Of a stretch of 64,000 nt of DNA, positions 1 through 64,000 are shown piece by piece. The notes below the pieces were generated by a model that had not been told where the DNA came from, did not search any database, and was given only the letters and a program-made list of their open reading frames with translations. The stretch is from Hyunsoonleella pacifica. Its GTDB lineage: Bacteria; Bacteroidota; Bacteroidia; Flavobacteriales; Flavobacteriaceae. The position numbers and the translations under genes were made by a program. The DNA lies in assembly GCF_004310335.1 (NCBI RefSeq), contig NZ_SIRS01000001.1, forward strand, positions 186,001 to 250,000. Reading direction: 5' to 3'. Numbering within the stretch: position 1 is the stretch's first letter; every line of letters begins with the position of its first letter.

Positions 1-1
1 A

Positions 2-835
2 TTGAAGAATAATAATTTGGCAGAAAAATCTGAAATAATAATATTTTCCGATGGTCCTAAAAAAGAGACTGATGCTGCGCAAATTGAAGCAGTAAGAGCT
101 TACATAAAGACGATAACTGGTTTTAAAAAAATAACCTGTATTTTTTCTAAAAAAAATAAAGGGCTAGCGAAATCAATTTTAGAAGGTGTTACTCAAATTT
201 TGAAAGAAAATGAAACTGTTATTGTTTTGGAAGATGACCTAAAAACCAGTGCTAACTTTTTAGATTTCATGAATAAAAGTCTTGATTTTTATAAAGACAA
301 TGACAAAATAATATCAATTTCTGGATATACACCTCCAATTAAAGTACCAAAACAATATGTTTATGATAATTACTTTACACAGAGAGCAAGTTCATGGGGT
401 TGGGCAACCTATAGAACTCAGTGGGAAAAAGTAGATTGGGACGTTAGTGATTACTCAAATTTTAAAAATAATACTAATGCCAAAAGGAGGTTTAATAGAA
501 TGGGGTCTGATATGTCATTTATGCTATCTAAGCAAATGAAAAATACTATTGATTCTTGGGCTATAAGATGGTGTTACCACCAATTTAAAAATGATCTCTA
601 CTCAGTATTTCCTATTATCTCAAAAATAGAAAATATTGGTTTTACCCAAGGTGCTACACATACTAAAGGAAATTTTGAAATGTTACGTTTCGCTACTCCT
701 TTAGATGCAACAAATACTACTAGATTTAATTTTTTAGATAAAGTAGTGCTTAATAATACTTTTATAAAACAGTTTAAAATACCATATAGCATAAAAACCA
801 GAATAGTTTATAAACTCAAAGGTTTTTTTTATTAA
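2..835 (+). CDS. GT2-like glycosyltransferase, 5' end cut by the window
   Basis: Probable cytoplasmic glycosyltransferase that adds a sugar during exopolysaccharide or capsule assembly. The reading frame is open to the window edge and begins only with a TTG at base 2, so the true start is very likely upstream. Visible features are an FSDGPK segment, an NKGLAKSI segment and an acidic VLEDDL motif near residue 77-79 of the visible part, as in GT-A fold enzymes where such acidic residues bind the metal-nucleotide sugar. A later SWGWATYRTQW segment is typical of this GT2-like group. It is followed after 41 bases by a GT4 gene and then by WecG-type and Wzc-type genes, which places it in a polysaccharide locus. 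Donor and acceptor are unknown. Confidence 0.75.
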   Translation: MKNNNLAEKSEIIIFSDGPKKETDAAQIEAVRAYIKTITGFKKITCIFSKKNKGLAKSILEGVTQILKENETVIVLEDDLKTSANFLDFMNKSLDFYKDNDKIISISGYTPPIKVPKQYVYDNYFTQRASSWGWATYRTQWEKVDWDVSDYSNFKNNTNAKRRFNRMGSDMSFMLSKQMKNTIDSWAIRWCYHQFKNDLYSVFPIISKIENIGFTQGATHTKGNFEMLRFATPLDATNTTRFNFLDKVVLNNTFIKQFKIPYSIKTRIVYKLKGFFY

Positions 836-876
836 TAATTATGATACTGCTTCCTCAGTATTTTTAAATTTATTTC

Positions 877-1992
877 ATGGCATCTAAAATTCTATTCATC
901 TTGCATATTCCACCTCCAATCAACGGAGCAGCTTTAGTAGGAAAGTATATTCAAGATAGTGAAATAATAAATACTAGATTTGAAACGAAATATGTTAATT
1001 TAACAGCGTCTTTTAGTTTAGAGAAAATAGGAAAAGGGGGCATTGGTAAGTTCAAACACATTTTCAGCATTATAAGAAATGTTTTTAGGAAATTAAAAAA
1101 TAGTAAGTACGATTTATGTTATATGACATTGACGGCCAAAGGTCCTGGTTTTTACAAAGATTTTCTTATAATCCTTTTAGTAAAGCTTTTTAAAGTTAAT
1201 ATTGTTTACCATTTCCATAATAAAGGGGTAGCGTTAAGTAGCAAAAAATGGTATAATGCGATTTTGTATAAATATGCTTTTAATAATACAAAATGTATTT
1301 TACTTGCTCCTTCTCTTTATAAAGATATAGAAAGATACGTTTCTGCAGAAAATGTATATTTCTGCCCCAATGGAATCCCAGAATACTCAACTTTTAATAC
1401 ATTTAAGGAATTAGAAAAAATAGAGACCTTAGAACCCTGTAAATTTTTGTTTTTATCAAATATGCTGAGACAAAAAGGTGTTTTAGAATTATTAAAAGCA
1501 TGTTATATCTTACACAAGCAGCGTCTAAAATTTGAATGTCATTTTATAGGTGCTTGGGCGGATATACAAGAAGAGGAGTTTAATAGTGCTATTGAAAAAT
1601 ATAAATTACAGCATGTAGTAACTTTTCATGGCAAACAATATGGACAGGATAAAGTATCTTTTTTTGAGAAATCCGATGTATTTGTGTTTCCTACTTTTTA
1701 TCATAATGAATGTTTTCCTTTAGTTCTTTTAGAAGCTATGCAATTTGGGCTTCCAATTATTACTACAGATGAAGGTGCAATTGGAGAAATAGTGCAAAAT
1801 AATAAAACGGGGATTATAGTAAAACAACAGGATGTGGATTCTCTCGCAGAAGCGATGTTGAAAATGTTGAAAGAGCCGGATATTAGAAAAGAATATGGAG
1901 CAAGGGGAAAGAAACGTTTCGAAGAAAACTTTACGCTTTCAATGTTTGAGAAAAAAATGGAAGCAATTTTAATTAAAGCTTTAAACAAATAA
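877..1992 (+). CDS. GT4 family glycosyltransferase
   Basis: Retaining GT-B fold glycosyltransferase of family 4, probably extending a lipid-linked repeat unit on the inner face of the cytoplasmic membrane. The N-terminal Rossmann half begins LFILHIPPPINGAA, the glycine-rich acceptor loop of GT4. The C-terminal half carries FLSNMLRQKGVLELL and the EX7E-type signature in NECFPLVLLEAMQFGLP (about residues 280-297), which contacts the nucleotide-sugar donor. Length (371 residues) is normal for the family. It sits between a GT2-like gene and a WecG/TagA gene with short spacers (41 and 29 bases), so the three are probably co-transcribed. Sugar specificity cannot be read from the sequence. Confidence 0.88.
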   Translation: MASKILFILHIPPPINGAALVGKYIQDSEIINTRFETKYVNLTASFSLEKIGKGGIGKFKHIFSIIRNVFRKLKNSKYDLCYMTLTAKGPGFYKDFLIILLVKLFKVNIVYHFHNKGVALSSKKWYNAILYKYAFNNTKCILLAPSLYKDIERYVSAENVYFCPNGIPEYSTFNTFKELEKIETLEPCKFLFLSNMLRQKGVLELLKACYILHKQRLKFECHFIGAWADIQEEEFNSAIEKYKLQHVVTFHGKQYGQDKVSFFEKSDVFVFPTFYHNECFPLVLLEAMQFGLPIITTDEGAIGEIVQNNKTGIIVKQQDVDSLAEAMLKMLKEPDIRKEYGARGKKRFEENFTLSMFEKKMEAILIKALNK

Positions 1993-2021
1993 GTCGTTAG
2001 TTAGTATAAAACATATGTAAT

Positions 2022-2765
2022 ATGCATAAACTCTCCAAAGTTTTCTGTTTAGGTTATGAAGTGTTCACGGATACCCTAGACAAACTTCCGAAAGGTAAAA
2101 AAATGGTAGTGAATACAATTAATCAGTATTCCTATTGTATTGCTGAAAAAGATAAGCAGTTTAAAAAATCTTTACGTGATTCAGATATATTATTACCTGA
2201 TGGCGTAGGAATTGTTGTGGCTGTAAAGTGGCTATTAGGTAAAAAAATTAAAAAAATTGCTGGAGCCGATATACATGAATTCTTATTACACCGTTTAAAT
2301 AAAGATCATGGTTCTTGTTTTTATATGGGGGCATCAAAAACAACATTACAAAAGATAGAATCACGAATAGCTAAGGACTATCCCAATATTAAGGTTGGTA
2401 GTTACTCTCCACCGTTTAAAAAAGAGTTTTCTAAAGAAGAAAACGCTACTATTGTAAATGAAGTTAATACGTTTAAGCCAGACGTTTTATTTGTAGGAAT
2501 GACAGCTCCTAAGCAAGAAAAATGGAGTTTGATGCATAAATACGACTTAAACGTAAAAGGACCTATCTGTGCTATTGGAGCTGTTTTTGATTTTTATGCA
2601 GGGACAGTATCAAGACCAAGTAAATTTTGGCAAAAACTTGGTTTAGAATGGTTTGGTAGACTTATAAAAGAACCTAAACGCATGTGGAAGCGTTATATCT
2701 ATTTTGGTTTAATTTTTGGAGGGTATCTTATCAAGGCCAAGGTAAAACCCAATTATACTTCTTAA
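2022..2765 (+). CDS. WecG/TagA/CpsF family glycosyltransferase (GT26)
   Basis: Glycosyltransferase of the WecG/TagA/CpsF family, which usually transfers an N-acetylaminosugar or uronic acid derivative to an undecaprenyl-linked acceptor. Family signatures seen are TINQYSYCIAEKD, LLPDGVGIV with the conserved Asp, KIAGADIHEFL, and VGMTAPKQEKW followed by AIGAVFDFYAGT. The C-terminal segment GLEWFGRLIKEPKRMWKRY is the conserved basic tail thought to bind membrane. Its 247 residues match the usual size. It is last in a tight run of three glycosyltransferases; the next gene, a Wzc-like kinase, has its own promoter-like region. The exact sugar is not known. Confidence 0.9.
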   Translation: MHKLSKVFCLGYEVFTDTLDKLPKGKKMVVNTINQYSYCIAEKDKQFKKSLRDSDILLPDGVGIVVAVKWLLGKKIKKIAGADIHEFLLHRLNKDHGSCFYMGASKTTLQKIESRIAKDYPNIKVGSYSPPFKKEFSKEENATIVNEVNTFKPDVLFVGMTAPKQEKWSLMHKYDLNVKGPICAIGAVFDFYAGTVSRPSKFWQKLGLEWFGRLIKEPKRMWKRYIYFGLIFGGYLIKAKVKPNYTS

Positions 2766-2843
2766 CCAACTTAAATGTTTTTCAATAAACAACTTCACAA
2801 ATCAAAGCCTAAAATAAATCGATAATATAAACGCTAACATTTC

Positions 2844-2851
2844 TATCTTTG
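2844..2851 (+). promoter_or_regulatory. -7-like element before the tyrosine autokinase
   Basis: TATCTTTG matches the Bacteroidota -7 consensus TAnnTTTG and lies about 105 bases before the ATG at 2956. No convincing TTG -33 element is seen at the usual spacing, so this is a motif match only. Confidence 0.4.
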
Positions 2852-2955
2852 CGGAGGCATAAGAAAAAGTTCAAGTAGTTTTTAGTATACATCAAATAGA
2901 AACTTACTAAGGCGTTAGAAACATAAAAAATTTATCCCTAAAACGAATACCGACA

Positions 2956-5310
2956 ATGGCAAAAGAAAAATATAAATATCTACCTGTTGCAGAGGATAGT
3001 AACGAAATTAACTTACGAGAGATTCTAGATAAATACAAACGTTTTTGGCCATGGTTTTTAATAATTACAACCATTTTTTTGTCACTAGCAGTATTTTACA
3101 TTAAAAAAGCACCTAACCAGTATACCAGTATTGCAAGTATAATAATAAACGATGAGAAAGGTAATGGTACTTCCAGAACAACTAATGGCTTTGATGTAGA
3201 TTTATTGTCTGGAGGATTAAGCTCAAATAGTATGGCTAACGAGATGGGTTTACTAAGGTCTAAACGCTTAATGTTAAATACTGTGAAGGCCTTAGATTTA
3301 AATATACAATACTTTAATGATGAAGATCTAGTGCCTAGACCTTTATATTATAATAGCCCGATTAAGGTAGAAATATTGCGGTTAGATGAAGAAAAATTAA
3401 AGCGAGCCATTAATAATGAAAATAATACCTTTAAGGTTAAGTATTTAGGAGAAAATGGTTTACAGTTACTAAATGAAACAGAGGAAACAATACTAAAAAC
3501 AGATTTTAATAGTCACATACAATTAAGTTTTGTAGATTTTGTGATTAAAAGTAATATAATTGATACATCATATACTGCCAACTGGAAAGAGGTAACCATT
3601 AAATTTTTATCAGCAAGAAGCGTCGCAGCGGCATACAAGAAAAAGCTGGAGGTGGAATTAATTGATGATAAGGCCACTCTAATTACCCTAAAATTAACTG
3701 ACGGTGTAGCAAAAAGGTCAGAAGACATTTTAAACCAATTAATATTCGAGTACAATAGAGAGGCTATTGAGGATAAAAATTTAATAGCTAAAAGTACTGC
3801 GGATTTTATCGATGAGCGCCTAAGTATAATTAATAGTGAATTAGATTCTGTGGAGTCTGGTAAAGAATCTTTCAAAGAATTAAATAGACTTACAGATATT
3901 GGAACAGAATCCAGTATTATGATTCAAAATATAAGCGAATATAACAAGGAACAGCAGCAGGTAGCTACGCAATTGGAGGTTACAAGTTCTATGTTAAATT
4001 ATATAGAATCTGGAAGTAACGACTTATTGCCAGCAAATCTAGGTTTAGAATCTGAAACTAATGCATTTGTAACTAATTATAATGATCTAATTTTAAAAAG
4101 AGATAAACTTCTCTCAGGCTCTACCAATAAAAACCCTTTGGTGGTCAGTCTTAACGAACAAATAGACCAACTAAAAAGTAATGTAAAACAAAGTTTGCTT
4201 AATCAGCGACAAAATTTAATCATTCAAAGGGAAAGTTTACGTAAAAGAACGGGATCTATTGGATCCCAAATAGCTAGAATGCCAGGCCAAGAACGTCAGG
4301 TTAGGGGTATTGAAAGGCAGCAGTCTATAAAAGAGGCGCTGTATCTATTTTTATTGCAAAAGCGTGAGGAAAACACTTTGGAACTTTCTGTCACAGGGCC
4401 TAAAGCTAAAATTGTAGACAGCGCTTCAAGTTCTGGAGGTAGTATAAGCCCAAGCCCTAAAATCATTTTAGGTTCTGCGGTAATATTGGGCTTGTTATTA
4501 CCATTTTTAGTAATTCGCAGTAGAGAGCTACTAAATAATAAAATAAAATCTAGAGAGGATTTAGAAAAGCTAACCAAAAACCTTACCATATTGGGAGAGC
4601 TACCTCTTTTAAGAAAAAAAGAAGATGAACTCATAAAAAAAGACGACCGCTCTGTATTGGCAGAGTCTTTCAGAATTTTAGCAGCAAATCTTCAGTTTTT
4701 AATTTCATCACGTAAGAAAAGTGATAAAGGAGTATCTATTTTTGTGACTTCAACAATTAAAGGAGAAGGGAAAACGTTTATAGCCACTAATATGGCTATT
4801 ACTCTAGCATTGTCTGGTAAAAAAGTTGTTTTAGTTGGTGCAGACCTACGTAATCCGCAATTACAGCGCTATCAAAAAAAACTTCATAAAGCTCTAGGAG
4901 TCAGTGATTATTTGGTAAATAGAGAACATAAATTGAGCTCTTATATACAAAAAACAGAAATTCATGAGAATTTGGCAGTATTGCCATCTGGTACTATTCC
5001 TCCAAATCCAGCGGAATTACTTCACTCTGATAGATTAGGTAATCTGTTTTCTGAATTAAAGCAAGATTATGATTATATAGTAGTTGATACAGCTCCAGCA
5101 TTACTTGTTGCAGATACGTTTTTAATTAATATGTATGCCGATTTAACCCTATACGTAACTAAAGCAGATTTTACAGAAAAGAAACTAATGGAGTTTAGCA
5201 AGGATGCTGTACAAAAAGGGAAATTAAAAAATATATCTTTTGTTTTGAATGGTGTAGCTCCAAGACACTTAGGTTATGGTAGTAAATACGGGTATGTTTA
5301 TGGTAAATAG
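2956..5310 (+). CDS. Wzc/GumC-like polysaccharide co-polymerase with BY-kinase domain
   Basis: Inner-membrane chain-length regulator and autophosphorylating tyrosine kinase for Wzy-type polysaccharide export. Order: Wzz-type N-terminal domain with a first membrane helix about residues 35-52, a long periplasmic coiled-coil and GNVR-like region, a second helix about 511-530, then a cytoplasmic BY-kinase. Walker A is TIKGEGKTFIA, with the P-loop Lys at 606; Walker B is YIVVDTAPALLVAD. In the Walker A' segment LVGADLRNP the first Asp of the usual DxD is Gly, and Asp630 is kept. The C-terminal tail has a short Tyr cluster (LGYGSKYGYVYGK), the usual autophosphorylation site. It follows three glycosyltransferase genes after a 190-base spacer with a -7-like element. 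Length is normal. Confidence 0.92.
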   Translation: MAKEKYKYLPVAEDSNEINLREILDKYKRFWPWFLIITTIFLSLAVFYIKKAPNQYTSIASIIINDEKGNGTSRTTNGFDVDLLSGGLSSNSMANEMGLLRSKRLMLNTVKALDLNIQYFNDEDLVPRPLYYNSPIKVEILRLDEEKLKRAINNENNTFKVKYLGENGLQLLNETEETILKTDFNSHIQLSFVDFVIKSNIIDTSYTANWKEVTIKFLSARSVAAAYKKKLEVELIDDKATLITLKLTDGVAKRSEDILNQLIFEYNREAIEDKNLIAKSTADFIDERLSIINSELDSVESGKESFKELNRLTDIGTESSIMIQNISEYNKEQQQVATQLEVTSSMLNYIESGSNDLLPANLGLESETNAFVTNYNDLILKRDKLLSGSTNKNPLVVSLNEQIDQLKSNVKQSLLNQRQNLIIQRESLRKRTGSIGSQIARMPGQERQVRGIERQQSIKEALYLFLLQKREENTLELSVTGPKAKIVDSASSSGGSISPSPKIILGSAVILGLLLPFLVIRSRELLNNKIKSREDLEKLTKNLTILGELPLLRKKEDELIKKDDRSVLAESFRILAANLQFLISSRKKSDKGVSIFVTSTIKGEGKTFIATNMAITLALSGKKVVLVGADLRNPQLQRYQKKLHKALGVSDYLVNREHKLSSYIQKTEIHENLAVLPSGTIPPNPAELLHSDRLGNLFSELKQDYDYIVVDTAPALLVADTFLINMYADLTLYVTKADFTEKKLMEFSKDAVQKGKLKNISFVLNGVAPRHLGYGSKYGYVYGK

Positions 5311-5889
5311 AAAACTTTAAACACATACTTCATCTAAGCTGTTATGGTTTTATTGAAAACAAAATAAAATATAGTTTTAATAGTATTTTAATTTTATCTA
5401 GGTAAAATACATTGAGCTTACTAAAGCTACTATGCGCAATTACGCTAATGATATTTACTAAATATCATTAAGTTTTGATTCTTGCGTTTCATTTGTCAGA
5501 TGGATTTGCAAAACTCTTAAATTTTTGTTACCATTTTTAAAATATATAATCTTTTCAGATCGACCTATCTTAGCTTAAAAAACCAAACTAATTATATTTC
5601 AATACTTTTTATCTCATATTATATGTTATTTTAGTTTGTTTGAATTTTAGTAATTATACTTTAAATAGTTAATTATTATAATTTAATCCAATATTCTTTC
5701 TTTTATGTAAACTATAATACATAAACAAAAATTTAAAGTTAAGAGTTTACTTATCTACAAATCTTATTCTACAATTAATACTAATAAGCAGAAACCCAAA
5801 AAATGAAACATAAATTATTTTAATATTAGGTATAGTATTATTTAAAAATGCGAAATGTCTATTGTTTATAATTTTTATACATATTACAT
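5311..5889. other. AT-rich intergenic stretch with a perfect hairpin
   Basis: No gene is supported in this 579-base gap. It holds one clear structure: 5446-5456 (taatgatattt) and 5460-5470 (aaatatcatta) form a perfect 11-bp inverted repeat around an ACT triloop. It is followed by AGTTTTG rather than a real T-run, so it may be a weak terminator for the Wzc-like gene or a protein-binding palindrome. The rest is AT-rich and shows nothing recognisable. Confidence 0.5.
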
Positions 5890-6942
5890 ATGAAAGAAAA
5901 ACTAGTGTCTCATTCCAAACATATTATAAATTATGCAAACAGTTTTTATTACAATTATTCCCATAATAAACTTGCTAAAAGTGCGCTCAAAACTATAGAG
6001 TCTATAAAAGGAAAAACAGATCCAAAGTTGATTGAGATGTCTAACACATATGCAGAAGATGTATTAGGTTGGCTCGGATATGCACCTTGGCTACGAGCTC
6101 ATAGTGCTATGATTGGGGAATTTAAAGAAGGGTGGATACCAGAAAATTATTTTGGAACTGTAGTTGTACCTAAACTACAAGGTGAAATTGGTAGAACCTC
6201 TTTTTTAAAACCCCTGTCCAAAAAACTTTTTAATTCCAATATGTTTCCAGATATAGGGTATTTTGTTAACGGTTCTTTTTTTACCGAAAACTACGAATAT
6301 ATTACAGATAGAAATAGCATTTTGTATTTATTTAAGGATACTGAAAAAGTTGTATTCAAGCTCAATAATTCTGCCCAAGGTATAGGGGTTCTGGTATTTG
6401 ATAAAAAGAATTATGACTATCATAAGATAAAAGCATTGGGAGATGGCGTTTTTCAAAAATATATCGAGCAACATTCCTTTTTTAATAAAATTATGCCAAA
6501 TTCTGTAGCAACGATTCGTGTGCTTACGGTATTATCAAAAGAAGGAGATGCCTCGCTAAGAGCTGCATATCTTAGAGTGGGTAGAAACAAAGATTCTCAT
6601 GTAAAATCTAGTTCACAAATTTCTATTCCAATTAATTTAAAGACAGGAATGTTAAATACTTTAGGGCATTCCAAATCATGGTACACCATGGATGCACATC
6701 CAGATTCAGGTTTTATCTTTAAAAATGAAGTAATTCCTAACTTTAATAACATCATTAAAACGGCACTTGAGTTGCAAAAAGCTATGTCCTTAGTAAAATG
6801 TATTGGTTGGGATATGGTTATAGACAAGGATAACAACATACAGATTATGGAATGGAATGGATTTCATACGGGTATTGGTTTTGCTGAATTTACGCAAGGT
6901 CCGTGTTTTAAAGATTTAGGTTGGGAAAAACTATGGAAATAG
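5890..6942 (+). CDS. Sugar-transfer associated ATP-grasp protein
   Basis: Resembles the sugar-transfer-associated ATP-grasp family (ATPgrasp_ST), which occurs in capsule and exopolysaccharide loci and probably ligates an amino acid or similar group to a sugar or peptide acceptor using ATP. Seen in the sequence: an N-terminal helical region, then KVVFKLNNSAQGIGV (about residues 156-170, nucleotide-binding beta-strand and loop), GDGVFQKYIEQH, NSVATIRVLTV, and the C-terminal metal/ATP motif IGWDMVIDKDNNIQIMEWNGF. Asp and Glu/Asn in this last motif are the expected Mg ligands. No signal peptide is evident, so it is cytoplasmic. It stands alone, with more than 550 bases free on each side, but follows the polysaccharide genes. 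Its substrate is unknown. Confidence 0.8.
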   Translation: MKEKLVSHSKHIINYANSFYYNYSHNKLAKSALKTIESIKGKTDPKLIEMSNTYAEDVLGWLGYAPWLRAHSAMIGEFKEGWIPENYFGTVVVPKLQGEIGRTSFLKPLSKKLFNSNMFPDIGYFVNGSFFTENYEYITDRNSILYLFKDTEKVVFKLNNSAQGIGVLVFDKKNYDYHKIKALGDGVFQKYIEQHSFFNKIMPNSVATIRVLTVLSKEGDASLRAAYLRVGRNKDSHVKSSSQISIPINLKTGMLNTLGHSKSWYTMDAHPDSGFIFKNEVIPNFNNIIKTALELQKAMSLVKCIGWDMVIDKDNNIQIMEWNGFHTGIGFAEFTQGPCFKDLGWEKLWK

Positions 6943-7496
6943 AATTCATATTTGATTTTTTTACTTAATGAGAAAGAAAATTTTATTAAAAACAAACCAT
7001 CCTTAATAGTTTAAAATATTCCTTAAATATTGATACCTTTTCTACATTAATTATTTATATTTCAATGGCATATTTCTCCAAAAATTAATCTAGATATGTA
7101 CCTCTAATATTTCTATACTTAAAAACAAAGATAAATTGTGTCAATTTCACAAATTTTGCCATAAATTTTAAAGGATAATACAGTATTTTGCTGTGTTCTT
7201 ATAGTCTGCCTGCAAATTTCTCAAAAATATGATTTGAATACGTTTTTTTGATAAATAGTTTAAATATTTATTGGAAATGCGAAGTCAAAATTAGTACTTT
7301 ACGGCCTATAGTTTTTTCAAAAAAACAGGTTATCAAAAGAATCTTCTATCATATACTAATTAAAGACTACTAAAGTTGCATTTTTACACTTTATCGATAT
7401 TTACATTTTTCTGCACAAGTATTTCATCGAATAAACATGTCTTTTCAGCGATTTTTTTATATATTTCTGTAATTTCATTCCCTCAAAACTTAACCT
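6943..7496. other. AT-rich intergenic stretch
   Basis: No gene, convincing promoter or terminator is seen in these 554 bases. It presumably contains the promoter of the lipoprotein gene at 7497, but no TAnnTTTG match was found close to it. Confidence 0.4.
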
Positions 7497-9308
7497 ATGG
7501 AATTTAATTACATCTCAAATTTTTTTAAACATATTTCTATTTATTTTATTTTTTTATTTTTTTTGCTGTCATGCAATAACGAAGAAGAAACACTGTTTGA
7601 GTCTAACGATACAGTAGATGAAAACACTAATGTCTTAGGTGAAGACATTGGTGAAAATATAATTGTTGATGACGTATTTATTGTATCATCAGGTAGTGTT
7701 AAAGAGTTGGATGTTTTAAGTAACGATGATTTGTCTGAGTTTACAAATGTTGTTATTACCTCAATATCACAACCAGTATATGGAGAGATCAATAGTACAG
7801 GTAATAATTCGTTTGAATATATTGCGCCAGATATTTCATCAGAAATTATAGATAATTTTACATATAGCGTTGAAGCTACCAAATCAGATGGAGGTAAAAT
7901 ATCATTAGATGGTGAGGTAAATGTAGAAGTAGTCCATCAAAATTATTTAATTACGCTTGAAGCGAAAGAAGAGTTAAAAGTGAGATTTGAAAATGGATAT
8001 ATACTGAGATCCGGGTTTTCTGATGATATTACTAAGGTAAAAGAATTTACATCTCGTTTTTTATCAAACCCAAGTGAATACCGACCTAAGTTTGGAGAGT
8101 CAGGAAGTTTACCTCCTAGGGGGCAATACCTGCACACTTCTGCCGTATATGCCTACGTAATGGATGATGTAAACCTTGCAAATGCGATTGCCAATGAAAT
8201 AGTTGAAACGGTTAAAACTAATCCATTAAATACGGCTTTTTGGAATAACTCAAATGTGGTAAGATGGGATACAGAGTATGCGCTTTGGATTCAAACTTCA
8301 AAAATAAAAAAAACATTAGATTCTTACTATTTCGTTAAATATCTACAAACAACATTAACTAATCAGGAAATATCTACTATCGAGTCTTGGTTTAATAGGT
8401 TTGCAGATTTAGCCTACAGAGCACTTAAAGACAGATTAGACAGTTATTTGGGTAATAATTGGCATATTAATGGAGAGAGTAAATTTATTTATAATGATCT
8501 CTATCCTGTAAGTCAAGCAAGTACACCCAACCCTGTTCAAGATGCTGAAGGAAAAGATTTAGTTGAGTTTACAATGTCTTGGGCACAAGACATATATAAT
8601 AATAGGCAATGGGATTGTGTTGCTTACATTCACTCTATGGCTGTTAAAAATAATGATATAGAAAGAGAAAATTGGGCGAGACAGTTTGTTAAATCTTTTT
8701 TAAAATATGCTGTTTTTGCAGATGGCACTATGGCAGAGCTATGGAGAAATAAGGATGATGACCCAACTCGAGGTGTATTTTACAGTTATGTAAGCTTAGG
8801 TGCGGTAATTCAAATAGCTCATGCTGATGCAATGGCAAATCATTTTCCTGGAGACAAACTTTACGATTATAAGACAAAAGAGGGAATAGTTAACGGCTCA
8901 ACTAATTTAACTGATTCTGGATATGTGGGGGGAAGTACCACGGATGGTGTAACTGAAAAAAGCTTATATACTGTGCTAAAAGCACAATCAAATTACTTGA
9001 GAAGTAGCGCCAACGGAGGATGGAACGATTTAAGATTTTTCAGAAAGAGTAATAATACTGTAGTACCGCTTTCAACAGTTGGTAAAAGACAGCCGAGTAC
9101 AATACCTGCAATTGCTAATTTATATTATAAAGATAATGATCTTAGTGATTTTTACATGTATAATACCGCTGTTGGATACCCAGCCAAACAAATAATTAAT
9201 GAAGGTTATATAGCAAGTATGTGGGAAGCAAATGAGGATATGGGATCATGGGGTAATTTAATTTTTGGATCTATCTGGTATGAACAAGAAAACAACTTTT
9301 TTAATTAG
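7497..9308 (+). CDS. Lipoprotein with Ig-like domain and putative alginate-lyase-superfamily domain
   Basis: Exported lipoprotein: a very hydrophobic signal ends in FLLSC with the lipid Cys at 26. Residues about 55-147 look like a cadherin-type Ig domain (VDDVFIVSSGSVKELDVLSN, a pattern common in bacterial surface proteins). Residues about 150-600 resemble the alpha/alpha-toroid alginate lyase superfamily, with conserved-looking segments NNWHINGESK, NNRQWDCVAYIHS and FADGTMAELWRN. Such enzymes cut uronate-containing polysaccharides by beta-elimination. Catalytic residues could not be assigned with certainty, so the lyase call rests on overall pattern. It is transcribed alone, ends at a strong terminator, and lies between the exopolysaccharide locus and the PUL. 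It could trim the cell's own polysaccharide or an external one. Confidence 0.6.
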   Translation: MEFNYISNFFKHISIYFIFLFFLLSCNNEEETLFESNDTVDENTNVLGEDIGENIIVDDVFIVSSGSVKELDVLSNDDLSEFTNVVITSISQPVYGEINSTGNNSFEYIAPDISSEIIDNFTYSVEATKSDGGKISLDGEVNVEVVHQNYLITLEAKEELKVRFENGYILRSGFSDDITKVKEFTSRFLSNPSEYRPKFGESGSLPPRGQYLHTSAVYAYVMDDVNLANAIANEIVETVKTNPLNTAFWNNSNVVRWDTEYALWIQTSKIKKTLDSYYFVKYLQTTLTNQEISTIESWFNRFADLAYRALKDRLDSYLGNNWHINGESKFIYNDLYPVSQASTPNPVQDAEGKDLVEFTMSWAQDIYNNRQWDCVAYIHSMAVKNNDIERENWARQFVKSFLKYAVFADGTMAELWRNKDDDPTRGVFYSYVSLGAVIQIAHADAMANHFPGDKLYDYKTKEGIVNGSTNLTDSGYVGGSTTDGVTEKSLYTVLKAQSNYLRSSANGGWNDLRFFRKSNNTVVPLSTVGKRQPSTIPAIANLYYKDNDLSDFYMYNTAVGYPAKQIINEGYIASMWEANEDMGSWGNLIFGSIWYEQENNFFN

Positions 9309-9347
9309 ATAAGAAAATATAACGTAATAAAAATATTTTGACATATG

Positions 9348-9385
9348 AAAGAGGTTGATTTAAAGTAAATCAACCTCTTTTTCTT
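9348..9385 (+). terminator. Strong intrinsic terminator after the lyase-like gene
   Basis: A perfect 14-bp inverted repeat, aaagaggttgattt (9348-9361) and aaatcaacctcttt (9367-9380), with a 5-base loop, runs into TTCTT. It lies 40 bases after the stop codon at 9308. Confidence 0.9.
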
Positions 9386-9460
9386 AAGTTAAATTTATAC
9401 AAATAATAGAAATAATTTTTATTATTACACGGTAAAATTTTAAAGCTATACTCTTTATGA

Positions 9461-9551
9461 AATGTTGTATTTGTGTAGAATAGTAGCCGGTTATCGCGCT
9501 ACGTTTGGGACGCGGGGTCGCAGGTTTGAATCTTACCACCTCGACAACATT
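9461..9551 (+). pseudogene. Decayed tRNA-Pro(TGG)-like element with a replaced outer stem
   Basis: Bases 9485-9544 are recognisably tRNA-Pro: D-loop GGTTATCGCGC, anticodon loop TTTGGGA (anticodon TGG), GGGGTCGCAGG, T-loop TTTGAAT and 3' acceptor strand CACCTCG. The molecule is damaged. The 5' acceptor strand (9469-9475) pairs with the 3' strand at only 3 of 7 positions, the D-stem is lost, and the anticodon and T stems each have a mismatch. The 3' end reads ACAA, not ACCA. Exactly outside the lost acceptor pairs, AATGTTGT (9461-9468) is perfectly complementary to ACAACATT (9544-9551), giving a new 8-bp outer stem. A terminator follows 16 bases later. It is unlikely to be a working tRNA; it may be a relic, an attachment-site remnant or a tRNA-like RNA. 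Confidence 0.7.
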
Positions 9552-9567
9552 ATGATAAGTAATTTAG

Positions 9568-9601
9568 AACACTGTTAGTAGAATACTGGCGGTGTTTTTT
9601 T
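9568..9601 (+). terminator. Intrinsic terminator behind the tRNA-like element
   Basis: Bases 9568-9580 (aacactgttagta) pair with 9584-9596 (tactggcggtgtt) over 13 positions around a GAA loop. The three positions that are not Watson-Crick are all G-T (G-U in RNA). The stem runs directly into a T tract (9595-9601). It would end + strand transcription from the tRNA-like element and lies in front of the 3' end of the convergent AraC gene. Confidence 0.85.
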
Positions 9602-9635
9602 ATTAAAGTATACTATTGAAGTACATGTTTTTAGA

Positions 9636-10523
9636 CTACTTCCTTTTACTCTGTCTGTAATGTCTTGGTGATTTACCCATAAAGTTTTTGAAAATTCTAG
9701 AGAAATATAAAGGATCGTCAAATCCGGTTTTGTAGCTTACTTCTTTAATACTCATATCTGTATAGTTTAGATATTCGCATGCTTTTTGTATCTTTTTAAG
9801 ATTAAAAAAAACCATTACAGGGTAACCAGTTTCTTTTTTAAACTTCGTATGTAAATATGACTTAGAATAATTAAATTTATTTGCAATCTCAATTAAAGTA
9901 AAATTTTCCCCAAGATTAGATAACAAAAAACTCTTTATTTGGTCAACCAATGTGTCTCTTTGGTTAGTTTCGGCTCTAGAATTGGCATTGTGGTAAACAA
10001 AAGAGCTAATAAAACCAAGGCTTAATAGATTTGCATACTCTATTTGTTTCTCTAAATAATTTCTTTCAAACAAATCAAATATTTTATTGAATAGATTGAT
10101 TTTATCAGTTGAAAATAAAACATCCTTATAGTTATTATAGTTGGTTGTTTTGTATCTTTCATATAATTCAGGTGCCATTGAACCATTAAAATGAAACCAA
10201 TAAATACTCCAAGGATCAGAAGCATCTGCTCTGTATTCATGCTGAACTTTTTTTGGGATTATAAAAAGTTGATTTGGAGCTATTTCTGTTTTAGTATTAT
10301 TTATAATTATTTCCCCTTTGCCTTTAGTACAGTAGATAAAAATGAATTCTTTAGCTCCTTTTTTTCTTAAACGATAGTGGTTGTGAGCTACTGGGTAATA
10401 ACCTAAATCTGTTATATAAAATTTTTTTGTAATAGCATTGTTCTTTATAATATTGATAACTGCCTCTGGTAAAGCAATCATTTTTTGACCTAAGAACCCT
10501 TCCTTTACAAATGTATTGTCCAT
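9636..10523 (-). CDS. AraC family transcriptional regulator, probable PUL regulator
   Basis: DNA-binding regulator of the AraC/XylS family, 295 residues. An N-terminal cupin-type ligand domain (about 40-165) contains KEFIFIYCTKGKGEI and NQLFIIPKKVQHEY. The C-terminal pair of helix-turn-helix motifs (about 193-292) shows FTLIEIANKFNYSKSYLHTKFKK, then MSIKEVSYKTGFDDPLYFSRIFKNFMGKSPRHYR, the usual family signature. It is the only confident minus-strand gene here and diverges from the susE/susC/susD genes across a 437-base intergenic region. This makes it the natural candidate to sense a mono- or oligosaccharide and activate the PUL. No hybrid two-component sensor or SusR-like gene is present in the window. 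Confidence 0.9.
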   Translation of the reverse strand: MDNTFVKEGFLGQKMIALPEAVINIIKNNAITKKFYITDLGYYPVAHNHYRLRKKGAKEFIFIYCTKGKGEIIINNTKTEIAPNQLFIIPKKVQHEYRADASDPWSIYWFHFNGSMAPELYERYKTTNYNNYKDVLFSTDKINLFNKIFDLFERNYLEKQIEYANLLSLGFISSFVYHNANSRAETNQRDTLVDQIKSFLLSNLGENFTLIEIANKFNYSKSYLHTKFKKETGYPVMVFFNLKKIQKACEYLNYTDMSIKEVSYKTGFDDPLYFSRIFKNFMGKSPRHYRQSKRK

Positions 10524-10960
10524 TTTATATATTTTTAATTTGCCTTTATCTGCTAATTTATTTGCTTAGTTAGATCTATTATTTTAATACAACAAACAAT
10601 TGTAAGCTTAAAAGTGGCTTACTCTTTTTGTCTAAAAAAACAGTATTGAAACGTTGAACAATACTACAAGAATCTGTAAAATGAATTAATAGCTAATTAC
10701 TAATTGGTTTAAACAAGTGCAAGTTAAGTGTTTTTATCCATATTTAGGATTTTTTTGTCTATCACTTATAGGTTTAACGCATTGTACCTTTGTGTTAACG
10801 TAAAAAAATATATTAAAATTTTACGAAAAATGATAAAAAATACGTCAAGTATTGTTAATTATATTTTTTATGCAAATAAACAAACCTATTATGTATATGT
10901 CTGTTTTTTTATTAAAAATGTCTATGTTCAAAAATTATAAAATAATCAACTAAATAAAAA
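10524..10960. promoter_or_regulatory. Divergent regulatory region between the AraC gene and the susE/C/D operon
   Basis: No gene is supported in these 437 bases. Toward the + strand there is a -7-like TACCTTTG at 10785-10792. TATCCATATTTA (10735-10746) and TTGTCTAT (10755-10762) lie upstream. Both short motifs recur before the satellite PUL genes at 38458 and 40204, though in the opposite order. A good TTG -33 element at the standard spacing was not found. This implies a leader of roughly 160 bases before the first ATG. Confidence 0.5.
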
Positions 10961-12391
10961 ATGATGAAAACAACTAAATTAAAATTGCTAGGAGCTATTA
11001 GTCTAATATTCGCATTGATATTGATAGCTAGTTGTGATAATGATGATTCTGTTAGTGTAGATTCCATACCAGAATTTCAATCTTTAATCCAGGAAATTTC
11101 ATCTCTGCCAGGAGAGGAATTTCTTTTTGAGGGTATAATTACAGACCCTGCAGGGATTAAAACAGTAAACTTTAAATATGAATCATGGTTTCTTGATAAA
11201 ACAATTGTAAAGGATTCTTTGCCTGAAACATATATTATATCTTATAAATTTAAGGTTCCTGATGATGCTGAGGATTTCAGCGTACATACCATACCAGTTA
11301 CGATTACTAACGCTGGAGATGTAGAAACAACTCGAGACGTAATTATAACTTTAGATAAGGATATTTCTGCACCGACAATTACTATTAATAGTCCTGTAGA
11401 TGGGGCTACAGTATTAATTGGAGCTGGAAATGAGATACAATTGAATATTGATTTAGCTGATAGAGAGTTGGCTGAATTAGCAATAGAGAGTGATATTTTA
11501 AATGAAACAATCCCAGTTTCTGGAGCCTCTTTTAATTATAGTAATGATTTGGATGTTGCTAATCCTGGTAATTATACATTAACTATAACTGCAACGGATG
11601 CTACTGGAAATGAGGCAACAGCTACTGTATCAGTAAGCGTAGTAACAGATTTACAGTTCGGTGCAATGTTTTTAACAGATGAAACAAATGATGCGGCATT
11701 GGGTCAGGATATTTTTGGAATACCTTTTACTACTGAGGGAAGTCAGGCATCTGGTGAGGATGGGTATGTTTTTACAGGGAGATATTATTCGTCTACTGCA
11801 AATTCTGAAGTTAGGTTTATTCCTCAAGCTGGATCATTTGAACCATTTGCTTTTGGAGCTAACCCTAACACGCCAGGACAATTGGTGTTAGGGCAAGATG
11901 CTAATGTAGCACCTATAGTAATTCCTAATGTAGGATATTATGAAATTACTATGGATGTTAGAGATTTAAGTTATACAATAACGCCGTATACACCAACCGA
12001 TACAGCTTTTGATCAAGTTTACATTTTAGGTAGAGGTATTTATATTGACGCTACAACTTCTACATGTACAAATAATAATGATGGTAGTACACAATGTTGG
12101 CATTTTAATTCGGGAAAACCGTTTACTCAAGATTCAAATAATAGTTATTTATGGACTATAGATGTGACTTTACAAGACCAACCTAATGATAACGGAGCAA
12201 ATGGTTTTATATTAAATGCGAATACCTCTGGCTGGGCACCGTTTTGGAGAGTAGATGTTAATGGAGGAGACCCTTCTAAAACCATCCCAGGCGGTGGTAA
12301 TAATTACGTGTTTGACGATAGTGTATTGGATAAAGATTACACCTTTATATTTGACTCTCACTTAAACAGAATTATAGCTAAAGACAGGTAA
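10961..12391 (+). CDS. SusE/SusF-like surface glycan-binding lipoprotein
   Basis: Outer-membrane lipoprotein expected to bind glycan at the cell surface beside SusC/SusD. The signal ends LILIASC with lipid Cys at 25, followed by the acidic DNDDS stretch that favours surface export. Residues about 35-225 hold Ig-like repeats, including TITINSPVDGATVL and TLTITATDATGNEATATV. The C-terminal part (about 345-476) resembles SusE/SusF starch-binding-type domains, with AFDQVYILGRGIYID, WHFNSGKPFTQ, YLWTIDVTLQ and the closing YTFIFDSHLNRIIAKDR. ATG codons at 10961 and 10964 are both possible starts. It is the first gene of the operon, 68 bases before susC; in many PULs the susE-like gene follows susD, so this order is less usual. 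Confidence 0.82.
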   Translation: MMKTTKLKLLGAISLIFALILIASCDNDDSVSVDSIPEFQSLIQEISSLPGEEFLFEGIITDPAGIKTVNFKYESWFLDKTIVKDSLPETYIISYKFKVPDDAEDFSVHTIPVTITNAGDVETTRDVIITLDKDISAPTITINSPVDGATVLIGAGNEIQLNIDLADRELAELAIESDILNETIPVSGASFNYSNDLDVANPGNYTLTITATDATGNEATATVSVSVVTDLQFGAMFLTDETNDAALGQDIFGIPFTTEGSQASGEDGYVFTGRYYSSTANSEVRFIPQAGSFEPFAFGANPNTPGQLVLGQDANVAPIVIPNVGYYEITMDVRDLSYTITPYTPTDTAFDQVYILGRGIYIDATTSTCTNNNDGSTQCWHFNSGKPFTQDSNNSYLWTIDVTLQDQPNDNGANGFILNANTSGWAPFWRVDVNGGDPSKTIPGGGNNYVFDDSVLDKDYTFIFDSHLNRIIAKDR

Positions 12392-12459
12392 AGTATATTC
12401 TGTTTATTTATATCCAACTAAATAAAGAACAAAAACAAATCAATTAAAAAATAAATTAA

Positions 12460-15400
12460 ATGAAACAACTAGTTTTAAGTTTAATAGGTGTGCTGTGCTT
12501 AAGTTTTACCGCAATCTCCCAAAATACAGTTTCTGGGACGATTACAGATGAACAAGGACAGCCAATACCAGGGGTAAATATCCTTGAAAAAAATACGAAT
12601 AATGGTTTTGCTTCCGATTTTGATGGAAACTATACTATGATCGTTGCTGATAATGTTACTTTAGTATTTAGTTATTTAGGTTATAAAACACAAGAAATTC
12701 CAGTAAATAATAGAAGCGTTATTAACGTAACAATGGCAGTAGATAATGCACAACTTGAAGAAGTAGTAGTAATAGGGTATGGAGCTGTAAAAAGAGATAA
12801 AATAGCAACATCTATATCTACAGTTAAAGGTGAGGCTATAGCACAGCAGGTTGCAAGTAACCCAGCTGAAGCATTACAAGGTAGGGCAGCGGGTGTACAG
12901 GTTTTGTCTTCAGGGGGATCTCCCGGTGCTTCTCCACAAATTATTATTCGGGGTATTACCACATTCAATGGTACTCAAGCACCTTTAATTGTAATAGATA
13001 ATATATTACAGCCAGATGGTACATCTTTAAATGCTGTAAATGCGCAGGATATAGAAAATATTCAAATTTTAAAAGATGCTGCGGCTTCTGCAATTTATGG
13101 GTCAAGAGCTTCTAATGGCGTAGTTTTGATTACTACCAAACGTGGTAAATCTGGTAAGGCCATCGTAAATGTCGATTTGAATTATGGAGTTCAAAACTGG
13201 GATAAAATTCAGGCAGCTGATGCACAAGAATATATTGAGATAATTAATACCCGAAGAGCAAATGATGGTACAGTACAATTATACAACCCAAGTGATTTTG
13301 GTACAGGTACTGACTGGTGGGATGAAGTAGTTGTAGATTATGCTCCAGTGACTAATGCTAATGTGAGAGCTTCTGGAGGAAGTGATAATGTTAAATATTC
13401 AGGAAGTCTTAGTTTTTTCGATCAACAATCAAATTATGATAAGGGTTGGTATCAAAGGGTAACAGGGCGTTTCAATGTGGATTTTAAAATTTCCGATAAA
13501 ATCAGTGTTAGACAAGATCTCAGTCCTAGGGTAGAGCGCTGGGAAAATACTCCAGGTTTATTGTTTAATTCTTTACGTATAGATCCTCTAACTCCTGTAT
13601 TTATTCCTCAAAGTGAACGAGAAGGGAGAAATGAGTTTAGTATATATGGATTGTCACAAAATTTGGTTCCTAATCCAGTAGCCGCTATAGCAAGACAGTT
13701 TAATGAAAACGATTTTTTTGGTTTTTTCTCCAATACACAATTCGATTATAAAATTACTCCTAGTTTGACACTTACTTCTCAAGTTGGTTTAAACTATTCT
13801 TCATTTACTTTTCAAAGCTTTAATCCAGAGTATTTTATTGGACCTAATAGGCAAAGAGAGATAAATAATATAAGTAAAGGTGTAAATCAAAGTTTTGATT
13901 TTGTGTTAAATAACACCATTACTTGGGATAAAACGTTGTTAGATAAGCACTATTTTAATGTTTTGGTTGGTTTCTTATATGATTCTGAGAATTTTAGTAA
14001 TCTAAATGGTTTTAGAGATGGTGTACCTAGTAATACCAACGAAAATTTAAGAGAATTAAATGCTGCTAATGGCGAGACTGTTAGAACAGGAGGTAACAGA
14101 GGTACAACAAATATATTATCTGGAGTCTTTAGAACGATTTATAGTTATGATGATAGATACTTTTTTAATGGTTCTGTTCGTGTTGATCAATCGTCAAAAT
14201 TTCCTCGTAAAGGTAGAACAGGTATTTTTTCCAGTGTCTCTTTTGCTTGGGATGTTGATTCTGAGCAATTTTTTAATAGTGAAACTATAAATAATTTACG
14301 TTTAAAAGTAGGTGTAGGAGAGATCGGTAACGAAGGTGTTAATATTAACTCCCAATTTTTTAGTGTAGGTAATGATAACTTTGTACTTGGAGGTCAAGCC
14401 GTGGTATCTAACTTTTTAAGCAGATTTGGTAATCCAGATTTAAGATGGGAAACGCTTAGGGATAAGAACTTTGGTGTGGAGTTAGGCTTCTTTAATAACG
14501 CTTTAACCTTGTCAGCTGAATATTATGAAAGAATATCAGAAAATTTATTATTCAGTGTAGAACTACCTAATTTTACAGGTGTACCTGGTGTAGTAGCTCA
14601 AAATGTAGGAAGTTTTGAGTCTAAAGGTGTTGATATAGCTTTAGGTTACAATAAGCAATGGGATGATTTTAAATTAGGGGTAAACTTCAATATTTCTACT
14701 AATGAGAGTAGAGCTACAGAATTGGCTCCAGGTAACGATGTATTATTGGGTCAGCGAAGACCTACCTTAGGAAATAGGTTTGTGAAAATTACGGAATTAG
14801 GTCAGACTGTAGGGCTGTTTCAAGGGTATCAAACTGCCGGAATATTTCAAAATCAAACAGAGTTAAACTCACATACATCCGAAGATGGAACTATTATTCA
14901 ACAAAACGCTCAAATAGGTGATTTGCGTTTTGTAGATCAAAATAATGATGGAGTATTAGACGATGAAGACTTAGTAACTATAGGTAATCCTTTTCCAGAT
15001 TTCTATGGTGGTCTTGGTATTAATATGAACTACAAGAAGTTTGATCTATCAATGCAATGGTATGGTACTTATGGTAATGATATATATAACGGAAATACTG
15101 AATATAATCGTGCAGGTACTCAAAATTTAAATGTGCTAGCAGGTACTATAAATGAAGTTTGGTCGCCAACAAATACTGGAGCTAGATTTCCGAGACTTAC
15201 TGAGCTGGATAGAAATGGTAATTACCAAAATCCTTCTGATTTGTTTATCGAAGATGGTTCTTATCTAAGATTACGTAATATACAACTGGGGTATAATTTT
15301 GGTATCAAAGGGATACAGAAGTGTAGGCTTTATGTCGCTGGACAAAACTTGTTAACTTTTACGGATTATTCAGGTTTCGATCCAGAGGTAGCTTCTGGAG

Positions 15401-15483
15401 GACTTATAAATGGTTATGGGGTAGATTTTGCTAGAAACCCTGTGTCTAAAACATATATACTAGGACTAAATTTAACATTATAA
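12460..15483 (+). CDS. susC: SusC-like TonB-dependent outer membrane transporter
   Basis: Outer-membrane beta-barrel that imports oligosaccharides using TonB energy, working with a SusD lid. A signal peptide (cleavage likely after FTAISQ) is followed by a carboxypeptidase-D regulatory-like domain (about 24-100, VSGTITDEQGQPIPGVNIL and SYLGYKTQEI). Next come the VVVIGYG segment at the start of the plug, and the plug itself (about 115-225) with ALQGRAAGVQVLSSGGSPG and ILKDAAASAIYGSRASNGV. The barrel continues to a C-terminal aromatic-rich end, GLNLTL. Length (1007 residues) is normal for the SusC/RagA group. The susD gene starts 4 bases after the stop codon, so the two are translated together. 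Confidence 0.97.
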   Translation: MKQLVLSLIGVLCLSFTAISQNTVSGTITDEQGQPIPGVNILEKNTNNGFASDFDGNYTMIVADNVTLVFSYLGYKTQEIPVNNRSVINVTMAVDNAQLEEVVVIGYGAVKRDKIATSISTVKGEAIAQQVASNPAEALQGRAAGVQVLSSGGSPGASPQIIIRGITTFNGTQAPLIVIDNILQPDGTSLNAVNAQDIENIQILKDAAASAIYGSRASNGVVLITTKRGKSGKAIVNVDLNYGVQNWDKIQAADAQEYIEIINTRRANDGTVQLYNPSDFGTGTDWWDEVVVDYAPVTNANVRASGGSDNVKYSGSLSFFDQQSNYDKGWYQRVTGRFNVDFKISDKISVRQDLSPRVERWENTPGLLFNSLRIDPLTPVFIPQSEREGRNEFSIYGLSQNLVPNPVAAIARQFNENDFFGFFSNTQFDYKITPSLTLTSQVGLNYSSFTFQSFNPEYFIGPNRQREINNISKGVNQSFDFVLNNTITWDKTLLDKHYFNVLVGFLYDSENFSNLNGFRDGVPSNTNENLRELNAANGETVRTGGNRGTTNILSGVFRTIYSYDDRYFFNGSVRVDQSSKFPRKGRTGIFSSVSFAWDVDSEQFFNSETINNLRLKVGVGEIGNEGVNINSQFFSVGNDNFVLGGQAVVSNFLSRFGNPDLRWETLRDKNFGVELGFFNNALTLSAEYYERISENLLFSVELPNFTGVPGVVAQNVGSFESKGVDIALGYNKQWDDFKLGVNFNISTNESRATELAPGNDVLLGQRRPTLGNRFVKITELGQTVGLFQGYQTAGIFQNQTELNSHTSEDGTIIQQNAQIGDLRFVDQNNDGVLDDEDLVTIGNPFPDFYGGLGINMNYKKFDLSMQWYGTYGNDIYNGNTEYNRAGTQNLNVLAGTINEVWSPTNTGARFPRLTELDRNGNYQNPSDLFIEDGSYLRLRNIQLGYNFGIKGIQKCRLYVAGQNLLTFTDYSGFDPEVASGGLINGYGVDFARNPVSKTYILGLNLTL

Positions 15484-15487
15484 AATT

Positions 15488-17068
15488 ATGAAAAAGACTG
15501 TTTTATTTTTAATTATGGTTGTAGCTCTAAGTGCTGTAAGCTGTAACAAAGAAGAAATTTTAGATCAACCACTGCGAGGGCAAGAAACCTTAGATGATTT
15601 CTTTTCTACTGCGGAAAATGCAGAATTATTTGTTAACGGTATTTACAGAAAAGTAAACGGGGAAAGTTGGTTTCAAGTTAATTTTCAACGTCAAATAAAT
15701 GAAATGGCAACTGATGATAACTGGGCAGGTAATACTCGTCAACCAAGACCAGATATTACTGGGATTTCTCAATACAATGTGTTTGCTGGATCAAGATATT
15801 TTGTTCTTTTTTGGGAGAGTCACTATATTGGTATAACTCGTGCAAATATTTCTTTAGATCGTATTCCTGGTGTAGATATAGATGAGGATAAAAAGGCGCG
15901 TCTTTTAGCGGAAGCAAGGTTTTTAAGAGCATTCTTCTATTTTGACTTGGTGAGAAATTATGGAGGAGTACCATTGGTTACTACTTATAATGAGATTTTA
16001 GAGCCTTCAATTAATGACAAGAAACGCTCTACAGTAGAAGAGGTATATGCCTTTGTAGAACAAGATTTATTGGATGCAATAGGTGATTTACCTCTTAAAA
16101 GTGAATATGCTGCTGCTGATTTAGGAAGAGTTACTAAAGGTGCAGCCCGATCTTTATTGGCTAAAGTGTATTTATACCAAGAAAAGTGGTCTGAGGCTCA
16201 AGCAATGGCAAAAGTAGTTATTGATTCTGGAGAATATAGCTTGGAATCAGATTTTGCTGATCTTTACAGAGTTGGTAATGCTCATGGGGTAGAATCAATA
16301 TTTGCCATAGAATTTATAAACAATCCTACATTTACAGAGGTAGGAGGCCAGTTCTCTATTACAAACGGTAGCCGTGGTGATCGTGGCTGGGGATGGGGTT
16401 CTCCAACAAGCGATTTGGAAAATGCATTTTTAAGCGAAGGAGATAATATTAGGTTAAGGTCTACAATTATAAAACATGGAGAGCCTGTTTTTGGAGATCC
16501 TGATGTTACGGAATTTGATGGTAAACCTAGTGAAAATAAGTCAGGAAGAACCAATAGAAAGTACTATACACCTATTGCTGATAGACCAGAGCCGTATGCT
16601 AGAGGTCAAATACCTGGACAGTATATTCATATAAGATTAGCAGATGTTATTTTGTTTCACGCAGAGGCTGCATATTTTAATGGAGATGAAACATCTGCAA
16701 GAAACTCTTTAAAACTTGTTAGGGATAGGGTTAGTTTAAATACTAATATGTCTTTATCTGGTGCAGCTTTAAGAGACGCTATTTGGAAGGAGAGACGCTT
16801 AGAATTGGCATTAGAGCAACATAGGCTTTATGATATTAGAAGACAAAAGATTAACGGTGTACCTAGAATAGCTTCAATACTAGGTCCTAATGGTTCTTTC
16901 GTAAAGTATAATACAGAAGAAAGTACGGATCCATTTGAAACTACAAATTTACTGGAGCCACAGAATAGCGGTACTCTGTTTGATCCAGATGTACATATGT
17001 TGTGGCCTATCCCTCCTGACGAGATTCAGTTGTCTAGAGGAAATATAACTCAGAACCCTGGTTATTAA
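15488..17068 (+). CDS. susD: SusD/RagB-like nutrient-binding outer membrane lipoprotein
   Basis: Surface lipoprotein that captures oligosaccharides and caps the SusC barrel. The signal ends ALSAVSC with lipid Cys at 19. SusD hallmarks are present: LDQPLRGQETLDDFFSTAENAE near the N-terminus, ARFLRAFFYFDLVRNYGGVPLV (alpha-helical TPR core), RVTKGAARSLLAKVYLY, the RLADVILFHAEAAY segment and the C-terminal WPIPPDEIQLSRGNITQNPGY signature. Length (526 residues) is typical. It is 4 bases after susC and 21 bases before a GH30 gene. The bound glycan cannot be named from sequence alone. Confidence 0.97.
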   Translation: MKKTVLFLIMVVALSAVSCNKEEILDQPLRGQETLDDFFSTAENAELFVNGIYRKVNGESWFQVNFQRQINEMATDDNWAGNTRQPRPDITGISQYNVFAGSRYFVLFWESHYIGITRANISLDRIPGVDIDEDKKARLLAEARFLRAFFYFDLVRNYGGVPLVTTYNEILEPSINDKKRSTVEEVYAFVEQDLLDAIGDLPLKSEYAAADLGRVTKGAARSLLAKVYLYQEKWSEAQAMAKVVIDSGEYSLESDFADLYRVGNAHGVESIFAIEFINNPTFTEVGGQFSITNGSRGDRGWGWGSPTSDLENAFLSEGDNIRLRSTIIKHGEPVFGDPDVTEFDGKPSENKSGRTNRKYYTPIADRPEPYARGQIPGQYIHIRLADVILFHAEAAYFNGDETSARNSLKLVRDRVSLNTNMSLSGAALRDAIWKERRLELALEQHRLYDIRRQKINGVPRIASILGPNGSFVKYNTEESTDPFETTNLLEPQNSGTLFDPDVHMLWPIPPDEIQLSRGNITQNPGY

Positions 17069-17089
17069 TAGTTTTAGATTTTAATATTT

Positions 17090-18715
17090 ATGACTAATAG
17101 AGTTAAGAGAGTTTTTGTCTTATTTGTTATAGCTAGTTTAATTATAGCTTGTAGTACTGATACAGCTACGGATCCAAATGACCCTAAGTTTGACGTACCA
17201 GAAGAAGGCATTAGTTTTAACTTAAACACCACATTTCAAGTTATAGATCATTTTGGAGCTTCAGGTGGTTTTCAAGACCAATGGGTAGGGAAATGGCCTG
17301 AGGCTACAAAAAATGAAGTTGCAAAATTATTTTTTAGTACTGAAACCGATGCGCAAGGTAACCCTCAGGGTATAGGTTTGTCTCTATGGAGAACAATTAT
17401 TGGTGATGGTGCTGCTGATCAATCAAATAGTGGTTTTTCTGCTTCTAACTGGTTTCGAGAAACAGAATGTTATTTATCGCCAGATGGCACTTATGACTGG
17501 ACAAAGCAAGCAGGAGAACAGTGGTTTATGTCTAAAGCGAAGGAGTATGGTGTAGATAAATTTACAGCATGGGCTACAGCACCTCCTTATTTTATGTCAA
17601 AAAACGGATATGTGTTTAGTACTCCTGATGTTACTACTTTTAATTGTGACCCTGATAAATATGATGATTATGCTAATTTTCTAGCAGATGTGGTTAAAAA
17701 TTACGAAAATAAAGGGTTTAATGTTGTAACGGTATGTCCTTTTAATGAAACACAATATGAATGGAATGCTGAGGTAGGAAGTGCGCAACAATCTGGAACT
17801 AGGGCAACAAATGCTGAAGTGGCAACGGTAACAAGAATTATAGATGGTGTCTTTACTCAAAAAGGGGTAAATGCTAAAATAATGATTCCTGAGGCTGCAC
17901 AGTTGAAGTATTTGTTTGAGGGTTCTGGTAATACTGTAAACCAAGTTAATACATTTTTTAACTCATCAAGTCCTAATTATATTGGTGATTTACCAAATCT
18001 TTCAAGTCATATAGCTGGACACAGTTATTTTAGTAATGGCACTACTAGCGAGTCATTGAGGCAGCGTAAAACTCTAAATACAGCTCTATCGAGCCATGGG
18101 TTAGATTATTGGCAAACAGAATATAGTTTATTAGGAACAGCATATCAACAAGGAAAGGATGTGTCTACGTTTGCCGAAATAGACTATGCACTATGGATGA
18201 GTCGCATTATTCATACAGATTTAGTATTTGGAAATGCAACAGGTTGGAGTTTTTGGACGGCTTTAAATAGATCTACATTTGGAGATCATCCTTATCGTTT
18301 CAATTTAGTTTTGTATCAACCAAATGCTAACAACCCCTCACATACAGACGGCACGTTTAAAGATAATAAGCTCTTATGGACTCTTGGTAATTTTAGTCGA
18401 TTTGTTAGGCCTGGTATGGTTCGGTTTGAAGTTGTAGATCCTGATTATAGTGATGCTACTTCAGTTGAAAACTTTATGATTTCAGGATATAGAGATGTAT
18501 CAAACAAAGAGGTAATATTAGTTTTTATAAATAATACTGATGCTAGTAGAGATATTCCGTTAGAAAATTATGGAGTTGATTTTGAAGTTGTGAATGATAC
18601 TTTTGAAGCATATACTACATCAACAGGAAGTAACCTTAGAAAGTCCATTATGCAACATGATGGTATTTCAATACCTAGTAAATCCATTGTTACATTAAAA
18701 GCTACACTCAAATAA
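17090..18715 (+). CDS. GH30-family glycoside hydrolase, lipoprotein
   Basis: Retaining glycosidase of family GH30 (clan GH-A), probably on the cell surface. The signal ends SLIIAC with lipid Cys at 21, followed by a Pro/Asp-rich linker that shares TDPNDPKFD with the lipoprotein encoded two terminator-separated genes later. The catalytic (beta/alpha)8 barrel opens FQVIDHFGASGGFQ, a classic GH30 start. Predicted acid/base is Glu220 in PFNETQYEW and nucleophile Glu344 in WQTEYSLL. A C-terminal beta-sandwich follows (about 450-541). GH30 enzymes act on beta-1,6-glucan, beta-1,6-galactan, xylan and other beta-linkages; the closest substrate class was not resolved. It follows susD after 21 bases, and a terminator-like hairpin follows it. 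Confidence 0.88.
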   Translation: MTNRVKRVFVLFVIASLIIACSTDTATDPNDPKFDVPEEGISFNLNTTFQVIDHFGASGGFQDQWVGKWPEATKNEVAKLFFSTETDAQGNPQGIGLSLWRTIIGDGAADQSNSGFSASNWFRETECYLSPDGTYDWTKQAGEQWFMSKAKEYGVDKFTAWATAPPYFMSKNGYVFSTPDVTTFNCDPDKYDDYANFLADVVKNYENKGFNVVTVCPFNETQYEWNAEVGSAQQSGTRATNAEVATVTRIIDGVFTQKGVNAKIMIPEAAQLKYLFEGSGNTVNQVNTFFNSSSPNYIGDLPNLSSHIAGHSYFSNGTTSESLRQRKTLNTALSSHGLDYWQTEYSLLGTAYQQGKDVSTFAEIDYALWMSRIIHTDLVFGNATGWSFWTALNRSTFGDHPYRFNLVLYQPNANNPSHTDGTFKDNKLLWTLGNFSRFVRPGMVRFEVVDPDYSDATSVENFMISGYRDVSNKEVILVFINNTDASRDIPLENYGVDFEVVNDTFEAYTTSTGSNLRKSIMQHDGISIPSKSIVTLKATLK

Positions 18716-18734
18716 AACTTTTGATTATAAAAAG

Positions 18735-18769
18735 AAAGTGTTAAGTGTAAGCTTAATACTTTGTTTTTT
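18735..18769 (+). terminator. Intrinsic terminator or attenuator inside the PUL operon
   Basis: aaagtgttaag (18735-18745) pairs with cttaatacttt (18752-18762) over 11 bp, including one G-U pair, with a 6-base loop. GTTTTTT (18763-18769) follows. It separates the susE/C/D-GH30 block from the downstream enzyme genes and could lower their expression relative to the transport genes. Confidence 0.75.
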
Positions 18770-18798
18770 AAATAATAGAAAAATAAAAAAATAGAAAT

Positions 18799-20217
18799 AT
18801 GATTAAGATAAGAAAAACACTAGTATTCATTTTAATGGGATTGGTTATGGCATGTAGCACTAGTAATCCAACAGATCCTAATGATCCTAAATTTGATGAT
18901 ATAGATGATGATCCAATAGGAGGAGGTCCTGCTAATGCAGATATAACTTTGACTGCTGATGCAACTGATGCCGTAGATATTTATCCTGATATTTTTGGAA
19001 TTAATAACGATTGGAGGCAAATACCAGATAATACCTTTTCAAATTTTGCTTCAACACTAGGTAATATTGGGACAACTGTAGTGAGATATCCAGGTGGTTG
19101 GGAATCAGAATTTTATGCTTGGGAAAGTAATACTACTCCAGGTTGGGATAATACTCCAACACAGCCTGGGGCTTCGGTTGAAACTTTGAAGAGTAATATT
19201 TCAAATTACAGTGTAGTTCTTCCTACTACTGAAGCTATGAATAGAGCTGTTGGCTCCTCACAGTTTAATACAGCTATAGCAAATTTAAAAGCTAAAGTTA
19301 AGCTGGCTATAGATATGTCTAATATAGATGATGGCCTTGTTGAAATCGGAAACGAATGGTGGTTACAATGGGCAGGAGGAGTAAGTAGGGAACAGAAATT
19401 AGATAAGTATGTTAATATAGCGATGGAGTTGGCAGAATATATTGATAATGAATATCCAAATCGTAAGTTTAAGTTACTTATTAATGGGGATTATACCCAG
19501 CCGCAGGAGTTTACAGCAATGAAAAATAAGTTTACAAAAGGCTATGATGCTATAGATGGTGTTGGTTTGCATACATACACAGGTTATGATACAGATACTC
19601 ATAATATTGCAGATTTAGAAGAGCGTATAAAAGATTGTGCTGATAATTTTAATTCAAATAAGAACTTTAAATATCTCTCAGAATGGATGCCTTCTCGTGA
19701 CTATAATAATAGAGCGTTATATATGGAAGCTGCTAACATTATTCCAGATATTATTCATATATATGCTAGGGCAGAGTCTGAAGCTGCTGCATTTTGGCCA
19801 CCAATCAATTCCTCAATTCCTGGTTTAGGTTTAACCAATTGGAATTACTCAAAAGTTTTTCCTACAGGTCAAATTTTAGGAGAGATGGCTAATTCTTATA
19901 AGGGAAAAGCTTTAAAAACTACTTCTGATAAGTTTCATCTAGCCGCTGCTCAGCAAGATGATAGTACTATAGTTTTATTTATTACTGGAGGAAACGAGAG
20001 TGGTAAAAAAGTGGCTGTAAAGCTAAAAGGATTTACTGTAACTTCCATACAAAGTGTTGAGCGTTATGTGCCTGCTGATTACAATGATACAGCAAAAGCA
20101 GAACCTTACCTAACTGAGACCGCATCTGCTGAAATAAGTTCAGATAATGAAGTAGTAGTAGACGTTAATAAACAAGGGTTGTATCAGATATATAAAATTG
20201 TAGTAAAGGGTAATTAA
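18799..20217 (+). CDS. Putative clan GH-A glycosidase, GNEWW/LSEW family (paralogue A)
   Basis: Lipoprotein (LVMAC, lipid Cys at 19) with a linker CSTxxxTDPNDPKFD almost the same as that of the upstream GH30. I do not recognise a named glycosidase family, but the pattern is that of a clan GH-A (beta/alpha)8 barrel related to GH51/GH39-type enzymes. Seen are VVRYPGGWESEF (compare RYPGG in GH51), EIGNEWWLQW with predicted acid/base Glu186, and YLSEWMP with predicted nucleophile Glu295. AAFWPPINSSIPGLGL follows. A C-terminal beta-sandwich begins near residue 375. Two closer relatives of each other lie at 38458 and 40204. It is expressed after the intra-operon terminator. Likely an exo- or endo-glycosidase on the PUL glycan; the linkage is unknown. 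Confidence 0.7.
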   Translation: MIKIRKTLVFILMGLVMACSTSNPTDPNDPKFDDIDDDPIGGGPANADITLTADATDAVDIYPDIFGINNDWRQIPDNTFSNFASTLGNIGTTVVRYPGGWESEFYAWESNTTPGWDNTPTQPGASVETLKSNISNYSVVLPTTEAMNRAVGSSQFNTAIANLKAKVKLAIDMSNIDDGLVEIGNEWWLQWAGGVSREQKLDKYVNIAMELAEYIDNEYPNRKFKLLINGDYTQPQEFTAMKNKFTKGYDAIDGVGLHTYTGYDTDTHNIADLEERIKDCADNFNSNKNFKYLSEWMPSRDYNNRALYMEAANIIPDIIHIYARAESEAAAFWPPINSSIPGLGLTNWNYSKVFPTGQILGEMANSYKGKALKTTSDKFHLAAAQQDDSTIVLFITGGNESGKKVAVKLKGFTVTSIQSVERYVPADYNDTAKAEPYLTETASAEISSDNEVVVDVNKQGLYQIYKIVVKGN

Positions 20218-20276
20218 TGATGAAGTATTATAATCCATGTATACAATTCTAGTATCTATTTTTTGTGCTAATAATA

Positions 20277-20304
20277 TATCTAATTTCGTTTAAAAAATTA
20301 GATA
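20277..20304. repeat. 10-bp perfect inverted repeat before the second GH30 gene
   Basis: tatctaattt (20277-20286) and aaattagata (20295-20304) are perfectly complementary with an 8-base loop. No T-run follows. It lies in the 130-base spacer before the gene at 20348 and may be an mRNA hairpin or binding site. Confidence 0.45.
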
Positions 20305-20347
20305 AATTAATTGATTTGATTAAAGTCGAATTGAAAAAACCGTAAAG

Positions 20348-21919
20348 ATGGTTAAAAGTAATTTAAAAAATATAATGCATGTATTAGTTTTCTATATATA
20401 TGCTTTTACTTATAACCTTGGCGCACAATCCATAAAGGTTAATGTGAATAAGGAAAGTGTGTTTCAAACTATAGAAGGTTTTGGAGCTTCAGATGCATGG
20501 AGGTGTCAGTTTGTTGGAAAATATTGGCCTTCTGCAAAAAAAGAAAGAATAGCAGAATTATTATTTAGTAATGATTTTGATACTTTGGGAAACCCCAAGG
20601 GTATTGGCTTATCTATATGGCGCTTTTATATAGGAGCTGGTACATCAGAACAGGGAATACATTCCGATATAAAAAATGAATGGAGGCGAGCAGAGTCATT
20701 TATTGATGCAAATGGAAATTATGATTGGAGTAAACAAGAAGGACAACAATGGTTTCTGCAAAAAGCAAAATCTTATGGAGTAAAAAAGTTTTTAGCATTT
20801 TCAATATCTGCACCAGTATGTTGGACTAAAAACGGAAAAGGTTACAATAGTGATTTGGTTAGTGGTAAGTTAAATCTACAAGATGATAAATATGATGATT
20901 ATGCCAGTTTTATGGTAGAAATACTAAAATATTTTTACTCTACAGGTGTTTCATTTAATTATTTGAGCCCCATTAATGAGCCACAGTGGGAATGGGAGAA
21001 AAAAACGCAAGAAGGTACGCCAGCTACCAACAATGATATCGTAAAATTAACTCAACTTATTGATAAACAATTGGTTAAAAGTGATTTGAGTACAGAAATT
21101 GTTTTAGGAGAGGCCGCAGATTTACGCTGGTTATATGCTTTATATAATAAGCCGAAAAGAGGTAATCAAATTGAAAGTTTTTTTGGTGTAAATGGAACAT
21201 TACAGCATTTGAAACATGTTAAAAATGCAATATCTGGGCATAGTTATTTTACAACATGGCCAGTAGATAGTTTGATTCAAATTAGACAAAAGCTAAACAA
21301 AGAATTAAAAAATAATAACGTTGATTATTGGCAAAGTGAGTTCTGTATTCTTGAAAATACAGATGATATAGGTGGTGGTAATAAAAGAGATTTAGGTATT
21401 GATACAGCGCTTTATGTAGCAAGAGTAATACATGCTGATTTGACTTTAGCTAACGCTTCTTCATGGCAATGGTGGACAGCACTAACGAATGCCGATTATA
21501 AGGACGGTTTAGTTTATCTTGATTCTGGTAATGCATCTGATTTATTCAATTTGGATAGCATAAAGTACGATGGTAATTACCATGATTCTAAGCTTCTGTG
21601 GGCATTTGGTAACTACTCTAGATTTGTTAAACCAGGTATGGTTAGAGTAGGTGTCCAATTAGAAGAAGGTAAGGAGTCAATCAAAAAACAATATCAAAAT
21701 GTTATGTGCTCTGCTTATGTAGACAAAACATCATCAAAACTAGTAATTGTGGCAATAAACTATAGTGATGAGAATAAAACTATTGATATTTCAAATTGTC
21801 AAATTAAAGATGTTTATGTAACATCAAGTACTAAGAATTTGGAATCAAAAAAGGTAATAAATAACAAAATAATATTAGAAGCAAGATCTATAAATACGTT
21901 TACAGGTAGTGTTATTTAA
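20348..21919 (+). CDS. GH30-family glycoside hydrolase, secreted or periplasmic
   Basis: Second GH30 enzyme of the locus, about the same length as the first (523 residues) but with a cleavable signal peptide (NLGAQS) and no lipid Cys, so it is probably periplasmic. The barrel starts FQTIEGFGASDAWRCQFVG. The predicted acid/base is Glu211 in SPINEPQWEWE and the nucleophile Glu331 in WQSEFCIL. The segment SSWQWWTALTNADYKDGLVY and the C-terminal beta-sandwich (from about 430) fit the family. Divergence from the first copy suggests a different role, for example one acting on the polymer outside and one on imported oligosaccharides. It is 14 bases before a sulfatase gene. Substrate not resolved. 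Confidence 0.88.
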   Translation: MVKSNLKNIMHVLVFYIYAFTYNLGAQSIKVNVNKESVFQTIEGFGASDAWRCQFVGKYWPSAKKERIAELLFSNDFDTLGNPKGIGLSIWRFYIGAGTSEQGIHSDIKNEWRRAESFIDANGNYDWSKQEGQQWFLQKAKSYGVKKFLAFSISAPVCWTKNGKGYNSDLVSGKLNLQDDKYDDYASFMVEILKYFYSTGVSFNYLSPINEPQWEWEKKTQEGTPATNNDIVKLTQLIDKQLVKSDLSTEIVLGEAADLRWLYALYNKPKRGNQIESFFGVNGTLQHLKHVKNAISGHSYFTTWPVDSLIQIRQKLNKELKNNNVDYWQSEFCILENTDDIGGGNKRDLGIDTALYVARVIHADLTLANASSWQWWTALTNADYKDGLVYLDSGNASDLFNLDSIKYDGNYHDSKLLWAFGNYSRFVKPGMVRVGVQLEEGKESIKKQYQNVMCSAYVDKTSSKLVIVAINYSDENKTIDISNCQIKDVYVTSSTKNLESKKVINNKIILEARSINTFTGSVI

Positions 21920-21933
21920 GTATAAAAATATAT

Positions 21934-23556
21934 ATGAATTTTTTAAGAATTAAGTTAGTTAAGTTAGAGTTAGTTTTATTTTATGGTCTTTGCTTTACAG
22001 TTGCTCTTTTGAGTGGCTGTAAGAGTGAAGGCTCTGTAAAAGAAGTGAAAACAAAAAAACCAAATATAGTCTTCATTTTAGCAGACGATTTAGGGGCACA
22101 TGACTTAAGTTATGCAGGTAGTAATTATTACGAAACACCTAATATTGATGCTATAGCTAACGAGGGAATACAGTTTACTCAGGGTTATGCCGCATGCCAA
22201 GTTTGCAGTCCTTCTAGAGCTAGTTTAATGACAGGACAATATACTACACGTCATGGAGTAACAGATTGGATAGGAGCAGCTACTGGTAAAAAATGGGGAG
22301 ATTATTACAATACTAAAGTGATGCCACCTGAATACAAACATGCTTTAGATAGCTCTAGTGTTACTATTGCAAAGGCTTTAAAGCAAAATGGTTACAAAAC
22401 ATTTTTTGCTGGAAAATGGCATTTAGGAGATGAACCCTATACCCCGGAGGCTAATGGATTTGACATAAATATAGGTGGTTGGGAAGTAGGCGGCCCAAAG
22501 GGAGGGTATTATGCGCCTTGGAGAAATCCTAGATTAGATTATAAATACGAAGGAGAAAATTTAACAAAGCGATTGGCTTTAGAAACGGCAGATTTTATAT
22601 CAGCGAATAAAAATGAACAATTTTTTGCTTTCTTATCATTTTATGCCGTGCATGGTCCTATTGAAACTACGCAAGAAAAATGGGGAAAATATAGAGATAA
22701 AGCAGAGGCTCAGGGTATCCCTGAATCTGGTTTTGATATGGAAGCAAGGTTGCCTATTAGAAATGTGCAAGACAATCCTATTTATGCAGGCTTAGTAGAA
22801 TCTATGGATGATGCTGTTGGTATTGTTTTAGATAAGTTAAAGGAACTTGGCTTAGATGATAATACTATAGTAATGTTTACTTCAGATAATGGAGGTGTAG
22901 CCAGTGGCGATGCATTTTCTACAACAAATTTTCCGCTTAGAGGTGGTAAAGGCTATCAGTGGGAAGGCGGTATTAGAGAGCCATATCTTATAAAAGCGCC
23001 TATGCTAAAAAATGTACCTAATACAATAGATTATCCCGTGTCTGGAATTGATTTTTACCCAACACTTTTAGATTTAGTCGGTGCAGAAAAAGATGCTAAT
23101 CATATTGTTGATGGTGTAAGTCTGGTGCCGCTATTAAAAGGAGAATCGCTTAATACAAGACCATTGTTTTGGCATTACCCGCATTATGGTAATCAAGGTG
23201 GAGACCCGGTAAGTATCATTAGGAAAAATGAATATAAGTTAATTCACTATTGGGAGGACGGACACGATGAGTTATACAATCTGTCAAATGATTCTGGAGA
23301 GAAGAATGATATTTCAAAAGAAAACAATGCTATTGCTAAAAGTTTAAGAACCGAATTAGATAACTATTTAGTAAGTATGAATGCCAAAACTCCTGAAGTT
23401 TATACCGAATATGATGTTGCAAAGGCGGAAGCAAAGCAGAAAAATAGAAGTACTAAAATGTTGCAACGTTTAGAAAAACAACGAAAAGACTTCTTGAGTA
23501 AAGATTTTAACCCTGATAATAATTGGTACGACAGTAGTTTGAATACAAAAGATTAA
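21934..23556 (+). CDS. S1-family sulfatase, lipoprotein
   Basis: Formylglycine-dependent sulfatase that removes sulfate esters from the PUL glycan. Lipid Cys at 29 (VALLSGC). The catalytic motif CSPSRASLMTG begins at Cys91, the residue converted to formylglycine. Metal-site and fold signatures are NIVFILADDLGAHD near the N-terminus, FAGKWHLGD, FTSDNGG and RGGKGYQWEGGIREP. The C-terminal subdomain includes HYWEDGHDELYNLSNDSGEKNDIS, typical of S1 enzymes. The size (540 residues) is normal. It lies between the second GH30 and the sugar transporter in one tight run. The S1 subfamily, and thus the sulfate position, cannot be read by eye. Confidence 0.93.
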   Translation: MNFLRIKLVKLELVLFYGLCFTVALLSGCKSEGSVKEVKTKKPNIVFILADDLGAHDLSYAGSNYYETPNIDAIANEGIQFTQGYAACQVCSPSRASLMTGQYTTRHGVTDWIGAATGKKWGDYYNTKVMPPEYKHALDSSSVTIAKALKQNGYKTFFAGKWHLGDEPYTPEANGFDINIGGWEVGGPKGGYYAPWRNPRLDYKYEGENLTKRLALETADFISANKNEQFFAFLSFYAVHGPIETTQEKWGKYRDKAEAQGIPESGFDMEARLPIRNVQDNPIYAGLVESMDDAVGIVLDKLKELGLDDNTIVMFTSDNGGVASGDAFSTTNFPLRGGKGYQWEGGIREPYLIKAPMLKNVPNTIDYPVSGIDFYPTLLDLVGAEKDANHIVDGVSLVPLLKGESLNTRPLFWHYPHYGNQGGDPVSIIRKNEYKLIHYWEDGHDELYNLSNDSGEKNDISKENNAIAKSLRTELDNYLVSMNAKTPEVYTEYDVAKAEAKQKNRSTKMLQRLEKQRKDFLSKDFNPDNNWYDSSLNTKD

Positions 23557-23612
23557 CCATCCTATTAACAGAAAATTATAAACTACTTGCTAACTAAACA
23601 AACTAAACTATA

Positions 23613-25016
23613 ATGAGTAATACAAAATTTAATTTTACCTACCTTCTTTTCTTAGCACTTGTTTCTGCTATGGGAGGTTTTCTTTTTGGCTACGATTGGG
23701 TAGTTATAGGAGGTGCAAAACCGTTTTATGAACTCTTTTTTAATATAAGTTCAGAACCTACACTACAAGGTTGGGCTATGAGTAGTGCCTTAATAGGGTG
23801 TATTTTTGGAGCTGTTATTTCAGGGTTTGTTGCCGATAAATTTGGTAGAAAACAACCACTTATACTTGCAGCGGCATTATTTACAGTTTCAGCTTTCGGA
23901 ACAGGGTATGCTAATGAATTTACACCATTTATTATATATAGACTTATTGGTGGTTTGGGTATTGGTTTAGCTTCAACTTTGTCTCCCATGTATATTGCCG
24001 AAATTGCACCTGCTAAATACAGAGGGCAATTTGTGGCTATCAACCAGTTAACACTAGTAATAGGGATTTTAGCAGCCCAAATAGCTAATTTTTTTATTGC
24101 GGAAGCGATACCAGAAGATTTTACCCCTGAAAATATTTTAAGTTCTTGGAATGGACAAACAGGTTGGCGTTGGATGTTTTGGGCAGAATTAATTCCTGCA
24201 ATTCTATTTTTTGTTTTGATGTTTGTTGTACCTAAAAGCCCAAGGTTTTTAGTTAAAATAAATCAACCAGATGCTGCCAAAAATATACTTTCTAAAATCG
24301 GTGGAGAAGCTTATGCTGAAAGCGAGTTAAGTGCTATAAAATTAACTTTAAAAGAGAGTAGTACTTCAAAAATTAATTTTTCAGATTTTAAAAATCCAAA
24401 GATTAAACCCATATTGATTATAGGTGTTGTGTTAGCCATATTTCAACAATGGTGTGGTATTAACATCATTTTTAATTATGCCGAAGAAATTTTTACAGCA
24501 GCAGGGTATAGTGTAGGCGATATGCTATTCAATATTGTAATTACAGGAAGTGTAAATTTAATATTTACCCTTGTTGCAATGCGTACTGTAGATAGTTGGG
24601 GGCGTAGAAAATTAATGCTTTTTGGTTCAATTGGTTTGGGAGTAGTGTATCTCATTTTAGGAGGTGCTTATTATTTTCAATTTACTGGTTGGCCAGTTTT
24701 GGTGCTAGTAATTACAGCTATAGCAATTTATTCTATGTCTTTAGCACCAATTACTTGGGTGGTTTTATCAGAAATATTTCCAAATAAAATACGAGGTGTG
24801 GCTATGTCTATTGCAACATTTTCACTATGGGTAGCTTCATTTATACTGACTTTTACTTTTCCAATTTTAAATGATGCTTTGGGAGCTTCAGGAACATTTT
24901 GGGTGTACAGTTTTATATGTGTCGCAGGATTTTTATTTATAAAAAATAAGCTACCAGAAACTAAAGGAAAGAGTTTGGAAGAAATTGAATTAGAATTAAC
25001 TAAAGAAAGAGAATAG
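23613..25016 (+). CDS. MFS sugar:proton symporter (sugar porter family)
   Basis: Inner-membrane transporter of the major facilitator sugar-porter family, probably bringing the released monosaccharide into the cytoplasm. It shows about 12 hydrophobic helices and the family signatures GGFLFGYDWVVIGG in helix 1, DKFGRKQP between helices 2 and 3, YRLIGGLGIGLASTLSPMYIAEIAP with the RxGG and PxYxxE motifs, a QQWCGINIIFNYAEEIF segment in helix 7 with the sugar-binding QQxxGxN pattern, and PETKGKSLEEIE at the end. Closest in look to xylose/galactose/arabinose symporters. The SGNH-hydrolase ATG at 25017 follows directly after its stop codon (25014-25016), so both are in one operon. The transported sugar is not known. 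Confidence 0.92.
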   Translation: MSNTKFNFTYLLFLALVSAMGGFLFGYDWVVIGGAKPFYELFFNISSEPTLQGWAMSSALIGCIFGAVISGFVADKFGRKQPLILAAALFTVSAFGTGYANEFTPFIIYRLIGGLGIGLASTLSPMYIAEIAPAKYRGQFVAINQLTLVIGILAAQIANFFIAEAIPEDFTPENILSSWNGQTGWRWMFWAELIPAILFFVLMFVVPKSPRFLVKINQPDAAKNILSKIGGEAYAESELSAIKLTLKESSTSKINFSDFKNPKIKPILIIGVVLAIFQQWCGINIIFNYAEEIFTAAGYSVGDMLFNIVITGSVNLIFTLVAMRTVDSWGRRKLMLFGSIGLGVVYLILGGAYYFQFTGWPVLVLVITAIAIYSMSLAPITWVVLSEIFPNKIRGVAMSIATFSLWVASFILTFTFPILNDALGASGTFWVYSFICVAGFLFIKNKLPETKGKSLEEIELELTKERE

Positions 25017-25757
25017 ATGGTATTGCAATGGAATAAACATAGTATTCTAAGTCTTATTTTATTGATGACTTTGAATTTTGCTTGTGCTCAAGAAAATGCT
25101 ACTACAAAAGAAGAAATTGTTGAACATTATCTAGATTCACTTAAAAAGGAGCTCAAGGTAAAATGGCCAAAAAACAGAACTATAAATTTAGTGTTTCACG
25201 GACATTCAGTGCCTACAGGATATACTACTAGAGGCGTATTGGATAGACTAAATTCTTATCCGTACAGAACTTTAAAAAAGGTAAATGATTTTTATCCGTA
25301 TTCCGTAGTAAATACCATCACTACGTCTATTGGTGGCGAACAAGCAGAACAAGGTGCAAAACGCTTCAAGGAAGACGTATTAAACCATAAACCCGATGTG
25401 CTTTTCATCGATTACGGATTAAATGATAGGAGTATAGGTTTAGAGCGCGCAAAAGTAGCTTGGGAGCAAATGATACAGGAAGCCCTAGAATATGGAACCA
25501 AAGTGATTTTGCTCACACCAACACCAGATTTAAAAGAGGATATTACTTCTAACGAAACACCTTTAGCACAACATAGTTCACAAATTAGAGCATTGGCAAA
25601 GAAATACAAGATTGGTTTAGTGGATAGCTATGCGCTGTTTAAAGCATTGGCAGAAATTCAACCATTAAAGGGGTATATGTCTCAAAACAATCATATCAAC
25701 CAAAAAGGTCATCAGTTTGTAGCTGATGCCATTTTTGAATATTTCAAAATACAGTAA
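25017..25757 (+). CDS. SGNH/GDSL-type hydrolase, putative carbohydrate esterase
   Basis: Small exported esterase-like protein (246 residues) with a signal peptide ending near NFACAQ. Block I reads VFHGHSVPTGY, so the usual GDS is GHS but the nucleophilic Ser is retained. Block III is FIDYGLNDRS (GxND). Block V is NNHINQKGHQF; the catalytic His is present, while the usual Asp two or three residues before it appears to be Asn. Blocks II and III are spaced as in the SGNH family. Its place among glycosidases and sulfatases suggests removal of acetyl or other ester groups from the glycan. It starts on the base after the stop of the transporter gene and ends 21 bases before a GH2 gene. Confidence 0.72.
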   Translation: MVLQWNKHSILSLILLMTLNFACAQENATTKEEIVEHYLDSLKKELKVKWPKNRTINLVFHGHSVPTGYTTRGVLDRLNSYPYRTLKKVNDFYPYSVVNTITTSIGGEQAEQGAKRFKEDVLNHKPDVLFIDYGLNDRSIGLERAKVAWEQMIQEALEYGTKVILLTPTPDLKEDITSNETPLAQHSSQIRALAKKYKIGLVDSYALFKALAEIQPLKGYMSQNNHINQKGHQFVADAIFEYFKIQ

Positions 25758-25778
25758 AAATAGAAGTCTAAGCGTTTA

Positions 25779-28622
25779 ATGAAGTCTTTAAAAACCATAA
25801 AAATCATCAGTGTTTGCCTGTTACTACTCGCACTAAATTCTTGTGCAGATGTAGAGCAACCACAAATTGATTTGTCTGGTAATTGGAGCTTTAAAATAGA
25901 TGCTTTAGATGTTGGGGAAAAAGAAAATTGGTTTTCTACTAAACTAGAGGAAGCCGTTAAGCTACCCGGGTCTATGGCAGAAAACGATAAAGGAAATGAT
26001 GTTACTGTAAACACACATTGGACGGGCAACATGTGGAACGATAGCCTATGGTATAAAGACCCAAAAATGGCAAAATATCGACAAGAAGGAAATGTGAAAG
26101 TGCCGTTTTGGTTACAGCCTGTAAAAGATTATAAAGGTGCTGCTTGGTATCAAAAAACAGTGATTATTCCTGATGATTGGAAAGATAGAACCATTAATTT
26201 ACACCTAGAGCGGGTGCATTGGGAATCTACAGTTTGGGTAGATGATAAAAAAGTGGGCATGCAAAATACGCTTGCGACTTCACATGATTATGATTTAAGT
26301 GCGTTTTTATCTGCTGGAAAGCATACCATTTCTATTCGAGTGGATAATAGAATAAAAGATATTAATGTTGGAGTGGATGCGCACAGTGTGTCAGACAACA
26401 CTCAAAGTAACTGGAATGGTATTGTAGGAGATATTAAACTTTTGGCTACTCCCAAATTAGCGTTAGGTATTGTGAAATTATATCCCAATGTTTCAAACAA
26501 CACCGTAAAAGTTATTGCGCAGATAAATAATGCTTCAGATGCAAAAACTGCACAGCTAATACTTCAGGCAAAAGAAAAATCTCTTGGAGGTGCCACTATT
26601 GAAGCACTTAAGAAAGAGATTCAAATTAATGCCAACCAAGAAGTTGTTTTGGAATATAATATGAGGGACAATCCAAAACTCTGGGATGAGTTTGACCCAA
26701 ATTTATATGAAATGCAACTCACATTAAAATCGGATGCAGGAGTAGATGTTAAAAATATCACTTTCGGGATACGTGATTTTAAAGCAGATGGAACCATATT
26801 CACTATCAATGAACATCCTATCTATTTGAGAGGAACTTTAGAATGTGCCATTTTCCCTAAAACAGGATATCCACCAACCGATGTTGAATCTTGGAAACGA
26901 ATCTTAAGAATTATCAAAGCACATGGTTTAAATCATATACGTTTTCATTCTTGGTGTCCGCCAGAAGCGGCCTTTCAGGCAGCTGATGAAATGGGGGTAT
27001 ACATTCAAGCCGAAGCTTCTGCATGGTTAGCTAATTTAGGAGATGGTACACCTGTAGATAAATGGTTGTACAAAGAAGGGGAAGCTATCATAGATGCCTA
27101 CGGAAATCATCCTTCATTTGTTTTAATGGCTTATGGAAATGAACCAAGTGGTAAACACCACAAGGCGTATTTAACAAAGTATGTGAATCATTTCAAAGCT
27201 CTAGATAATAGACGCTTATACACGAGTGGGGCTGGCTACCCTTATTTGGAGAATATGGATTATTACAATCATAGAGGTCCTAGAATACAAGGGTGGAATG
27301 AAAATTTAAAGAGTGTAATTAACGCCAAAGCGCCACAAACCGAATTCGATTGGAGCAAGTTTATAGATAAAACGCCAATGCCGTATGTAAGCCATGAAAT
27401 GGGACAGTGGTGCGTGTATCCAAATTTCAAAGAAATGTCTAAGTATACGGGAGTTCTTAAGCCTAAAAACTTTGAGATTTTTAGGGAATCTTTAAAGGAA
27501 AACGGCATGGAAAAATTAGCAGATAGTTTTCTTTTAGCATCAGGGAAATTACAAACATTATGCTATAAAGCGGACATTGAAGCAGCGTTGCGAACTAAAG
27601 GAATGGCAGGGTATCAGCTATTAGATTTGCATGATTTTCCTGGACAAGGAACAGCCTTAGTAGGTGTTTTAGATGCCTTTTGGGATGAAAAAGGTTATGT
27701 AACTCCAGATGAATTTAAGGCCTTTAGTGGAAAAACAGTTCCATTGGCACGATTAAAACAACGCACTTTCAAAAATACAGATACACTTTCCGCAGCTATA
27801 GAAATTGCGCATTTCGATAAAACGGGTTTAAAGGAGATTATTCCTAAATGGAGATTAACAACACCAGATGGTAGTGTTTTTTCCGAAAGAAATTTAAGTA
27901 AAACAGATATACCAGTTGGTAATGGAATTAAATTAGGAACTATCAGTCAACCTTTAAATTCAGTAAAAGAAGCCCAAAAGTTAACCTTGAACGTCATAGT
28001 TGGCGATTATACAAATAGTTGGGATATATGGGTGTATCCAGTAGAAAAAGCACCTGTAAAAAGTGAAAGTGGGTTTAAAATTGTCAATAAGCTAGACACT
28101 AAAACTTTAGCATACTTAAATAAGGGAGGAAATGTATTATTAAATGTCTCTAAGGGAGATATTGCTCCAAAATATGGAGGCAATATAGGAATAGGGTTTT
28201 CAAGTGTTTTCTGGAATACCTCTTGGACTAAAGAGCAAAAGCCACACACATTAGGAATTCTTTGTAATCCAAAGCACCCTGCTCTATCACACTTTCCAAC
28301 AGAATATCATTCCAATTGGCAATGGTGGGACGCTATGAGTCATTCCAATGTCATCATTTTTGATGAAATGCCAGAATTGAACCCGATAGTTAGAGTAATT
28401 GATGATTGGTTTAAAAACAGAAAAACGGCACTCATTTTTGAAGCTAAAGTGGGTAAAGGTAAGTTGTTGTTTTCTGGGATAGACCTGCATACAAATATAG
28501 AAGATAGACTTGAGGCGCAACAATTGCTATATAGCTTAAAACACTATATGGTAAGTAAAGCGTTTAACCCAGAGCACGAAATAAAGGTCAGTCAATTAAA
28601 AAAGCTATTAATACATCAGTAA
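25779..28622 (+). CDS. GH2-family glycosidase, lipoprotein (copy 1)
   Basis: Exo-acting retaining glycosidase of family GH2, likely beta-galactosidase-like or related. Lipid Cys at 22 (LLALNSC). Order: N-terminal jelly-roll sugar-binding domain (about 35-225, with AWYQKTVIIPDDW and LERVHWESTVWVDDKKVG), an Ig-like domain, then the barrel with GTLECAIFPKTGYPPTD and LNHIRFHSWCPPEAAFQAADE. Predicted acid/base is Glu455 in YGNEPSG and nucleophile Glu540 in VSHEMGQW. C-terminal beta domains follow. The total of 947 residues fits. Its closest relative in the window is the gene at 35393, which shares the same modules. The pair flank the DUF5107 and two sulfatase genes. Confidence 0.88.
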   Translation: MKSLKTIKIISVCLLLLALNSCADVEQPQIDLSGNWSFKIDALDVGEKENWFSTKLEEAVKLPGSMAENDKGNDVTVNTHWTGNMWNDSLWYKDPKMAKYRQEGNVKVPFWLQPVKDYKGAAWYQKTVIIPDDWKDRTINLHLERVHWESTVWVDDKKVGMQNTLATSHDYDLSAFLSAGKHTISIRVDNRIKDINVGVDAHSVSDNTQSNWNGIVGDIKLLATPKLALGIVKLYPNVSNNTVKVIAQINNASDAKTAQLILQAKEKSLGGATIEALKKEIQINANQEVVLEYNMRDNPKLWDEFDPNLYEMQLTLKSDAGVDVKNITFGIRDFKADGTIFTINEHPIYLRGTLECAIFPKTGYPPTDVESWKRILRIIKAHGLNHIRFHSWCPPEAAFQAADEMGVYIQAEASAWLANLGDGTPVDKWLYKEGEAIIDAYGNHPSFVLMAYGNEPSGKHHKAYLTKYVNHFKALDNRRLYTSGAGYPYLENMDYYNHRGPRIQGWNENLKSVINAKAPQTEFDWSKFIDKTPMPYVSHEMGQWCVYPNFKEMSKYTGVLKPKNFEIFRESLKENGMEKLADSFLLASGKLQTLCYKADIEAALRTKGMAGYQLLDLHDFPGQGTALVGVLDAFWDEKGYVTPDEFKAFSGKTVPLARLKQRTFKNTDTLSAAIEIAHFDKTGLKEIIPKWRLTTPDGSVFSERNLSKTDIPVGNGIKLGTISQPLNSVKEAQKLTLNVIVGDYTNSWDIWVYPVEKAPVKSESGFKIVNKLDTKTLAYLNKGGNVLLNVSKGDIAPKYGGNIGIGFSSVFWNTSWTKEQKPHTLGILCNPKHPALSHFPTEYHSNWQWWDAMSHSNVIIFDEMPELNPIVRVIDDWFKNRKTALIFEAKVGKGKLLFSGIDLHTNIEDRLEAQQLLYSLKHYMVSKAFNPEHEIKVSQLKKLLIHQ

Positions 28623-28644
28623 TAAATAAACTAAGCAAAAATAT

Positions 28645-31600
28645 ATGATTATGAAGACAGTAAACGCTTGGCACGAGAGAGTAACTATTCCTACTTATGA
28701 AGTAGGGACACCAGAGAAATATCCGGTTTTTTTAGAAAAACGTGTATATCAAGCGAGTAGTGGGGCTGTATATCCGCATCCTGTGATAGAAAAAATCAGT
28801 GATGAGAAGGTAGATAAAGAATGGGATGCTATTTTTATTGAAAACGACTATATTAAATTAATGATTTTGCCTGCTTTAGGTGGAAGAATCCAAAGAGCTT
28901 ATGATAAAATTCGTAAACGAGACTTTGTTTACTATAACCATGTTATTAAACCAGCGTTAGTAGGTTTAACAGGACCTTGGATTTCTGGAGGCATAGAGTT
29001 TAACTGGCCACAGCACCATAGGCCAAGCACTTACGACCCAACAGATTTTTATATTGAAGATAATGAAGATGGAAGTAAAACGGTTTGGGTAAGTGAATTA
29101 GAGCGTATGTTTCGCACTAAAGGAATGGCAGGTTTTACATTGCATCCAGATAAGGCATACATAGAGATTAAAGCACATTTGTATAACAGAACACCACATC
29201 CGCAAACCTTTTTGTGGTGGGCTAACCCTGCAGTTGCAGTAAACGACCATTACCAGTCGGTGTTTCCACCAGATGTAAATGCAGTATTTGACCACGGAAA
29301 ACGTGATGTTTCGGAATTTCCAATTGCAAAGGGAGAATATTACAAAGTAGATTATTCCCCAGGTACCGATATTTCTAGATATAAAAATATTCCTGTGCCA
29401 ACAAGTTATATGGCAATTACCTCTAAATACGATTTTGTAGGAGGTTATGAAAATGATTCTAAAGGAGGCTTATTACACGTGGCAGACCACAATGTATCTC
29501 CGGGAAAAAAGCAATGGACATGGGGTAATGGCGAATTTGGAAAAGCATGGGATAGAAACTTAACAGATGAAGACGGACCTTATATTGAACTAATGTGTGG
29601 TGTGTATACAGATAATCAACCAGATTTCTCATGGATGCACCCTTATGAAGAAAAAAGCTTTAAGCAATATTTTATGCCTTACTACAATGTAGGTGTTGTA
29701 AAAAATGCAACTAAAGAAGCTTTGGTAAACCTAGAAATGGTTGACGGAAAAGCATCTGTAAAGGTATATGTTACTTCAATATATGATAACTGTGTTATCA
29801 CTTTAAGAGCTAACGGTAAGGTATTACACGAAGAGGTGTTAAACCTTTCTCCAGAAGATGGTTATGAAAAATTAGTAGATATAGCTGGAAATACATTTGA
29901 TGATTTACAAATTTCAGTAAGTGATAGCTCAGGGAATATATTAGTAGCATGGGAGCCAGATAAAGATTTGTCTGATGAAATCCCTGAACCAGCTAAAGCG
30001 GCTAAAGACCCAAAAGATATTGAGACTATTGAAGGTTTGTATTTAAGAGGACTTCATTTAGAACAATATAGACATGCCACTTTTGTAGCAACCGATTATT
30101 ATGAAGAAGCCTTGAGGCGCTCGCCAAAAGACGTACGTAATAATAACGCTATGGGGCTTTGGTATATGCGTAAAGGGCAGTTAAAAAAATCTATAGGGTA
30201 TTTTAATACAGCTATTGAGACACTTACAAGTCATAACCCAAATCCTTATGATGGCGAACCCTACTTTAATAAAGGTTTAGCTTTAAGTTATTTAGGAGAA
30301 AAAGAAGAAGCCTATACAAGTTTCTTTAAGGCGTGTTGGAATGCACAGTGGCAAGACGCGGGTTATTTTAATTTAGCACAAATTGATTGTTCAAGAGGAG
30401 ATTTAACAAAGGCTTTAGATTTAGTAGATAGAGCCCTAATTAAAAACTGTCATAATCATAAGGCAAGACATCTAAAAGTTATTCTGTTAAGAAAGACAGG
30501 TAAAATAGAAGAAGCGAAACAACTAATTGAAGAATCGTTAGCCATTGATAAATTCAATTTTGGTGTACTTTTCGAAAAGTATATCTTATCTAATGCACAA
30601 GAAGATTTACAAGCATTTAAGGATATACTTCGAAATTATGCACATAACTATATAGAGTTTTCTTTAGATTATGCTTCGGCAGGTCAGTATGATGAAGCTA
30701 TTGCTTTGCTAAAAGTACATACAGATGAAAACGATAAAGTGTACCCTATGGTATACTATTTTATGGGATGGTATTACAGCCAAAAAAGCGAAAGTAGTAA
30801 CGCATTGGAGGCGTACAAAAATGCATCCCAAATGCCAGATACCTATTGTTTTCCAAATAAAATAGAAGAAGTTTTAGCGCTACAGTCAGCCTGTAAAACT
30901 AATCCGTCAGATGCTAAAGCATTTTACTATTTAGGTAACTTTTGGTATGCTAACAGACAGTATAAAGAGGCACAAGAATGTTGGGAAGCTTCAGTTAAAT
31001 TAGATAATAATTTTGCCATTACCCACCGTAATTTAGCTTTGTTATACTTTAATAAAACCAATCAGAAAGATTTAGCAGTAACGCATTTAGAAAAAGCGTT
31101 TGAATTGGATAATGCAGATGCTAGATTACTGATGGAGCTAGACCAATTGTATAAAAAAATAAATATCTCATTAGATAAGCGTTTAGCATTGCTGGAAGAG
31201 TATATAGAGTTAACTAACTCTAGAGATGATTTATACCTAGAACGTATAGCACTTTATAATTTACAAGGCGATTTTGAAAAAGCAAAAACACTTATAGATA
31301 AACGTCAATTCCACCCTTGGGAAGGAGGAGAAGGAAAGGTGCCATTTCAATATCTAACTAGTAATATAGAACTAGCGAAGAAGCATATTTACGTTAAGAA
31401 TTTTGATGAAGCTATTGCGCTTTTAGAACAATCAAAAACCTATCCGCACAATTTAGGAGAAGGTAAATTACACGGTACAGTTGAAAATGATATTAATTAT
31501 TGGTTAGGCTGTGCGTATGAAGGTTTAGGAAACGAGGAAAAAGCCAAAGCTTATTTTGAATTAGCATCTGAAGGTTTGAGCGACCCTAGTCCGGCTATTT

Positions 31601-31953
31601 TTTATAATGACCAACAACCTGATAAAATATTTTATCAAGGGTTAGCATTGCAGAAATTAGGGCGCAATGAAGAAGCGAATAAAAGATTCGACAACTTGTT
31701 AAACTACGGATTAGAGCATATAGATGACAATGTGAAATTAGATTATTTTGCTATATCGCTACCAGATTTGTTAATATGGGAAGAAGACCTTAGTGTTATC
31801 AATAAAATACACTGTAATTATATGATAGGTCTTGGAAAATTAGGTAAGGGTAATGATACTTGTGCTACGGAAGCATTTGGTAAAGTTATCAATACTAACT
31901 TATCACATATTCCTGCTCATATTCATCAGGCCTTAGTTGGAGTTAAATCTTGA
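28645..31953 (+). CDS. DUF5107-TPR protein, cytoplasmic
   Basis: Large protein (1102 residues) without a signal peptide. The first 370 residues match the DUF5107 pattern seen in many PULs: YEVGTPEKYPVFLEKRVYQ, IKLMILPALGGRIQRAYDK, GPWISGGIEFNWPQHHRPST and a SWMHPYEEKSFKQYFMPY segment. The fold suggested by these strings is an aldose-1-epimerase-like beta-supersandwich. From about residue 460 to the end there are many TPR-like helical repeats (examples ALSYLGEKEEAYTSFFKA and NLALLYFNKTNQKDLAVTHLEKA). An enzymatic role on imported sugars is plausible but unproven. It follows the first GH2 gene after 22 bases and precedes a sulfatase by 13 bases. The ATG at 28645 or one two codons later could be used. 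Confidence 0.8.
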   Translation: MIMKTVNAWHERVTIPTYEVGTPEKYPVFLEKRVYQASSGAVYPHPVIEKISDEKVDKEWDAIFIENDYIKLMILPALGGRIQRAYDKIRKRDFVYYNHVIKPALVGLTGPWISGGIEFNWPQHHRPSTYDPTDFYIEDNEDGSKTVWVSELERMFRTKGMAGFTLHPDKAYIEIKAHLYNRTPHPQTFLWWANPAVAVNDHYQSVFPPDVNAVFDHGKRDVSEFPIAKGEYYKVDYSPGTDISRYKNIPVPTSYMAITSKYDFVGGYENDSKGGLLHVADHNVSPGKKQWTWGNGEFGKAWDRNLTDEDGPYIELMCGVYTDNQPDFSWMHPYEEKSFKQYFMPYYNVGVVKNATKEALVNLEMVDGKASVKVYVTSIYDNCVITLRANGKVLHEEVLNLSPEDGYEKLVDIAGNTFDDLQISVSDSSGNILVAWEPDKDLSDEIPEPAKAAKDPKDIETIEGLYLRGLHLEQYRHATFVATDYYEEALRRSPKDVRNNNAMGLWYMRKGQLKKSIGYFNTAIETLTSHNPNPYDGEPYFNKGLALSYLGEKEEAYTSFFKACWNAQWQDAGYFNLAQIDCSRGDLTKALDLVDRALIKNCHNHKARHLKVILLRKTGKIEEAKQLIEESLAIDKFNFGVLFEKYILSNAQEDLQAFKDILRNYAHNYIEFSLDYASAGQYDEAIALLKVHTDENDKVYPMVYYFMGWYYSQKSESSNALEAYKNASQMPDTYCFPNKIEEVLALQSACKTNPSDAKAFYYLGNFWYANRQYKEAQECWEASVKLDNNFAITHRNLALLYFNKTNQKDLAVTHLEKAFELDNADARLLMELDQLYKKINISLDKRLALLEEYIELTNSRDDLYLERIALYNLQGDFEKAKTLIDKRQFHPWEGGEGKVPFQYLTSNIELAKKHIYVKNFDEAIALLEQSKTYPHNLGEGKLHGTVENDINYWLGCAYEGLGNEEKAKAYFELASEGLSDPSPAIFYNDQQPDKIFYQGLALQKLGRNEEANKRFDNLLNYGLEHIDDNVKLDYFAISLPDLLIWEEDLSVINKIHCNYMIGLGKLGKGNDTCATEAFGKVINTNLSHIPAHIHQALVGVKS

Positions 31954-31966
31954 TTTTTAAAGATTA

Positions 31967-33481
31967 ATGAAAGTAGTAACATTTTTTAAAAGTATAGTAT
32001 TTGGTGTTTTGTGCTGCATGGCTTTTAATGCCTGCGCACAAAAACAATCTCCCAATATTGTTATCATATATGTTGATGATTTAGGATACGGAGATATTGG
32101 TGTTAACGGTGCTATTGGTGTGGAGACACCTAATATTGATACGCTTGCTAAAAATGGACTAAATTTTACTGATGCGCATTGTTCTGCTTCAACATGTACA
32201 CCTTCAAGATATTCTTTACTCACAGGGAGTTATGCATTTAGAAATAACGCCGCTATTTTAGAAGGCGATGCGCCGCTTATTATAGACCCAAACATGGGGA
32301 CTCTGCCCAAAATGCTTCAAAAAGCAGGCTATAATACTGGTGTGGTAGGTAAATGGCATTTAGGGTTAGGAAAGGGTAAAATTAATTGGAATGAAAAAAT
32401 ACCCTTAGGGCCAGAAGAAGTTGGCTTTAATTATAGTTTTTTAATTCCAGCCACAGGCGATAGAGTACCCTGTGTGTTTTTAGAAAACCAAGAAGTGGTA
32501 AATCTAGACCCAAATGACCCAATAACGGTAAGTTATGGTACAAGAATTGAAGGCTATCCGTGGGGTTTTCAGCATCCCGAATTATTGAAACAGCATACAG
32601 ACCCTTACCATCAAGGAGCGGTAATAAATGGTATTAGTCGTATTGGGTATATGAAAGGCGGAAAAGATGCGCTTTGGGTAGATGAGGAAATTCCTTTTGT
32701 ATTAAGCAATAAAGCAACAGCATATATAGAAGATAATAAAGATAATCCGTTCTTTCTTTATTTTTCGTTACACGATATTCATCAGCCTAGAATAGCTAAT
32801 ATCAAATTTGTGGAAAGTAGTACTATGGGACCACGAGGCGATGTTATAGCTCAAATGGATTGGTGTGTTGGTCAAATTTCTGAAGCTTTGAAAAAGCAAG
32901 GTTTGTTAGACAATACCTTAATCATTTTTACGAGTGATAATGGACCCATTTTAGATGACGGGTATTTAGATTATGCTAGAGAGTTGGTTGGCGACCATAA
33001 ACCAGGGGGCGTGTATAGAGGTAGTAAATATTCTGCATACGAAGCAGGAACACGAATGCCTACTATTGTACATTGGCCTAAAGAAGTGAAACCGGGTACA
33101 AGTTCAGCATTATTATCTCAAGTTGATTTATACGCCTCTTTGGCTTCATTAGTTAATCAAAAGATTGAAAAGGCAGATGGAGTTGATAGTAAAAACTTCA
33201 TGGTTTCTTGGTTAGGGAAATCAAATAAAGGACGAGAATTTCTATTAGAAGAGTCTTATACTTATGGATTAAGAATGGGGAATTGGAAATACATAAAACC
33301 AAAAGATAAAGCAGTGCCAAAGTGGATTGTTCAAAAATTTGTTGACCCAGGATTTAGACCAGAACCACAGCTATTCAATTTGGATGAAGACCCTTCAGAA
33401 GAGAAAAATATAGCAGATGATTATCCAGAGGTTGTTGCTAAAATGGAAGCGAAATTAAAGGCAATTCTAGGTGGTAAGTAA
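31967..33481 (+). CDS. S1-family sulfatase, exported
   Basis: Second formylglycine sulfatase. The signal peptide ends near NACAQKQ. The catalytic motif CTPSRYSLLTG starts at Cys77. Other signatures: NIVIIYVDDLGYGDIGVNG with metal-binding Asp residues, VVGKWHLGLG, FTSDNGPILDDGYLD and GGVYRGSKYSAYEAGTRMP. The segment VELVGDHKPGG-like region and the C-terminal EPQLFNLDEDPSEEKNIAD are typical of arylsulfatase A-like S1 enzymes. The next sulfatase begins 3 bases after its stop. Being of a clearly different sequence type from the sulfatases at 21934 and 33485, it probably removes sulfate from another position or sugar. Confidence 0.93.
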   Translation: MKVVTFFKSIVFGVLCCMAFNACAQKQSPNIVIIYVDDLGYGDIGVNGAIGVETPNIDTLAKNGLNFTDAHCSASTCTPSRYSLLTGSYAFRNNAAILEGDAPLIIDPNMGTLPKMLQKAGYNTGVVGKWHLGLGKGKINWNEKIPLGPEEVGFNYSFLIPATGDRVPCVFLENQEVVNLDPNDPITVSYGTRIEGYPWGFQHPELLKQHTDPYHQGAVINGISRIGYMKGGKDALWVDEEIPFVLSNKATAYIEDNKDNPFFLYFSLHDIHQPRIANIKFVESSTMGPRGDVIAQMDWCVGQISEALKKQGLLDNTLIIFTSDNGPILDDGYLDYARELVGDHKPGGVYRGSKYSAYEAGTRMPTIVHWPKEVKPGTSSALLSQVDLYASLASLVNQKIEKADGVDSKNFMVSWLGKSNKGREFLLEESYTYGLRMGNWKYIKPKDKAVPKWIVQKFVDPGFRPEPQLFNLDEDPSEEKNIADDYPEVVAKMEAKLKAILGGK

Positions 33482-33484
33482 CTT

Positions 33485-35365
33485 ATGAAAACACTTCTTT
33501 ATATATCGTGTTTACTGACTATACTATCCTGTAAAACTCAAGATAAGCCCAATATTCTATGGATAACAATCGAAGATACCTCTCCACAATTTATTGGCTG
33601 TTACGGGAATGAAAATGCCAGTACGCCCGTAATTGATAAATTAGCAGAGGAAGGCGTGCGTTTTACCAATGCATTTTCCACAGGTACAGTATGTTCTGCC
33701 AGTAGGTCTACCATAATTACAGGTGCTAGAACTTATAAAATGGGAACAGGACATCAAAGAAGTCAGTATCCAATTCCAGATGAAATCAAAGGCTTTCCTT
33801 ATTATCTGAAACAATTGGGATATTACACCACCAACAATTATAAGACAGACTATAATATTGCCAACGAAAAAGACTTTATAAAAGAGTCATGGGACGAGAG
33901 TTCCGGTAAAGCAACATGGAACGGCAGAAAAGAAGGACAGCCTTTCTTTTCAGTATTTAATTTTCCAGAATCTCATCAATCAAGAACCATGTCGTGGACT
34001 TTTGAGCAGTATGAAAAACATGTTTGGAATCATCTACCTACAGAAGACAGGATTGCAGATGATGCTTTTGATATGCCTTCATTTTATAATGATACGCCCG
34101 AAATGCGAAAGCAGTTTGCAAGAGTATATAACTCTATTAAACTAACCGATAATAGAATAGGCGAATTGCTGCAAAAACTGGAAGAAGACGGTTTAAAAGA
34201 CAATACTATTATTTTCTTTTATGCAGACCATGGCGAAGGTATTCCACGTGCAAAAACCAACGGTATTAATTTGGGGTATCGCGTACCATTTGTAGTATGG
34301 TTTCCAGAAAAATACGAACATTTATCGCCTTGGAAAATTGGAGAACCTACTGAAACGCTTATTAGTTTTGAAGATTTAGCACCAACTATGATTGATTTGT
34401 TGGGAGGCGAAGTACCTGAATATATGAATGGTATTACTATGTTTAGTAAGGATTCAAAGGAAAAAAATAAGCACTTGTTACTTTCCACTGATAGAGTAGA
34501 TAATGGTTTAGATTTGGTAAGAAGTATTACTAATGGAAGGTATGTGTATTCTAGAAATTATATGCCTTTTATACCAGAAGTTAGGTATATCCATTATTTA
34601 GAAATTGCAGACATTACAAAGCACATGCGTAAGGATTTAAAGCATAATAAGCTTAATGAATTACAATCAAGCATTTTCAATGAGCGCCCTTATGAGGTGT
34701 TATATGATATTGAAAATGATATTTGGGAGACAAATAATCTTGCTAAAAATTCAGATTACAAGTCGGTTTTAGATGAAATGCGGCAGCAACTAGATAGTAC
34801 GGTTTTAAAATCTCGAGATATATTATTTATGCCTGAATATAGCATGGCTGAAATCTCTAAAAAGCAAACACCTTACGAATTTCGTTTGGATGAAGCTAAC
34901 TATAATTTTGAAGAAATTTATAAAATAGCATCATTATCAGGCAAAAAAGGGGAAGTATATACGAAAACACAGATAGAAGCACTAAATAATAAAGATAAGA
35001 TAGTTAGATATTGGGCTAGTGTTGGTTTAATGTCTCAAGATAAAGTCTTATTAAAGCCTTATATAACTCAATTAGAAGGTGCTCTAAATGATACTTATGC
35101 TCCAGTTGCTATAACAGCTTCAGCTATTTTATACAAGAATTTTGAAAATGAAAAAGCTTCTCAAATTTTGAATAGCTACAGTGAAAATAAAAATTGGTCT
35201 TTAGCACTAATGGCAATCAACTACATGCTCTATTTTCAGGATAAAACACCGTTTGAAGTAACAATTTCAGAGTTGTTAAAAGCCCCTAAAATTAACTCAC
35301 ATGTAAAAAGCGCATGTTTGGATTTTATACAAAGTCAAAGACTTGCAGAAAAACATAAATTTTAA
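33485..35365 (+). CDS. S1-family sulfatase with C-terminal helical extension, lipoprotein
   Basis: Third sulfatase. Lipid Cys at 16 (TILSC). The catalytic motif is CSASRSTIITG with Cys70 as the formylglycine precursor; the Ala in place of Pro occurs in real S1 sulfatases. Other signatures: NILWITIEDTSPQFIGCYG, FYADHGEGIPRAK and GYRVPFVVWFPEKY. After the sulfatase fold (to about residue 460) there is an extension of about 160 residues rich in helices, including RYWASVGLMSQDKVLLKPYI and APVAITASAILYKNF, which looks like HEAT-type repeats. Such tails are known in heparan/N-sulfoglucosamine-type sulfatases of this group. Translation is probably coupled to the upstream sulfatase (3-base spacer). 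Confidence 0.92.
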   Translation: MKTLLYISCLLTILSCKTQDKPNILWITIEDTSPQFIGCYGNENASTPVIDKLAEEGVRFTNAFSTGTVCSASRSTIITGARTYKMGTGHQRSQYPIPDEIKGFPYYLKQLGYYTTNNYKTDYNIANEKDFIKESWDESSGKATWNGRKEGQPFFSVFNFPESHQSRTMSWTFEQYEKHVWNHLPTEDRIADDAFDMPSFYNDTPEMRKQFARVYNSIKLTDNRIGELLQKLEEDGLKDNTIIFFYADHGEGIPRAKTNGINLGYRVPFVVWFPEKYEHLSPWKIGEPTETLISFEDLAPTMIDLLGGEVPEYMNGITMFSKDSKEKNKHLLLSTDRVDNGLDLVRSITNGRYVYSRNYMPFIPEVRYIHYLEIADITKHMRKDLKHNKLNELQSSIFNERPYEVLYDIENDIWETNNLAKNSDYKSVLDEMRQQLDSTVLKSRDILFMPEYSMAEISKKQTPYEFRLDEANYNFEEIYKIASLSGKKGEVYTKTQIEALNNKDKIVRYWASVGLMSQDKVLLKPYITQLEGALNDTYAPVAITASAILYKNFENEKASQILNSYSENKNWSLALMAINYMLYFQDKTPFEVTISELLKAPKINSHVKSACLDFIQSQRLAEKHKF

Positions 35366-35392
35366 AGAACTAAACTGATTAAACAAAATACG

Positions 35393-38179
35393 ATGAGATT
35401 ATTTCAAACAGTAATTATTATTGCCACATTAGTATTAAGCGCTTGCGCAACTCCTAAAGTTGAACAAATTGATTTATCTGGCGATTGGCAAGTAAAGTTA
35501 GACTCAACTAATATTGGAGTGGAAGAAAATTGGGCATCATCTAAAATTGAAGGTACTATAATACAATTACCAGGTACCTTAGATGATGCAGGTTTAGGAA
35601 CACCAAATACGTTGGAACCTGCAATCAATAACTACGTGATGTCTAATTTAGCAAGAAAGCACCAATATATTGGTAAAGCATGGTATCAAAAAGAAATTGA
35701 GGTCCCGTCTAATTGGGAAGGCGATGTAATAACACTGAGTTTAGAGCGCGTACTTTGGGAATCTACCATTTATATAGATGGGAAAAAAGTAGGCTCAGCT
35801 AATAGTTTGATTGGTACACATGATTTTGAATTAAAAGATTTAAGTACAGGAAAACATACGCTTACTATTACTATTGATAATTCTAATAAGTTTCCTGATA
35901 TCAATGTAGCGGGAACTAAATATCCAGATAAAGTAAATCAGGATATGGCACATGCCTACACTAATCACACCCAAATTAAGTGGAATGGTATTTTAGGAGA
36001 TATTGTTTTAAAAGCTACTAACAAAAGTCAACCTAGTAATGTTCAAGTGTATCCTAATCAAGGTTTGGACAAAATAAAACTTACATTTAACCAACCAACA
36101 TCAGAAGAAAATCCAGTAGAATTAGTCATTAAAACAGTTGATGGTTCTACGGTTTATAGTGAAAAAGTAAAAGCTTCTAATTCTAATAACAACTTATATA
36201 CTTTAGAAATAGAAAAACCTGAAGGTGTAGAATTATGGGATGAATTTAATCCTAATTTATACGATGTATTTGTTACTACTTCAACAGGGACAGCGAAGAC
36301 ACGTTTCGGATATAAGTTCGTGGCAAATGATAATGGAAATCTTGCCCTGAACGGGACACGTATCTTTTTACGTGGAAATTTAGAATGTGTTATTTTTCCA
36401 TTAACAGGGTATCCGCCTACTAAAAAGGAAGATTGGGCAAAAATAATAGGGCAAGCAAAAAACTATGGATTAAACCATTTAAGATTTCATTCTTGGTGTC
36501 CACCAAAAACCGCATTTCAAGCAGCTGATGAAGCTGGGTTTTATTTGCAGGTAGAACTACCACATTGGAGTTTGAAATTTGGAGAAGATGCTAATACAGT
36601 GGAGTTTTTAAAGTCTGAAGCTCATAAAATCATCAAAGATTACGGGAACCATCCATCATTCATTTTTATGGCAATGGGTAATGAACTGGAAGGAGATATG
36701 GCGCAACTTAATAGTTTGGTAGCAGAACTAAAGCCAAAAGACAACAGACATTTATACGCTACAACAGCCTTTTCATTCCAAAGACCAGCAGGAACGCGCC
36801 CTGAGCCAGAGGATGAGTTTTTTATAGCCCAGTGGACAAAAAATGGCTGGATTCGCGGCCAAGGTGTGTTTAATAATAAACCGCCGCATTTTAATGCAGA
36901 TTTTACTGCCGGGGCTGAGTTTGTTGAAATTCCTTTGGTATCGCATGAAATTGGTCAGTATTCAGTATATCCAGACATGAGTGAAATTGATAAATACACT
37001 GGATTGTTACAACCACTCAATTTTATAGCAGTAAAAAACGATTTGGAGAAAAAAGGCTTGCTAGATTTAGCACCCGATTTCACATATAATTCAGGAAAGT
37101 TAGCGTCAATTTTGTATAAAGAAGAAATAGAGCGCGCTATGAAAACCCCAAGTTTTGATGGGTTTCAGTTATTGCAATTGCAAGATTTTCCAGGACAGGG
37201 TACTGCATTGGTAGGTTTACTTAATGCATTTTGGGAATCTAAAGGTGTGATTTCAGCAGAAGAATTTAGAATGTTTAATAGCGAATTGGTGCCTCTTTTA
37301 AGATTTGAAAAAGCGGTTTATGAAAACGGAGAAACTTTTAAAGCCTTAATAGAGGTGGCTAATTTTTTCAAACCAATGAATAGTCAAGCTATATCCTGGC
37401 GTATTGTTGATGAAGCTGATAATGTGCTAGCTAATTCTAAAATACAAGATGTAAATTTAGCTATAGGAAACAATACCAATTTAGGAGAAATTACTTTTGA
37501 CGTTAATACAGATACTGCAAAAAAACTTAAAGTCGAAGTTAATTTAGAAGGAACTAATTATAAAAACTCATGGAACATTTGGGTGTATCCTACGAATGTG
37601 AATTTATCTAAGAAAGATATTGTAGTAACGTCATCTTATGCCGTGGCAGAACAAGTGCTTAACAAAGGAGGAAAAGTACTGTTGAATCCAGATTTCAAAA
37701 CATTGAAAGGCATAGAAGGACGCTTTGTGCCTGTGTTTTGGAGTCCAGTACATTTTCCAAATCAACCAGCTACCATGGGAATTTTGGTCGATGATAAACA
37801 TCCTGCACTTAAGTCTTTTCCAACTGACACGCACAGTGACTGGCAATGGTGGGATTTATGTATCAATTCAAAAACGATAATAACTGATTCTCTAAATGTT
37901 ACACCTATTGTAAGGCTTATTGACAATTTTGTAACCAACCACCACTTAGCTAGTGTATTTGAAGCTAAAGTAGGTAATGGTACTTTGGTGTTTTCTTCAA
38001 TAGATTTAATGTCTAATTTAAATAAAAGACCTGTAGCAAGACAATTGCGTCATAGTCTTTTAGAGTATATGGATAGTGATACTTTTTCGCCTTCAGAAAG
38101 TGTAACTATAGACGCTTTAAAAGGTATCGAGCTAGATAAAAAACAAGGTAAGTTTTCTACTGAGGATATATATAAATAG
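35393..38179 (+). CDS. GH2-family glycosidase, lipoprotein (copy 2)
   Basis: Second GH2 enzyme, 928 residues, with lipid Cys at 18 (VLSAC). It keeps the modules of copy 1: N-terminal sugar-binding domain starting IDLSGDWQVKLDSTNIGVEENW, GNLECVIFPLTGYPPTK, LNHLRFHSWCPPKTAFQAADE, predicted acid/base Glu431 in MGNELEGD and nucleophile Glu519 in VSHEIGQY. Long shared strings with the gene at 25779 show that they arose by duplication and then diverged. It is the last gene of the long PUL operon; a strong terminator follows 60 bases after its stop codon. Probably cleaves terminal beta-linked sugars from oligosaccharides made by the other enzymes; exact sugar unknown. Confidence 0.88.
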   Translation: MRLFQTVIIIATLVLSACATPKVEQIDLSGDWQVKLDSTNIGVEENWASSKIEGTIIQLPGTLDDAGLGTPNTLEPAINNYVMSNLARKHQYIGKAWYQKEIEVPSNWEGDVITLSLERVLWESTIYIDGKKVGSANSLIGTHDFELKDLSTGKHTLTITIDNSNKFPDINVAGTKYPDKVNQDMAHAYTNHTQIKWNGILGDIVLKATNKSQPSNVQVYPNQGLDKIKLTFNQPTSEENPVELVIKTVDGSTVYSEKVKASNSNNNLYTLEIEKPEGVELWDEFNPNLYDVFVTTSTGTAKTRFGYKFVANDNGNLALNGTRIFLRGNLECVIFPLTGYPPTKKEDWAKIIGQAKNYGLNHLRFHSWCPPKTAFQAADEAGFYLQVELPHWSLKFGEDANTVEFLKSEAHKIIKDYGNHPSFIFMAMGNELEGDMAQLNSLVAELKPKDNRHLYATTAFSFQRPAGTRPEPEDEFFIAQWTKNGWIRGQGVFNNKPPHFNADFTAGAEFVEIPLVSHEIGQYSVYPDMSEIDKYTGLLQPLNFIAVKNDLEKKGLLDLAPDFTYNSGKLASILYKEEIERAMKTPSFDGFQLLQLQDFPGQGTALVGLLNAFWESKGVISAEEFRMFNSELVPLLRFEKAVYENGETFKALIEVANFFKPMNSQAISWRIVDEADNVLANSKIQDVNLAIGNNTNLGEITFDVNTDTAKKLKVEVNLEGTNYKNSWNIWVYPTNVNLSKKDIVVTSSYAVAEQVLNKGGKVLLNPDFKTLKGIEGRFVPVFWSPVHFPNQPATMGILVDDKHPALKSFPTDTHSDWQWWDLCINSKTIITDSLNVTPIVRLIDNFVTNHHLASVFEAKVGNGTLVFSSIDLMSNLNKRPVARQLRHSLLEYMDSDTFSPSESVTIDALKGIELDKKQGKFSTEDIYK

Positions 38180-38238
38180 TACTAGAATTGTTACTGTAAC
38201 CATAGTATAATTCTAAAAATAATTAGTAAGTTTTTAAT

Positions 38239-38277
38239 AAAGCCTAAATTTTCTAAAATTAGATTTAGGCTTTTTTT
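38239..38277 (+). terminator. Intrinsic terminator at the end of the main PUL operon
   Basis: aaagcctaaat (38239-38249) and atttaggcttt (38263-38273) form a perfect 11-bp stem with a 13-base loop, running into TTTTTTT. Confidence 0.9.
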
Positions 38278-38366
38278 ATATTTTCAACACATTACTTTTT
38301 AATGATTTTTTCCTACATAAAACATTGAAAAACAAAACATTGTGTTAAAAATAGTTAAAAGACAGA

Positions 38367-38395
38367 TTGTCTATTTAATTAAGATGATAATCCAT
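38367..38395 (+). promoter_or_regulatory. Bipartite motif TTGTCTAT / ATCCAT before glycosidase paralogue B
   Basis: TTGTCTAT at 38367-38374 and ATCCAT at 38390-38395, start-to-start distance 23 bases, 68 bases from ATCCAT to the ATG. The same two words at the same spacing occur before the genes at 40204 and 46992. CTTCTTTG at 38406-38413 could be a weak -7 element. Likely an activator site or alternative promoter. Confidence 0.5.
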
Positions 38396-38457
38396 CTCTT
38401 AGTCTCTTCTTTGTTCTAATTTTGAATAAGAAATAAATTTATTAAAACCTACTTATT

Positions 38458-39906
38458 ATGAAAACAACAAAAAAAAATTTACAAAAAACAGTCTTTATCC
38501 TATTAGTTACAGCTCTCAGTTTGGTATCATGTGATGCAAATGAGGAAGAGGTAATGGAACAAACTAATGCAGAAAATAGTTTATTGGAGAGCTCTAGTAG
38601 TCAAATGGCGGAGCAGACAGTCGATATTCGTTTATTTGCAAATAATCGGGTGCCTATATCGGATGCCTTCTTTGGAGTAAACAATAATTGGAGAACTATA
38701 CCAGACGCTGACTATCCCACTTTTGAAGGCAAATTAGAATCAATTAATTATCAAGGTATAAGATTCCCAGGAGGATGGGAATCAGAATTTTATGATTGGA
38801 ATACAGATAGAACTCCAAATTGGCCTAATAACCCGGCTACTCCGGGGGCGTCTATTTCAACTGTATTAAGTACTAAGCCACCTGCACTTAGTATAGTTAT
38901 ACCAACAGTTGACGCTATGAATTTAAAGGAAGGGGTAGACGCTGATAACTGGCTAGAAGTTTTAGAAACTCTAAAAACCAAAGCTACGGATGCTATTAAT
39001 GCTACAGGAGCGAATAACATATTAAGTATAGAAATAGGAAATGAGTGGTGGCTACAAGGAGCTGGAGGAGTAACACGACCTAAGAAGCTTAGTAAATATT
39101 CCAATATAGCTAAAGTTCTAGCAAAACATATACGTACAACTTTTCCAAATGCCAATTTTAAAATTTTAGTAAATGGAGATTTTACGGTGCCAGGCGAGTT
39201 TACTACAATGAAAAATATCTTTGGAGGAGATATTAAATTTGCAGATGGTGTTGCTCTACATCCTTATGCAGGATATAATACTGATACCCATAATATAGCT
39301 GATGTAAGGTCTAATATTATAGCGTGTAGAGATAATTTTGGAAAAAACTTCATCCATTTATCAGAGTGGGCACCATCTAAGGCGTATAACAATAATAAAG
39401 TTTATGCTCAAGGAGCTAATGTGTTAGTGGAATTAACGCATGAGCTTGCCAGATCTGGTGCTAACGCTGCTGCGTTTTGGCCTCCTAAAAACACATCAAT
39501 TCCTGGGCTAGGTTTATTTAATAGTAATTTTGGTGTGACGTATCCAACAGCACAAATTTTTGGGGATATGTCTAAAAATTATACTGGAGATGCATTAGAT
39601 ACGTCTACAAATGGAAACATAAGAGCTGTTGCTTCAAGAGATGGAAATAGAATTACAGTTTATGTGGCAGGTATGGACCAGCCAAATACAACGGTTCGTT
39701 TACTAGTAGTTGGAGCTGATCCTAAAAATAATCCAGTATCATCAGATATTTTCCTTCCAGGAAATACATCTAACACAGCAGCTTCTGTACCAATGACTAT
39801 TACATCAAATGCTTCTACGTATAATGATGATATTAAAGGTTATGTCTTTGATGTGAATTCTCAATCTCAATACACAATTCATCGTTTGGTTTTCGATGTA
39901 AATTAA
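38458..39906 (+). CDS. Putative clan GH-A glycosidase, GNEWW/LSEW family (paralogue B)
   Basis: Lipoprotein (LVSC, lipid Cys at 25) of the unassigned glycosidase family also encoded at 18799 and 40204. Signature strings: GVNNNWRTIPDADYPTFEGK, GIRFPGGWESEFYDW, EIGNEWWLQGAGG with predicted acid/base Glu196, HLSEWAPSKAYNNNK with predicted nucleophile Glu303, and AAFWPPKNTSIPGLGLF. A beta-sandwich follows from about residue 385. It is strikingly close to the next gene (most of the sequence is identical by eye), and both their upstream regions share motifs, so the pair arose by tandem duplication. Here the Trp of LQWAGG is replaced by Gly (LQGAGG), which may alter a sugar subsite. It has its own terminator. 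Confidence 0.7.
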   Translation: MKTTKKNLQKTVFILLVTALSLVSCDANEEEVMEQTNAENSLLESSSSQMAEQTVDIRLFANNRVPISDAFFGVNNNWRTIPDADYPTFEGKLESINYQGIRFPGGWESEFYDWNTDRTPNWPNNPATPGASISTVLSTKPPALSIVIPTVDAMNLKEGVDADNWLEVLETLKTKATDAINATGANNILSIEIGNEWWLQGAGGVTRPKKLSKYSNIAKVLAKHIRTTFPNANFKILVNGDFTVPGEFTTMKNIFGGDIKFADGVALHPYAGYNTDTHNIADVRSNIIACRDNFGKNFIHLSEWAPSKAYNNNKVYAQGANVLVELTHELARSGANAAAFWPPKNTSIPGLGLFNSNFGVTYPTAQIFGDMSKNYTGDALDTSTNGNIRAVASRDGNRITVYVAGMDQPNTTVRLLVVGADPKNNPVSSDIFLPGNTSNTAASVPMTITSNASTYNDDIKGYVFDVNSQSQYTIHRLVFDVN

Positions 39907-39946
39907 TAGTAATCTTAAATATTTTATTAAAATGTTTAAGTGAGAT

Positions 39947-39982
39947 AAAAACCTCAACAATTTGGTAATTGTTGAGGTTTTT
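39947..39982. terminator. Intrinsic terminator after paralogue B
   Basis: A perfect 16-bp stem, aaaaacctcaacaatt (39947-39962) with aattgttgaggttttt (39967-39982), and a TGGT loop. A and T tracts at both ends mean it could work in both directions. Confidence 0.9.
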
Positions 39983-40117
39983 GTAGAAAAATTTATACTG
40001 TTTTTCATTAGTGTTTAATGATATCTAGCTTTTGAATAGACAATACATGAAGCTAGAAATATTTTCATAAGGGTTTGGTTTTTATTTTCAAGTAAAATAC
40101 AAATAATGAAAGTGTTA

Positions 40118-40146
40118 GTGTCTATTTAATAAGAAAAATCATCCAT
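40118..40146 (+). promoter_or_regulatory. Bipartite motif GTGTCTAT / ATCCAT before glycosidase paralogue C
   Basis: GTGTCTAT (40118-40125) and ATCCAT (40141-40146), start-to-start distance 23, with the ATG 63 bases after the second word. TCTTCTTTTATA follows in the place where the region before 38458 has TCTTCTTTG. This is the duplicated regulatory region of paralogue B. Confidence 0.5.
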
Positions 40147-40203
40147 ATTTATAAGTCTTCTTTTATATAGTTTAGTTCGTGAAATCAATTAAACTAATTT
40201 ATT

Positions 40204-41661
40204 ATGAAAGTAACAAAAACCTTATTACAAAAATCTATTTTTATTCTGTTTACTACAGTTTTTAGTCTTGTATCATGTAATACAAATGACGAAGATAGTA
40301 TAGATCAAACCAATGTTGAAAATGCTAGTGAAATAAACTTAACAGCAAGCTCTAGTAGTGAAATGACAGCAACTCAAACTGTTGATATTTGGTTATATAC
40401 TAATAACAGAATAGCTATATCTAACGAATTTTTTGGTGTTAATAACAACTGGAGAACTATAACAAATTCTGATTATTCTACTTTCGAGAATAAATTAGAG
40501 TCAATAAATTATCAAGGTATAAGATTTCCAGGTGGCTGGGAATCAGAATACTATGACTGGAATACCGATACAACACCTAATTGGTCTAATGCGCCAGCAG
40601 TCCCAGGAGCTTCTATTTCAACCGTATTAGGAACTAATCCGCCAAGTTTAAGTATAGTGGTGCCAACTGTAGACGCGATGAATTTATCACAATGGTCAAC
40701 ACAATGGTGGGCTGCTATACAAACGCTTAAAACAAAAGCTGTAGATGCTATTAATGCAGCTGGAGCTAATAATATATTAAGTGTTGAAGTAGGAAATGAA
40801 TGGTGGTTGCAATGGGCAGGAGGCGTATCGCGTTCCAATAAATTAAATAAGTATTCCCATATAGCAAAGCGAGTTGTAAAGCATATTCGTCAAACTTTTC
40901 CAAGCGCCAACTTTAAAATTTTGGTTAATGGAGATTTTACAGAGCCAAGTGAGTTTACTACTATGAATACTATATTTGGAAATGACCTTAGTTTTGCTGA
41001 TGGTGTTGCATTACATCCTTACGCTGGATATAATAGTACAACTCATAACATAGCTAACGTGCAATCTGATATTATAGCGTGTAGAGATAATTTTGGGAAA
41101 AATTATGTCCATTTATCTGAGTGGGCACCGTCAAAAGCGTACAACAATAATAAAGTATATGCTCAAGGCGCTAATGTATTAGTGGAATTAACACATGAAT
41201 TGGCGAGATCAGGTGCTGATGCTGCTGCGTTTTGGCCTCCAAAAAACACTTCAATTCCTGGTCTTGGATTATTTAGTAGTAATTATAATGTAACATACCC
41301 AACTGCACAGATTTTTGGGGATATGTCTCAAAACTATACTGGAGATGCTTTGGCAACCACTACCAATGGTGCTATAAAGGCAGTGGCATCTAGAAATGGA
41401 AATAGAATTACTGTGTATGTAGCGGGGATGGATGAACCAAATACTACAGTGCGTTTACGTGTAGTTGGTGCTAGTCCACAAACAAGCCCTGTATCATCTC
41501 ATATTTTTCTACCAGGAAATACTTCTAATACGGCTGCGGCAACACCAATGACTTTAACTACAAATCCATCTACTTATAATAATAGTTTTACCGGGTATGA
41601 GTTTAATGTTAATGCACAATCCCAATATTCAATTCATCGCTTAATTTTTGATGTGAATTAG
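40204..41661 (+). CDS. Putative clan GH-A glycosidase, GNEWW/LSEW family (paralogue C)
   Basis: Lipoprotein (LVSC, lipid Cys at 25) and close sister of the gene at 38458. Shared features: GVNNNWRTI, GIRFPGGWESEYYDW, EVGNEWWLQWAGG with predicted acid/base Glu199, HLSEWAPSKAYNNNK with predicted nucleophile Glu306, and AAFWPPKNTSIPGLGLF. It has a Ser-rich linker (LTASSSSEM) after the acidic lipoprotein head, as expected for surface export. Around residues 155-165 it has SQWSTQWWAAIQ where B has KEGVDADNWLEV, a local difference that may change substrate binding. Single-gene unit with its own upstream motif and downstream hairpin. Function inferred only from the barrel-type motifs. Confidence 0.7.
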   Translation: MKVTKTLLQKSIFILFTTVFSLVSCNTNDEDSIDQTNVENASEINLTASSSSEMTATQTVDIWLYTNNRIAISNEFFGVNNNWRTITNSDYSTFENKLESINYQGIRFPGGWESEYYDWNTDTTPNWSNAPAVPGASISTVLGTNPPSLSIVVPTVDAMNLSQWSTQWWAAIQTLKTKAVDAINAAGANNILSVEVGNEWWLQWAGGVSRSNKLNKYSHIAKRVVKHIRQTFPSANFKILVNGDFTEPSEFTTMNTIFGNDLSFADGVALHPYAGYNSTTHNIANVQSDIIACRDNFGKNYVHLSEWAPSKAYNNNKVYAQGANVLVELTHELARSGADAAAFWPPKNTSIPGLGLFSSNYNVTYPTAQIFGDMSQNYTGDALATTTNGAIKAVASRNGNRITVYVAGMDEPNTTVRLRVVGASPQTSPVSSHIFLPGNTSNTAAATPMTLTTNPSTYNNSFTGYEFNVNAQSQYSIHRLIFDVN

Positions 41662-41692
41662 TGCAGGCTAATATTGTAAATTTCAGAATTAA

Positions 41693-41723
41693 GAATACCT
41701 CAATGCTTTGTATTGGGGTATTC
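41693..41723. terminator. Terminator-like hairpin after paralogue C
   Basis: gaatacctcaat (41693-41704) pairs with attggggtattc (41712-41723) over 12 bp with one G-U pair and a 7-base loop. The sequence after it is AATTAATG, not a T-run, so termination would be weak. Confidence 0.6.
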
Positions 41724-42012
41724 AATTAATGCGATAGTACTAAGAATTTAATGGCGCATCTATTGCAAGTTGTATTTCTATAATAGTCATATTGTGTAAA
41801 GTAAAAGCAGATGTCGCAGCCATGAAAGATTCTATAGGTTTTGCTAGTACTATGAGTAGGTAGCTATAAACCAAAAATGATGAGCTAAGCTAAATATTTT
41901 ATTTCAACATGGATTTAAGTGTTTTTGTACATGTTTACAGTAATTTGCTTCATATATTTCCTTTAGGGTTCTTATAAATTTACAATCCTATACTAACTAA
42001 TTAGACATTATT
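41724..42012. promoter_or_regulatory. Intergenic region before the propeller gene, with a loose copy of the PUL motif
   Basis: TTGTACAT (41925-41932) and CTTCAT (41948-41953) are 23 bases apart start to start, and the second lies 65 bases before the ATG at 42013. This is the geometry seen before 38458, 40204 and 46992, but with 2 mismatches in each word. Nothing else in the stretch could be assigned. Confidence 0.3.
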
Positions 42013-45000
42013 ATGAAAAAGAACCGTTTATTAGGGCTGATATTCGTCAGTCTTACTATCATACTAATCATATTTTTTAAATACGGATTTTTTAAAAATG
42101 AAGTAGAAATATTAGACTATGATTACGATTCTGATAATGAGCACTATGAGGAAGAAACTCCAGAAGAAATAGCCTATGAAATGGCTATGGATGAATTGGC
42201 GCTACCTAAGCCTTTTAATTTTCAAAATTTAGAAGGAGATGATCTAAATACATACAATACTTGGTTTTTAAATGCCGAAAAAACAGGCTTTAAGTTTAGT
42301 TCTCCAAAAGATTTTGAAACCTATTTTCAGAGCGCTAAACAAAATATGTCTATGCCTCCTTCTGAAAAATACTTCTATGCTTATAGCACACTTTCAGGAA
42401 CATGGGATCAAAAATATTTGCATATGACATCCACTACCGCTCCAGGCTATAATGAGGGTGGGTTCAGAACAGATGGTTCGCTTTACGACCCTGTAAATGA
42501 AGACCTGTATATTGTATCTTTCGCAGGACATATCTATAAAATTGATGAAAGTGCTCCTGTAAAATGGTCGCTTAGAAATCATACTAAAAGTTTTGAGGGA
42601 GATAAGTTTAATGGAGTGAATTTACCTAACGGCTCTTTTAGATTGTTGAATCAAAAAAGTAATGGTAGCATGGAGTTTTCTGATGATGAAGGTAGAACAT
42701 GGATGGATGCTAATGGTGCTTTTTTTGAGGGTAGTGCAAACTATACTACGTTGGTTACAAAAAATAATAGTAGTAAACGTATAGTTGCACATGGAGCTCG
42801 TAGAAATGCAAGTGATGGAAATGCTTGGTATGACTATGTTTATATTTCTACAGATTATGGATTAAATTACTCAACATCAGCATTAAACTTCAAGAGTAAC
42901 ACATTTGATGTTGAAATTTTAAAGCCACATGGTAGTAGAGATGTGTACCTTTTTGCAAGACGTGATAGTGATTCTAAGTTATATGTTTATAAAATGGGAG
43001 AAAATGATGCAGATTTTTCCTTAATTCATGAGCCAACAACAGCTGTTGGATCTCTGGCCTCTGTAAATGGTACAACCGTATCAGGAACTACACACTTTTA
43101 TATAAGTTATGGTAACACTACTATCCTTTATTCAGGGGATGAAGGTGCAACATGGATGCAAACTGTTAACACAAGTGATACAGGCAGAAATATCATAGAA
43201 GTTCATCCTACGCAACCAAATATTGTATTTAAAGGGTTTGTAGAATTGTGGATGTCTGTAGACTATGGTGTTACTTGGACAAGAAATCAACATGTTTTAA
43301 GTAATGATGATATTTATGTTTGGGATTTACAACATTTTAAAACTTTTGATAATGAAGATGGAGGATTTTTTACAATATCGGGCTATGATTTTGGAACGTA
43401 TTATTCTACAACTCCAGAAGATTGGAATTCTTGGGTAAGTGTTAGTAGAGGTAATCCAACCACAATGTGCTATGATGCTGAAACTAGCGAAAAGTATAAT
43501 TTGGTTTACACTGGAAATCAGGATAGAGGGTCGCAAAGTTTTTCTGGCGATAATGACTATGATAAAACCATACCTATACCAACAGCTAGAGAGGCTAATA
43601 CAGATGTTTTAAGGGTAACAGTAGCTAACGGAGGTGAATCCGCTTGGTACTGGTATTATTTTGGAACAATAGGAAGAAGTGACGTTACAGATGGTGGTAA
43701 TTTTAGAACAGTTACTAGAACAGATTTTTATGGGAATTGGTCGGCCACTAGTTTAGTGCCATCTCCTGTTGATAGCGAAGATGCTGTTTATATTCCTTGG
43801 GGGAATGCACTACAAAAAATTAGCTATAATGGTTCTGCTGTGGTTAGAGAAATTCATCCTTTTGAGTTCAGTGGGCCTATTTCTAGTTTTGGTTATTCTA
43901 AGATAAATAAAAATCGATGGTATGTGAGTTTAAAGTCTGGTCAATTTATGTATTCTACAGATGGTGGTAACTCATTTGCCAATTCTAGTGTTTCAGATGG
44001 TTCTTGGCCTCAACAAGATGATTCGCATAGAAAGCGAAGACAGGTTATAGCTACTAGCCCAATAGATGAAGCTACAGTATATTATGCAGGTAAAGGCAAT
44101 GAGTTTTTGATATCTATAGATGGCGGACAAACATTTACGAGTCATAATAATGGATTAACTGTAGATCGTATTACAGAGCTAGATGCATCTCCAAACGGTC
44201 AGTATGTTTTTGCTTCTTGCGAATTTGATGGTGCATGGGTATATTCAGTGCAACAAGACCAATGGTTTAAAATGGATGGTTTAGATGTGCCTGATGCAGT
44301 TGGATATACTGATGTACAATTTATAGAATCTGAAAATGCGGTTAGGTTTGCTACTTATGGAAGTGGGGTTATAGATTTTATTTTGGATCAAGACTTCTCA
44401 GAAATTTTTGTAGCAGCAGATAACTTTACTATTGAAACTATTGATGAAACTTGTCAGGGAAAAAACGGACAAATTCAAATAAGTACTCAATTTAGACATA
44501 ATTATAATGTGACTATAGCGGGAGTGGAATATACCTTTAATGAAGTGCTAAACCTTCCAAATTTAGATCCAGGTGCTTATGATATTTGTATAGGAATAAC
44601 CGATACATCTTATCAGTACTGTGTAAACCTTACGGTAGAAGCGTCTGATTTATTAACTGGGAAGTTAGTGTCTGGAAAACAAGGTGTAGTAGCTGTTGAA
44701 ATTGAAACAGGTACAGCACCGTATAGAATATTTGTAAATGATAAACAAGTTCTAGAAACACATAATAGATCTTTTAATATTAATGTAAGTAAAGGAGATA
44801 TTATTAGTGTTGAAGCCAAGGCGACATGCGAAGGTAAATTAACAAAGGTTATGGATGGAGGTATTGTGTTAGAAGCCTTTCCTAATCCAGTAATAGATAA
44901 ATTTGAGTTGCGTATTCCTGAAATTTCAAAAACAAATGTGAATTTAGAGCTATACTCCATTACCTCAGGTTTAATAGCTAAAAAGCAATATCCACTAGTT

Positions 45001-45105
45001 GGAGGTAAGGTAAATATAGATATGCAAGCGTATCCTTCTGGTATTTATTTTATCAGATTAGTAGATTCTGAAAAGCCTCAAACCTTAAAAATTGTTAAGC
45101 AGTAA
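42013..45105 (+). CDS. Secreted BNR/sortilin-type beta-propeller protein with T9SS sorting domain
   Basis: Large protein (1030 residues) likely exported by the type IX secretion system. The N-terminus has a long hydrophobic segment (about 6-24) after a short basic stretch, then a very acidic region (about 35-62). The body carries repeated Asp-box/BNR motifs characteristic of beta-propellers: SDDEGRTWMD, SGDEGATWMQ, SVDYGVTWTR, STDGGNSFAN and SIDGGQTFTS. The last 75 residues, starting EAFPNPVIDKFEL and ending QTLKIVKQ, form a type A sorting domain. Sialidase-like or xyloglucanase-like propellers and VPS10 domains share such motifs; I see no catalytic set to choose between them. It starts a three-gene unit with an FN3-like lipoprotein and a GH16, so a glycan-binding or hydrolytic role fits. 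Confidence 0.78.
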   Translation: MKKNRLLGLIFVSLTIILIIFFKYGFFKNEVEILDYDYDSDNEHYEEETPEEIAYEMAMDELALPKPFNFQNLEGDDLNTYNTWFLNAEKTGFKFSSPKDFETYFQSAKQNMSMPPSEKYFYAYSTLSGTWDQKYLHMTSTTAPGYNEGGFRTDGSLYDPVNEDLYIVSFAGHIYKIDESAPVKWSLRNHTKSFEGDKFNGVNLPNGSFRLLNQKSNGSMEFSDDEGRTWMDANGAFFEGSANYTTLVTKNNSSKRIVAHGARRNASDGNAWYDYVYISTDYGLNYSTSALNFKSNTFDVEILKPHGSRDVYLFARRDSDSKLYVYKMGENDADFSLIHEPTTAVGSLASVNGTTVSGTTHFYISYGNTTILYSGDEGATWMQTVNTSDTGRNIIEVHPTQPNIVFKGFVELWMSVDYGVTWTRNQHVLSNDDIYVWDLQHFKTFDNEDGGFFTISGYDFGTYYSTTPEDWNSWVSVSRGNPTTMCYDAETSEKYNLVYTGNQDRGSQSFSGDNDYDKTIPIPTAREANTDVLRVTVANGGESAWYWYYFGTIGRSDVTDGGNFRTVTRTDFYGNWSATSLVPSPVDSEDAVYIPWGNALQKISYNGSAVVREIHPFEFSGPISSFGYSKINKNRWYVSLKSGQFMYSTDGGNSFANSSVSDGSWPQQDDSHRKRRQVIATSPIDEATVYYAGKGNEFLISIDGGQTFTSHNNGLTVDRITELDASPNGQYVFASCEFDGAWVYSVQQDQWFKMDGLDVPDAVGYTDVQFIESENAVRFATYGSGVIDFILDQDFSEIFVAADNFTIETIDETCQGKNGQIQISTQFRHNYNVTIAGVEYTFNEVLNLPNLDPGAYDICIGITDTSYQYCVNLTVEASDLLTGKLVSGKQGVVAVEIETGTAPYRIFVNDKQVLETHNRSFNINVSKGDIISVEAKATCEGKLTKVMDGGIVLEAFPNPVIDKFELRIPEISKTNVNLELYSITSGLIAKKQYPLVGGKVNIDMQAYPSGIYFIRLVDSEKPQTLKIVKQ

Positions 45106-45115
45106 AAAGAAAATT

Positions 45116-45820
45116 ATGAAAAATTTTATATACAAATTAGCACTAATAACATTTATAGTTACCTCCTGTTCATCGGGAGGAGATGATTCAGATGGAGGAA
45201 ATCAAACATCAGATTCTAAACCTACAGCACCAGCGTTAGTTTTTCCGGCTCAAAATCAGTTGTGTACTACAAATACATTAAATTTTGAATGGCAAGCCTC
45301 TATTAATGAAGATGGTAGCTCTGTTATATACATTTTAGAAATTGCAAAGGATAATCAGTTTACAAATAAAGTAGTAGATGAGGTACTTACAGATTTGTCT
45401 AAAATTATAACTTTAGAAAAGGGTTTAGCTTATTATTGGCGTGTTAAAGCAAGAAGTACTAGAAGTGTTGAGAGTGATTACTCTCCAACATCGCAGTTTT
45501 ATACAGAAGAAGTGCCAAATAGTAATCATTTACCCTTTGCTCCAAGTTTAGTAGCCCCTTTCTTAGGTCAAATATTAGAAAATGGTACATCTATAACTAT
45601 TCTTGAATGGACAGGAGCAGATGTAGATAACGATCCAATAACTTTTGATGTATATTTTGGAAATGACAAAGATGCATTAAGTTTAGTATCTGAAAATACT
45701 CAGAATAATACGTTTGATGTTAATTTGGATACTGCTGATACAACATATTATTGGAAAGTAGTGGTTATTGACGATAAAGGAGCTTCGGTTACAGGTCCAG
45801 TATGGTATTTCAAACTCTAA
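45116..45820 (+). CDS. Small lipoprotein with two fibronectin-III-like domains
   Basis: Surface lipoprotein of 234 residues. I use the ATG at 45116 because it gives MKNFIYKLALITFIVTSC with lipid Cys at 18; an upstream in-frame ATG at 45092 overlaps the end of the preceding gene and would put extra charged residues before the signal. After an acidic, Gly-rich head (SSGGDDSDGG) there are two FN3-like repeats. Each ends in a YYWRV or YYWKV strand (about residues 110 and 217), as in domains that space or bind glycans. It lies 10 bases after the propeller gene and 23 bases before the GH16 gene. Probably a glycan-binding accessory protein; no enzyme motif is seen. Confidence 0.7.
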   Translation: MKNFIYKLALITFIVTSCSSGGDDSDGGNQTSDSKPTAPALVFPAQNQLCTTNTLNFEWQASINEDGSSVIYILEIAKDNQFTNKVVDEVLTDLSKIITLEKGLAYYWRVKARSTRSVESDYSPTSQFYTEEVPNSNHLPFAPSLVAPFLGQILENGTSITILEWTGADVDNDPITFDVYFGNDKDALSLVSENTQNNTFDVNLDTADTTYYWKVVVIDDKGASVTGPVWYFKL

Positions 45821-45843
45821 TAATTTAAGGCATAATTTTTACC

Positions 45844-46719
45844 ATGAAAACTAATAACATTATTAGAAAACTGTGTTTGAGCTTTCTGTGTTTCTCCATG
45901 CTTTTTTATAGTGCTTGTTCAGAAGGCGATAAAACTTCCCCAGATGATGAGCAGTTTAATGATGACGATGATGAAACTACTATAAAGGTAAATCCTCTTT
46001 TAAATTCTATAAATACTAGTGGATGGACATTAATGTTTGAAGATAACTTCGATAAATTTGAGCCAACAAAATGGACTAAGAATAACTCAGCAAGAAGTAG
46101 AAATCCAAGACCAGGCATAGGTGTAAACCAATGGTTTTGGAAACCAGAAAATGTAAGTTATAAAGGTGGTAATTTGGTGCTTAAAAGTGAGAAAGTAGGT
46201 AGTGATGCAATGAATTGCGGAGGTGTTTATACTAATAATTTATTTGAATTTAAATATGGTTATATCGAAGCTAAAATAGATATTGCAGAAACTATGTTTG
46301 GTACACATACAGCACTTTGGTTACAAGGAGATAATATGGGGAATATTGATGGAACTGGTAATGATGGTGCAGAAATAGATGTTTTTGAATCTGCTTGGAC
46401 TGGAGATTTCACTAAGAGTGTAGTTCATATTGATGGGTATGGTGCTTCTCATAAAGCTAATACCAGACGATATGAAACACCAGGGATACATTCTGGTTTT
46501 CATACTTATGGGTTGTTGTGGAATGAAGATATGCTTGAAGTTTATTATGATGGCGAGTTTAAAACTCGATATCAAGGGATATGGGTGCCTCAAGTTGAAG
46601 AATTTTTGTGGTTATCAACAGGAGCGAGCTTTGGGGGAACCGCTAATTTTACTTCAAGAAATATTGGAGATTTTACAGAAGCTAAAGTAGATTATATTAG
46701 AGTTTGGCGTATGAAATAA
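45844..46719 (+). CDS. GH16-family endo-glycosidase, lipoprotein
   Basis: Endo-acting retaining enzyme of family GH16 (jelly-roll fold), likely on the cell surface where it makes the first cuts. The signal ends SMLFYSAC, with an acidic head (DDEQFNDDDDE). The catalytic motif ExDxxE is seen in AEIDVFESAW with Glu177 (nucleophile), Asp179 and Glu182 (acid/base), the beta-bulge type found in laminarinases, agarases, porphyranases, carrageenases and related galactanases. Other family strings: LMFEDNFDKFEPTKWT, YGYIEAKIDIAETMFGTHTALWLQG, FHTYGLLWNEDMLEVYYDG and VDYIRVWRMK at the end. The 291 residues are just the catalytic domain. Substrate within GH16 is not resolved, but sulfatases in the locus point to a sulfated glycan. 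Confidence 0.9.
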   Translation: MKTNNIIRKLCLSFLCFSMLFYSACSEGDKTSPDDEQFNDDDDETTIKVNPLLNSINTSGWTLMFEDNFDKFEPTKWTKNNSARSRNPRPGIGVNQWFWKPENVSYKGGNLVLKSEKVGSDAMNCGGVYTNNLFEFKYGYIEAKIDIAETMFGTHTALWLQGDNMGNIDGTGNDGAEIDVFESAWTGDFTKSVVHIDGYGASHKANTRRYETPGIHSGFHTYGLLWNEDMLEVYYDGEFKTRYQGIWVPQVEEFLWLSTGASFGGTANFTSRNIGDFTEAKVDYIRVWRMK

Positions 46720-46761
46720 ATAGTTGTTTTTATGAAACAATTTTGAGATCATTATTTATAA

Positions 46762-46794
46762 AAAAAGCTATCTAGTTGTTTTAGATAGCTTTTT
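46762..46794 (+). terminator. Intrinsic terminator after the GH16 gene
   Basis: aaaaagctatct (46762-46773) pairs perfectly with agatagcttttt (46783-46794) with a 9-base loop; the 3' arm supplies the T tract. Confidence 0.88.
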
Positions 46795-46900
46795 ACATAT
46801 TTAAGAATGTATTTTTTAAAAGTATATGCTATATAGTATTGTTATATAAGGTGTTATGCTGGTGTGGGATTAATCGTCTTTTTGTTTTAAAAGAGTAATA

Positions 46901-46929
46901 TTGTCTAGGTTTTCATAATTATTATCCAT
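46901..46929 (+). promoter_or_regulatory. Bipartite motif TTGTCTA / ATCCAT before the T9SS protein gene
   Basis: TTGTCTA (46901-46907) and ATCCAT (46924-46929), start-to-start distance 23, with 68 bases from ATCCAT to the ATG at 46992. TGAGTTTG (46941-46948) is a possible weak -7 element. The arrangement equals that before 38458. Confidence 0.5.
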
Positions 46930-46991
46930 TTAAACACCATTGAGTTTGTCTAATTTTAGAAGATAATTAACAAGCTAAATATAATAACATT

Positions 46992-47843
46992 ATGAAAAAA
47001 ATTACATTATTAAGTTTACTCTTTTCTTTATTTGCTTTTTATGGTTTTGCGCAAACCATGGTAGATGACTTTGAATCCGGTGCAGGTGGATTAGTTTCTA
47101 ATGCAGGAGGAATAACTACTGCTGTAGTTGCTAACCCTAATCCTTCGGGTATAAATACTACAGCAAATTGTATGGAAATAAAGCGTACAGCAGGTCAATG
47201 GTGGGTTATAGGAGGAGTTAACGTTGCGCCAGATTTAGCTATTTCTGACTCAGAAACTAAATATGTAAGTATGATGGTACATTACCCGGCACAACCAGAT
47301 TTAGGAATTCGTTTTGATGCACCTGATGATAATTCAAATGGAGGTGGGGCATCAATAGTTAGGCCTTTAAATACTTACACTACGCCTAATCAATGGCAGG
47401 AAATAGTTTGGGAAATTAGAGATAATCAAGATGCAACTTCTTTTACAAACGGTACGTTATTTAGGTTATCAATTCATCCAGATATGGGCTTTGAGAATGA
47501 TCCCGCAGGTCAAATTCTAGATACAGCAGGTACGATAGCTGGTTATATTGATCAAATTCAAATCTTAGATTCTAACCCTTTGTTGAGCAATGATCAGTTC
47601 AATTTAGAAAAAAATATTTCTATATTTCAAAATGCTTCTAAATCTAATTTCAGAATTCAAACTAGAAACAATATAAATATTACAAATGTAGCTCTTTACG
47701 ATATGTTAGGAAGTAAAGTAAAAAATATATCTAAAACAAATGCTAATGAATATGATATAAGTAGCTTATCGTCTGGTTTGTATATCGTTAAAATTCTTGA
47801 CGATAGAGGTGCAACAATAAGCAAAAAACTAGTGAAGCAATAA
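46992..47843 (+). CDS. Secreted protein with CBM-like domain and T9SS sorting domain
   Basis: Exported protein of 283 residues with a clear signal peptide (FAFYGFAQ). The central part (about 22-195) has the look of a beta-sandwich carbohydrate-binding module: VDDFESGAGGLVSN, QWWVIGGVNVAPDLAIS, KYVSMMVHYPAQPDLGIRFD, TTPNQWQEIVWEIRDNQDA and AGYIDQIQILDS. No named CBM family was recognised. The last 75 residues, with NVALYDMLGSKVKNISKTN and SSGLYIVKILDDRG, are a type A T9SS sorting domain. It stands as a single-gene unit, with the PUL-type motif before it and a strong terminator after it. Likely a cell-surface glycan-binding protein; it could also be an enzyme of an unknown family. Confidence 0.72.
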   Translation: MKKITLLSLLFSLFAFYGFAQTMVDDFESGAGGLVSNAGGITTAVVANPNPSGINTTANCMEIKRTAGQWWVIGGVNVAPDLAISDSETKYVSMMVHYPAQPDLGIRFDAPDDNSNGGGASIVRPLNTYTTPNQWQEIVWEIRDNQDATSFTNGTLFRLSIHPDMGFENDPAGQILDTAGTIAGYIDQIQILDSNPLLSNDQFNLEKNISIFQNASKSNFRIQTRNNINITNVALYDMLGSKVKNISKTNANEYDISSLSSGLYIVKILDDRGATISKKLVKQ

Positions 47844-47991
47844 TTTAATTTTAAAGTTATTTTAATTAAAGAAGAAGTTTTGTATTTCACAATAATATAG
47901 AAGTGAATAATCAAGGAAAAAGCCATGATTCTTTGGGTAGGGTAATGGCAAAAGAGATTGATTAGGATTTTCTAGTAACATACAAAACCTT

Positions 47992-48023
47992 AGCCTTTGG
48001 ATTATATAATCCAAAGGCTTTTT
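47992..48023 (+). terminator. Intrinsic terminator closing the PUL region
   Basis: Bases 47992-48019 form a fully palindromic hairpin (12-bp stem agcctttggatt, ATAT loop) followed by TTTT. It lies in the 338-base gap 47844-48181, whose other content is the nirB operator region. Confidence 0.9.
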
Positions 48024-48142
48024 AGATTTCTATAAAAACTAAACCTATAATTTTCTTATTAAATAATTATTGATGCATCTATTTGAGAAATCTTCAATAA
48101 TTATTCGTCTACGTAAATTTATTAGTTTTTTAGATAAAAAAA

Positions 48143-48164
48143 TACGTATTTATACTTAGTTTTG
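48143..48164 (+). promoter_or_regulatory. Operator overlapping the -7 element of nirB
   Basis: TACGTATTTATACTTA (48143-48158) differs at 2 of 16 positions from the perfect palindrome found before the nitrate reductase and globin genes. Its last TA is the first TA of a -7 element TAGTTTTG (48157-48164). The ATG follows 17 bases later. TACGTA also occurs at 48173-48178 and near 48110. Confidence 0.65.
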
Positions 48165-48181
48165 TTGTAAAATACGTAATT

Positions 48182-50698
48182 ATGAAAAGTGTTATTGTAG
48201 TTGGAAATGGTATGGTAGGTTATAAATTTTGTGAAAAATTTGTAGCTCAAGAAGAAAGTGGAAACTTCAAAATAACTGTTTTTGGAGAAGAACCAAGGCC
48301 AGCTTATGATAGGGTACACTTAAGTGAGTTTTTCGAAAATCAAGATGCTAAGGCTTTGGAAATGGCACCAGCTAGTTGGTATGCCGACAATAAAATTGAT
48401 TTGATTACAGGAGAGCGCGTAGCAGATATCAATAGAGCTTCAAAAACAATAACTACAGCTAAAGACCGTGAATTTTCTTATGATTACTTAGTTTTAGCAA
48501 CAGGCTCTTCTCCTTTTGTTCCGCCAATTAAGGGTGTAGAGAAAGAGGGCGTTTTTGTTTATAGAACTATCGAAGATTTAGAAGGTATGTTGGATTATGC
48601 AGCGAAATTAAAAGCTGATAAGCCAAATGCAAAAGCAGCTGTTTTAGGAGGTGGTTTGTTAGGTTTAGAGGCTGGTAAAGCTGTTATGGATATGGGGCTA
48701 GAACCTCACATTGTTGAGTTTGCGCCTAAGCTAATGCCAAGACAACTAGACTCAAGAAGCTCTCAGGTATTACAATTAAAGTTAGAATCTATTGGATTAA
48801 ATATTCATTTAAGTAAAGCAACTAATCAAATTTTAGGTAATGGTGCTATCACGGGAATGGAGTTTGGAGAGGATGATACTTTAGATGTAGATATGCTGAT
48901 TGTTTCTGCAGGAATAAGACCTAGAGACGAACTAGCTAGAGCATGCGGGTTAGATGTTGGAGTTCGTGGTGGTGTTGTAGTAGATAATACTATGAAGACT
49001 TCTGACGAGAGTATCTATGCTATTGGAGAAATAGCACTATACAACCAAATGATTTATGGTTTGGTAGCTCCAGGTTACGACATGGCTGACATTGCTGTAC
49101 AACAGATTATTGGTAATGCAGATTCTAAAATGCCAGAAGACATAGATATGTCTACCAAGCTTAAATTGATAGGCGTTGACGTAGCTAGTTTTGGAGAACC
49201 GTTTATGCCAGCTTCAAAGGGGCATTCTATAATTTTTGAGAATAAAACACAATATTTATATAAACGTATTAATGTAAGCCATGACGGGAAGAAACTCTTA
49301 GGAGGTATTTTAGTTGGAGACGCTGCAGATTACAGTATGCTGCATCAAGTATATTTAAATGGAATGGCTATTCCTGAAGATCCTGCGCAGTTAATATTGC
49401 CAGCAAGTGAAGGTGGTGCTTTACTTGGGGATGTTATGGATTTACCAGATGAAGCACAGATTTGTTCTTGTGAAAGTGTTACTAAAGGACAAATTTGTGG
49501 GGTTATTGAAAATGAAGAAGCTACGGATTTAGCAGGTGTAGTTAGTTGTACAAAAGCAGGTACAGGTTGTGGTGGTTGTAAGCCTATGGTGGCAGATTTA
49601 ACCAATGCTACTCTTAAATCTTTAGGTATAGAAGTTAAAGATTCTGTTTGCGAGCATTTTGATCTTAACAGGCAGGATTTATATAAAATAATTCAAGTAA
49701 AAGGTTATACGAAGTTTAATGAAGTATTAGATAATCATGGAAATGGTGGTCACGGTTGTGAATTATGTAAACCATTAGTAGCGTCATTGATGGCGACTAT
49801 TCATGCAGATACGGCTAATAAAGAGTATGCAATTCAAGATTCAAATGATAGATTTTTAGCTAATATTCAGCGTAACGGAACATACTCTGTGGTGCCAAGG
49901 GTTCCTGGTGGAGAGATAACACCAGATAAACTTATTGCGCTTGGAGAGATTGCAAAGAAATACGATTTATATACCAAAATTACAGGAGGTGTTCGTATCG
50001 ATTTATTCGGTGCTACTTTAAATCAATTGCCATTAATTTGGAAAGAATTGATTAGTCATGGTTTTGAGAGTGGACATGCTTATGGGAAGTCGTTGAGAAC
50101 AGTAAAAACTTGTGTAGGGTCTACATGGTGTCGTTACGGTATGGACGAAAGTGTGAGTTTTGGTATAGAACTAGAAAACCGCTATCGTGGTATTCGTGCA
50201 CCACATAAAATAAAAGGTGGTGTGTCTGGATGTATTCGTGAATGTGCGGAAGCCAGAGGAAAGGATTTTGGTTTAATTGCTGTTGAAGGTGGGTGGAATT
50301 TATATGTTGGAGGAAACGGTGGTGCAAACCCACGTCATGCAGAATTATTTGCTGAACAAATAGATAACGAAACTGTTATTAAATACCTAGATCGTTACTT
50401 AATGTTTTATATGCGTACAGCCAAACCTTTACAACGTACTGCTGCATGGCAAGAGCGGTTAGAGGGTGGTTTAGATTATTTGAAAGAAGTAATTATTGAT
50501 GATAAACTGGGTATAGCAGAAGATTTAGAAACCGAAATGCAGACCTTAGTAAATAGGTTTGAATGTGAGTGGACACAAGCGGTTAATGATCCTGAAATGA
50601 TGAAGCGTTTCAATCATTTTGTTAATAGCGAAGAAGAAGACGATAATTTGGTTTTTGTGCCAATGCGAGATCAGAAAATGCCAAAGCAATGGGCTTAG
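48182..50698 (+). CDS. nirB: NAD(P)H-dependent assimilatory nitrite reductase, large subunit
   Basis: Cytoplasmic enzyme that reduces nitrite to ammonium with electrons from NAD(P)H. Order: FAD/NAD-binding pyridine nucleotide oxidoreductase region (about 1-400, VVGNGMVGYKFCEKF, LATGSSPFVPP, AVLGGGLLGLEAGKA and VSAGIRPRDELARACG). Two BFD-like [2Fe-2S] segments follow, the first with CSCESVTKGQICG and GTGCGGC, the second with HGCELCKP. Then come the nitrite/sulfite reductase half domains (from about 545, NIQRNGTYSVVPRVPGGEITP). The siroheme-4Fe4S ligands lie in TCVGSTWCRYG and SGCIRECAEARGKD. Length (838) is normal. The small subunit gene nirD follows after 246 bases that contain a repeated-type element. 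Preceded by the three-copy operator. Confidence 0.96.
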   Translation: MKSVIVVGNGMVGYKFCEKFVAQEESGNFKITVFGEEPRPAYDRVHLSEFFENQDAKALEMAPASWYADNKIDLITGERVADINRASKTITTAKDREFSYDYLVLATGSSPFVPPIKGVEKEGVFVYRTIEDLEGMLDYAAKLKADKPNAKAAVLGGGLLGLEAGKAVMDMGLEPHIVEFAPKLMPRQLDSRSSQVLQLKLESIGLNIHLSKATNQILGNGAITGMEFGEDDTLDVDMLIVSAGIRPRDELARACGLDVGVRGGVVVDNTMKTSDESIYAIGEIALYNQMIYGLVAPGYDMADIAVQQIIGNADSKMPEDIDMSTKLKLIGVDVASFGEPFMPASKGHSIIFENKTQYLYKRINVSHDGKKLLGGILVGDAADYSMLHQVYLNGMAIPEDPAQLILPASEGGALLGDVMDLPDEAQICSCESVTKGQICGVIENEEATDLAGVVSCTKAGTGCGGCKPMVADLTNATLKSLGIEVKDSVCEHFDLNRQDLYKIIQVKGYTKFNEVLDNHGNGGHGCELCKPLVASLMATIHADTANKEYAIQDSNDRFLANIQRNGTYSVVPRVPGGEITPDKLIALGEIAKKYDLYTKITGGVRIDLFGATLNQLPLIWKELISHGFESGHAYGKSLRTVKTCVGSTWCRYGMDESVSFGIELENRYRGIRAPHKIKGGVSGCIRECAEARGKDFGLIAVEGGWNLYVGGNGGANPRHAELFAEQIDNETVIKYLDRYLMFYMRTAKPLQRTAAWQERLEGGLDYLKEVIIDDKLGIAEDLETEMQTLVNRFECEWTQAVNDPEMMKRFNHFVNSEEEDDNLVFVPMRDQKMPKQWA

Positions 50699-50806
50699 GA
50701 ATGCGTTTATTCGTTGAATGGGCAGGTTTGTTAAAACGATAAAAAAAGGTAAAAGAGGCTTTTACAAGTATTAGAGAATAAGAGATTTATGAAGTAATTG
50801 GCAAGT

Positions 50807-50908
50807 ACTCCTGCGTTAGGGATTGCAGAGAAAAGCCCACAGCCCGACGAAGGAGGTGCGAGGACTTGTAACGAAAAGCCTGACCCGACTTTAGGAGGGG
50901 AACGCCCT
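50807..50908. repeat. GC-richer intergenic element of a type common in Flavobacteriaceae
   Basis: This 102-base stretch between nirB and nirD starts actcctgcgttagggattg, contains AGCCCGACGAAGGAGG and CCTGACCCGAC, and ends GGAACGCCCT. It is much richer in G and C than its surroundings. From memory, very similar strings (CTGCGTnAGGGATnGCAG ... AAAGCCC ... GACCCG ... GGGnACGCCC) recur between genes in many Flavobacteriaceae; their function is unknown. Only one copy is in this window, so the repeat claim rests on recognition, not on counting. Confidence 0.5.
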
Positions 50909-50944
50909 AATAAAAATTTAGATTTAAAATAATATATTTTATAG

Positions 50945-51322
50945 ATGGAACATATATTGGAACAGTACGTATCGGTTACAGAAAAGGAAACGAATACCTG
51001 GTTTAAAGTGGGGTTGACTACAGATTTTCCTGAGGATGGAGGTGCTTGTGTAAAGTACAAAACTAAGCAGATTGCGGTGTTTAATTTTGCAAGAACTGGT
51101 AACTGGTATGCTTGCCAAAATTTGTGTCCGCATAAGATGGAGATGGTGATAAGTCGTGGTATGATTGGTGATGATAAAGGCATACCGAAAGTGGCTTGTC
51201 CGCTACATAAAAAAACATTTTCATTAGAGAATGGAGAGAATTTAAATGGCGATTTAGAAGCTATAGCTACATATCCTGTTAAGGTTGAAAATGGGTTTGT
51301 TTATGTGGGCTTTAATGAATAA
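50945..51322 (+). CDS. nirD: Nitrite reductase small subunit, Rieske type
   Basis: Small cytoplasmic partner of NirB (125 residues), with a Rieske-type [2Fe-2S] fold. The two ligand motifs are NLCPHKM and ACPLHKKTF, giving the Cys-x-His and Cys-x2-His sets. The segment YACQNLCPHKMEMVISRGMIG and the closing YPVKVENGFVYVGF are typical. In many bacteria NirD lacks a cluster; here all four ligands (2 Cys, 2 His) are present, so a cluster is possible. The ATG at 50945 is preceded only by an AT-rich run. It lies 246 bases after nirB, a longer distance than usual for this pair. Confidence 0.93.
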   Translation: MEHILEQYVSVTEKETNTWFKVGLTTDFPEDGGACVKYKTKQIAVFNFARTGNWYACQNLCPHKMEMVISRGMIGDDKGIPKVACPLHKKTFSLENGENLNGDLEAIATYPVKVENGFVYVGFNE

Positions 51323-51389
51323 AATTTGGGTAACTAACTTTAATAACTACTAACCAGATTGTTTTTTATCTAGCATATAGAATGTATAT

Positions 51390-51490
51390 AAACCAAAGAT
51401 TGCGGTATTGCAAGAGTTATAAGAATAAAGGTTATTAAATTACTTAGACAAATTTTATACTCTGAGTTACTACCGCAAAGTCTTTGGTTT
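51390..51490. other. Long imperfect hairpin between nirD and the DUF4202 gene
   Basis: aaaccaaagattgcggta (51390-51407) is complementary to 51471-51490 (taccgcaaagtctttggttt) over 18 bp with a 2-base bulge (AG), enclosing about 63 bases. Inside, AGAGTTATA and TATACTCT can pair further. No T-run follows directly. It could be an RNA leader structure for the DUF4202/sensor operon, an mRNA end structure for nirD, or a small MITE-like element. Confidence 0.55.
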
Positions 51491-51611
51491 TAAATTTTAA
51501 TTTAAAATGAGACTAAATTTTGGTTAGTATTTTAAAATTCTAATAATCTCGTTACAATTAAAAAAGTAATTCTGTATATTGGCTACATAGCGTTAAAATT
51601 CACATAACTAT

Positions 51612-52196
51612 ATGAAACCAACACGTTTTGAAACAGCCATTGCACTTATTGATAAAGCGAATTCTGAAGATGTAAACACGTATCAAGTTGCTGGTATTGA
51701 ATACCCTAAGGAGCTCTTGTATTCTCAAAGAATGACACGAAAGTTATTGCAATTTAAACCAGATGCGTCTAAAGCATTACAAATTGCAGCTCGTGCCCAA
51801 CATATTTGCAGGTGGAAAATTGCACGTGATGAATACCCAATGGACAGAGTTGGTTATTTAAAATGGCGTGAAACACTTAAAAAGATGCATGCTGATTTAA
51901 CGTCAGATATATTAAAACAAGTAGGGTATGATGAGCAATTTGATGATAGAATTCGAAAAATAATACTAAAGAAACTCATCAAGAAAAATGAAGAGTCTCA
52001 AGCTTTAGAAGACACTATCTGTTTGGTGTTTTTGGATTACTATTTTGAAGAATTTGCTGAAAAACATCCTGATGAGAAAGTAATAGACATCCTCCAAAAA
52101 ACATGGGTTAAAATGTCTGAAGAAGGGCAACAAGAAGCTTTAAAACTTAATTTTTCGGAAAAATCTTTGGGCTTGATAAAACAAGCTATAGCATAA
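51612..52196 (+). CDS. DUF4202 family protein
   Basis: Predicted cytoplasmic, mostly helical protein of 194 residues belonging by pattern to DUF4202, a family of unknown function often found beside nitrite/nitrate assimilation genes. Strings seen: MKPTRFETAIALIDKANSED at the start, ELLYSQRMTRKLLQFKP, IAARAQHICRWKIARDEYP with conserved His and Arg, and LVFLDYYFEEFAEKH. The arrangement of His, Asp and Glu residues could form a metal site like that of HD-type proteins, but this is inference. It starts after a hairpin-containing spacer and ends 12 bases before the NarX-like sensor gene, so the two are co-transcribed. Confidence 0.85.
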   Translation: MKPTRFETAIALIDKANSEDVNTYQVAGIEYPKELLYSQRMTRKLLQFKPDASKALQIAARAQHICRWKIARDEYPMDRVGYLKWRETLKKMHADLTSDILKQVGYDEQFDDRIRKIILKKLIKKNEESQALEDTICLVFLDYYFEEFAEKHPDEKVIDILQKTWVKMSEEGQQEALKLNFSEKSLGLIKQAIA

Positions 52197-52208
52197 ACTT
52201 TTTTTAAT

Positions 52209-54023
52209 ATGGCACAAAACGGCAATTCATTAGACCAACGGACTTTTGATAAGCTGCGTCGTTTGTACATCATTGGGTTTAGTACCATAGCACTTTCTGT
52301 TATTATAAGTCAAATTTTAATTCGTACCCATTTAAGTGGTCAGGAAAGTGATTCTAGGGTTATAAACATTGCAGGACGACAGCGTATGCTGAGTCAAAAG
52401 TTGGCAAAAGATGTACTTTCATTCTCTACGACTTCCAGTTTAAAAGACAAGTTGTTAATTAAAGAAGATTTAAAGGCTACTTTGAAGCTTTGGGAATTTT
52501 CTCATCATGCATTGCAAAATGGTAATGATAGTCTAAGTTTACCCAAGAAAAATAGTGTTGAGGTAACTAAGAAATTCAAAGTTTTAAATCCGGTTTTTGA
52601 TACGATAGCTGCTGCTTCAAAATCTATCATTAAAAAAATAGAAAGCACACCTACTTTAACATACACTTCTTATGCTGAAGACATTGAAAAAGTAAAAGCT
52701 TATGAAGCTGATTTTTTGGGTCAGATGGATGCTATAGTAAATCAATATGATAATGAAGCAGAAGAAAAAGTAGCATGGTTGCGGCAGTTGGAAACATGGT
52801 TAACTATTTTAACCTTATTAATTCTTCTAGGAGAGTTTTTATTTATTTTTTGGCCAGCAGCTAAATCAGTACGCTACACATTAGCTGAATTATTGTTTGC
52901 AGAAAAACGTGCTAAGAAAATGGCTTTTGATGCTGATGAATTAAGTAAAGCTAAAGAGAAATATATACAAGAGCTAAGTGCTTTAAGTCGTGTGATGGAT
53001 GATACTTTACTATTTGCACGTATTTTGCCAAGTGGGAATTTGGTTCACATGGGGAACAAATTCTCAAGGCTATTTAAGTTTACAAAATTTAATGACAATG
53101 CTTTGTTTTGGAATGTATTATCCTCTGTTGATACCGAACAAGAAATTATTGAAGATATTATTACAAAACATAAAAAAACAGGATGGCAAGGAGAAGTTAA
53201 AGCAACATGTAAAGATGGAAGAGATGTGTGGTTAGAAATGGCTATTATTCCATATAGTCCCATAGAAGAGAAATCTGAATTGTTAATAATTGCCTCTGAA
53301 ATCACAGAACGTAAGGTGGCACAATTAGAGATAGATAGACTTACTGAAAAAAGTTTTGAGGAAAAAATGAATCAGCAAAAAATCATTTCCAGTAAGATTA
53401 TTGAAAATCAGGAAAAGGAGCAAAATCGTATTGCTAAAGATGTGCATGATGGTATAGGACAAATGTTAACGGGTTTAAAATACAACCTAGAGAGTATTGA
53501 TCCTAAAGATGTAGAAAAAGCTACCGTTAAAATTGAACATTTAAAAGAGTTGACGGCTAATATTATTAAAGGCGTAAGAACAGCAACTTTCAATTTAACA
53601 CCACCAGAATTAACAGACCATGGAATTGTGCCTGCTTTAACCAAATTAACACATGAATTAGGACGCTTAACAGGGAAAGAAATTGTGCTCTTCAATAAGA
53701 CCGATTTCAATCAAAGATTAGATTCGCTTTCAGAAATTAATATATATAGAATAGCACAAGAAGCAATTAATAACGCTATAAAATATGCCGAGTCTACTCA
53801 TATCATAGTGTCTTTATCTCACAGTAAAAACATGTTAAGTGTTGTAATAGATGATAATGGTAAGGGCTTTAATCCTAATACAGTTAAAAAAGTAAAAACT
53901 GGAGATGGCGGTATGGGAATGACTTTTATGCAAGAGCGTATAAAGTATATTGATGGTCGATTATTTTTAACTTCTGAAGCTAGTAAAGGTACACGAGTTA
54001 CTTTAAATATTCCATTAAAATAA
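52209..54023 (+). CDS. NarX-like membrane sensor histidine kinase
   Basis: Inner-membrane sensor kinase, probably for nitrate or nitrite. The N-terminal helix (about 19-38) is followed by a PilJ/NarX-type periplasmic four-helix domain. It contains SRVINIAGRQRMLSQKLAKD (about 52-71), the same kind of sequence as the nitrate-binding P-box of NarX. A second helix lies at about 197-217, then a coiled coil, a PAS domain (about 255-375) and a HisKA_3 dimerisation domain with phospho-acceptor His413 in AKDVHDGIGQ. The HATPase_c domain follows (NIYRIAQEAINNAIKYAES, DDNGKGF, GDGGMGM). The matching LuxR-type response regulator is encoded at 54513, separated by a RidA gene. Overlaps none; 12 bases after the DUF4202 gene. 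Confidence 0.9.
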   Translation: MAQNGNSLDQRTFDKLRRLYIIGFSTIALSVIISQILIRTHLSGQESDSRVINIAGRQRMLSQKLAKDVLSFSTTSSLKDKLLIKEDLKATLKLWEFSHHALQNGNDSLSLPKKNSVEVTKKFKVLNPVFDTIAAASKSIIKKIESTPTLTYTSYAEDIEKVKAYEADFLGQMDAIVNQYDNEAEEKVAWLRQLETWLTILTLLILLGEFLFIFWPAAKSVRYTLAELLFAEKRAKKMAFDADELSKAKEKYIQELSALSRVMDDTLLFARILPSGNLVHMGNKFSRLFKFTKFNDNALFWNVLSSVDTEQEIIEDIITKHKKTGWQGEVKATCKDGRDVWLEMAIIPYSPIEEKSELLIIASEITERKVAQLEIDRLTEKSFEEKMNQQKIISSKIIENQEKEQNRIAKDVHDGIGQMLTGLKYNLESIDPKDVEKATVKIEHLKELTANIIKGVRTATFNLTPPELTDHGIVPALTKLTHELGRLTGKEIVLFNKTDFNQRLDSLSEINIYRIAQEAINNAIKYAESTHIIVSLSHSKNMLSVVIDDNGKGFNPNTVKKVKTGDGGMGMTFMQERIKYIDGRLFLTSEASKGTRVTLNIPLK

Positions 54024-54080
54024 AATAACACTGATTATAATTCTGAGTATGTTTTAGCATCTCAAATTTTTAAATTATAA

Positions 54081-54470
54081 ATGAAAAGAAAATTAATAAG
54101 TACAGGTTCAACATTTGAAGAGAAAATAGGATATTCAAGAGCTGTAGTGCAAGGAGATTGGGTGTTTGTATCGGGAACAACTGGCTACAATTATGAAACT
54201 ATGACGATAAGCGATAATATTGTAGAACAAACAGAACAATGCTTCATCAATATTAAAAGCACACTGGAGCAGGCAGAATCTAATTTGTCAGATATAGTTA
54301 GAATTACATACATTTTACCAAATGCTCTGGATTTTGAAAACTGCTGGCCTGTACTTCAGAAGTACTTAGGTAATATTAAACCAGCAGCCACTATGTTTGC
54401 TGCTGGTTTAGCTGATGAAAACATGAAAATTGAAATTCAGGTTACGGCTTTAAAAAAATCAAATACGTAG
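54081..54470 (+). CDS. RidA/YjgF/YER057c family protein
   Basis: Small cytoplasmic protein (129 residues) of the RidA superfamily, which in its best-studied members hydrolyses reactive enamine/imine intermediates of amino acid metabolism. Typical strings are SRAVVQGDWVFVSGTTGYNYETM, QTEQCFINIKSTLEQAESNLSDIVRITYIL and PAATMFAAGL. The Arg normally needed for imine binding (RxxxxVxxL-type position) may correspond to the Arg in VRITYIL; the end lacks the common IEIEAIA pattern but has IEIQVTA. It sits between the sensor kinase and response regulator genes. Its link to nitrate control is unknown. Confidence 0.85.
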   Translation: MKRKLISTGSTFEEKIGYSRAVVQGDWVFVSGTTGYNYETMTISDNIVEQTEQCFINIKSTLEQAESNLSDIVRITYILPNALDFENCWPVLQKYLGNIKPAATMFAAGLADENMKIEIQVTALKKSNT

Positions 54471-54485
54471 TTTTACTTAATTTCT

Positions 54486-54493
54486 TACTTTTG
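54486..54493 (+). promoter_or_regulatory. -7-like element before the response regulator
   Basis: TACTTTTG matches TAnnTTTG and lies 19 bases before the ATG at 54513, suggesting a very short leader and a promoter separate from the sensor kinase. No clear -33 element. Confidence 0.45.
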
Positions 54494-54512
54494 TACTCAT
54501 ATTTTTTAATTT

Positions 54513-55178
54513 ATGGATAAAATCAACGTAGTACTGGCTGACGATCATATTCTAGTAAGGGATGGTATTAGAGCTTTACTTGAAGATCAAACTGGAATTG
54601 AAGTTATTGACGAAGCTTCAAATGGTAAAGAGGCTTTAGAGGTTATTAGCAAAAACAAACCCCATGTACTTATAGTTGATATTAGAATGCCAGAAATGAC
54701 AGGTATAGAGGTAGTTGGAGCAATTAATGAATCTGACTCTGATGTTAAAACATTGGTGCTCTCCATGCATGACTCTGAGGAATACGTAGTACAAGCTATA
54801 CAAGCAGGTGCAGACGGTTATTTGTTAAAAGGGGCTAGTAAAGAGGAATTTATAAAAGCACTAAATAAAGTTGCATCTGGAGGCAAGTATTTTACAGGAG
54901 ATATTTCGGCAATTATTATGAATAATTTCGTGAATGGTAATACTAACGTAGCAGTAGAGCCAAAGTCTGTCCCCAAAGCGGACCCATTTAATCTTACCAA
55001 ACGTGAAAAACAAATTTTAAGTTTAGTGCTAGAATTAAAAAATAATAAAGATATCGCCGAAGAACTTAAAATAAGTAAGCGTACTGCCGAAGTACACCGT
55101 TTTAACTTGATGAAAAAGTTAGAGGTGTCTAATTTAAAAGAATTAACAGATAAGGCTAAGGAATTTGGATTAGTGTAG
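54513..55178 (+). CDS. NarL/FixJ-type response regulator
   Basis: Cytoplasmic two-component regulator (221 residues), probable partner of the NarX-like kinase at 52209. The receiver domain (1-120) has the acidic pair DDH near the N-terminus, phospho-acceptor Asp56 in IVDIRMPEMTG, the conserved Thr/Ser in LVLSMHD and Lys in YLLKGAS. The LuxR-type helix-turn-helix (about 155-221) reads LTKREKQILSLVLELKNNKDIAEEL and KISKRTAEVHRFNLMKKL. A short -7-like element lies directly upstream, so it may be made independently of the kinase. Downstream lies a decayed small gene and then the nitrate reductase promoter. Confidence 0.93.
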   Translation: MDKINVVLADDHILVRDGIRALLEDQTGIEVIDEASNGKEALEVISKNKPHVLIVDIRMPEMTGIEVVGAINESDSDVKTLVLSMHDSEEYVVQAIQAGADGYLLKGASKEEFIKALNKVASGGKYFTGDISAIIMNNFVNGNTNVAVEPKSVPKADPFNLTKREKQILSLVLELKNNKDIAEELKISKRTAEVHRFNLMKKLEVSNLKELTDKAKEFGLV

Positions 55179-55217
55179 TCTGAAAATAATTAGTTATTCA
55201 AATAACATGAAGATTAT

Positions 55218-55537
55218 TTGATAAACTTTATTGAAGAAAATCCTAAATATTTTGGGATATTCTTTTTACTAATTACCATACTTTGGTTGGTTTGCGGTTT
55301 ATAAGATTAAAAAAAATGAGCCAATAGATTTTAATAATAGAAGCATTGTATTTTAGAATGTTTTTAATTAATGGTTTAGCTCTACTTGTAATGTTATTTA
55401 TTTTAGCATTTTTTTATTATTCGATTGAGTATTTTATTAAAATAGCTACCCCTTTTTCTTTTGATTTTACTAAATCCATAAAATCAATCCACTCAAATTA
55501 TCAACTTCATATAAATTACGAGATACTTAAAAATTAG
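55218..55537 (+). pseudogene. Probable frameshifted remnant of a small membrane protein gene
   Basis: Three successive reading frames give protein-like pieces that join naturally. 55218-55304 (TTG start) encodes NFIEENPKYFGIFFLLITILW and ends in TAA. From about 55300, YKIKKNEPIDFNNRSIVF lies in the +1 frame. From about 55355, RMFLINGLALLVMLFILAFF runs in a third frame to the TAG at 55537. Together they resemble a two-helix membrane protein of roughly 100 residues interrupted twice. I do not recognise the family for certain. It could instead be chance AT-rich coding. The rest of the 556-base gap 55179-55734 holds the nitrate reductase operator and a leader of about 165 bases. Confidence 0.35.
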
Positions 55538-55546
55538 CATTAAAAT

Positions 55547-55568
55547 TAAGTATTAATACTTAGATTTG
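55547..55568 (+). promoter_or_regulatory. Palindromic operator overlapping the -7 element of the nitrate reductase gene
   Basis: TAAGTATTAATACTTA (55547-55562) is a perfect 16-bp palindrome. Its last TA begins the -7 element TAGATTTG (55561-55568). The ATG is at 55735, giving a leader of about 160 bases. The same architecture precedes nirB and the globin gene. Confidence 0.72.
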
Positions 55569-55734
55569 TAAATGCGGTCTTGTTTTATTTCTGTTGCATA
55601 GAACTATTATTTTAAATATAAATTTTACCAAAAATTAAATTTAAAAGACATTTTTTGAAGTATTCAGAATAATAAAGTTAGTGCTTGCTTTCGAAAAATA
55701 AATTATAGTAATTAGTATAAAATGTTGGTTTGAA

Positions 55735-58700
55735 ATGATAAAAAGCGAAGTAAAAACTACCTGTTCTTATTGTGGAGTTGGCTGTGGAATCATTGTTAAG
55801 AAAGATGCCAATAATCAAGTATTCGTTGAAGGCGATAAGGATCATCCCGTAAACAAAGGCATGTTATGTTCCAAAGGCATGAATTTGCATTATGTTGCTA
55901 ACGATACTTCTGATAGGATTTTATATCCAGAAATGCGCTGGAGTAGATCTCATCCTAGAGAACGCGTAAGTTGGGATGATGCTTTAGATAGAGCTGCTAG
56001 CGTTTTTAAATCGATAATTAAAAAACACGGTCCAGATAGTGTTGGGTTTTATGTTTCTGGACAAAGTTTAACAGAAGAATACTATATAGCTAATAAACTA
56101 ACCAAAGGGTTTTTAGGTACAAATAACATAGATACGAACTCACGTTTATGTATGAGTTCAGCTGTGGTTGGTTATAAAAAAACGTTTGGAGAAGATAGTG
56201 TACCTATTTCCTATGCTGATATTGAATTGGCAGATACGTTTTTGATTACAGGAGCAAACCCAGCTTGGTGTCATCCTATTTTATTTAGACGATTAGAAAA
56301 GCATAAAGAGGAAAATCCTGATGTAAAACTTATAGTTGTTGATCCAAGAAAAACGGATACAGCAAATTTTGCAGACTTACATTTGCAACTATTACCAGGA
56401 ACCGATGTAGTACTTTACAATGCTATTGGAAGATGTTTATATAAGCGTGGTTTAATTGATGAAGACTTTATTAAGAATCATACAGAAGGATTTCAAGATT
56501 ATAAAGAGTTAATCTTTAAAACATCATTAAAACAGGCGTCGAAGTTATGTGGTGTGCCAGAAAAGGATATACGTAAAGCTGCTGATATTATCGGACTTTC
56601 AAAAGGCTTTATAAGTATGTGGGCCATGGGCTTAAATCAAAGTGTGGTAGGGACAGATAAGAATGTATCATTACTAAACTTATCTTTAATTACTGGGCAA
56701 GTTGGAAAACCAGGGGCGGGTCCATTTTCATTAACGGGGCAGCCTAATGCCATGGGTGGACGTGAAGTCGGAGGAATGGCAAACCTTTTGGCGGTTCATA
56801 AAGATTTAATGAATGAAGAGCATAGGCGAGAAGTAGCTCAGTTTTGGGGTGTAGATCAAATTAACCCTAAACCCGGATTAACAGCTACCGAAATGTTTGA
56901 TGCTTTAGAAAGTGGCAAAATGAAAGCTGTTTGGATTGCTTGTACAAATCCGTTGGTGAGCTTACCAAATTTAAATCGTGTTGAAAAAGCCATGAAAAAT
57001 GCAAAGTTTGTTGTGGTTCAAGATATATCTCATAAATCAGACACCGTAGCTTTTGGAGATTTGGTACTTCCAGCTGCTGCATGGTTAGAGAAAGAAGGTA
57101 CGATGACAAATTCTGAAAGAAGAATTTCATACTTACCAAAAGAAATTGAAGCCCCAGGAGAAGCAAGGCCTGATGTTGAAATCTTTTGTGATTTTGCACA
57201 GCGTATGGGCTTTAGAGGATTCAATTTTAATAGTGCTAGTGAGATTTATGATGAGTATGCCTCTATGACCAAAGGGACTAATATTGATGTGTCTTACTTA
57301 AACTATGACAGGCTTAAGAATGAAGGTACATTTCAATGGCCCGTGCCTGAGCATAGACATCAAGGAACGTCTAGATTATTTGAAGATAAAAAGTTTTATA
57401 CACCATCACAAAAGGCTAAATTCAATATGCCAACATCAATTGTTAATACATCAGTATTACCAAATGATACTTATCCACTAATTTTAACCACAGGACGTAT
57501 ACGAGACCAATGGCACACCATGACCAAAACGGGTAAAGTGTCGCGTTTAAAAACACATTATCCTACACCTGTTTTAGAAATTCATCCGGTTGATGCCTAT
57601 TTATACAAAATAGAAGATGGAGATATTACTGAAATAAAGAGTGAGAATGGGGAAGTTAGAGTGCGAGCAAGCGTCACAGAAAATATTAAAAAGGGCGTTG
57701 TGTTTTTGCCAATGCACTGGGGAAAACAATTACAAAGTAATTTAAATAGAACCAACAATTTAACAAATACACACGTAGATCCAACATCAAAGGAGCCAGA
57801 TTTTAAGTTTACGCGAGTAATTGTTTCAAAATATAAAAAACAAGCAGAAAAAATCATAATTGCTGGTGCTGGTGCGGCGGCATTTCGCTTTGTTCAGAAT
57901 TATAGAGAGCAAAATGAAACAGATGAAATCCATGTGTTTTCTAAAGAACCCAACCTATTTTACAATAGGGTACTGTTACCTGAGTATGTAACAGAAGAAT
58001 TATCATGGGAACAGCTTTTAAAAATCAAGAAAACAGAGTTAGATAAGCTTAATGTACATCTACATCCAGAAACTACAATATCAAAGATAGATAAAGACAA
58101 CAAAGTAGTTTCGGATAGCAATGGATTAGCACATACTTTTGATAAATTAATTTTAGCTACAGGAAGTCGAGCCTTTGTACCAAAAGATGTGCAAATAGAT
58201 TTGCCTGGACGTTTTACGATGCGAAATAAAATTGATGCTGATAAATTTAAGAAGCACTTAGACGCAACGGGGCTTCCTCCTGAAGAACAACATGTAGTGA
58301 TAGTTGGTGGTGGTTTACTTGGTTTAGAGTTAGCTGCAGCAATGAAACACAAGAATGCTAAAATTACCATTATACAACGGGCATCGCGTTTAATGGAACG
58401 TCAGTTAGATAAAGTATCTAGTAAATTATTAGCCTTAGATGTTCAAGAGCGAGGCATTCAAATTTATTTTGATAATGAAGTAAGTACGGTGTTTGATGAT
58501 GAAGATACAGGAGAATTAAACATCACTTTAAAAAGTGGTAAAAGCATAACAGCTAATGCTATTGTGTATGCTATAGGTACCATTCCTAATGTGGATATTG
58601 CTAGAGCAAATGGTATTGCCTGTAGTAGAGGTGTTAAGGTTAATCAACATTTACAATCCTCACATCCAGATATTTTTGCCATTGGAGAGATAGCAGAATT

Positions 58701-59256
58701 TAATAATCAACTGTTTGGAATTACATCTGCGGCAGAAGAGCAGGCTAATATTTTAGCTAATTTTATTGCAGGAGATGTGAGTAGCTCATATAACGGTTCA
58801 GTATTGATGAATATCTTAAAATTTAACGATTTGAATTTGTGTAGTATTGGAGATATTAGTGTGCCAGAGCGTGATGATAGCTATGAAGAAATCATTTTTA
58901 CAGATATTAAAAAGCGTTATTATAAAAAGTGTATTGTAAAAGATGATCTTTTGGTTGGTGCAGTCTTAATGGGTGATAAAAATGAATTTGCCGAATTTAA
59001 GACGATGATTGAAAGTAAAATTGAAATGGCCGATAAGCGAAACACGTTGCTTAGAGGGTCTTCTAATGATGCACCAATTATAGGAAAGCTAGTGTGTTCA
59101 TGTAGCCAAGTAGGGCAAGGAAATATCGAAGAAACTATCTCGCAAGGATGTACAGATTTTACAGAATTATGTAACAAAACAGGCGCAGGTATAGGTTGTG
59201 GAAGTTGTAAAACAGAAGTTAGAGAAATACTTCAAAATTCAAAAGTATTAGCATAA
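55735..59256 (+). CDS. Assimilatory nitrate reductase fused to FAD/NAD reductase and BFD-like domain
   Basis: Single-chain cytoplasmic nitrate reductase (1173 residues) that can probably take electrons from NAD(P)H itself. N-terminal [4Fe-4S] domain: CSYCGVGCG with Cys10, 13, 17 and Cys45. Molybdopterin oxidoreductase region (about 60-480) with Mo-ligand candidate Cys139 in SRLCMSSAV and GQPNAMGGREVGGMANLL. A molybdopterin dinucleotide-binding domain follows (about 575-690, LTTGRIRDQWHTMTKTG). A pyridine nucleotide-disulphide oxidoreductase domain (about 700-1000, IIAGAGAAAFRFVQ, LATGSRAFVP and VIVGGGLLGLELAAA) resembles the front half of NirB. The end is a BFD-like [2Fe-2S] domain (CSCSQVGQGNIEE and GAGIGCGSCKTE). 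In many bacteria these modules are on separate proteins. The next gene overlaps its stop by one base. Confidence 0.92.
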   Translation: MIKSEVKTTCSYCGVGCGIIVKKDANNQVFVEGDKDHPVNKGMLCSKGMNLHYVANDTSDRILYPEMRWSRSHPRERVSWDDALDRAASVFKSIIKKHGPDSVGFYVSGQSLTEEYYIANKLTKGFLGTNNIDTNSRLCMSSAVVGYKKTFGEDSVPISYADIELADTFLITGANPAWCHPILFRRLEKHKEENPDVKLIVVDPRKTDTANFADLHLQLLPGTDVVLYNAIGRCLYKRGLIDEDFIKNHTEGFQDYKELIFKTSLKQASKLCGVPEKDIRKAADIIGLSKGFISMWAMGLNQSVVGTDKNVSLLNLSLITGQVGKPGAGPFSLTGQPNAMGGREVGGMANLLAVHKDLMNEEHRREVAQFWGVDQINPKPGLTATEMFDALESGKMKAVWIACTNPLVSLPNLNRVEKAMKNAKFVVVQDISHKSDTVAFGDLVLPAAAWLEKEGTMTNSERRISYLPKEIEAPGEARPDVEIFCDFAQRMGFRGFNFNSASEIYDEYASMTKGTNIDVSYLNYDRLKNEGTFQWPVPEHRHQGTSRLFEDKKFYTPSQKAKFNMPTSIVNTSVLPNDTYPLILTTGRIRDQWHTMTKTGKVSRLKTHYPTPVLEIHPVDAYLYKIEDGDITEIKSENGEVRVRASVTENIKKGVVFLPMHWGKQLQSNLNRTNNLTNTHVDPTSKEPDFKFTRVIVSKYKKQAEKIIIAGAGAAAFRFVQNYREQNETDEIHVFSKEPNLFYNRVLLPEYVTEELSWEQLLKIKKTELDKLNVHLHPETTISKIDKDNKVVSDSNGLAHTFDKLILATGSRAFVPKDVQIDLPGRFTMRNKIDADKFKKHLDATGLPPEEQHVVIVGGGLLGLELAAAMKHKNAKITIIQRASRLMERQLDKVSSKLLALDVQERGIQIYFDNEVSTVFDDEDTGELNITLKSGKSITANAIVYAIGTIPNVDIARANGIACSRGVKVNQHLQSSHPDIFAIGEIAEFNNQLFGITSAAEEQANILANFIAGDVSSSYNGSVLMNILKFNDLNLCSIGDISVPERDDSYEEIIFTDIKKRYYKKCIVKDDLLVGAVLMGDKNEFAEFKTMIESKIEMADKRNTLLRGSSNDAPIIGKLVCSCSQVGQGNIEETISQGCTDFTELCNKTGAGIGCGSCKTEVREILQNSKVLA

Positions 59257-60695
59257 TGGAGCCATACAGATTAATGATTAACGGCGGTGTATTATCACCA
59301 GGAGAATTAAAATATATTTGTGAAGCTGCTGAAGGTTTAGGATTAGATGCTATATCTTTTGGATCACGACAAGACATTATTTTTCCAGAGGAAATCGATG
59401 AAAGTAAGTTTAGTCAATTTGATAAAATACAATTTGTAAAACCTAAGAGAGACGGTGTAGAAAATATAGCGTCATCTTATGTATCCTCTGAAATTTTACC
59501 AAGTACCTCTTGGTTAACCAGTGATAGGTATCTGTATGTTTTAGAGCAGTTTAAACACAACCCAAAACTTAGGATTAATGTAATAGATCCTAAACAGCGC
59601 TTAGTACCTTTGTTTACAGGTAACGTGAATTTTATAGCTTCAGAGCATGAAGATTACTGGTATTTATACTTGCGATTACCAGGTTGGGAAAATACCAAAA
59701 TGTATCCCGCTTTAATTTATAGTTGGGATATGGATAAAGTCGAACTCGCCATAGAGAATATTTTAATTGAGGAACCCGAAACCATAGATATGGTTTTTGA
59801 TTTGGTTAATGATGCTATTGAAACAAATAATCGTACAGTAGATAAACCCTTAGAAGTGCCTTTTTACCCTTTTCCATACTATGAAGGTATGAATCGTATC
59901 GGGCCAGATAGGTATTGGTTAGGATTATATTGGAGAAACAACCGTTATGATTTGCCCTTTTTAAAGGCTATGTGCGATTTATGTTCAGAAAACAAAATAG
60001 GAAAAATATCTATTACGCCATGGAAGTCGTTTATTGTTAAAGGGATTCCGTTACATTCAAAATTAAAATGGGAAAAATTCTTAGGTAAATTTGGAATTAA
60101 TGTGCGTCATTCCATGTTGGAAATGAACTGGCATCTTCCCGTAAACGACAAAGAAGCGCTTAATCTAAAAAAGTACTTAGTAACAAATTTTGACCAAAAT
60201 GATATTAGTACTTACGGACTTACTTTTGGTATTACTAGTTACGATAGTGATACATATAATTTTACATCAATTGTAGTCGAAAAGAATAGGCAACCAGAAG
60301 TTAAAAGTGATTTTAAAATAAGGGATACGTATAATTTATTATATGCAAAAAATTTCGACCCAAATACTCGCAAATATATTGTGCATGTTCAAGATGTAGA
60401 TAAAGTAGAATTGCCAGGCTTACTTATGGAATTAAGTAAATTATATTTTGAGCGTTTAGGAGATGAAAAAGAAGAAGAGCTATTACCTCAAACACAAAAG
60501 ATAAGTAGAGAAGAAGAAGTATACCAATGTTCAGAATGTTTAACAGTGTATAGTGAGGCTTATGGAGATGTTACGCAAAATATACCACCCAATACACCAT
60601 TTGATGAATTGCCAGATACTTATGAATGTTCACTTTGTGAAGCTTCAAAGCAAAGTTTTGTAAAGAAAACGTTTCAACTTGTAAATAATCCTTAA
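59256..60695 (+). CDS. Nitrite/sulfite-reductase-like protein with C-terminal rubredoxin domain
   Basis: Cytoplasmic protein of 479 residues. The N-terminal part (about 1-75 and again about 205-300) looks like nitrite/sulfite reductase ferredoxin-like half domains: RLMINGGVLSPGELKYICEAAEGLGLDAISFG, and YYEGMNRIGPDRYWLGLYWRN. I see no siroheme/4Fe-4S Cys set, so it probably does not reduce nitrite on its own. The C-terminus is a rubredoxin, with iron ligands Cys425, Cys428, Cys458 and Cys461 and the NIPPNTPFDELPDTYECSLC pattern. Its ATG shares a base with the stop codon of the nitrate reductase gene (TAATG), so translation is coupled. It is most likely an electron carrier or assembly partner for that enzyme. 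Confidence 0.8.
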   Translation: MEPYRLMINGGVLSPGELKYICEAAEGLGLDAISFGSRQDIIFPEEIDESKFSQFDKIQFVKPKRDGVENIASSYVSSEILPSTSWLTSDRYLYVLEQFKHNPKLRINVIDPKQRLVPLFTGNVNFIASEHEDYWYLYLRLPGWENTKMYPALIYSWDMDKVELAIENILIEEPETIDMVFDLVNDAIETNNRTVDKPLEVPFYPFPYYEGMNRIGPDRYWLGLYWRNNRYDLPFLKAMCDLCSENKIGKISITPWKSFIVKGIPLHSKLKWEKFLGKFGINVRHSMLEMNWHLPVNDKEALNLKKYLVTNFDQNDISTYGLTFGITSYDSDTYNFTSIVVEKNRQPEVKSDFKIRDTYNLLYAKNFDPNTRKYIVHVQDVDKVELPGLLMELSKLYFERLGDEKEEELLPQTQKISREEEVYQCSECLTVYSEAYGDVTQNIPPNTPFDELPDTYECSLCEASKQSFVKKTFQLVNNP

Positions 60696-60726
60696 ATTAA
60701 ATAATGTTAAACCAATTCGTAGTACT

Positions 60727-61458
60727 TTGATTAGTGGTAAAATAGAACATATAACAGAAGGTTTTTGCAATGTTTGTAGCAAAACAAATTGTTTGGTACA
60801 TAACCATCACGAAGTGCTGTTCAATCCTAATTTATCACAAAAAAGTACCCTGTTAAAATGTAAAAAAGGACAACAGTTTATTATGGAGGGGGCTCCAGTA
60901 AATGGACTTTTCTTTATAAAATCAGGTACTGTAAAAGTATTTAGAACGGGTATTAATGGGAGAGAGCAAATCGTTCGCTTTGCTAAACCATGCGAAATTA
61001 TCGGTCATCGAGGTTTTGGTACACAAGAATACTATTCTATTGGGGCTATAGCATTGCAAGAAACTACACTGCACTATTTTTCTAAAGAACATCTACAAAA
61101 AATTCTCTTAGATAATCCTAAGTTTACTTATGATATGATGTTGTTTTATGCAAACGAGCTTAACCGAAGTGAAAACAAGGTAAAGTCTATTTCACAAATG
61201 ACGGTTCGTGAGCGTGTTATCGATTCGTTATTATATATCCATAGAAAGTTTGGAGAGCTTAATGGATTCTTAAACTTGCCCTTAAGTCGTAAGGAATATG
61301 CAGATTATTCGGGAACAACTGAAGAACAAGTTATTCGTGTATTTTCAGCTTTAAAAAAGGAAAAACTAATTTCTGCTCAAGGAAAGAAAATTCGAATATC
61401 AAATATTCAATCACTAAAAAAAGAAATAAGCGACCATAACTATTTCTTAGATACTTAA
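60727..61458 (+). CDS. Crp/Fnr family regulator with N-terminal Cys cluster
   Basis: Transcription factor of 243 residues. A cyclic-nucleotide-type sensor domain (about 40-150) includes FIMEGAPVNGLFFIKSGTVKVFR and is followed by a winged-helix domain (about 160-240) with LPLSRKEYADYSGTTEEQVIRVFSAL; the Glu and Arg of this helix are the usual DNA contacts. The N-terminus has Cys14, Cys17 and Cys22, with further Cys45 and Cys89; FNR uses a C-x2-C-x5-C set plus one more Cys for an oxygen-sensing [4Fe-4S] cluster, so redox or NO sensing is plausible. I accept the TTG at 60727 because it includes the Cys set and no in-frame upstream ATG exists; the next Met (residue 53) would cut the domain. It lies 31 bases after the rubredoxin gene. 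Confidence 0.85.
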   Translation: MISGKIEHITEGFCNVCSKTNCLVHNHHEVLFNPNLSQKSTLLKCKKGQQFIMEGAPVNGLFFIKSGTVKVFRTGINGREQIVRFAKPCEIIGHRGFGTQEYYSIGAIALQETTLHYFSKEHLQKILLDNPKFTYDMMLFYANELNRSENKVKSISQMTVRERVIDSLLYIHRKFGELNGFLNLPLSRKEYADYSGTTEEQVIRVFSALKKEKLISAQGKKIRISNIQSLKKEISDHNYFLDT

Positions 61459-61597
61459 TTATACTTAGTTTTTGTAAGTGTTTTATATAAATTAATGATT
61501 TTTCTGCGTTTTGTCAGCTTTTTAGCTGGATAAAAAGACCATTCTCTACTGTTTTATTTCATGATTAGTTAGAATTATAGGTTCTATTTTTGTTTTC

Positions 61598-61621
61598 AGT
61601 AAGTATTAATACTTACTTTTT
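61598..61621 (+). promoter_or_regulatory. Palindromic operator overlapping the -7 element of the globin gene
   Basis: agtaagtattaatacttact (61598-61617) is a perfect 20-bp palindrome that contains the 16-bp TAAGTATTAATACTTA core. Its TA at 61614-61615 begins TACTTTTT, one base from the TAnnTTTG consensus. The ATG follows at 61648. It lies just after the Crp/Fnr gene. Confidence 0.72.
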
Positions 61622-61647
61622 AAGTAAACAGACTAACACATATAATC

Positions 61648-62061
61648 ATGGAAGCAAAAACAGTAACATTAGTACAAGAATCTTTTGAAAAAGTAAAACC
61701 TATCGCTCCTCAAGCAGCTGAAATATTTTATGCCAAACTGTTTGAACTAGATCCTAAACTTAAGCCTTTATTTCCTAGTAGTGACGATGCAATGAAAACC
61801 CAAGGCAATAAATTAATGAGTATGCTAGCCGCAGCAGTAGCCGGATTAAATAATCTAGATGCGTTAGTGCCAGTTTTACAGAATTTAGGAAAACGACATG
61901 TTGACTATAACGTAGAAGCGTCTCATTACCATACTGTAGGGGCTGCTTTATTGGGAACTTTAGAAGCAGGATTAGGTGATGAATTTACACCAGAGGTAAA
62001 AACAGCTTGGACAGATGTTTATGGTGTGATGTCTAATGTTATGATAGAAGCTGCATACTAA
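61648..62061 (+). CDS. Single-domain globin
   Basis: Cytoplasmic haem protein of 137 residues with the flavohaemoglobin-type globin pattern but no reductase domain. Strings: LVQESFEKVKPIAPQAAEIFYAKLFELDPKLKPLF (helices A-C with the CD1 Phe), MKTQGNKLMSMLAAAVAGL (helix E), and LGKRHVDYNVEASHYHTVGAALLGTL, where His in KRHVDY is the likely proximal ligand. Single-domain globins of this type bind O2 or NO and often serve in NO detoxification. It follows the operator shared with nirB and the nitrate reductase, and is 19 bases before a haem-sensor-type lipoprotein gene. An FAD/NAD reductase gene lies further down the same run and could be its electron donor. Confidence 0.9.
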   Translation: MEAKTVTLVQESFEKVKPIAPQAAEIFYAKLFELDPKLKPLFPSSDDAMKTQGNKLMSMLAAAVAGLNNLDALVPVLQNLGKRHVDYNVEASHYHTVGAALLGTLEAGLGDEFTPEVKTAWTDVYGVMSNVMIEAAY

Positions 62062-62080
62062 CAACTTAAAACTTTAATTT

Positions 62081-62893
62081 ATGAAATCTATAAAGAAACA
62101 ATTATTGACTTTGGTTTTACTAGTACTATTATCTTCTTGTGGTGGTGTTCCAGAAGAAAAAGCTGCAGCATCTGGAGAAGAAAAAGTATTTGCTGTAGAA
62201 GAAGTTTTAGAAATGGTGGCTAAAGAAAATGATGTTACCAGAACATTATACACTAAAGCCATTGTGGGTAAAGGAAAAAAGCAAGGTATGAAATTTGATG
62301 AAGATTGGAGAAAAGACGACGTAGAAGCAGGCCCTTTACCAGCACTGTTTTTAAGAGGCGTGGCAACCAGTATTAGAAAAGGTCCAGTACCGTTAGGTTT
62401 ATACTTAGGATCTGATTTTCCAGTTAATGCAGCCAATAAATTTGAAGGTAAACAAGCAGAATTATTTACAGAGATAAAACAAGACCAAAAACCTCAATTT
62501 TTTTACGATGAAGAGCAAAAGCTGCATACCGCTATGTTTGCAGATTTAGCTAGTGCAGGGGCTTGTGTGTCATGCCATAACGATCATCCACAAACCTCAA
62601 AATCCGATTGGAAGTTAGGAGATGTTATGGGTGCTACCACATGGCAATATCCCAAAGACTCATTAACCTATAAGGAAACAGTAGCGGTTTTAAATTCTTA
62701 TGCTAAAGGTACTGTAGATATTTACATGGAATACTTAGATGAAATAGAAGCTTTTAAAGAAAGTGACAAACCAGAAATAGGAGATAAATGGCCAGCAGAG
62801 GGTAACTACCTTCCAACACCAGAAGTGTTTTTAGACAGTGTACACAAACTATCCTCTTATGAAACTATGAAACATTTAGTAGCTGCAAAATAA
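62081..62893 (+). CDS. Tll0287-like (DUF3365) c-type haem lipoprotein
   Basis: Exported lipoprotein of 270 residues. The signal ends LVLLSSC (lipid Cys about 20). The domain resembles Tll0287/DUF3365 sensor-type haem proteins: VAKENDVTRTLYTKAIVGKG, GPLPALFLRGVATSI and the c-type haem motif CVSCH within SAGACVSCHNDHPQTSK, followed by WKLGDVMGATTWQYP. Proteins of this family bind one haem covalently and are linked to redox sensing or electron transfer. It lies between the globin and a membrane cytochrome-like gene, with spacers of 19 and 2 bases, suggesting a short electron chain. The reaction it supports is unknown. Confidence 0.82.
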   Translation: MKSIKKQLLTLVLLVLLSSCGGVPEEKAAASGEEKVFAVEEVLEMVAKENDVTRTLYTKAIVGKGKKQGMKFDEDWRKDDVEAGPLPALFLRGVATSIRKGPVPLGLYLGSDFPVNAANKFEGKQAELFTEIKQDQKPQFFYDEEQKLHTAMFADLASAGACVSCHNDHPQTSKSDWKLGDVMGATTWQYPKDSLTYKETVAVLNSYAKGTVDIYMEYLDEIEAFKESDKPEIGDKWPAEGNYLPTPEVFLDSVHKLSSYETMKHLVAAK

Positions 62894-62895
62894 CT

Positions 62896-63465
62896 TTGTT
62901 TAGTGTTAAAGATTGCAATCTTGCCCATTATTTGTTTATGTTTTTGGGCAGATTGCAATTCTTTTTAATTATCCCTTTTTCTATGGTTTTAAATAAAAAT
63001 AAATCCACTATTGTAGGCTTGGTGCTGCTTTTAGCTTTCTTTATTCAGTATATTTTAAAACTAGAATGGAGTTGGTTGTTTTTGTTACAGCAAGACGAAA
63101 TGTATAAACGCTGGTCTGGATTATTTTTGGCAATTTTCATTTTATTTCAGTGGGTGCTGTCTTTAACAAGAACTGTTAAAAAATGGAAAAAACATGCTAT
63201 GAAGATGCAATCCATTCATAAATGGGTGGGAGCATTAAGTCCTATATTTTTTTATATACATAGTATGAGTTTGGGGTATGGATATTTACTATTGTTATCA
63301 TATATCTTCTTTTCCAATACAATATTAGGATACTTTAATTTAGATGTGTTAAAAAACAATAGTGATGCTTTGTTTAAAGGATGGATGATTACTCATGTAA
63401 CATTGTCTTTAGTTGTTTCAATTATGATGCTATTTCACATCACTATGGTGTTTTATTATAAATAA
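62896..63465 (+). CDS. Polytopic membrane protein, ferric-reductase-like
   Basis: Inner-membrane protein (189 residues) with about five or six hydrophobic helices. His residues in QSIHKWVGALSPIFFYIHSM and in THVTLSLVVSIMMLFHITM are placed like the haem-binding His pairs of cytochrome b-type ferric reductase membrane domains. The assigned start is the TTG 2 bases after the previous stop, which keeps the first helix whole; an ATG at 62938 is an alternative that would remove 14 residues. It sits between a c-type haem lipoprotein and an FAD/NAD reductase gene (7 bases later), the pattern of a transmembrane electron-transfer module. Exact function is inference. Confidence 0.65.
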   Translation: MFSVKDCNLAHYLFMFLGRLQFFLIIPFSMVLNKNKSTIVGLVLLLAFFIQYILKLEWSWLFLLQQDEMYKRWSGLFLAIFILFQWVLSLTRTVKKWKKHAMKMQSIHKWVGALSPIFFYIHSMSLGYGYLLLLSYIFFSNTILGYFNLDVLKNNSDALFKGWMITHVTLSLVVSIMMLFHITMVFYYK

Positions 63466-63472
63466 AAAAGAT

Positions 63473-64000
63473 ATGAAGCTATTGGTAAAAGATATAATTA
63501 AGGAAACCAATGATGCTATGAGTATCTGCCTTAAAAATGGTAACCTTTTTAAAAAGTTTAAGTATAAACCAGGGCAATTTCTAACCATAAGTGTACCTAT
63601 AGATGGTGTTGTTCAAAAACGAGCATATTCTTTTAGTAGTAATCCCTATACAGATAAAGACCTTAAGATTACAATAAAGCGTGTAGAAAAAGGTTTGGTG
63701 TCTAATTATGTGCACGATCATTTAAAAGTAGGAGATAAGCTTCAAGTAGACGATCCTGCTGGTACATTTTGTGTAGAACCTAAAAAAGAAAATCAAAAGC
63801 AGTATGTGCTATTTGCAGGAGGTAGTGGTGTAACACCAATGTTTTCTATAGCTAAATCAGTGTTAACAGAAGAACCACAATCAAAAGTGCTTCTAATTTA
63901 TGCCAACCAAACTATGGAGTCAATTATATTCCATGAAGAAATAAAAACACTATCAGCAGAATATCCAGATGCATTTAAGATAGAACACATTATTTCAGCA
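63473..64000 (+). CDS. Ferredoxin-NADP reductase-like FAD/NAD(P) oxidoreductase, 3' end cut by the window
   Basis: An open frame of 176 codons runs from the ATG at 63473 to the last base, with no stop. The product starts MKLLVKDIIKETNDAM and shows an FNR-type FAD domain (YKPGQFLTISVP and the flavin-binding RAYSFSS), then the NAD(P) domain with FAGGSGVTPMFS. This is the reductase fold found in flavohaemoglobins, PaaE-like and phenol hydroxylase reductases; a C-terminal 2Fe-2S domain may lie outside the window. It follows the membrane protein gene after 7 bases. It may supply electrons to the membrane cytochrome or to the globin encoded at 61648. Confidence 0.85.
   Translation, partial: MKLLVKDIIKETNDAMSICLKNGNLFKKFKYKPGQFLTISVPIDGVVQKRAYSFSSNPYTDKDLKITIKRVEKGLVSNYVHDHLKVGDKLQVDDPAGTFCVEPKKENQKQYVLFAGGSGVTPMFSIAKSVLTEEPQSKVLLIYANQTMESIIFHEEIKTLSAEYPDAFKIEHIISA

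Follow-up and report, generated by a model that had tools for sequence, protein, structure and literature searches.

The window, by which we mean the whole 64-kb stretch of DNA that was analysed, carries on its + strand the genes of a nitrate cluster. Predicted targets of the operator described below are nirB, encoding the nitrite reductase large subunit (48182..50698), nasA (55735..59256), whose fusion product joins an assimilatory nitrate reductase with a NirB-like FAD reductase region and a BFD domain, and a globin gene (61648..62061). A histidine kinase is encoded at 52209..54023, and a NarL/FixJ-family response regulator, which we propose as the operator-binding protein, at 54513..55178 (narL). 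A Crp/Fnr protein with an N-terminal Cys motif, rejected below as the regulator, is encoded at 60727..61458.

The kinase combines a PilJ/NarX-like N-terminal sensor domain (PF13675, 56.7 bits, cut-off 26.6) with a transmitter made of HisKA_3 (PF07730, 37.9 bits) and HATPase_c (PF02518, 57.8 bits); PAS_9 gave a weak match under its cut-off (23.3 bits, cut-off 27) and HAMP gave none at E 0.001. Its P-box, INIAGRQRMLS, carries the nitrate-binding G-x-x-R when the translation is set against the motif in the excerpted text of PMC8199190. The response regulator has a receiver domain (PF00072, 103 bits) and a LuxR-type HTH (PF00196, 62.6 bits). In its PilJ/NarX sensor, G-x-x-R P-box and NarL-family regulator, the pair is like E. 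coli NarX/NarQ-NarL/NarP, but the proteins fall below the NCBIfam equivalog cut-offs (NarQ, 92.2 against 553; NarX, 72.3 against 578; NarL, 141.1 against 250). Sensor domain, transmitter and nitrate gene neighbourhood are also those of the class i nitrate-sensing kinases of Bacteroidetes in the excerpts of PMC8199190, with which the weak PAS match and the missing HAMP match of 52209 were likewise compared; these excerpts name no operator or regulon for class i kinases.

The first-pass annotation had described a palindromic 16-mer, TAAGTATTAATACTTA, and its placements hold: the 16-mer is exact upstream of nasA (55547..55562) and of the globin gene (61600..61615), where the letters extend it to a 20-bp palindrome (61598..61617), and it occurs with 2 mismatches, as TACGTATTTATACTTA, upstream of nirB (48143..48158). 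A further site absent from that annotation, TACGTAGTTTTACTTA, lies at 54464..54479, 33 nt from the start of narL. All are on the + strand. The 16-mer alone is little proof, since at up to 3 mismatches its 4 places in the window are within what shuffling gives (mean 2.62, with 29 shuffles in 100 reaching this number), a result that speaks for the reading in which AT-rich promoter DNA has produced the palindrome by chance. At up to 2 mismatches the whole genome holds 19 places, against 13 for the control.

We replaced the exact 16-mer by an arms-only consensus learned from relatives, TAMGTA-N4-TACKTA, which has 14 sites in the genome against 4 for the reversed control. Four of these are in the window, at nirB, nasA, globin and 54464-54479, and nitrate or TCA genes lie downstream of 9 of the 14. 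The remaining five (manA and four others) were kept out of the regulon, the control count for this genome being 4; the manA site does not reappear among the labelled sites.

Conservation of the palindrome among relatives

We counted sites within 300 nt before each gene in 80 named loci, omitting genes that fell under the identity threshold, were open at the locus start or had less than 150 nt of upstream DNA. The motif stands upstream of nirB in 73 of 77 loci, narK in 41/44, nrtA in 12/12, narL in 59/75, globin in 4/4, nasA in 17/70 and crp in 4/19. Genes internal to the operons have it in 0/330 cases (nirD, DUF4202 and narX, 0/78 each; nirA-rub, 0/63; ridA, 0/29; Tll0287, 0/4), and shuffled upstream DNA of the named loci gives 0 to 0.10 matches per gene set.

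Within the genus, 12 genomes hold 66 sites against 13 for the control, and 9 genomes of other genera hold 3 against 11. A search of the family for the form fused to the -7 box found it in 94 of 397 genomes, with the control pattern, counted by eye, in 6. A class-wide draw of 237 genomes included 8 from the family of the 397-genome set, 3 of them matching; among the 229 outside the family, 2 match the motif and 3 the control, so that these matches are not above control and give no evidence for the motif outside the family.

In the genome, the genus and the named loci, then, the motif is commoner before nitrogen genes than elsewhere. The head-of-operon count at nirB against the empty internal genes and near-zero shuffles, together with the excess of family genomes over control, makes the chance reading vanishingly improbable. 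Judged by these comparisons, the palindrome is a conserved regulatory element. The targets were originally called nitrogen-oxide genes; nitrate assimilation is the better description, and the predicted regulon adds nrtA, narK and narL.

The candidate regulator

The first-pass annotation had argued for a single regulator of these genes, which our results support, and had named the NarL-like protein at 54513 and the Crp/Fnr protein at 60727 as the candidates, of which only the former stood. We compared 50 motif-positive genomes (those from G021 to G236, without 3 from the genus itself and without the 41 that follow) with 30 motif-negative genomes hand-picked from G025 to G078 at a completeness of at least 99% (G012, G039, G053, G062 and G065 were left out). 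An orthologue of the NarL-like protein is present in 45/50 motif-positive and 1/30 motif-negative genomes, and one of the Crp/Fnr protein in 34/50 (one of them, in G146, with an internal stop) and 0/30. Eleven motif-positive genomes have the NarL-like protein without Crp/Fnr and none the reverse; the motif lies upstream of nitrate genes in these 11 and in G043. Neither protein is found in 5/50, which suggests that some pattern matches are chance or belong to another element. NirB, tried as a linkage control, was dropped: it and the NarL-like protein co-occur in 46/46 genomes, so the motif is inseparable from the nitrate cluster as such and the regulator is not separated from the cluster.

Several features could point to the Crp/Fnr protein as the regulator. 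Its gene is adjacent, a site lies upstream of crp in 10 genus relatives, and its recognition helix, set against those of CRP and FNR, retains the E...R pair of the family. Its orthologue is nevertheless missing from 16 of the 50 motif-positive genomes, and in 11 of these 16 the NarL-like protein is present and the motif stands at nitrate genes; the motif, moreover, is unlike the consensus sites of FNR or CRP and resembles the FixJ site discussed below. This reading is therefore very improbable, and we rejected it on co-occurrence. The crp gene looks like a target instead, in the genus relatives at least, the site being much sparser upstream of it in the wider set.

By contrast, it is highly likely that the NarL/FixJ-type response regulator at 54513-55178 is the protein that would act at the operator: a response regulator of a nitrate-sensing two-component system, encoded among its own targets, very probably binds the palindrome. 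The recognition helix (residues 188-202) is near-invariant: over 102 loci, which hold 93 distinct sequences, 11 of its 15 positions never vary and each of the remaining 4 is the same in 88 to 97 loci, while whole-protein identity drops to 52%. The closest solved DNA-binding domains are those of EsrB and FixJ, and the pattern S.RT.EVHR.N.M.K is common to the helices of FixJ and the NarL-like protein.

In sequence, the operator is likewise FixJ-like. The FixJ site of rhizobial fixK, TAAGTAATTTCCCTTA, and the SELEX consensus GTAMGTAG are both quoted in a later paper, PMC4999443; compared with the sites in the excerpts of that paper, ours has the TAAGTA/TAMGTA arms on a 16-bp dyad, with an identical length, left arm (TAAGTA) and core (TAMGTA). 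Unlike the FixJ operator, it is a near-perfect palindrome and belongs to the core promoter; the regions of fixK protected by FixJ are -69/-44 and -57/-31 (PMC4999443, in the same excerpts). The sensor also differs, being of nitrate rather than oxygen type.

Regulator and site type are of known kinds. Among the matches listed in our literature search, no paper was on this operator, by title or start of abstract. To our knowledge, few operators are defined in marine Flavobacteriaceae, and this one provides a predicted regulator-operator pair with a target list that can be read from the sequence. A further parallel is the TodT/StyR box, ATAAAC-N4-GTTTAT, which is also a 6-4-6 palindrome of a FixJ-family response regulator but has other arms and serves another pathway. 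Relative to the 7-2-7 heptamers of E. coli NarL, the arms of our operator are inverted. We also weighed, and dropped, interpretations of the palindrome as an NtcA site or as NarL heptamers.

Sites also occur in the genus before acnB (6/7), sdhC (4/12) and gltA (3/12), as would be seen if an unlinked global regulator bound the site and the nitrate cluster were one of several targets. That seems very unlikely: genomes of different genera have the motif around their NarXL-nitrate clusters, upstream of narL itself among other places, and its TCA sites are patchy even within the genus. We predict instead that the regulon includes these three TCA-cycle genes in some close relatives. These sites suggest that part of one genus may have coupled nitrate sensing to citrate synthase, aconitase and succinate dehydrogenase, possibly linking nitrogen and carbon.

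Site position and the sign of control

Where several sites lie upstream of a gene, we used the one closest to the start codon. For the genus loci, 65 of 68 rows were kept, two extra nrtA sites and manA being left out. At nirB and nasA the last TA of the operator is also the TA of a TAnnTTTG -7 box (TAGTTTTG, 48157..48164; TAGATTTG, 55561..55568), as first proposed, and this fused register is seen at 64/73 nirB, 40/41 narK and 16/17 nasA sites. The claim of identical geometry at all three window promoters fails at globin. There, TACTTTTT recurs in only 1 of 7 other genus loci (G002) and TTTG at that place in 0/8, and the conserved -7 box, in the window TATTTTTG (61585..61592), is a TAnnTTTG lying shortly before the palindrome in 8/8 genus loci and 4/4 named loci. 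At narL the box follows the site (TACTTTTG, 54486..54493), at +22 to +25 in 56/59 named loci. The nrtA site is downstream of the -7 box in 11/12 named loci, but three genomes with less similar kinases (G161, G195 and G236) have the two fused. The distance from site to box has a range of 3 nt at narL and of 2 nt at nrtA.

We consider it probable that the palindrome is a nitrate two-component operator placed in the core promoter, with occlusion as the favoured way of working. The kinase would sense nitrate and the response regulator would bind the palindrome as a dimer. Where the -7 box recurs, the site would sit inside the RNA-polymerase footprint: on the box at nirB, nasA, narK and often crp, just upstream of it at narL, and just downstream, over the presumed transcription start, at globin and nrtA. 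A bound dimer could then exclude polymerase until a nitrate-dependent change in phosphorylation frees the promoter. Given the NarL-like regulator, we put occlusion at slightly better than even. We count for it the three site positions, all in the core promoter and with variable spacing to the -7 box, and the two registers of nrtA. Against it stand the promoter and kinase features given below for activation, and relief by nitrate would leave the TCA-gene sites without an obvious reason.

The same regulator could also have the opposite sign. The phosphorylated protein would then activate nirB, narK and nasA from the palindrome in the spacer and a half-site upstream of it, making up for the G at -10 that weakens the -7 box, and would repress only at promoters with the site in another position (narL, globin and nrtA). 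Of the 120 fused boxes at nirB, narK and nasA, 90 have G at -10; the figure is 1/74 for the boxes of narL, nrtA, globin and crp together and 575/2840 for every TAnnTTTG of the 80 loci. This base is reported as almost absent at that position of F. johnsoniae promoters in the excerpts of PMC6847099, so the fused promoters look intrinsically weak. TTG is rare at the -33 spacing, although the -33 element is itself weak in F. johnsoniae according to the same excerpts.

TACKTA half-sites that look like activator anchoring lie at -23/-24 at 34/41 narK and 11/15 nasA sites and at the -33 offset at 26/73 nirB sites; in the window these are TACTTA, 23 nt upstream of the start of the nasA palindrome (55524..55529), and TACGTA, 33 nt upstream of that of nirB (48110..48115). 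At nrtA of G161, another complete palindrome 22 nt further upstream gives the same impression. Nitrate turns on kinases of the NarX type in E. coli, which also fits activation. On the other side, the dimer would cover the T-12 and A-11 bases read by sigma, a further full palindrome lies upstream at just 4/210 named-locus sites (overlapping, at -10, in 3 and at -165 in 1), and the register of nrtA differs between clades, being fused in some and of the downstream type elsewhere. We regard activation as possible but doubtful, and occlusion as slightly favoured over it.

In its specific form, activation would have the response regulator act on Bacteroidetes sigma-A promoters from the -7-fused site, its dimer lying across about -26 to -11 and, aided by the upstream half-site, making the G-10-crippled box usable; this we think rather unlikely. 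We know of no such core-promoter activation by a NarL/FixJ-family regulator from the phylum, and if true it would be a core-promoter activation mode for these regulators. With their three distinct site positions, the promoters offer a way to distinguish repression from activation.

Two minor observations concern individual promoters. The sdhC sites have TAnnTTTT-like boxes only, without an exact TAnnTTTG, and narK of the genome under study departs from the fused class.

Putative operator sites and their conservation

The first-pass annotation had placed one operator upstream of nirB (48143-48158), the nitrate reductase gene nasA (55547-55562) and a globin gene (61600-61615), and a sequence check of the window finds all three sites exactly as described. 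As a 16-mer count this is unimpressive: allowing up to 3 mismatches, there are 4 matches in the window vs a shuffle mean of 2.62, and with up to 2 mismatches there are 19 places in the H. pacifica genome vs 13 for the reversed control. It is the location of the best places, rather than their count, that makes the sites convincing, as these lie upstream of nasA, globin, narK, nirB, sdhC, gltA and acnB and, 9.4 kb beyond the window, of the nitrate ABC transporter gene nrtA; the remaining 2-mismatch places fall within genes or upstream of unrelated genes. In this genome sdhC, gltA, acnB, narK and nrtA were named by reading translations, not by family search.

TAAGTA-N4-TACTTA occurs at 66 sites in 12 genomes of the genus vs 13 controls, and at 3 sites vs 11 controls in nine genomes of other genera. 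Retrieving these sites and orienting them to genes gave the consensus TAMGTA-N4-TACKTA and the recurrent targets nirB, nasA, narK, nrtA, globin, narL, crp/fnr, acnB, sdhC and gltA, with a minority of sites lacking a labelled gene. The consensus has 14 places in the H. pacifica genome vs 4 for the control, nine of them upstream of nitrate or TCA genes (the other five are manA and four more), and this search adds a fourth window site at 54464-54479, upstream of narL.

One kinase scan gave 120 relatives, of which the best 80, each with an organism name, were retained; these loci include Algibacter, Hyunsoonleella, Jejuia, Tamlana, Polaribacter, Mariniflexile, Tenacibaculum, Seonamhaeicola and others, and one metagenome record labelled Thalassovita. 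Within 300 nt upstream, the motif is found at nirB (73/77), narK (41/44), nrtA (12/12), globin (4/4), narL (59/75), nasA (17/70; nasA is often behind narK) and crp/fnr (4/19). The operon-internal genes of the same loci have none in that interval (nirD, DUF4202 and narX each 0/78, nirA-rub 0/63, ridA 0/29, Tll0287 0/4), and shuffled upstream DNA gives 0 to 0.10 matches per gene set. Of 397 family genomes, 94 carry the motif fused to a -7 box, such that its last TA is the TA of TAnnTTTG, and 6 have the control pattern; outside the family, 2 of 229 genomes have the fused form and 3 have the control, which is background. Some family genomes (G149, G337, G317, G158, G186, G248, G402) carry TACGTA-N4-TACGTA before a TTTG box, which may be a separate operator with no relation to this one, or a chance match; a search of G149, G158 and G186 for the NarL-like gene found none.

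Candidate regulators

The window encodes two candidates, a NarL-like response regulator (54513-55178) and a Crp/Fnr protein (60727-61458). NarL-like orthologues (E 1e-50) are present in 45 of 50 motif-positive vs 1 of 30 motif-negative genomes, the latter hand-picked at ≥99% completeness; Crp/Fnr orthologues (E below 1e-70, weaker matches starting at 2e-40) are present in 34 vs 0. Each of the 34 Crp/Fnr-positive genomes carries the NarL-like gene too; another 11 carry the NarL-like gene but not Crp/Fnr (G030, G049, G101, G140, G148, G161, G182, G190, G195, G230, G236), and five motif-positive genomes have neither (G032, G104, G149, G158, G186). The motif lies upstream of nitrate genes in 12/12 clusters retrieved: those of the 11 genomes without Crp/Fnr and that of G043, the only member of the motif-negative set to carry the NarL-like gene. 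Because nirB co-occurs with the NarL-like gene in 46/46 genomes, co-occurrence separates this regulator from Crp/Fnr, not from its cluster.

The NarL-like recognition helix, S-K-R-T-A-E-V-H-R-F-N-L-M-K-K, is identical at 11 of 15 positions in 102 loci, the remaining positions being kept in 88 to 97 of them. Among these loci there are 93 different protein sequences, with identities of 52 to 96%, and all match S[KR]RTxExHRFNLM[KR]K. The helix aligns to that of FixJ, for which a later paper (PMC4999443) quotes the SELEX consensus GTAMGTAG and the fixK site TAAGTAATTTCCCTTA. The linked kinase (52209-54023) has a NarX-type sensor domain and a P-box, and its Bacteroidetes class is already covered in a review (PMC8199190). 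Kinase class, regulator family and type of site are known; a literature search, with subscription journals mostly outside its reach, returned nothing on this operator or regulon, on the regulator-operator pairing or on the core-promoter placement among the matches listed.

Placement at the promoter: repression or activation

An identical fused geometry had been proposed for nirB, nitrate reductase and globin. Judged by where TAnnTTTG recurs across loci, we accept it for nirB and nasA and refuse it for globin. Relative to the palindrome start, the box lies at +14, the fused register, at nirB (64/73), narK (40/41), nasA (16/17) and crp (3/4), at +22 to +25 at narL (56/59), at -15 to -17 at nrtA (11/12) and at -14 to -16 at globin (4/4), where the conserved box (61585, TATTTTTG) recurs upstream of the palindrome. 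Nine of 210 sites lack any TAnnTTTG between -30 and +35. Arrays of half-sites with a 10-bp period are seen in some genomes (G182, G230, G236, G146, G021). Since the box spans -12 to -5 according to PMC6847099 and PMC9723704, the palindrome would cover about -26 to -11 at fused promoters, -37 to -19 at narL and +4 to +20 at nrtA.

Taking the regulator as given, we lean slightly towards occlusion. Wherever the -7 box recurs, the site is within the polymerase footprint, at three different positions; spacing is variable at narL and nrtA; the nrtA site is downstream-type in 11/12 named loci and fused in G161, G195 and G236; and a further full palindrome lies upstream at only 4/210 sites. Activation by the same regulator is plausible, if short of an even prospect. 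Recurrent upstream half-sites speak for it: extra TACKTA half-sites lie 23-24 nt upstream of the palindrome at narK (34/41) and nasA (11/15) and 33 nt upstream at nirB (26/73). So do second palindromes at nrtA, 22 nt upstream in G161 and ahead of the -7 box in G004 and G011. E. coli NarX is switched on by nitrate, which we also count for activation. Fused boxes have G at -10 in 90/120 cases (nirB 50/64, narK 29/40, nasA 11/16), in contrast to 1/74 boxes of narL, nrtA, globin and crp, and PMC6847099 reports this G as almost absent from F. johnsoniae promoters. A TTG is seldom found at the -33 spacing, which would also favor activation; however, the same source reports that element to be weak in general.

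TCA-cycle and neighboring genes

Among the 12 genus genomes, a site lies upstream of acnB in 6 of the 7 having this gene, of sdhC in 4/12 and of gltA in 3/12 (loci: acnB L008, L110-L116; sdhC L004, L117-L128; gltA L006, L129-L140). The acnB sites have constant arms and a varying spacer (TAGA, TTAA). The five genomes without detected AcnB (one 87% complete) have no site at sdhC or gltA. In part of the genus, these nitrate-type operators upstream of TCA-cycle genes are putative binding sites.

Within the cluster, the nitrate reductase (55735-59256) is fused to a NirB-like FAD/BFD region, and the following protein (59256-60695) joins a nitrite/sulfite reductase ferredoxin half-domain to a C-terminal rubredoxin. 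The DUF4202 protein (51612-52196) has homologues in 78/80 named loci. An ORF divergent from nirB shares its operator in L147, L149, L151, L152, L154, L155 and L156; we take this ORF to resemble a siroheme-synthesis methyltransferase (motif VGAGPG...LIT). Elsewhere in the window, two neighboring, closely alike lipoprotein-like ORFs (38458-39906 and 40204-41661), with a third relative at 18799, were seen by eye in a stretch that holds sulfatase-like and glycosidase-like ORFs.
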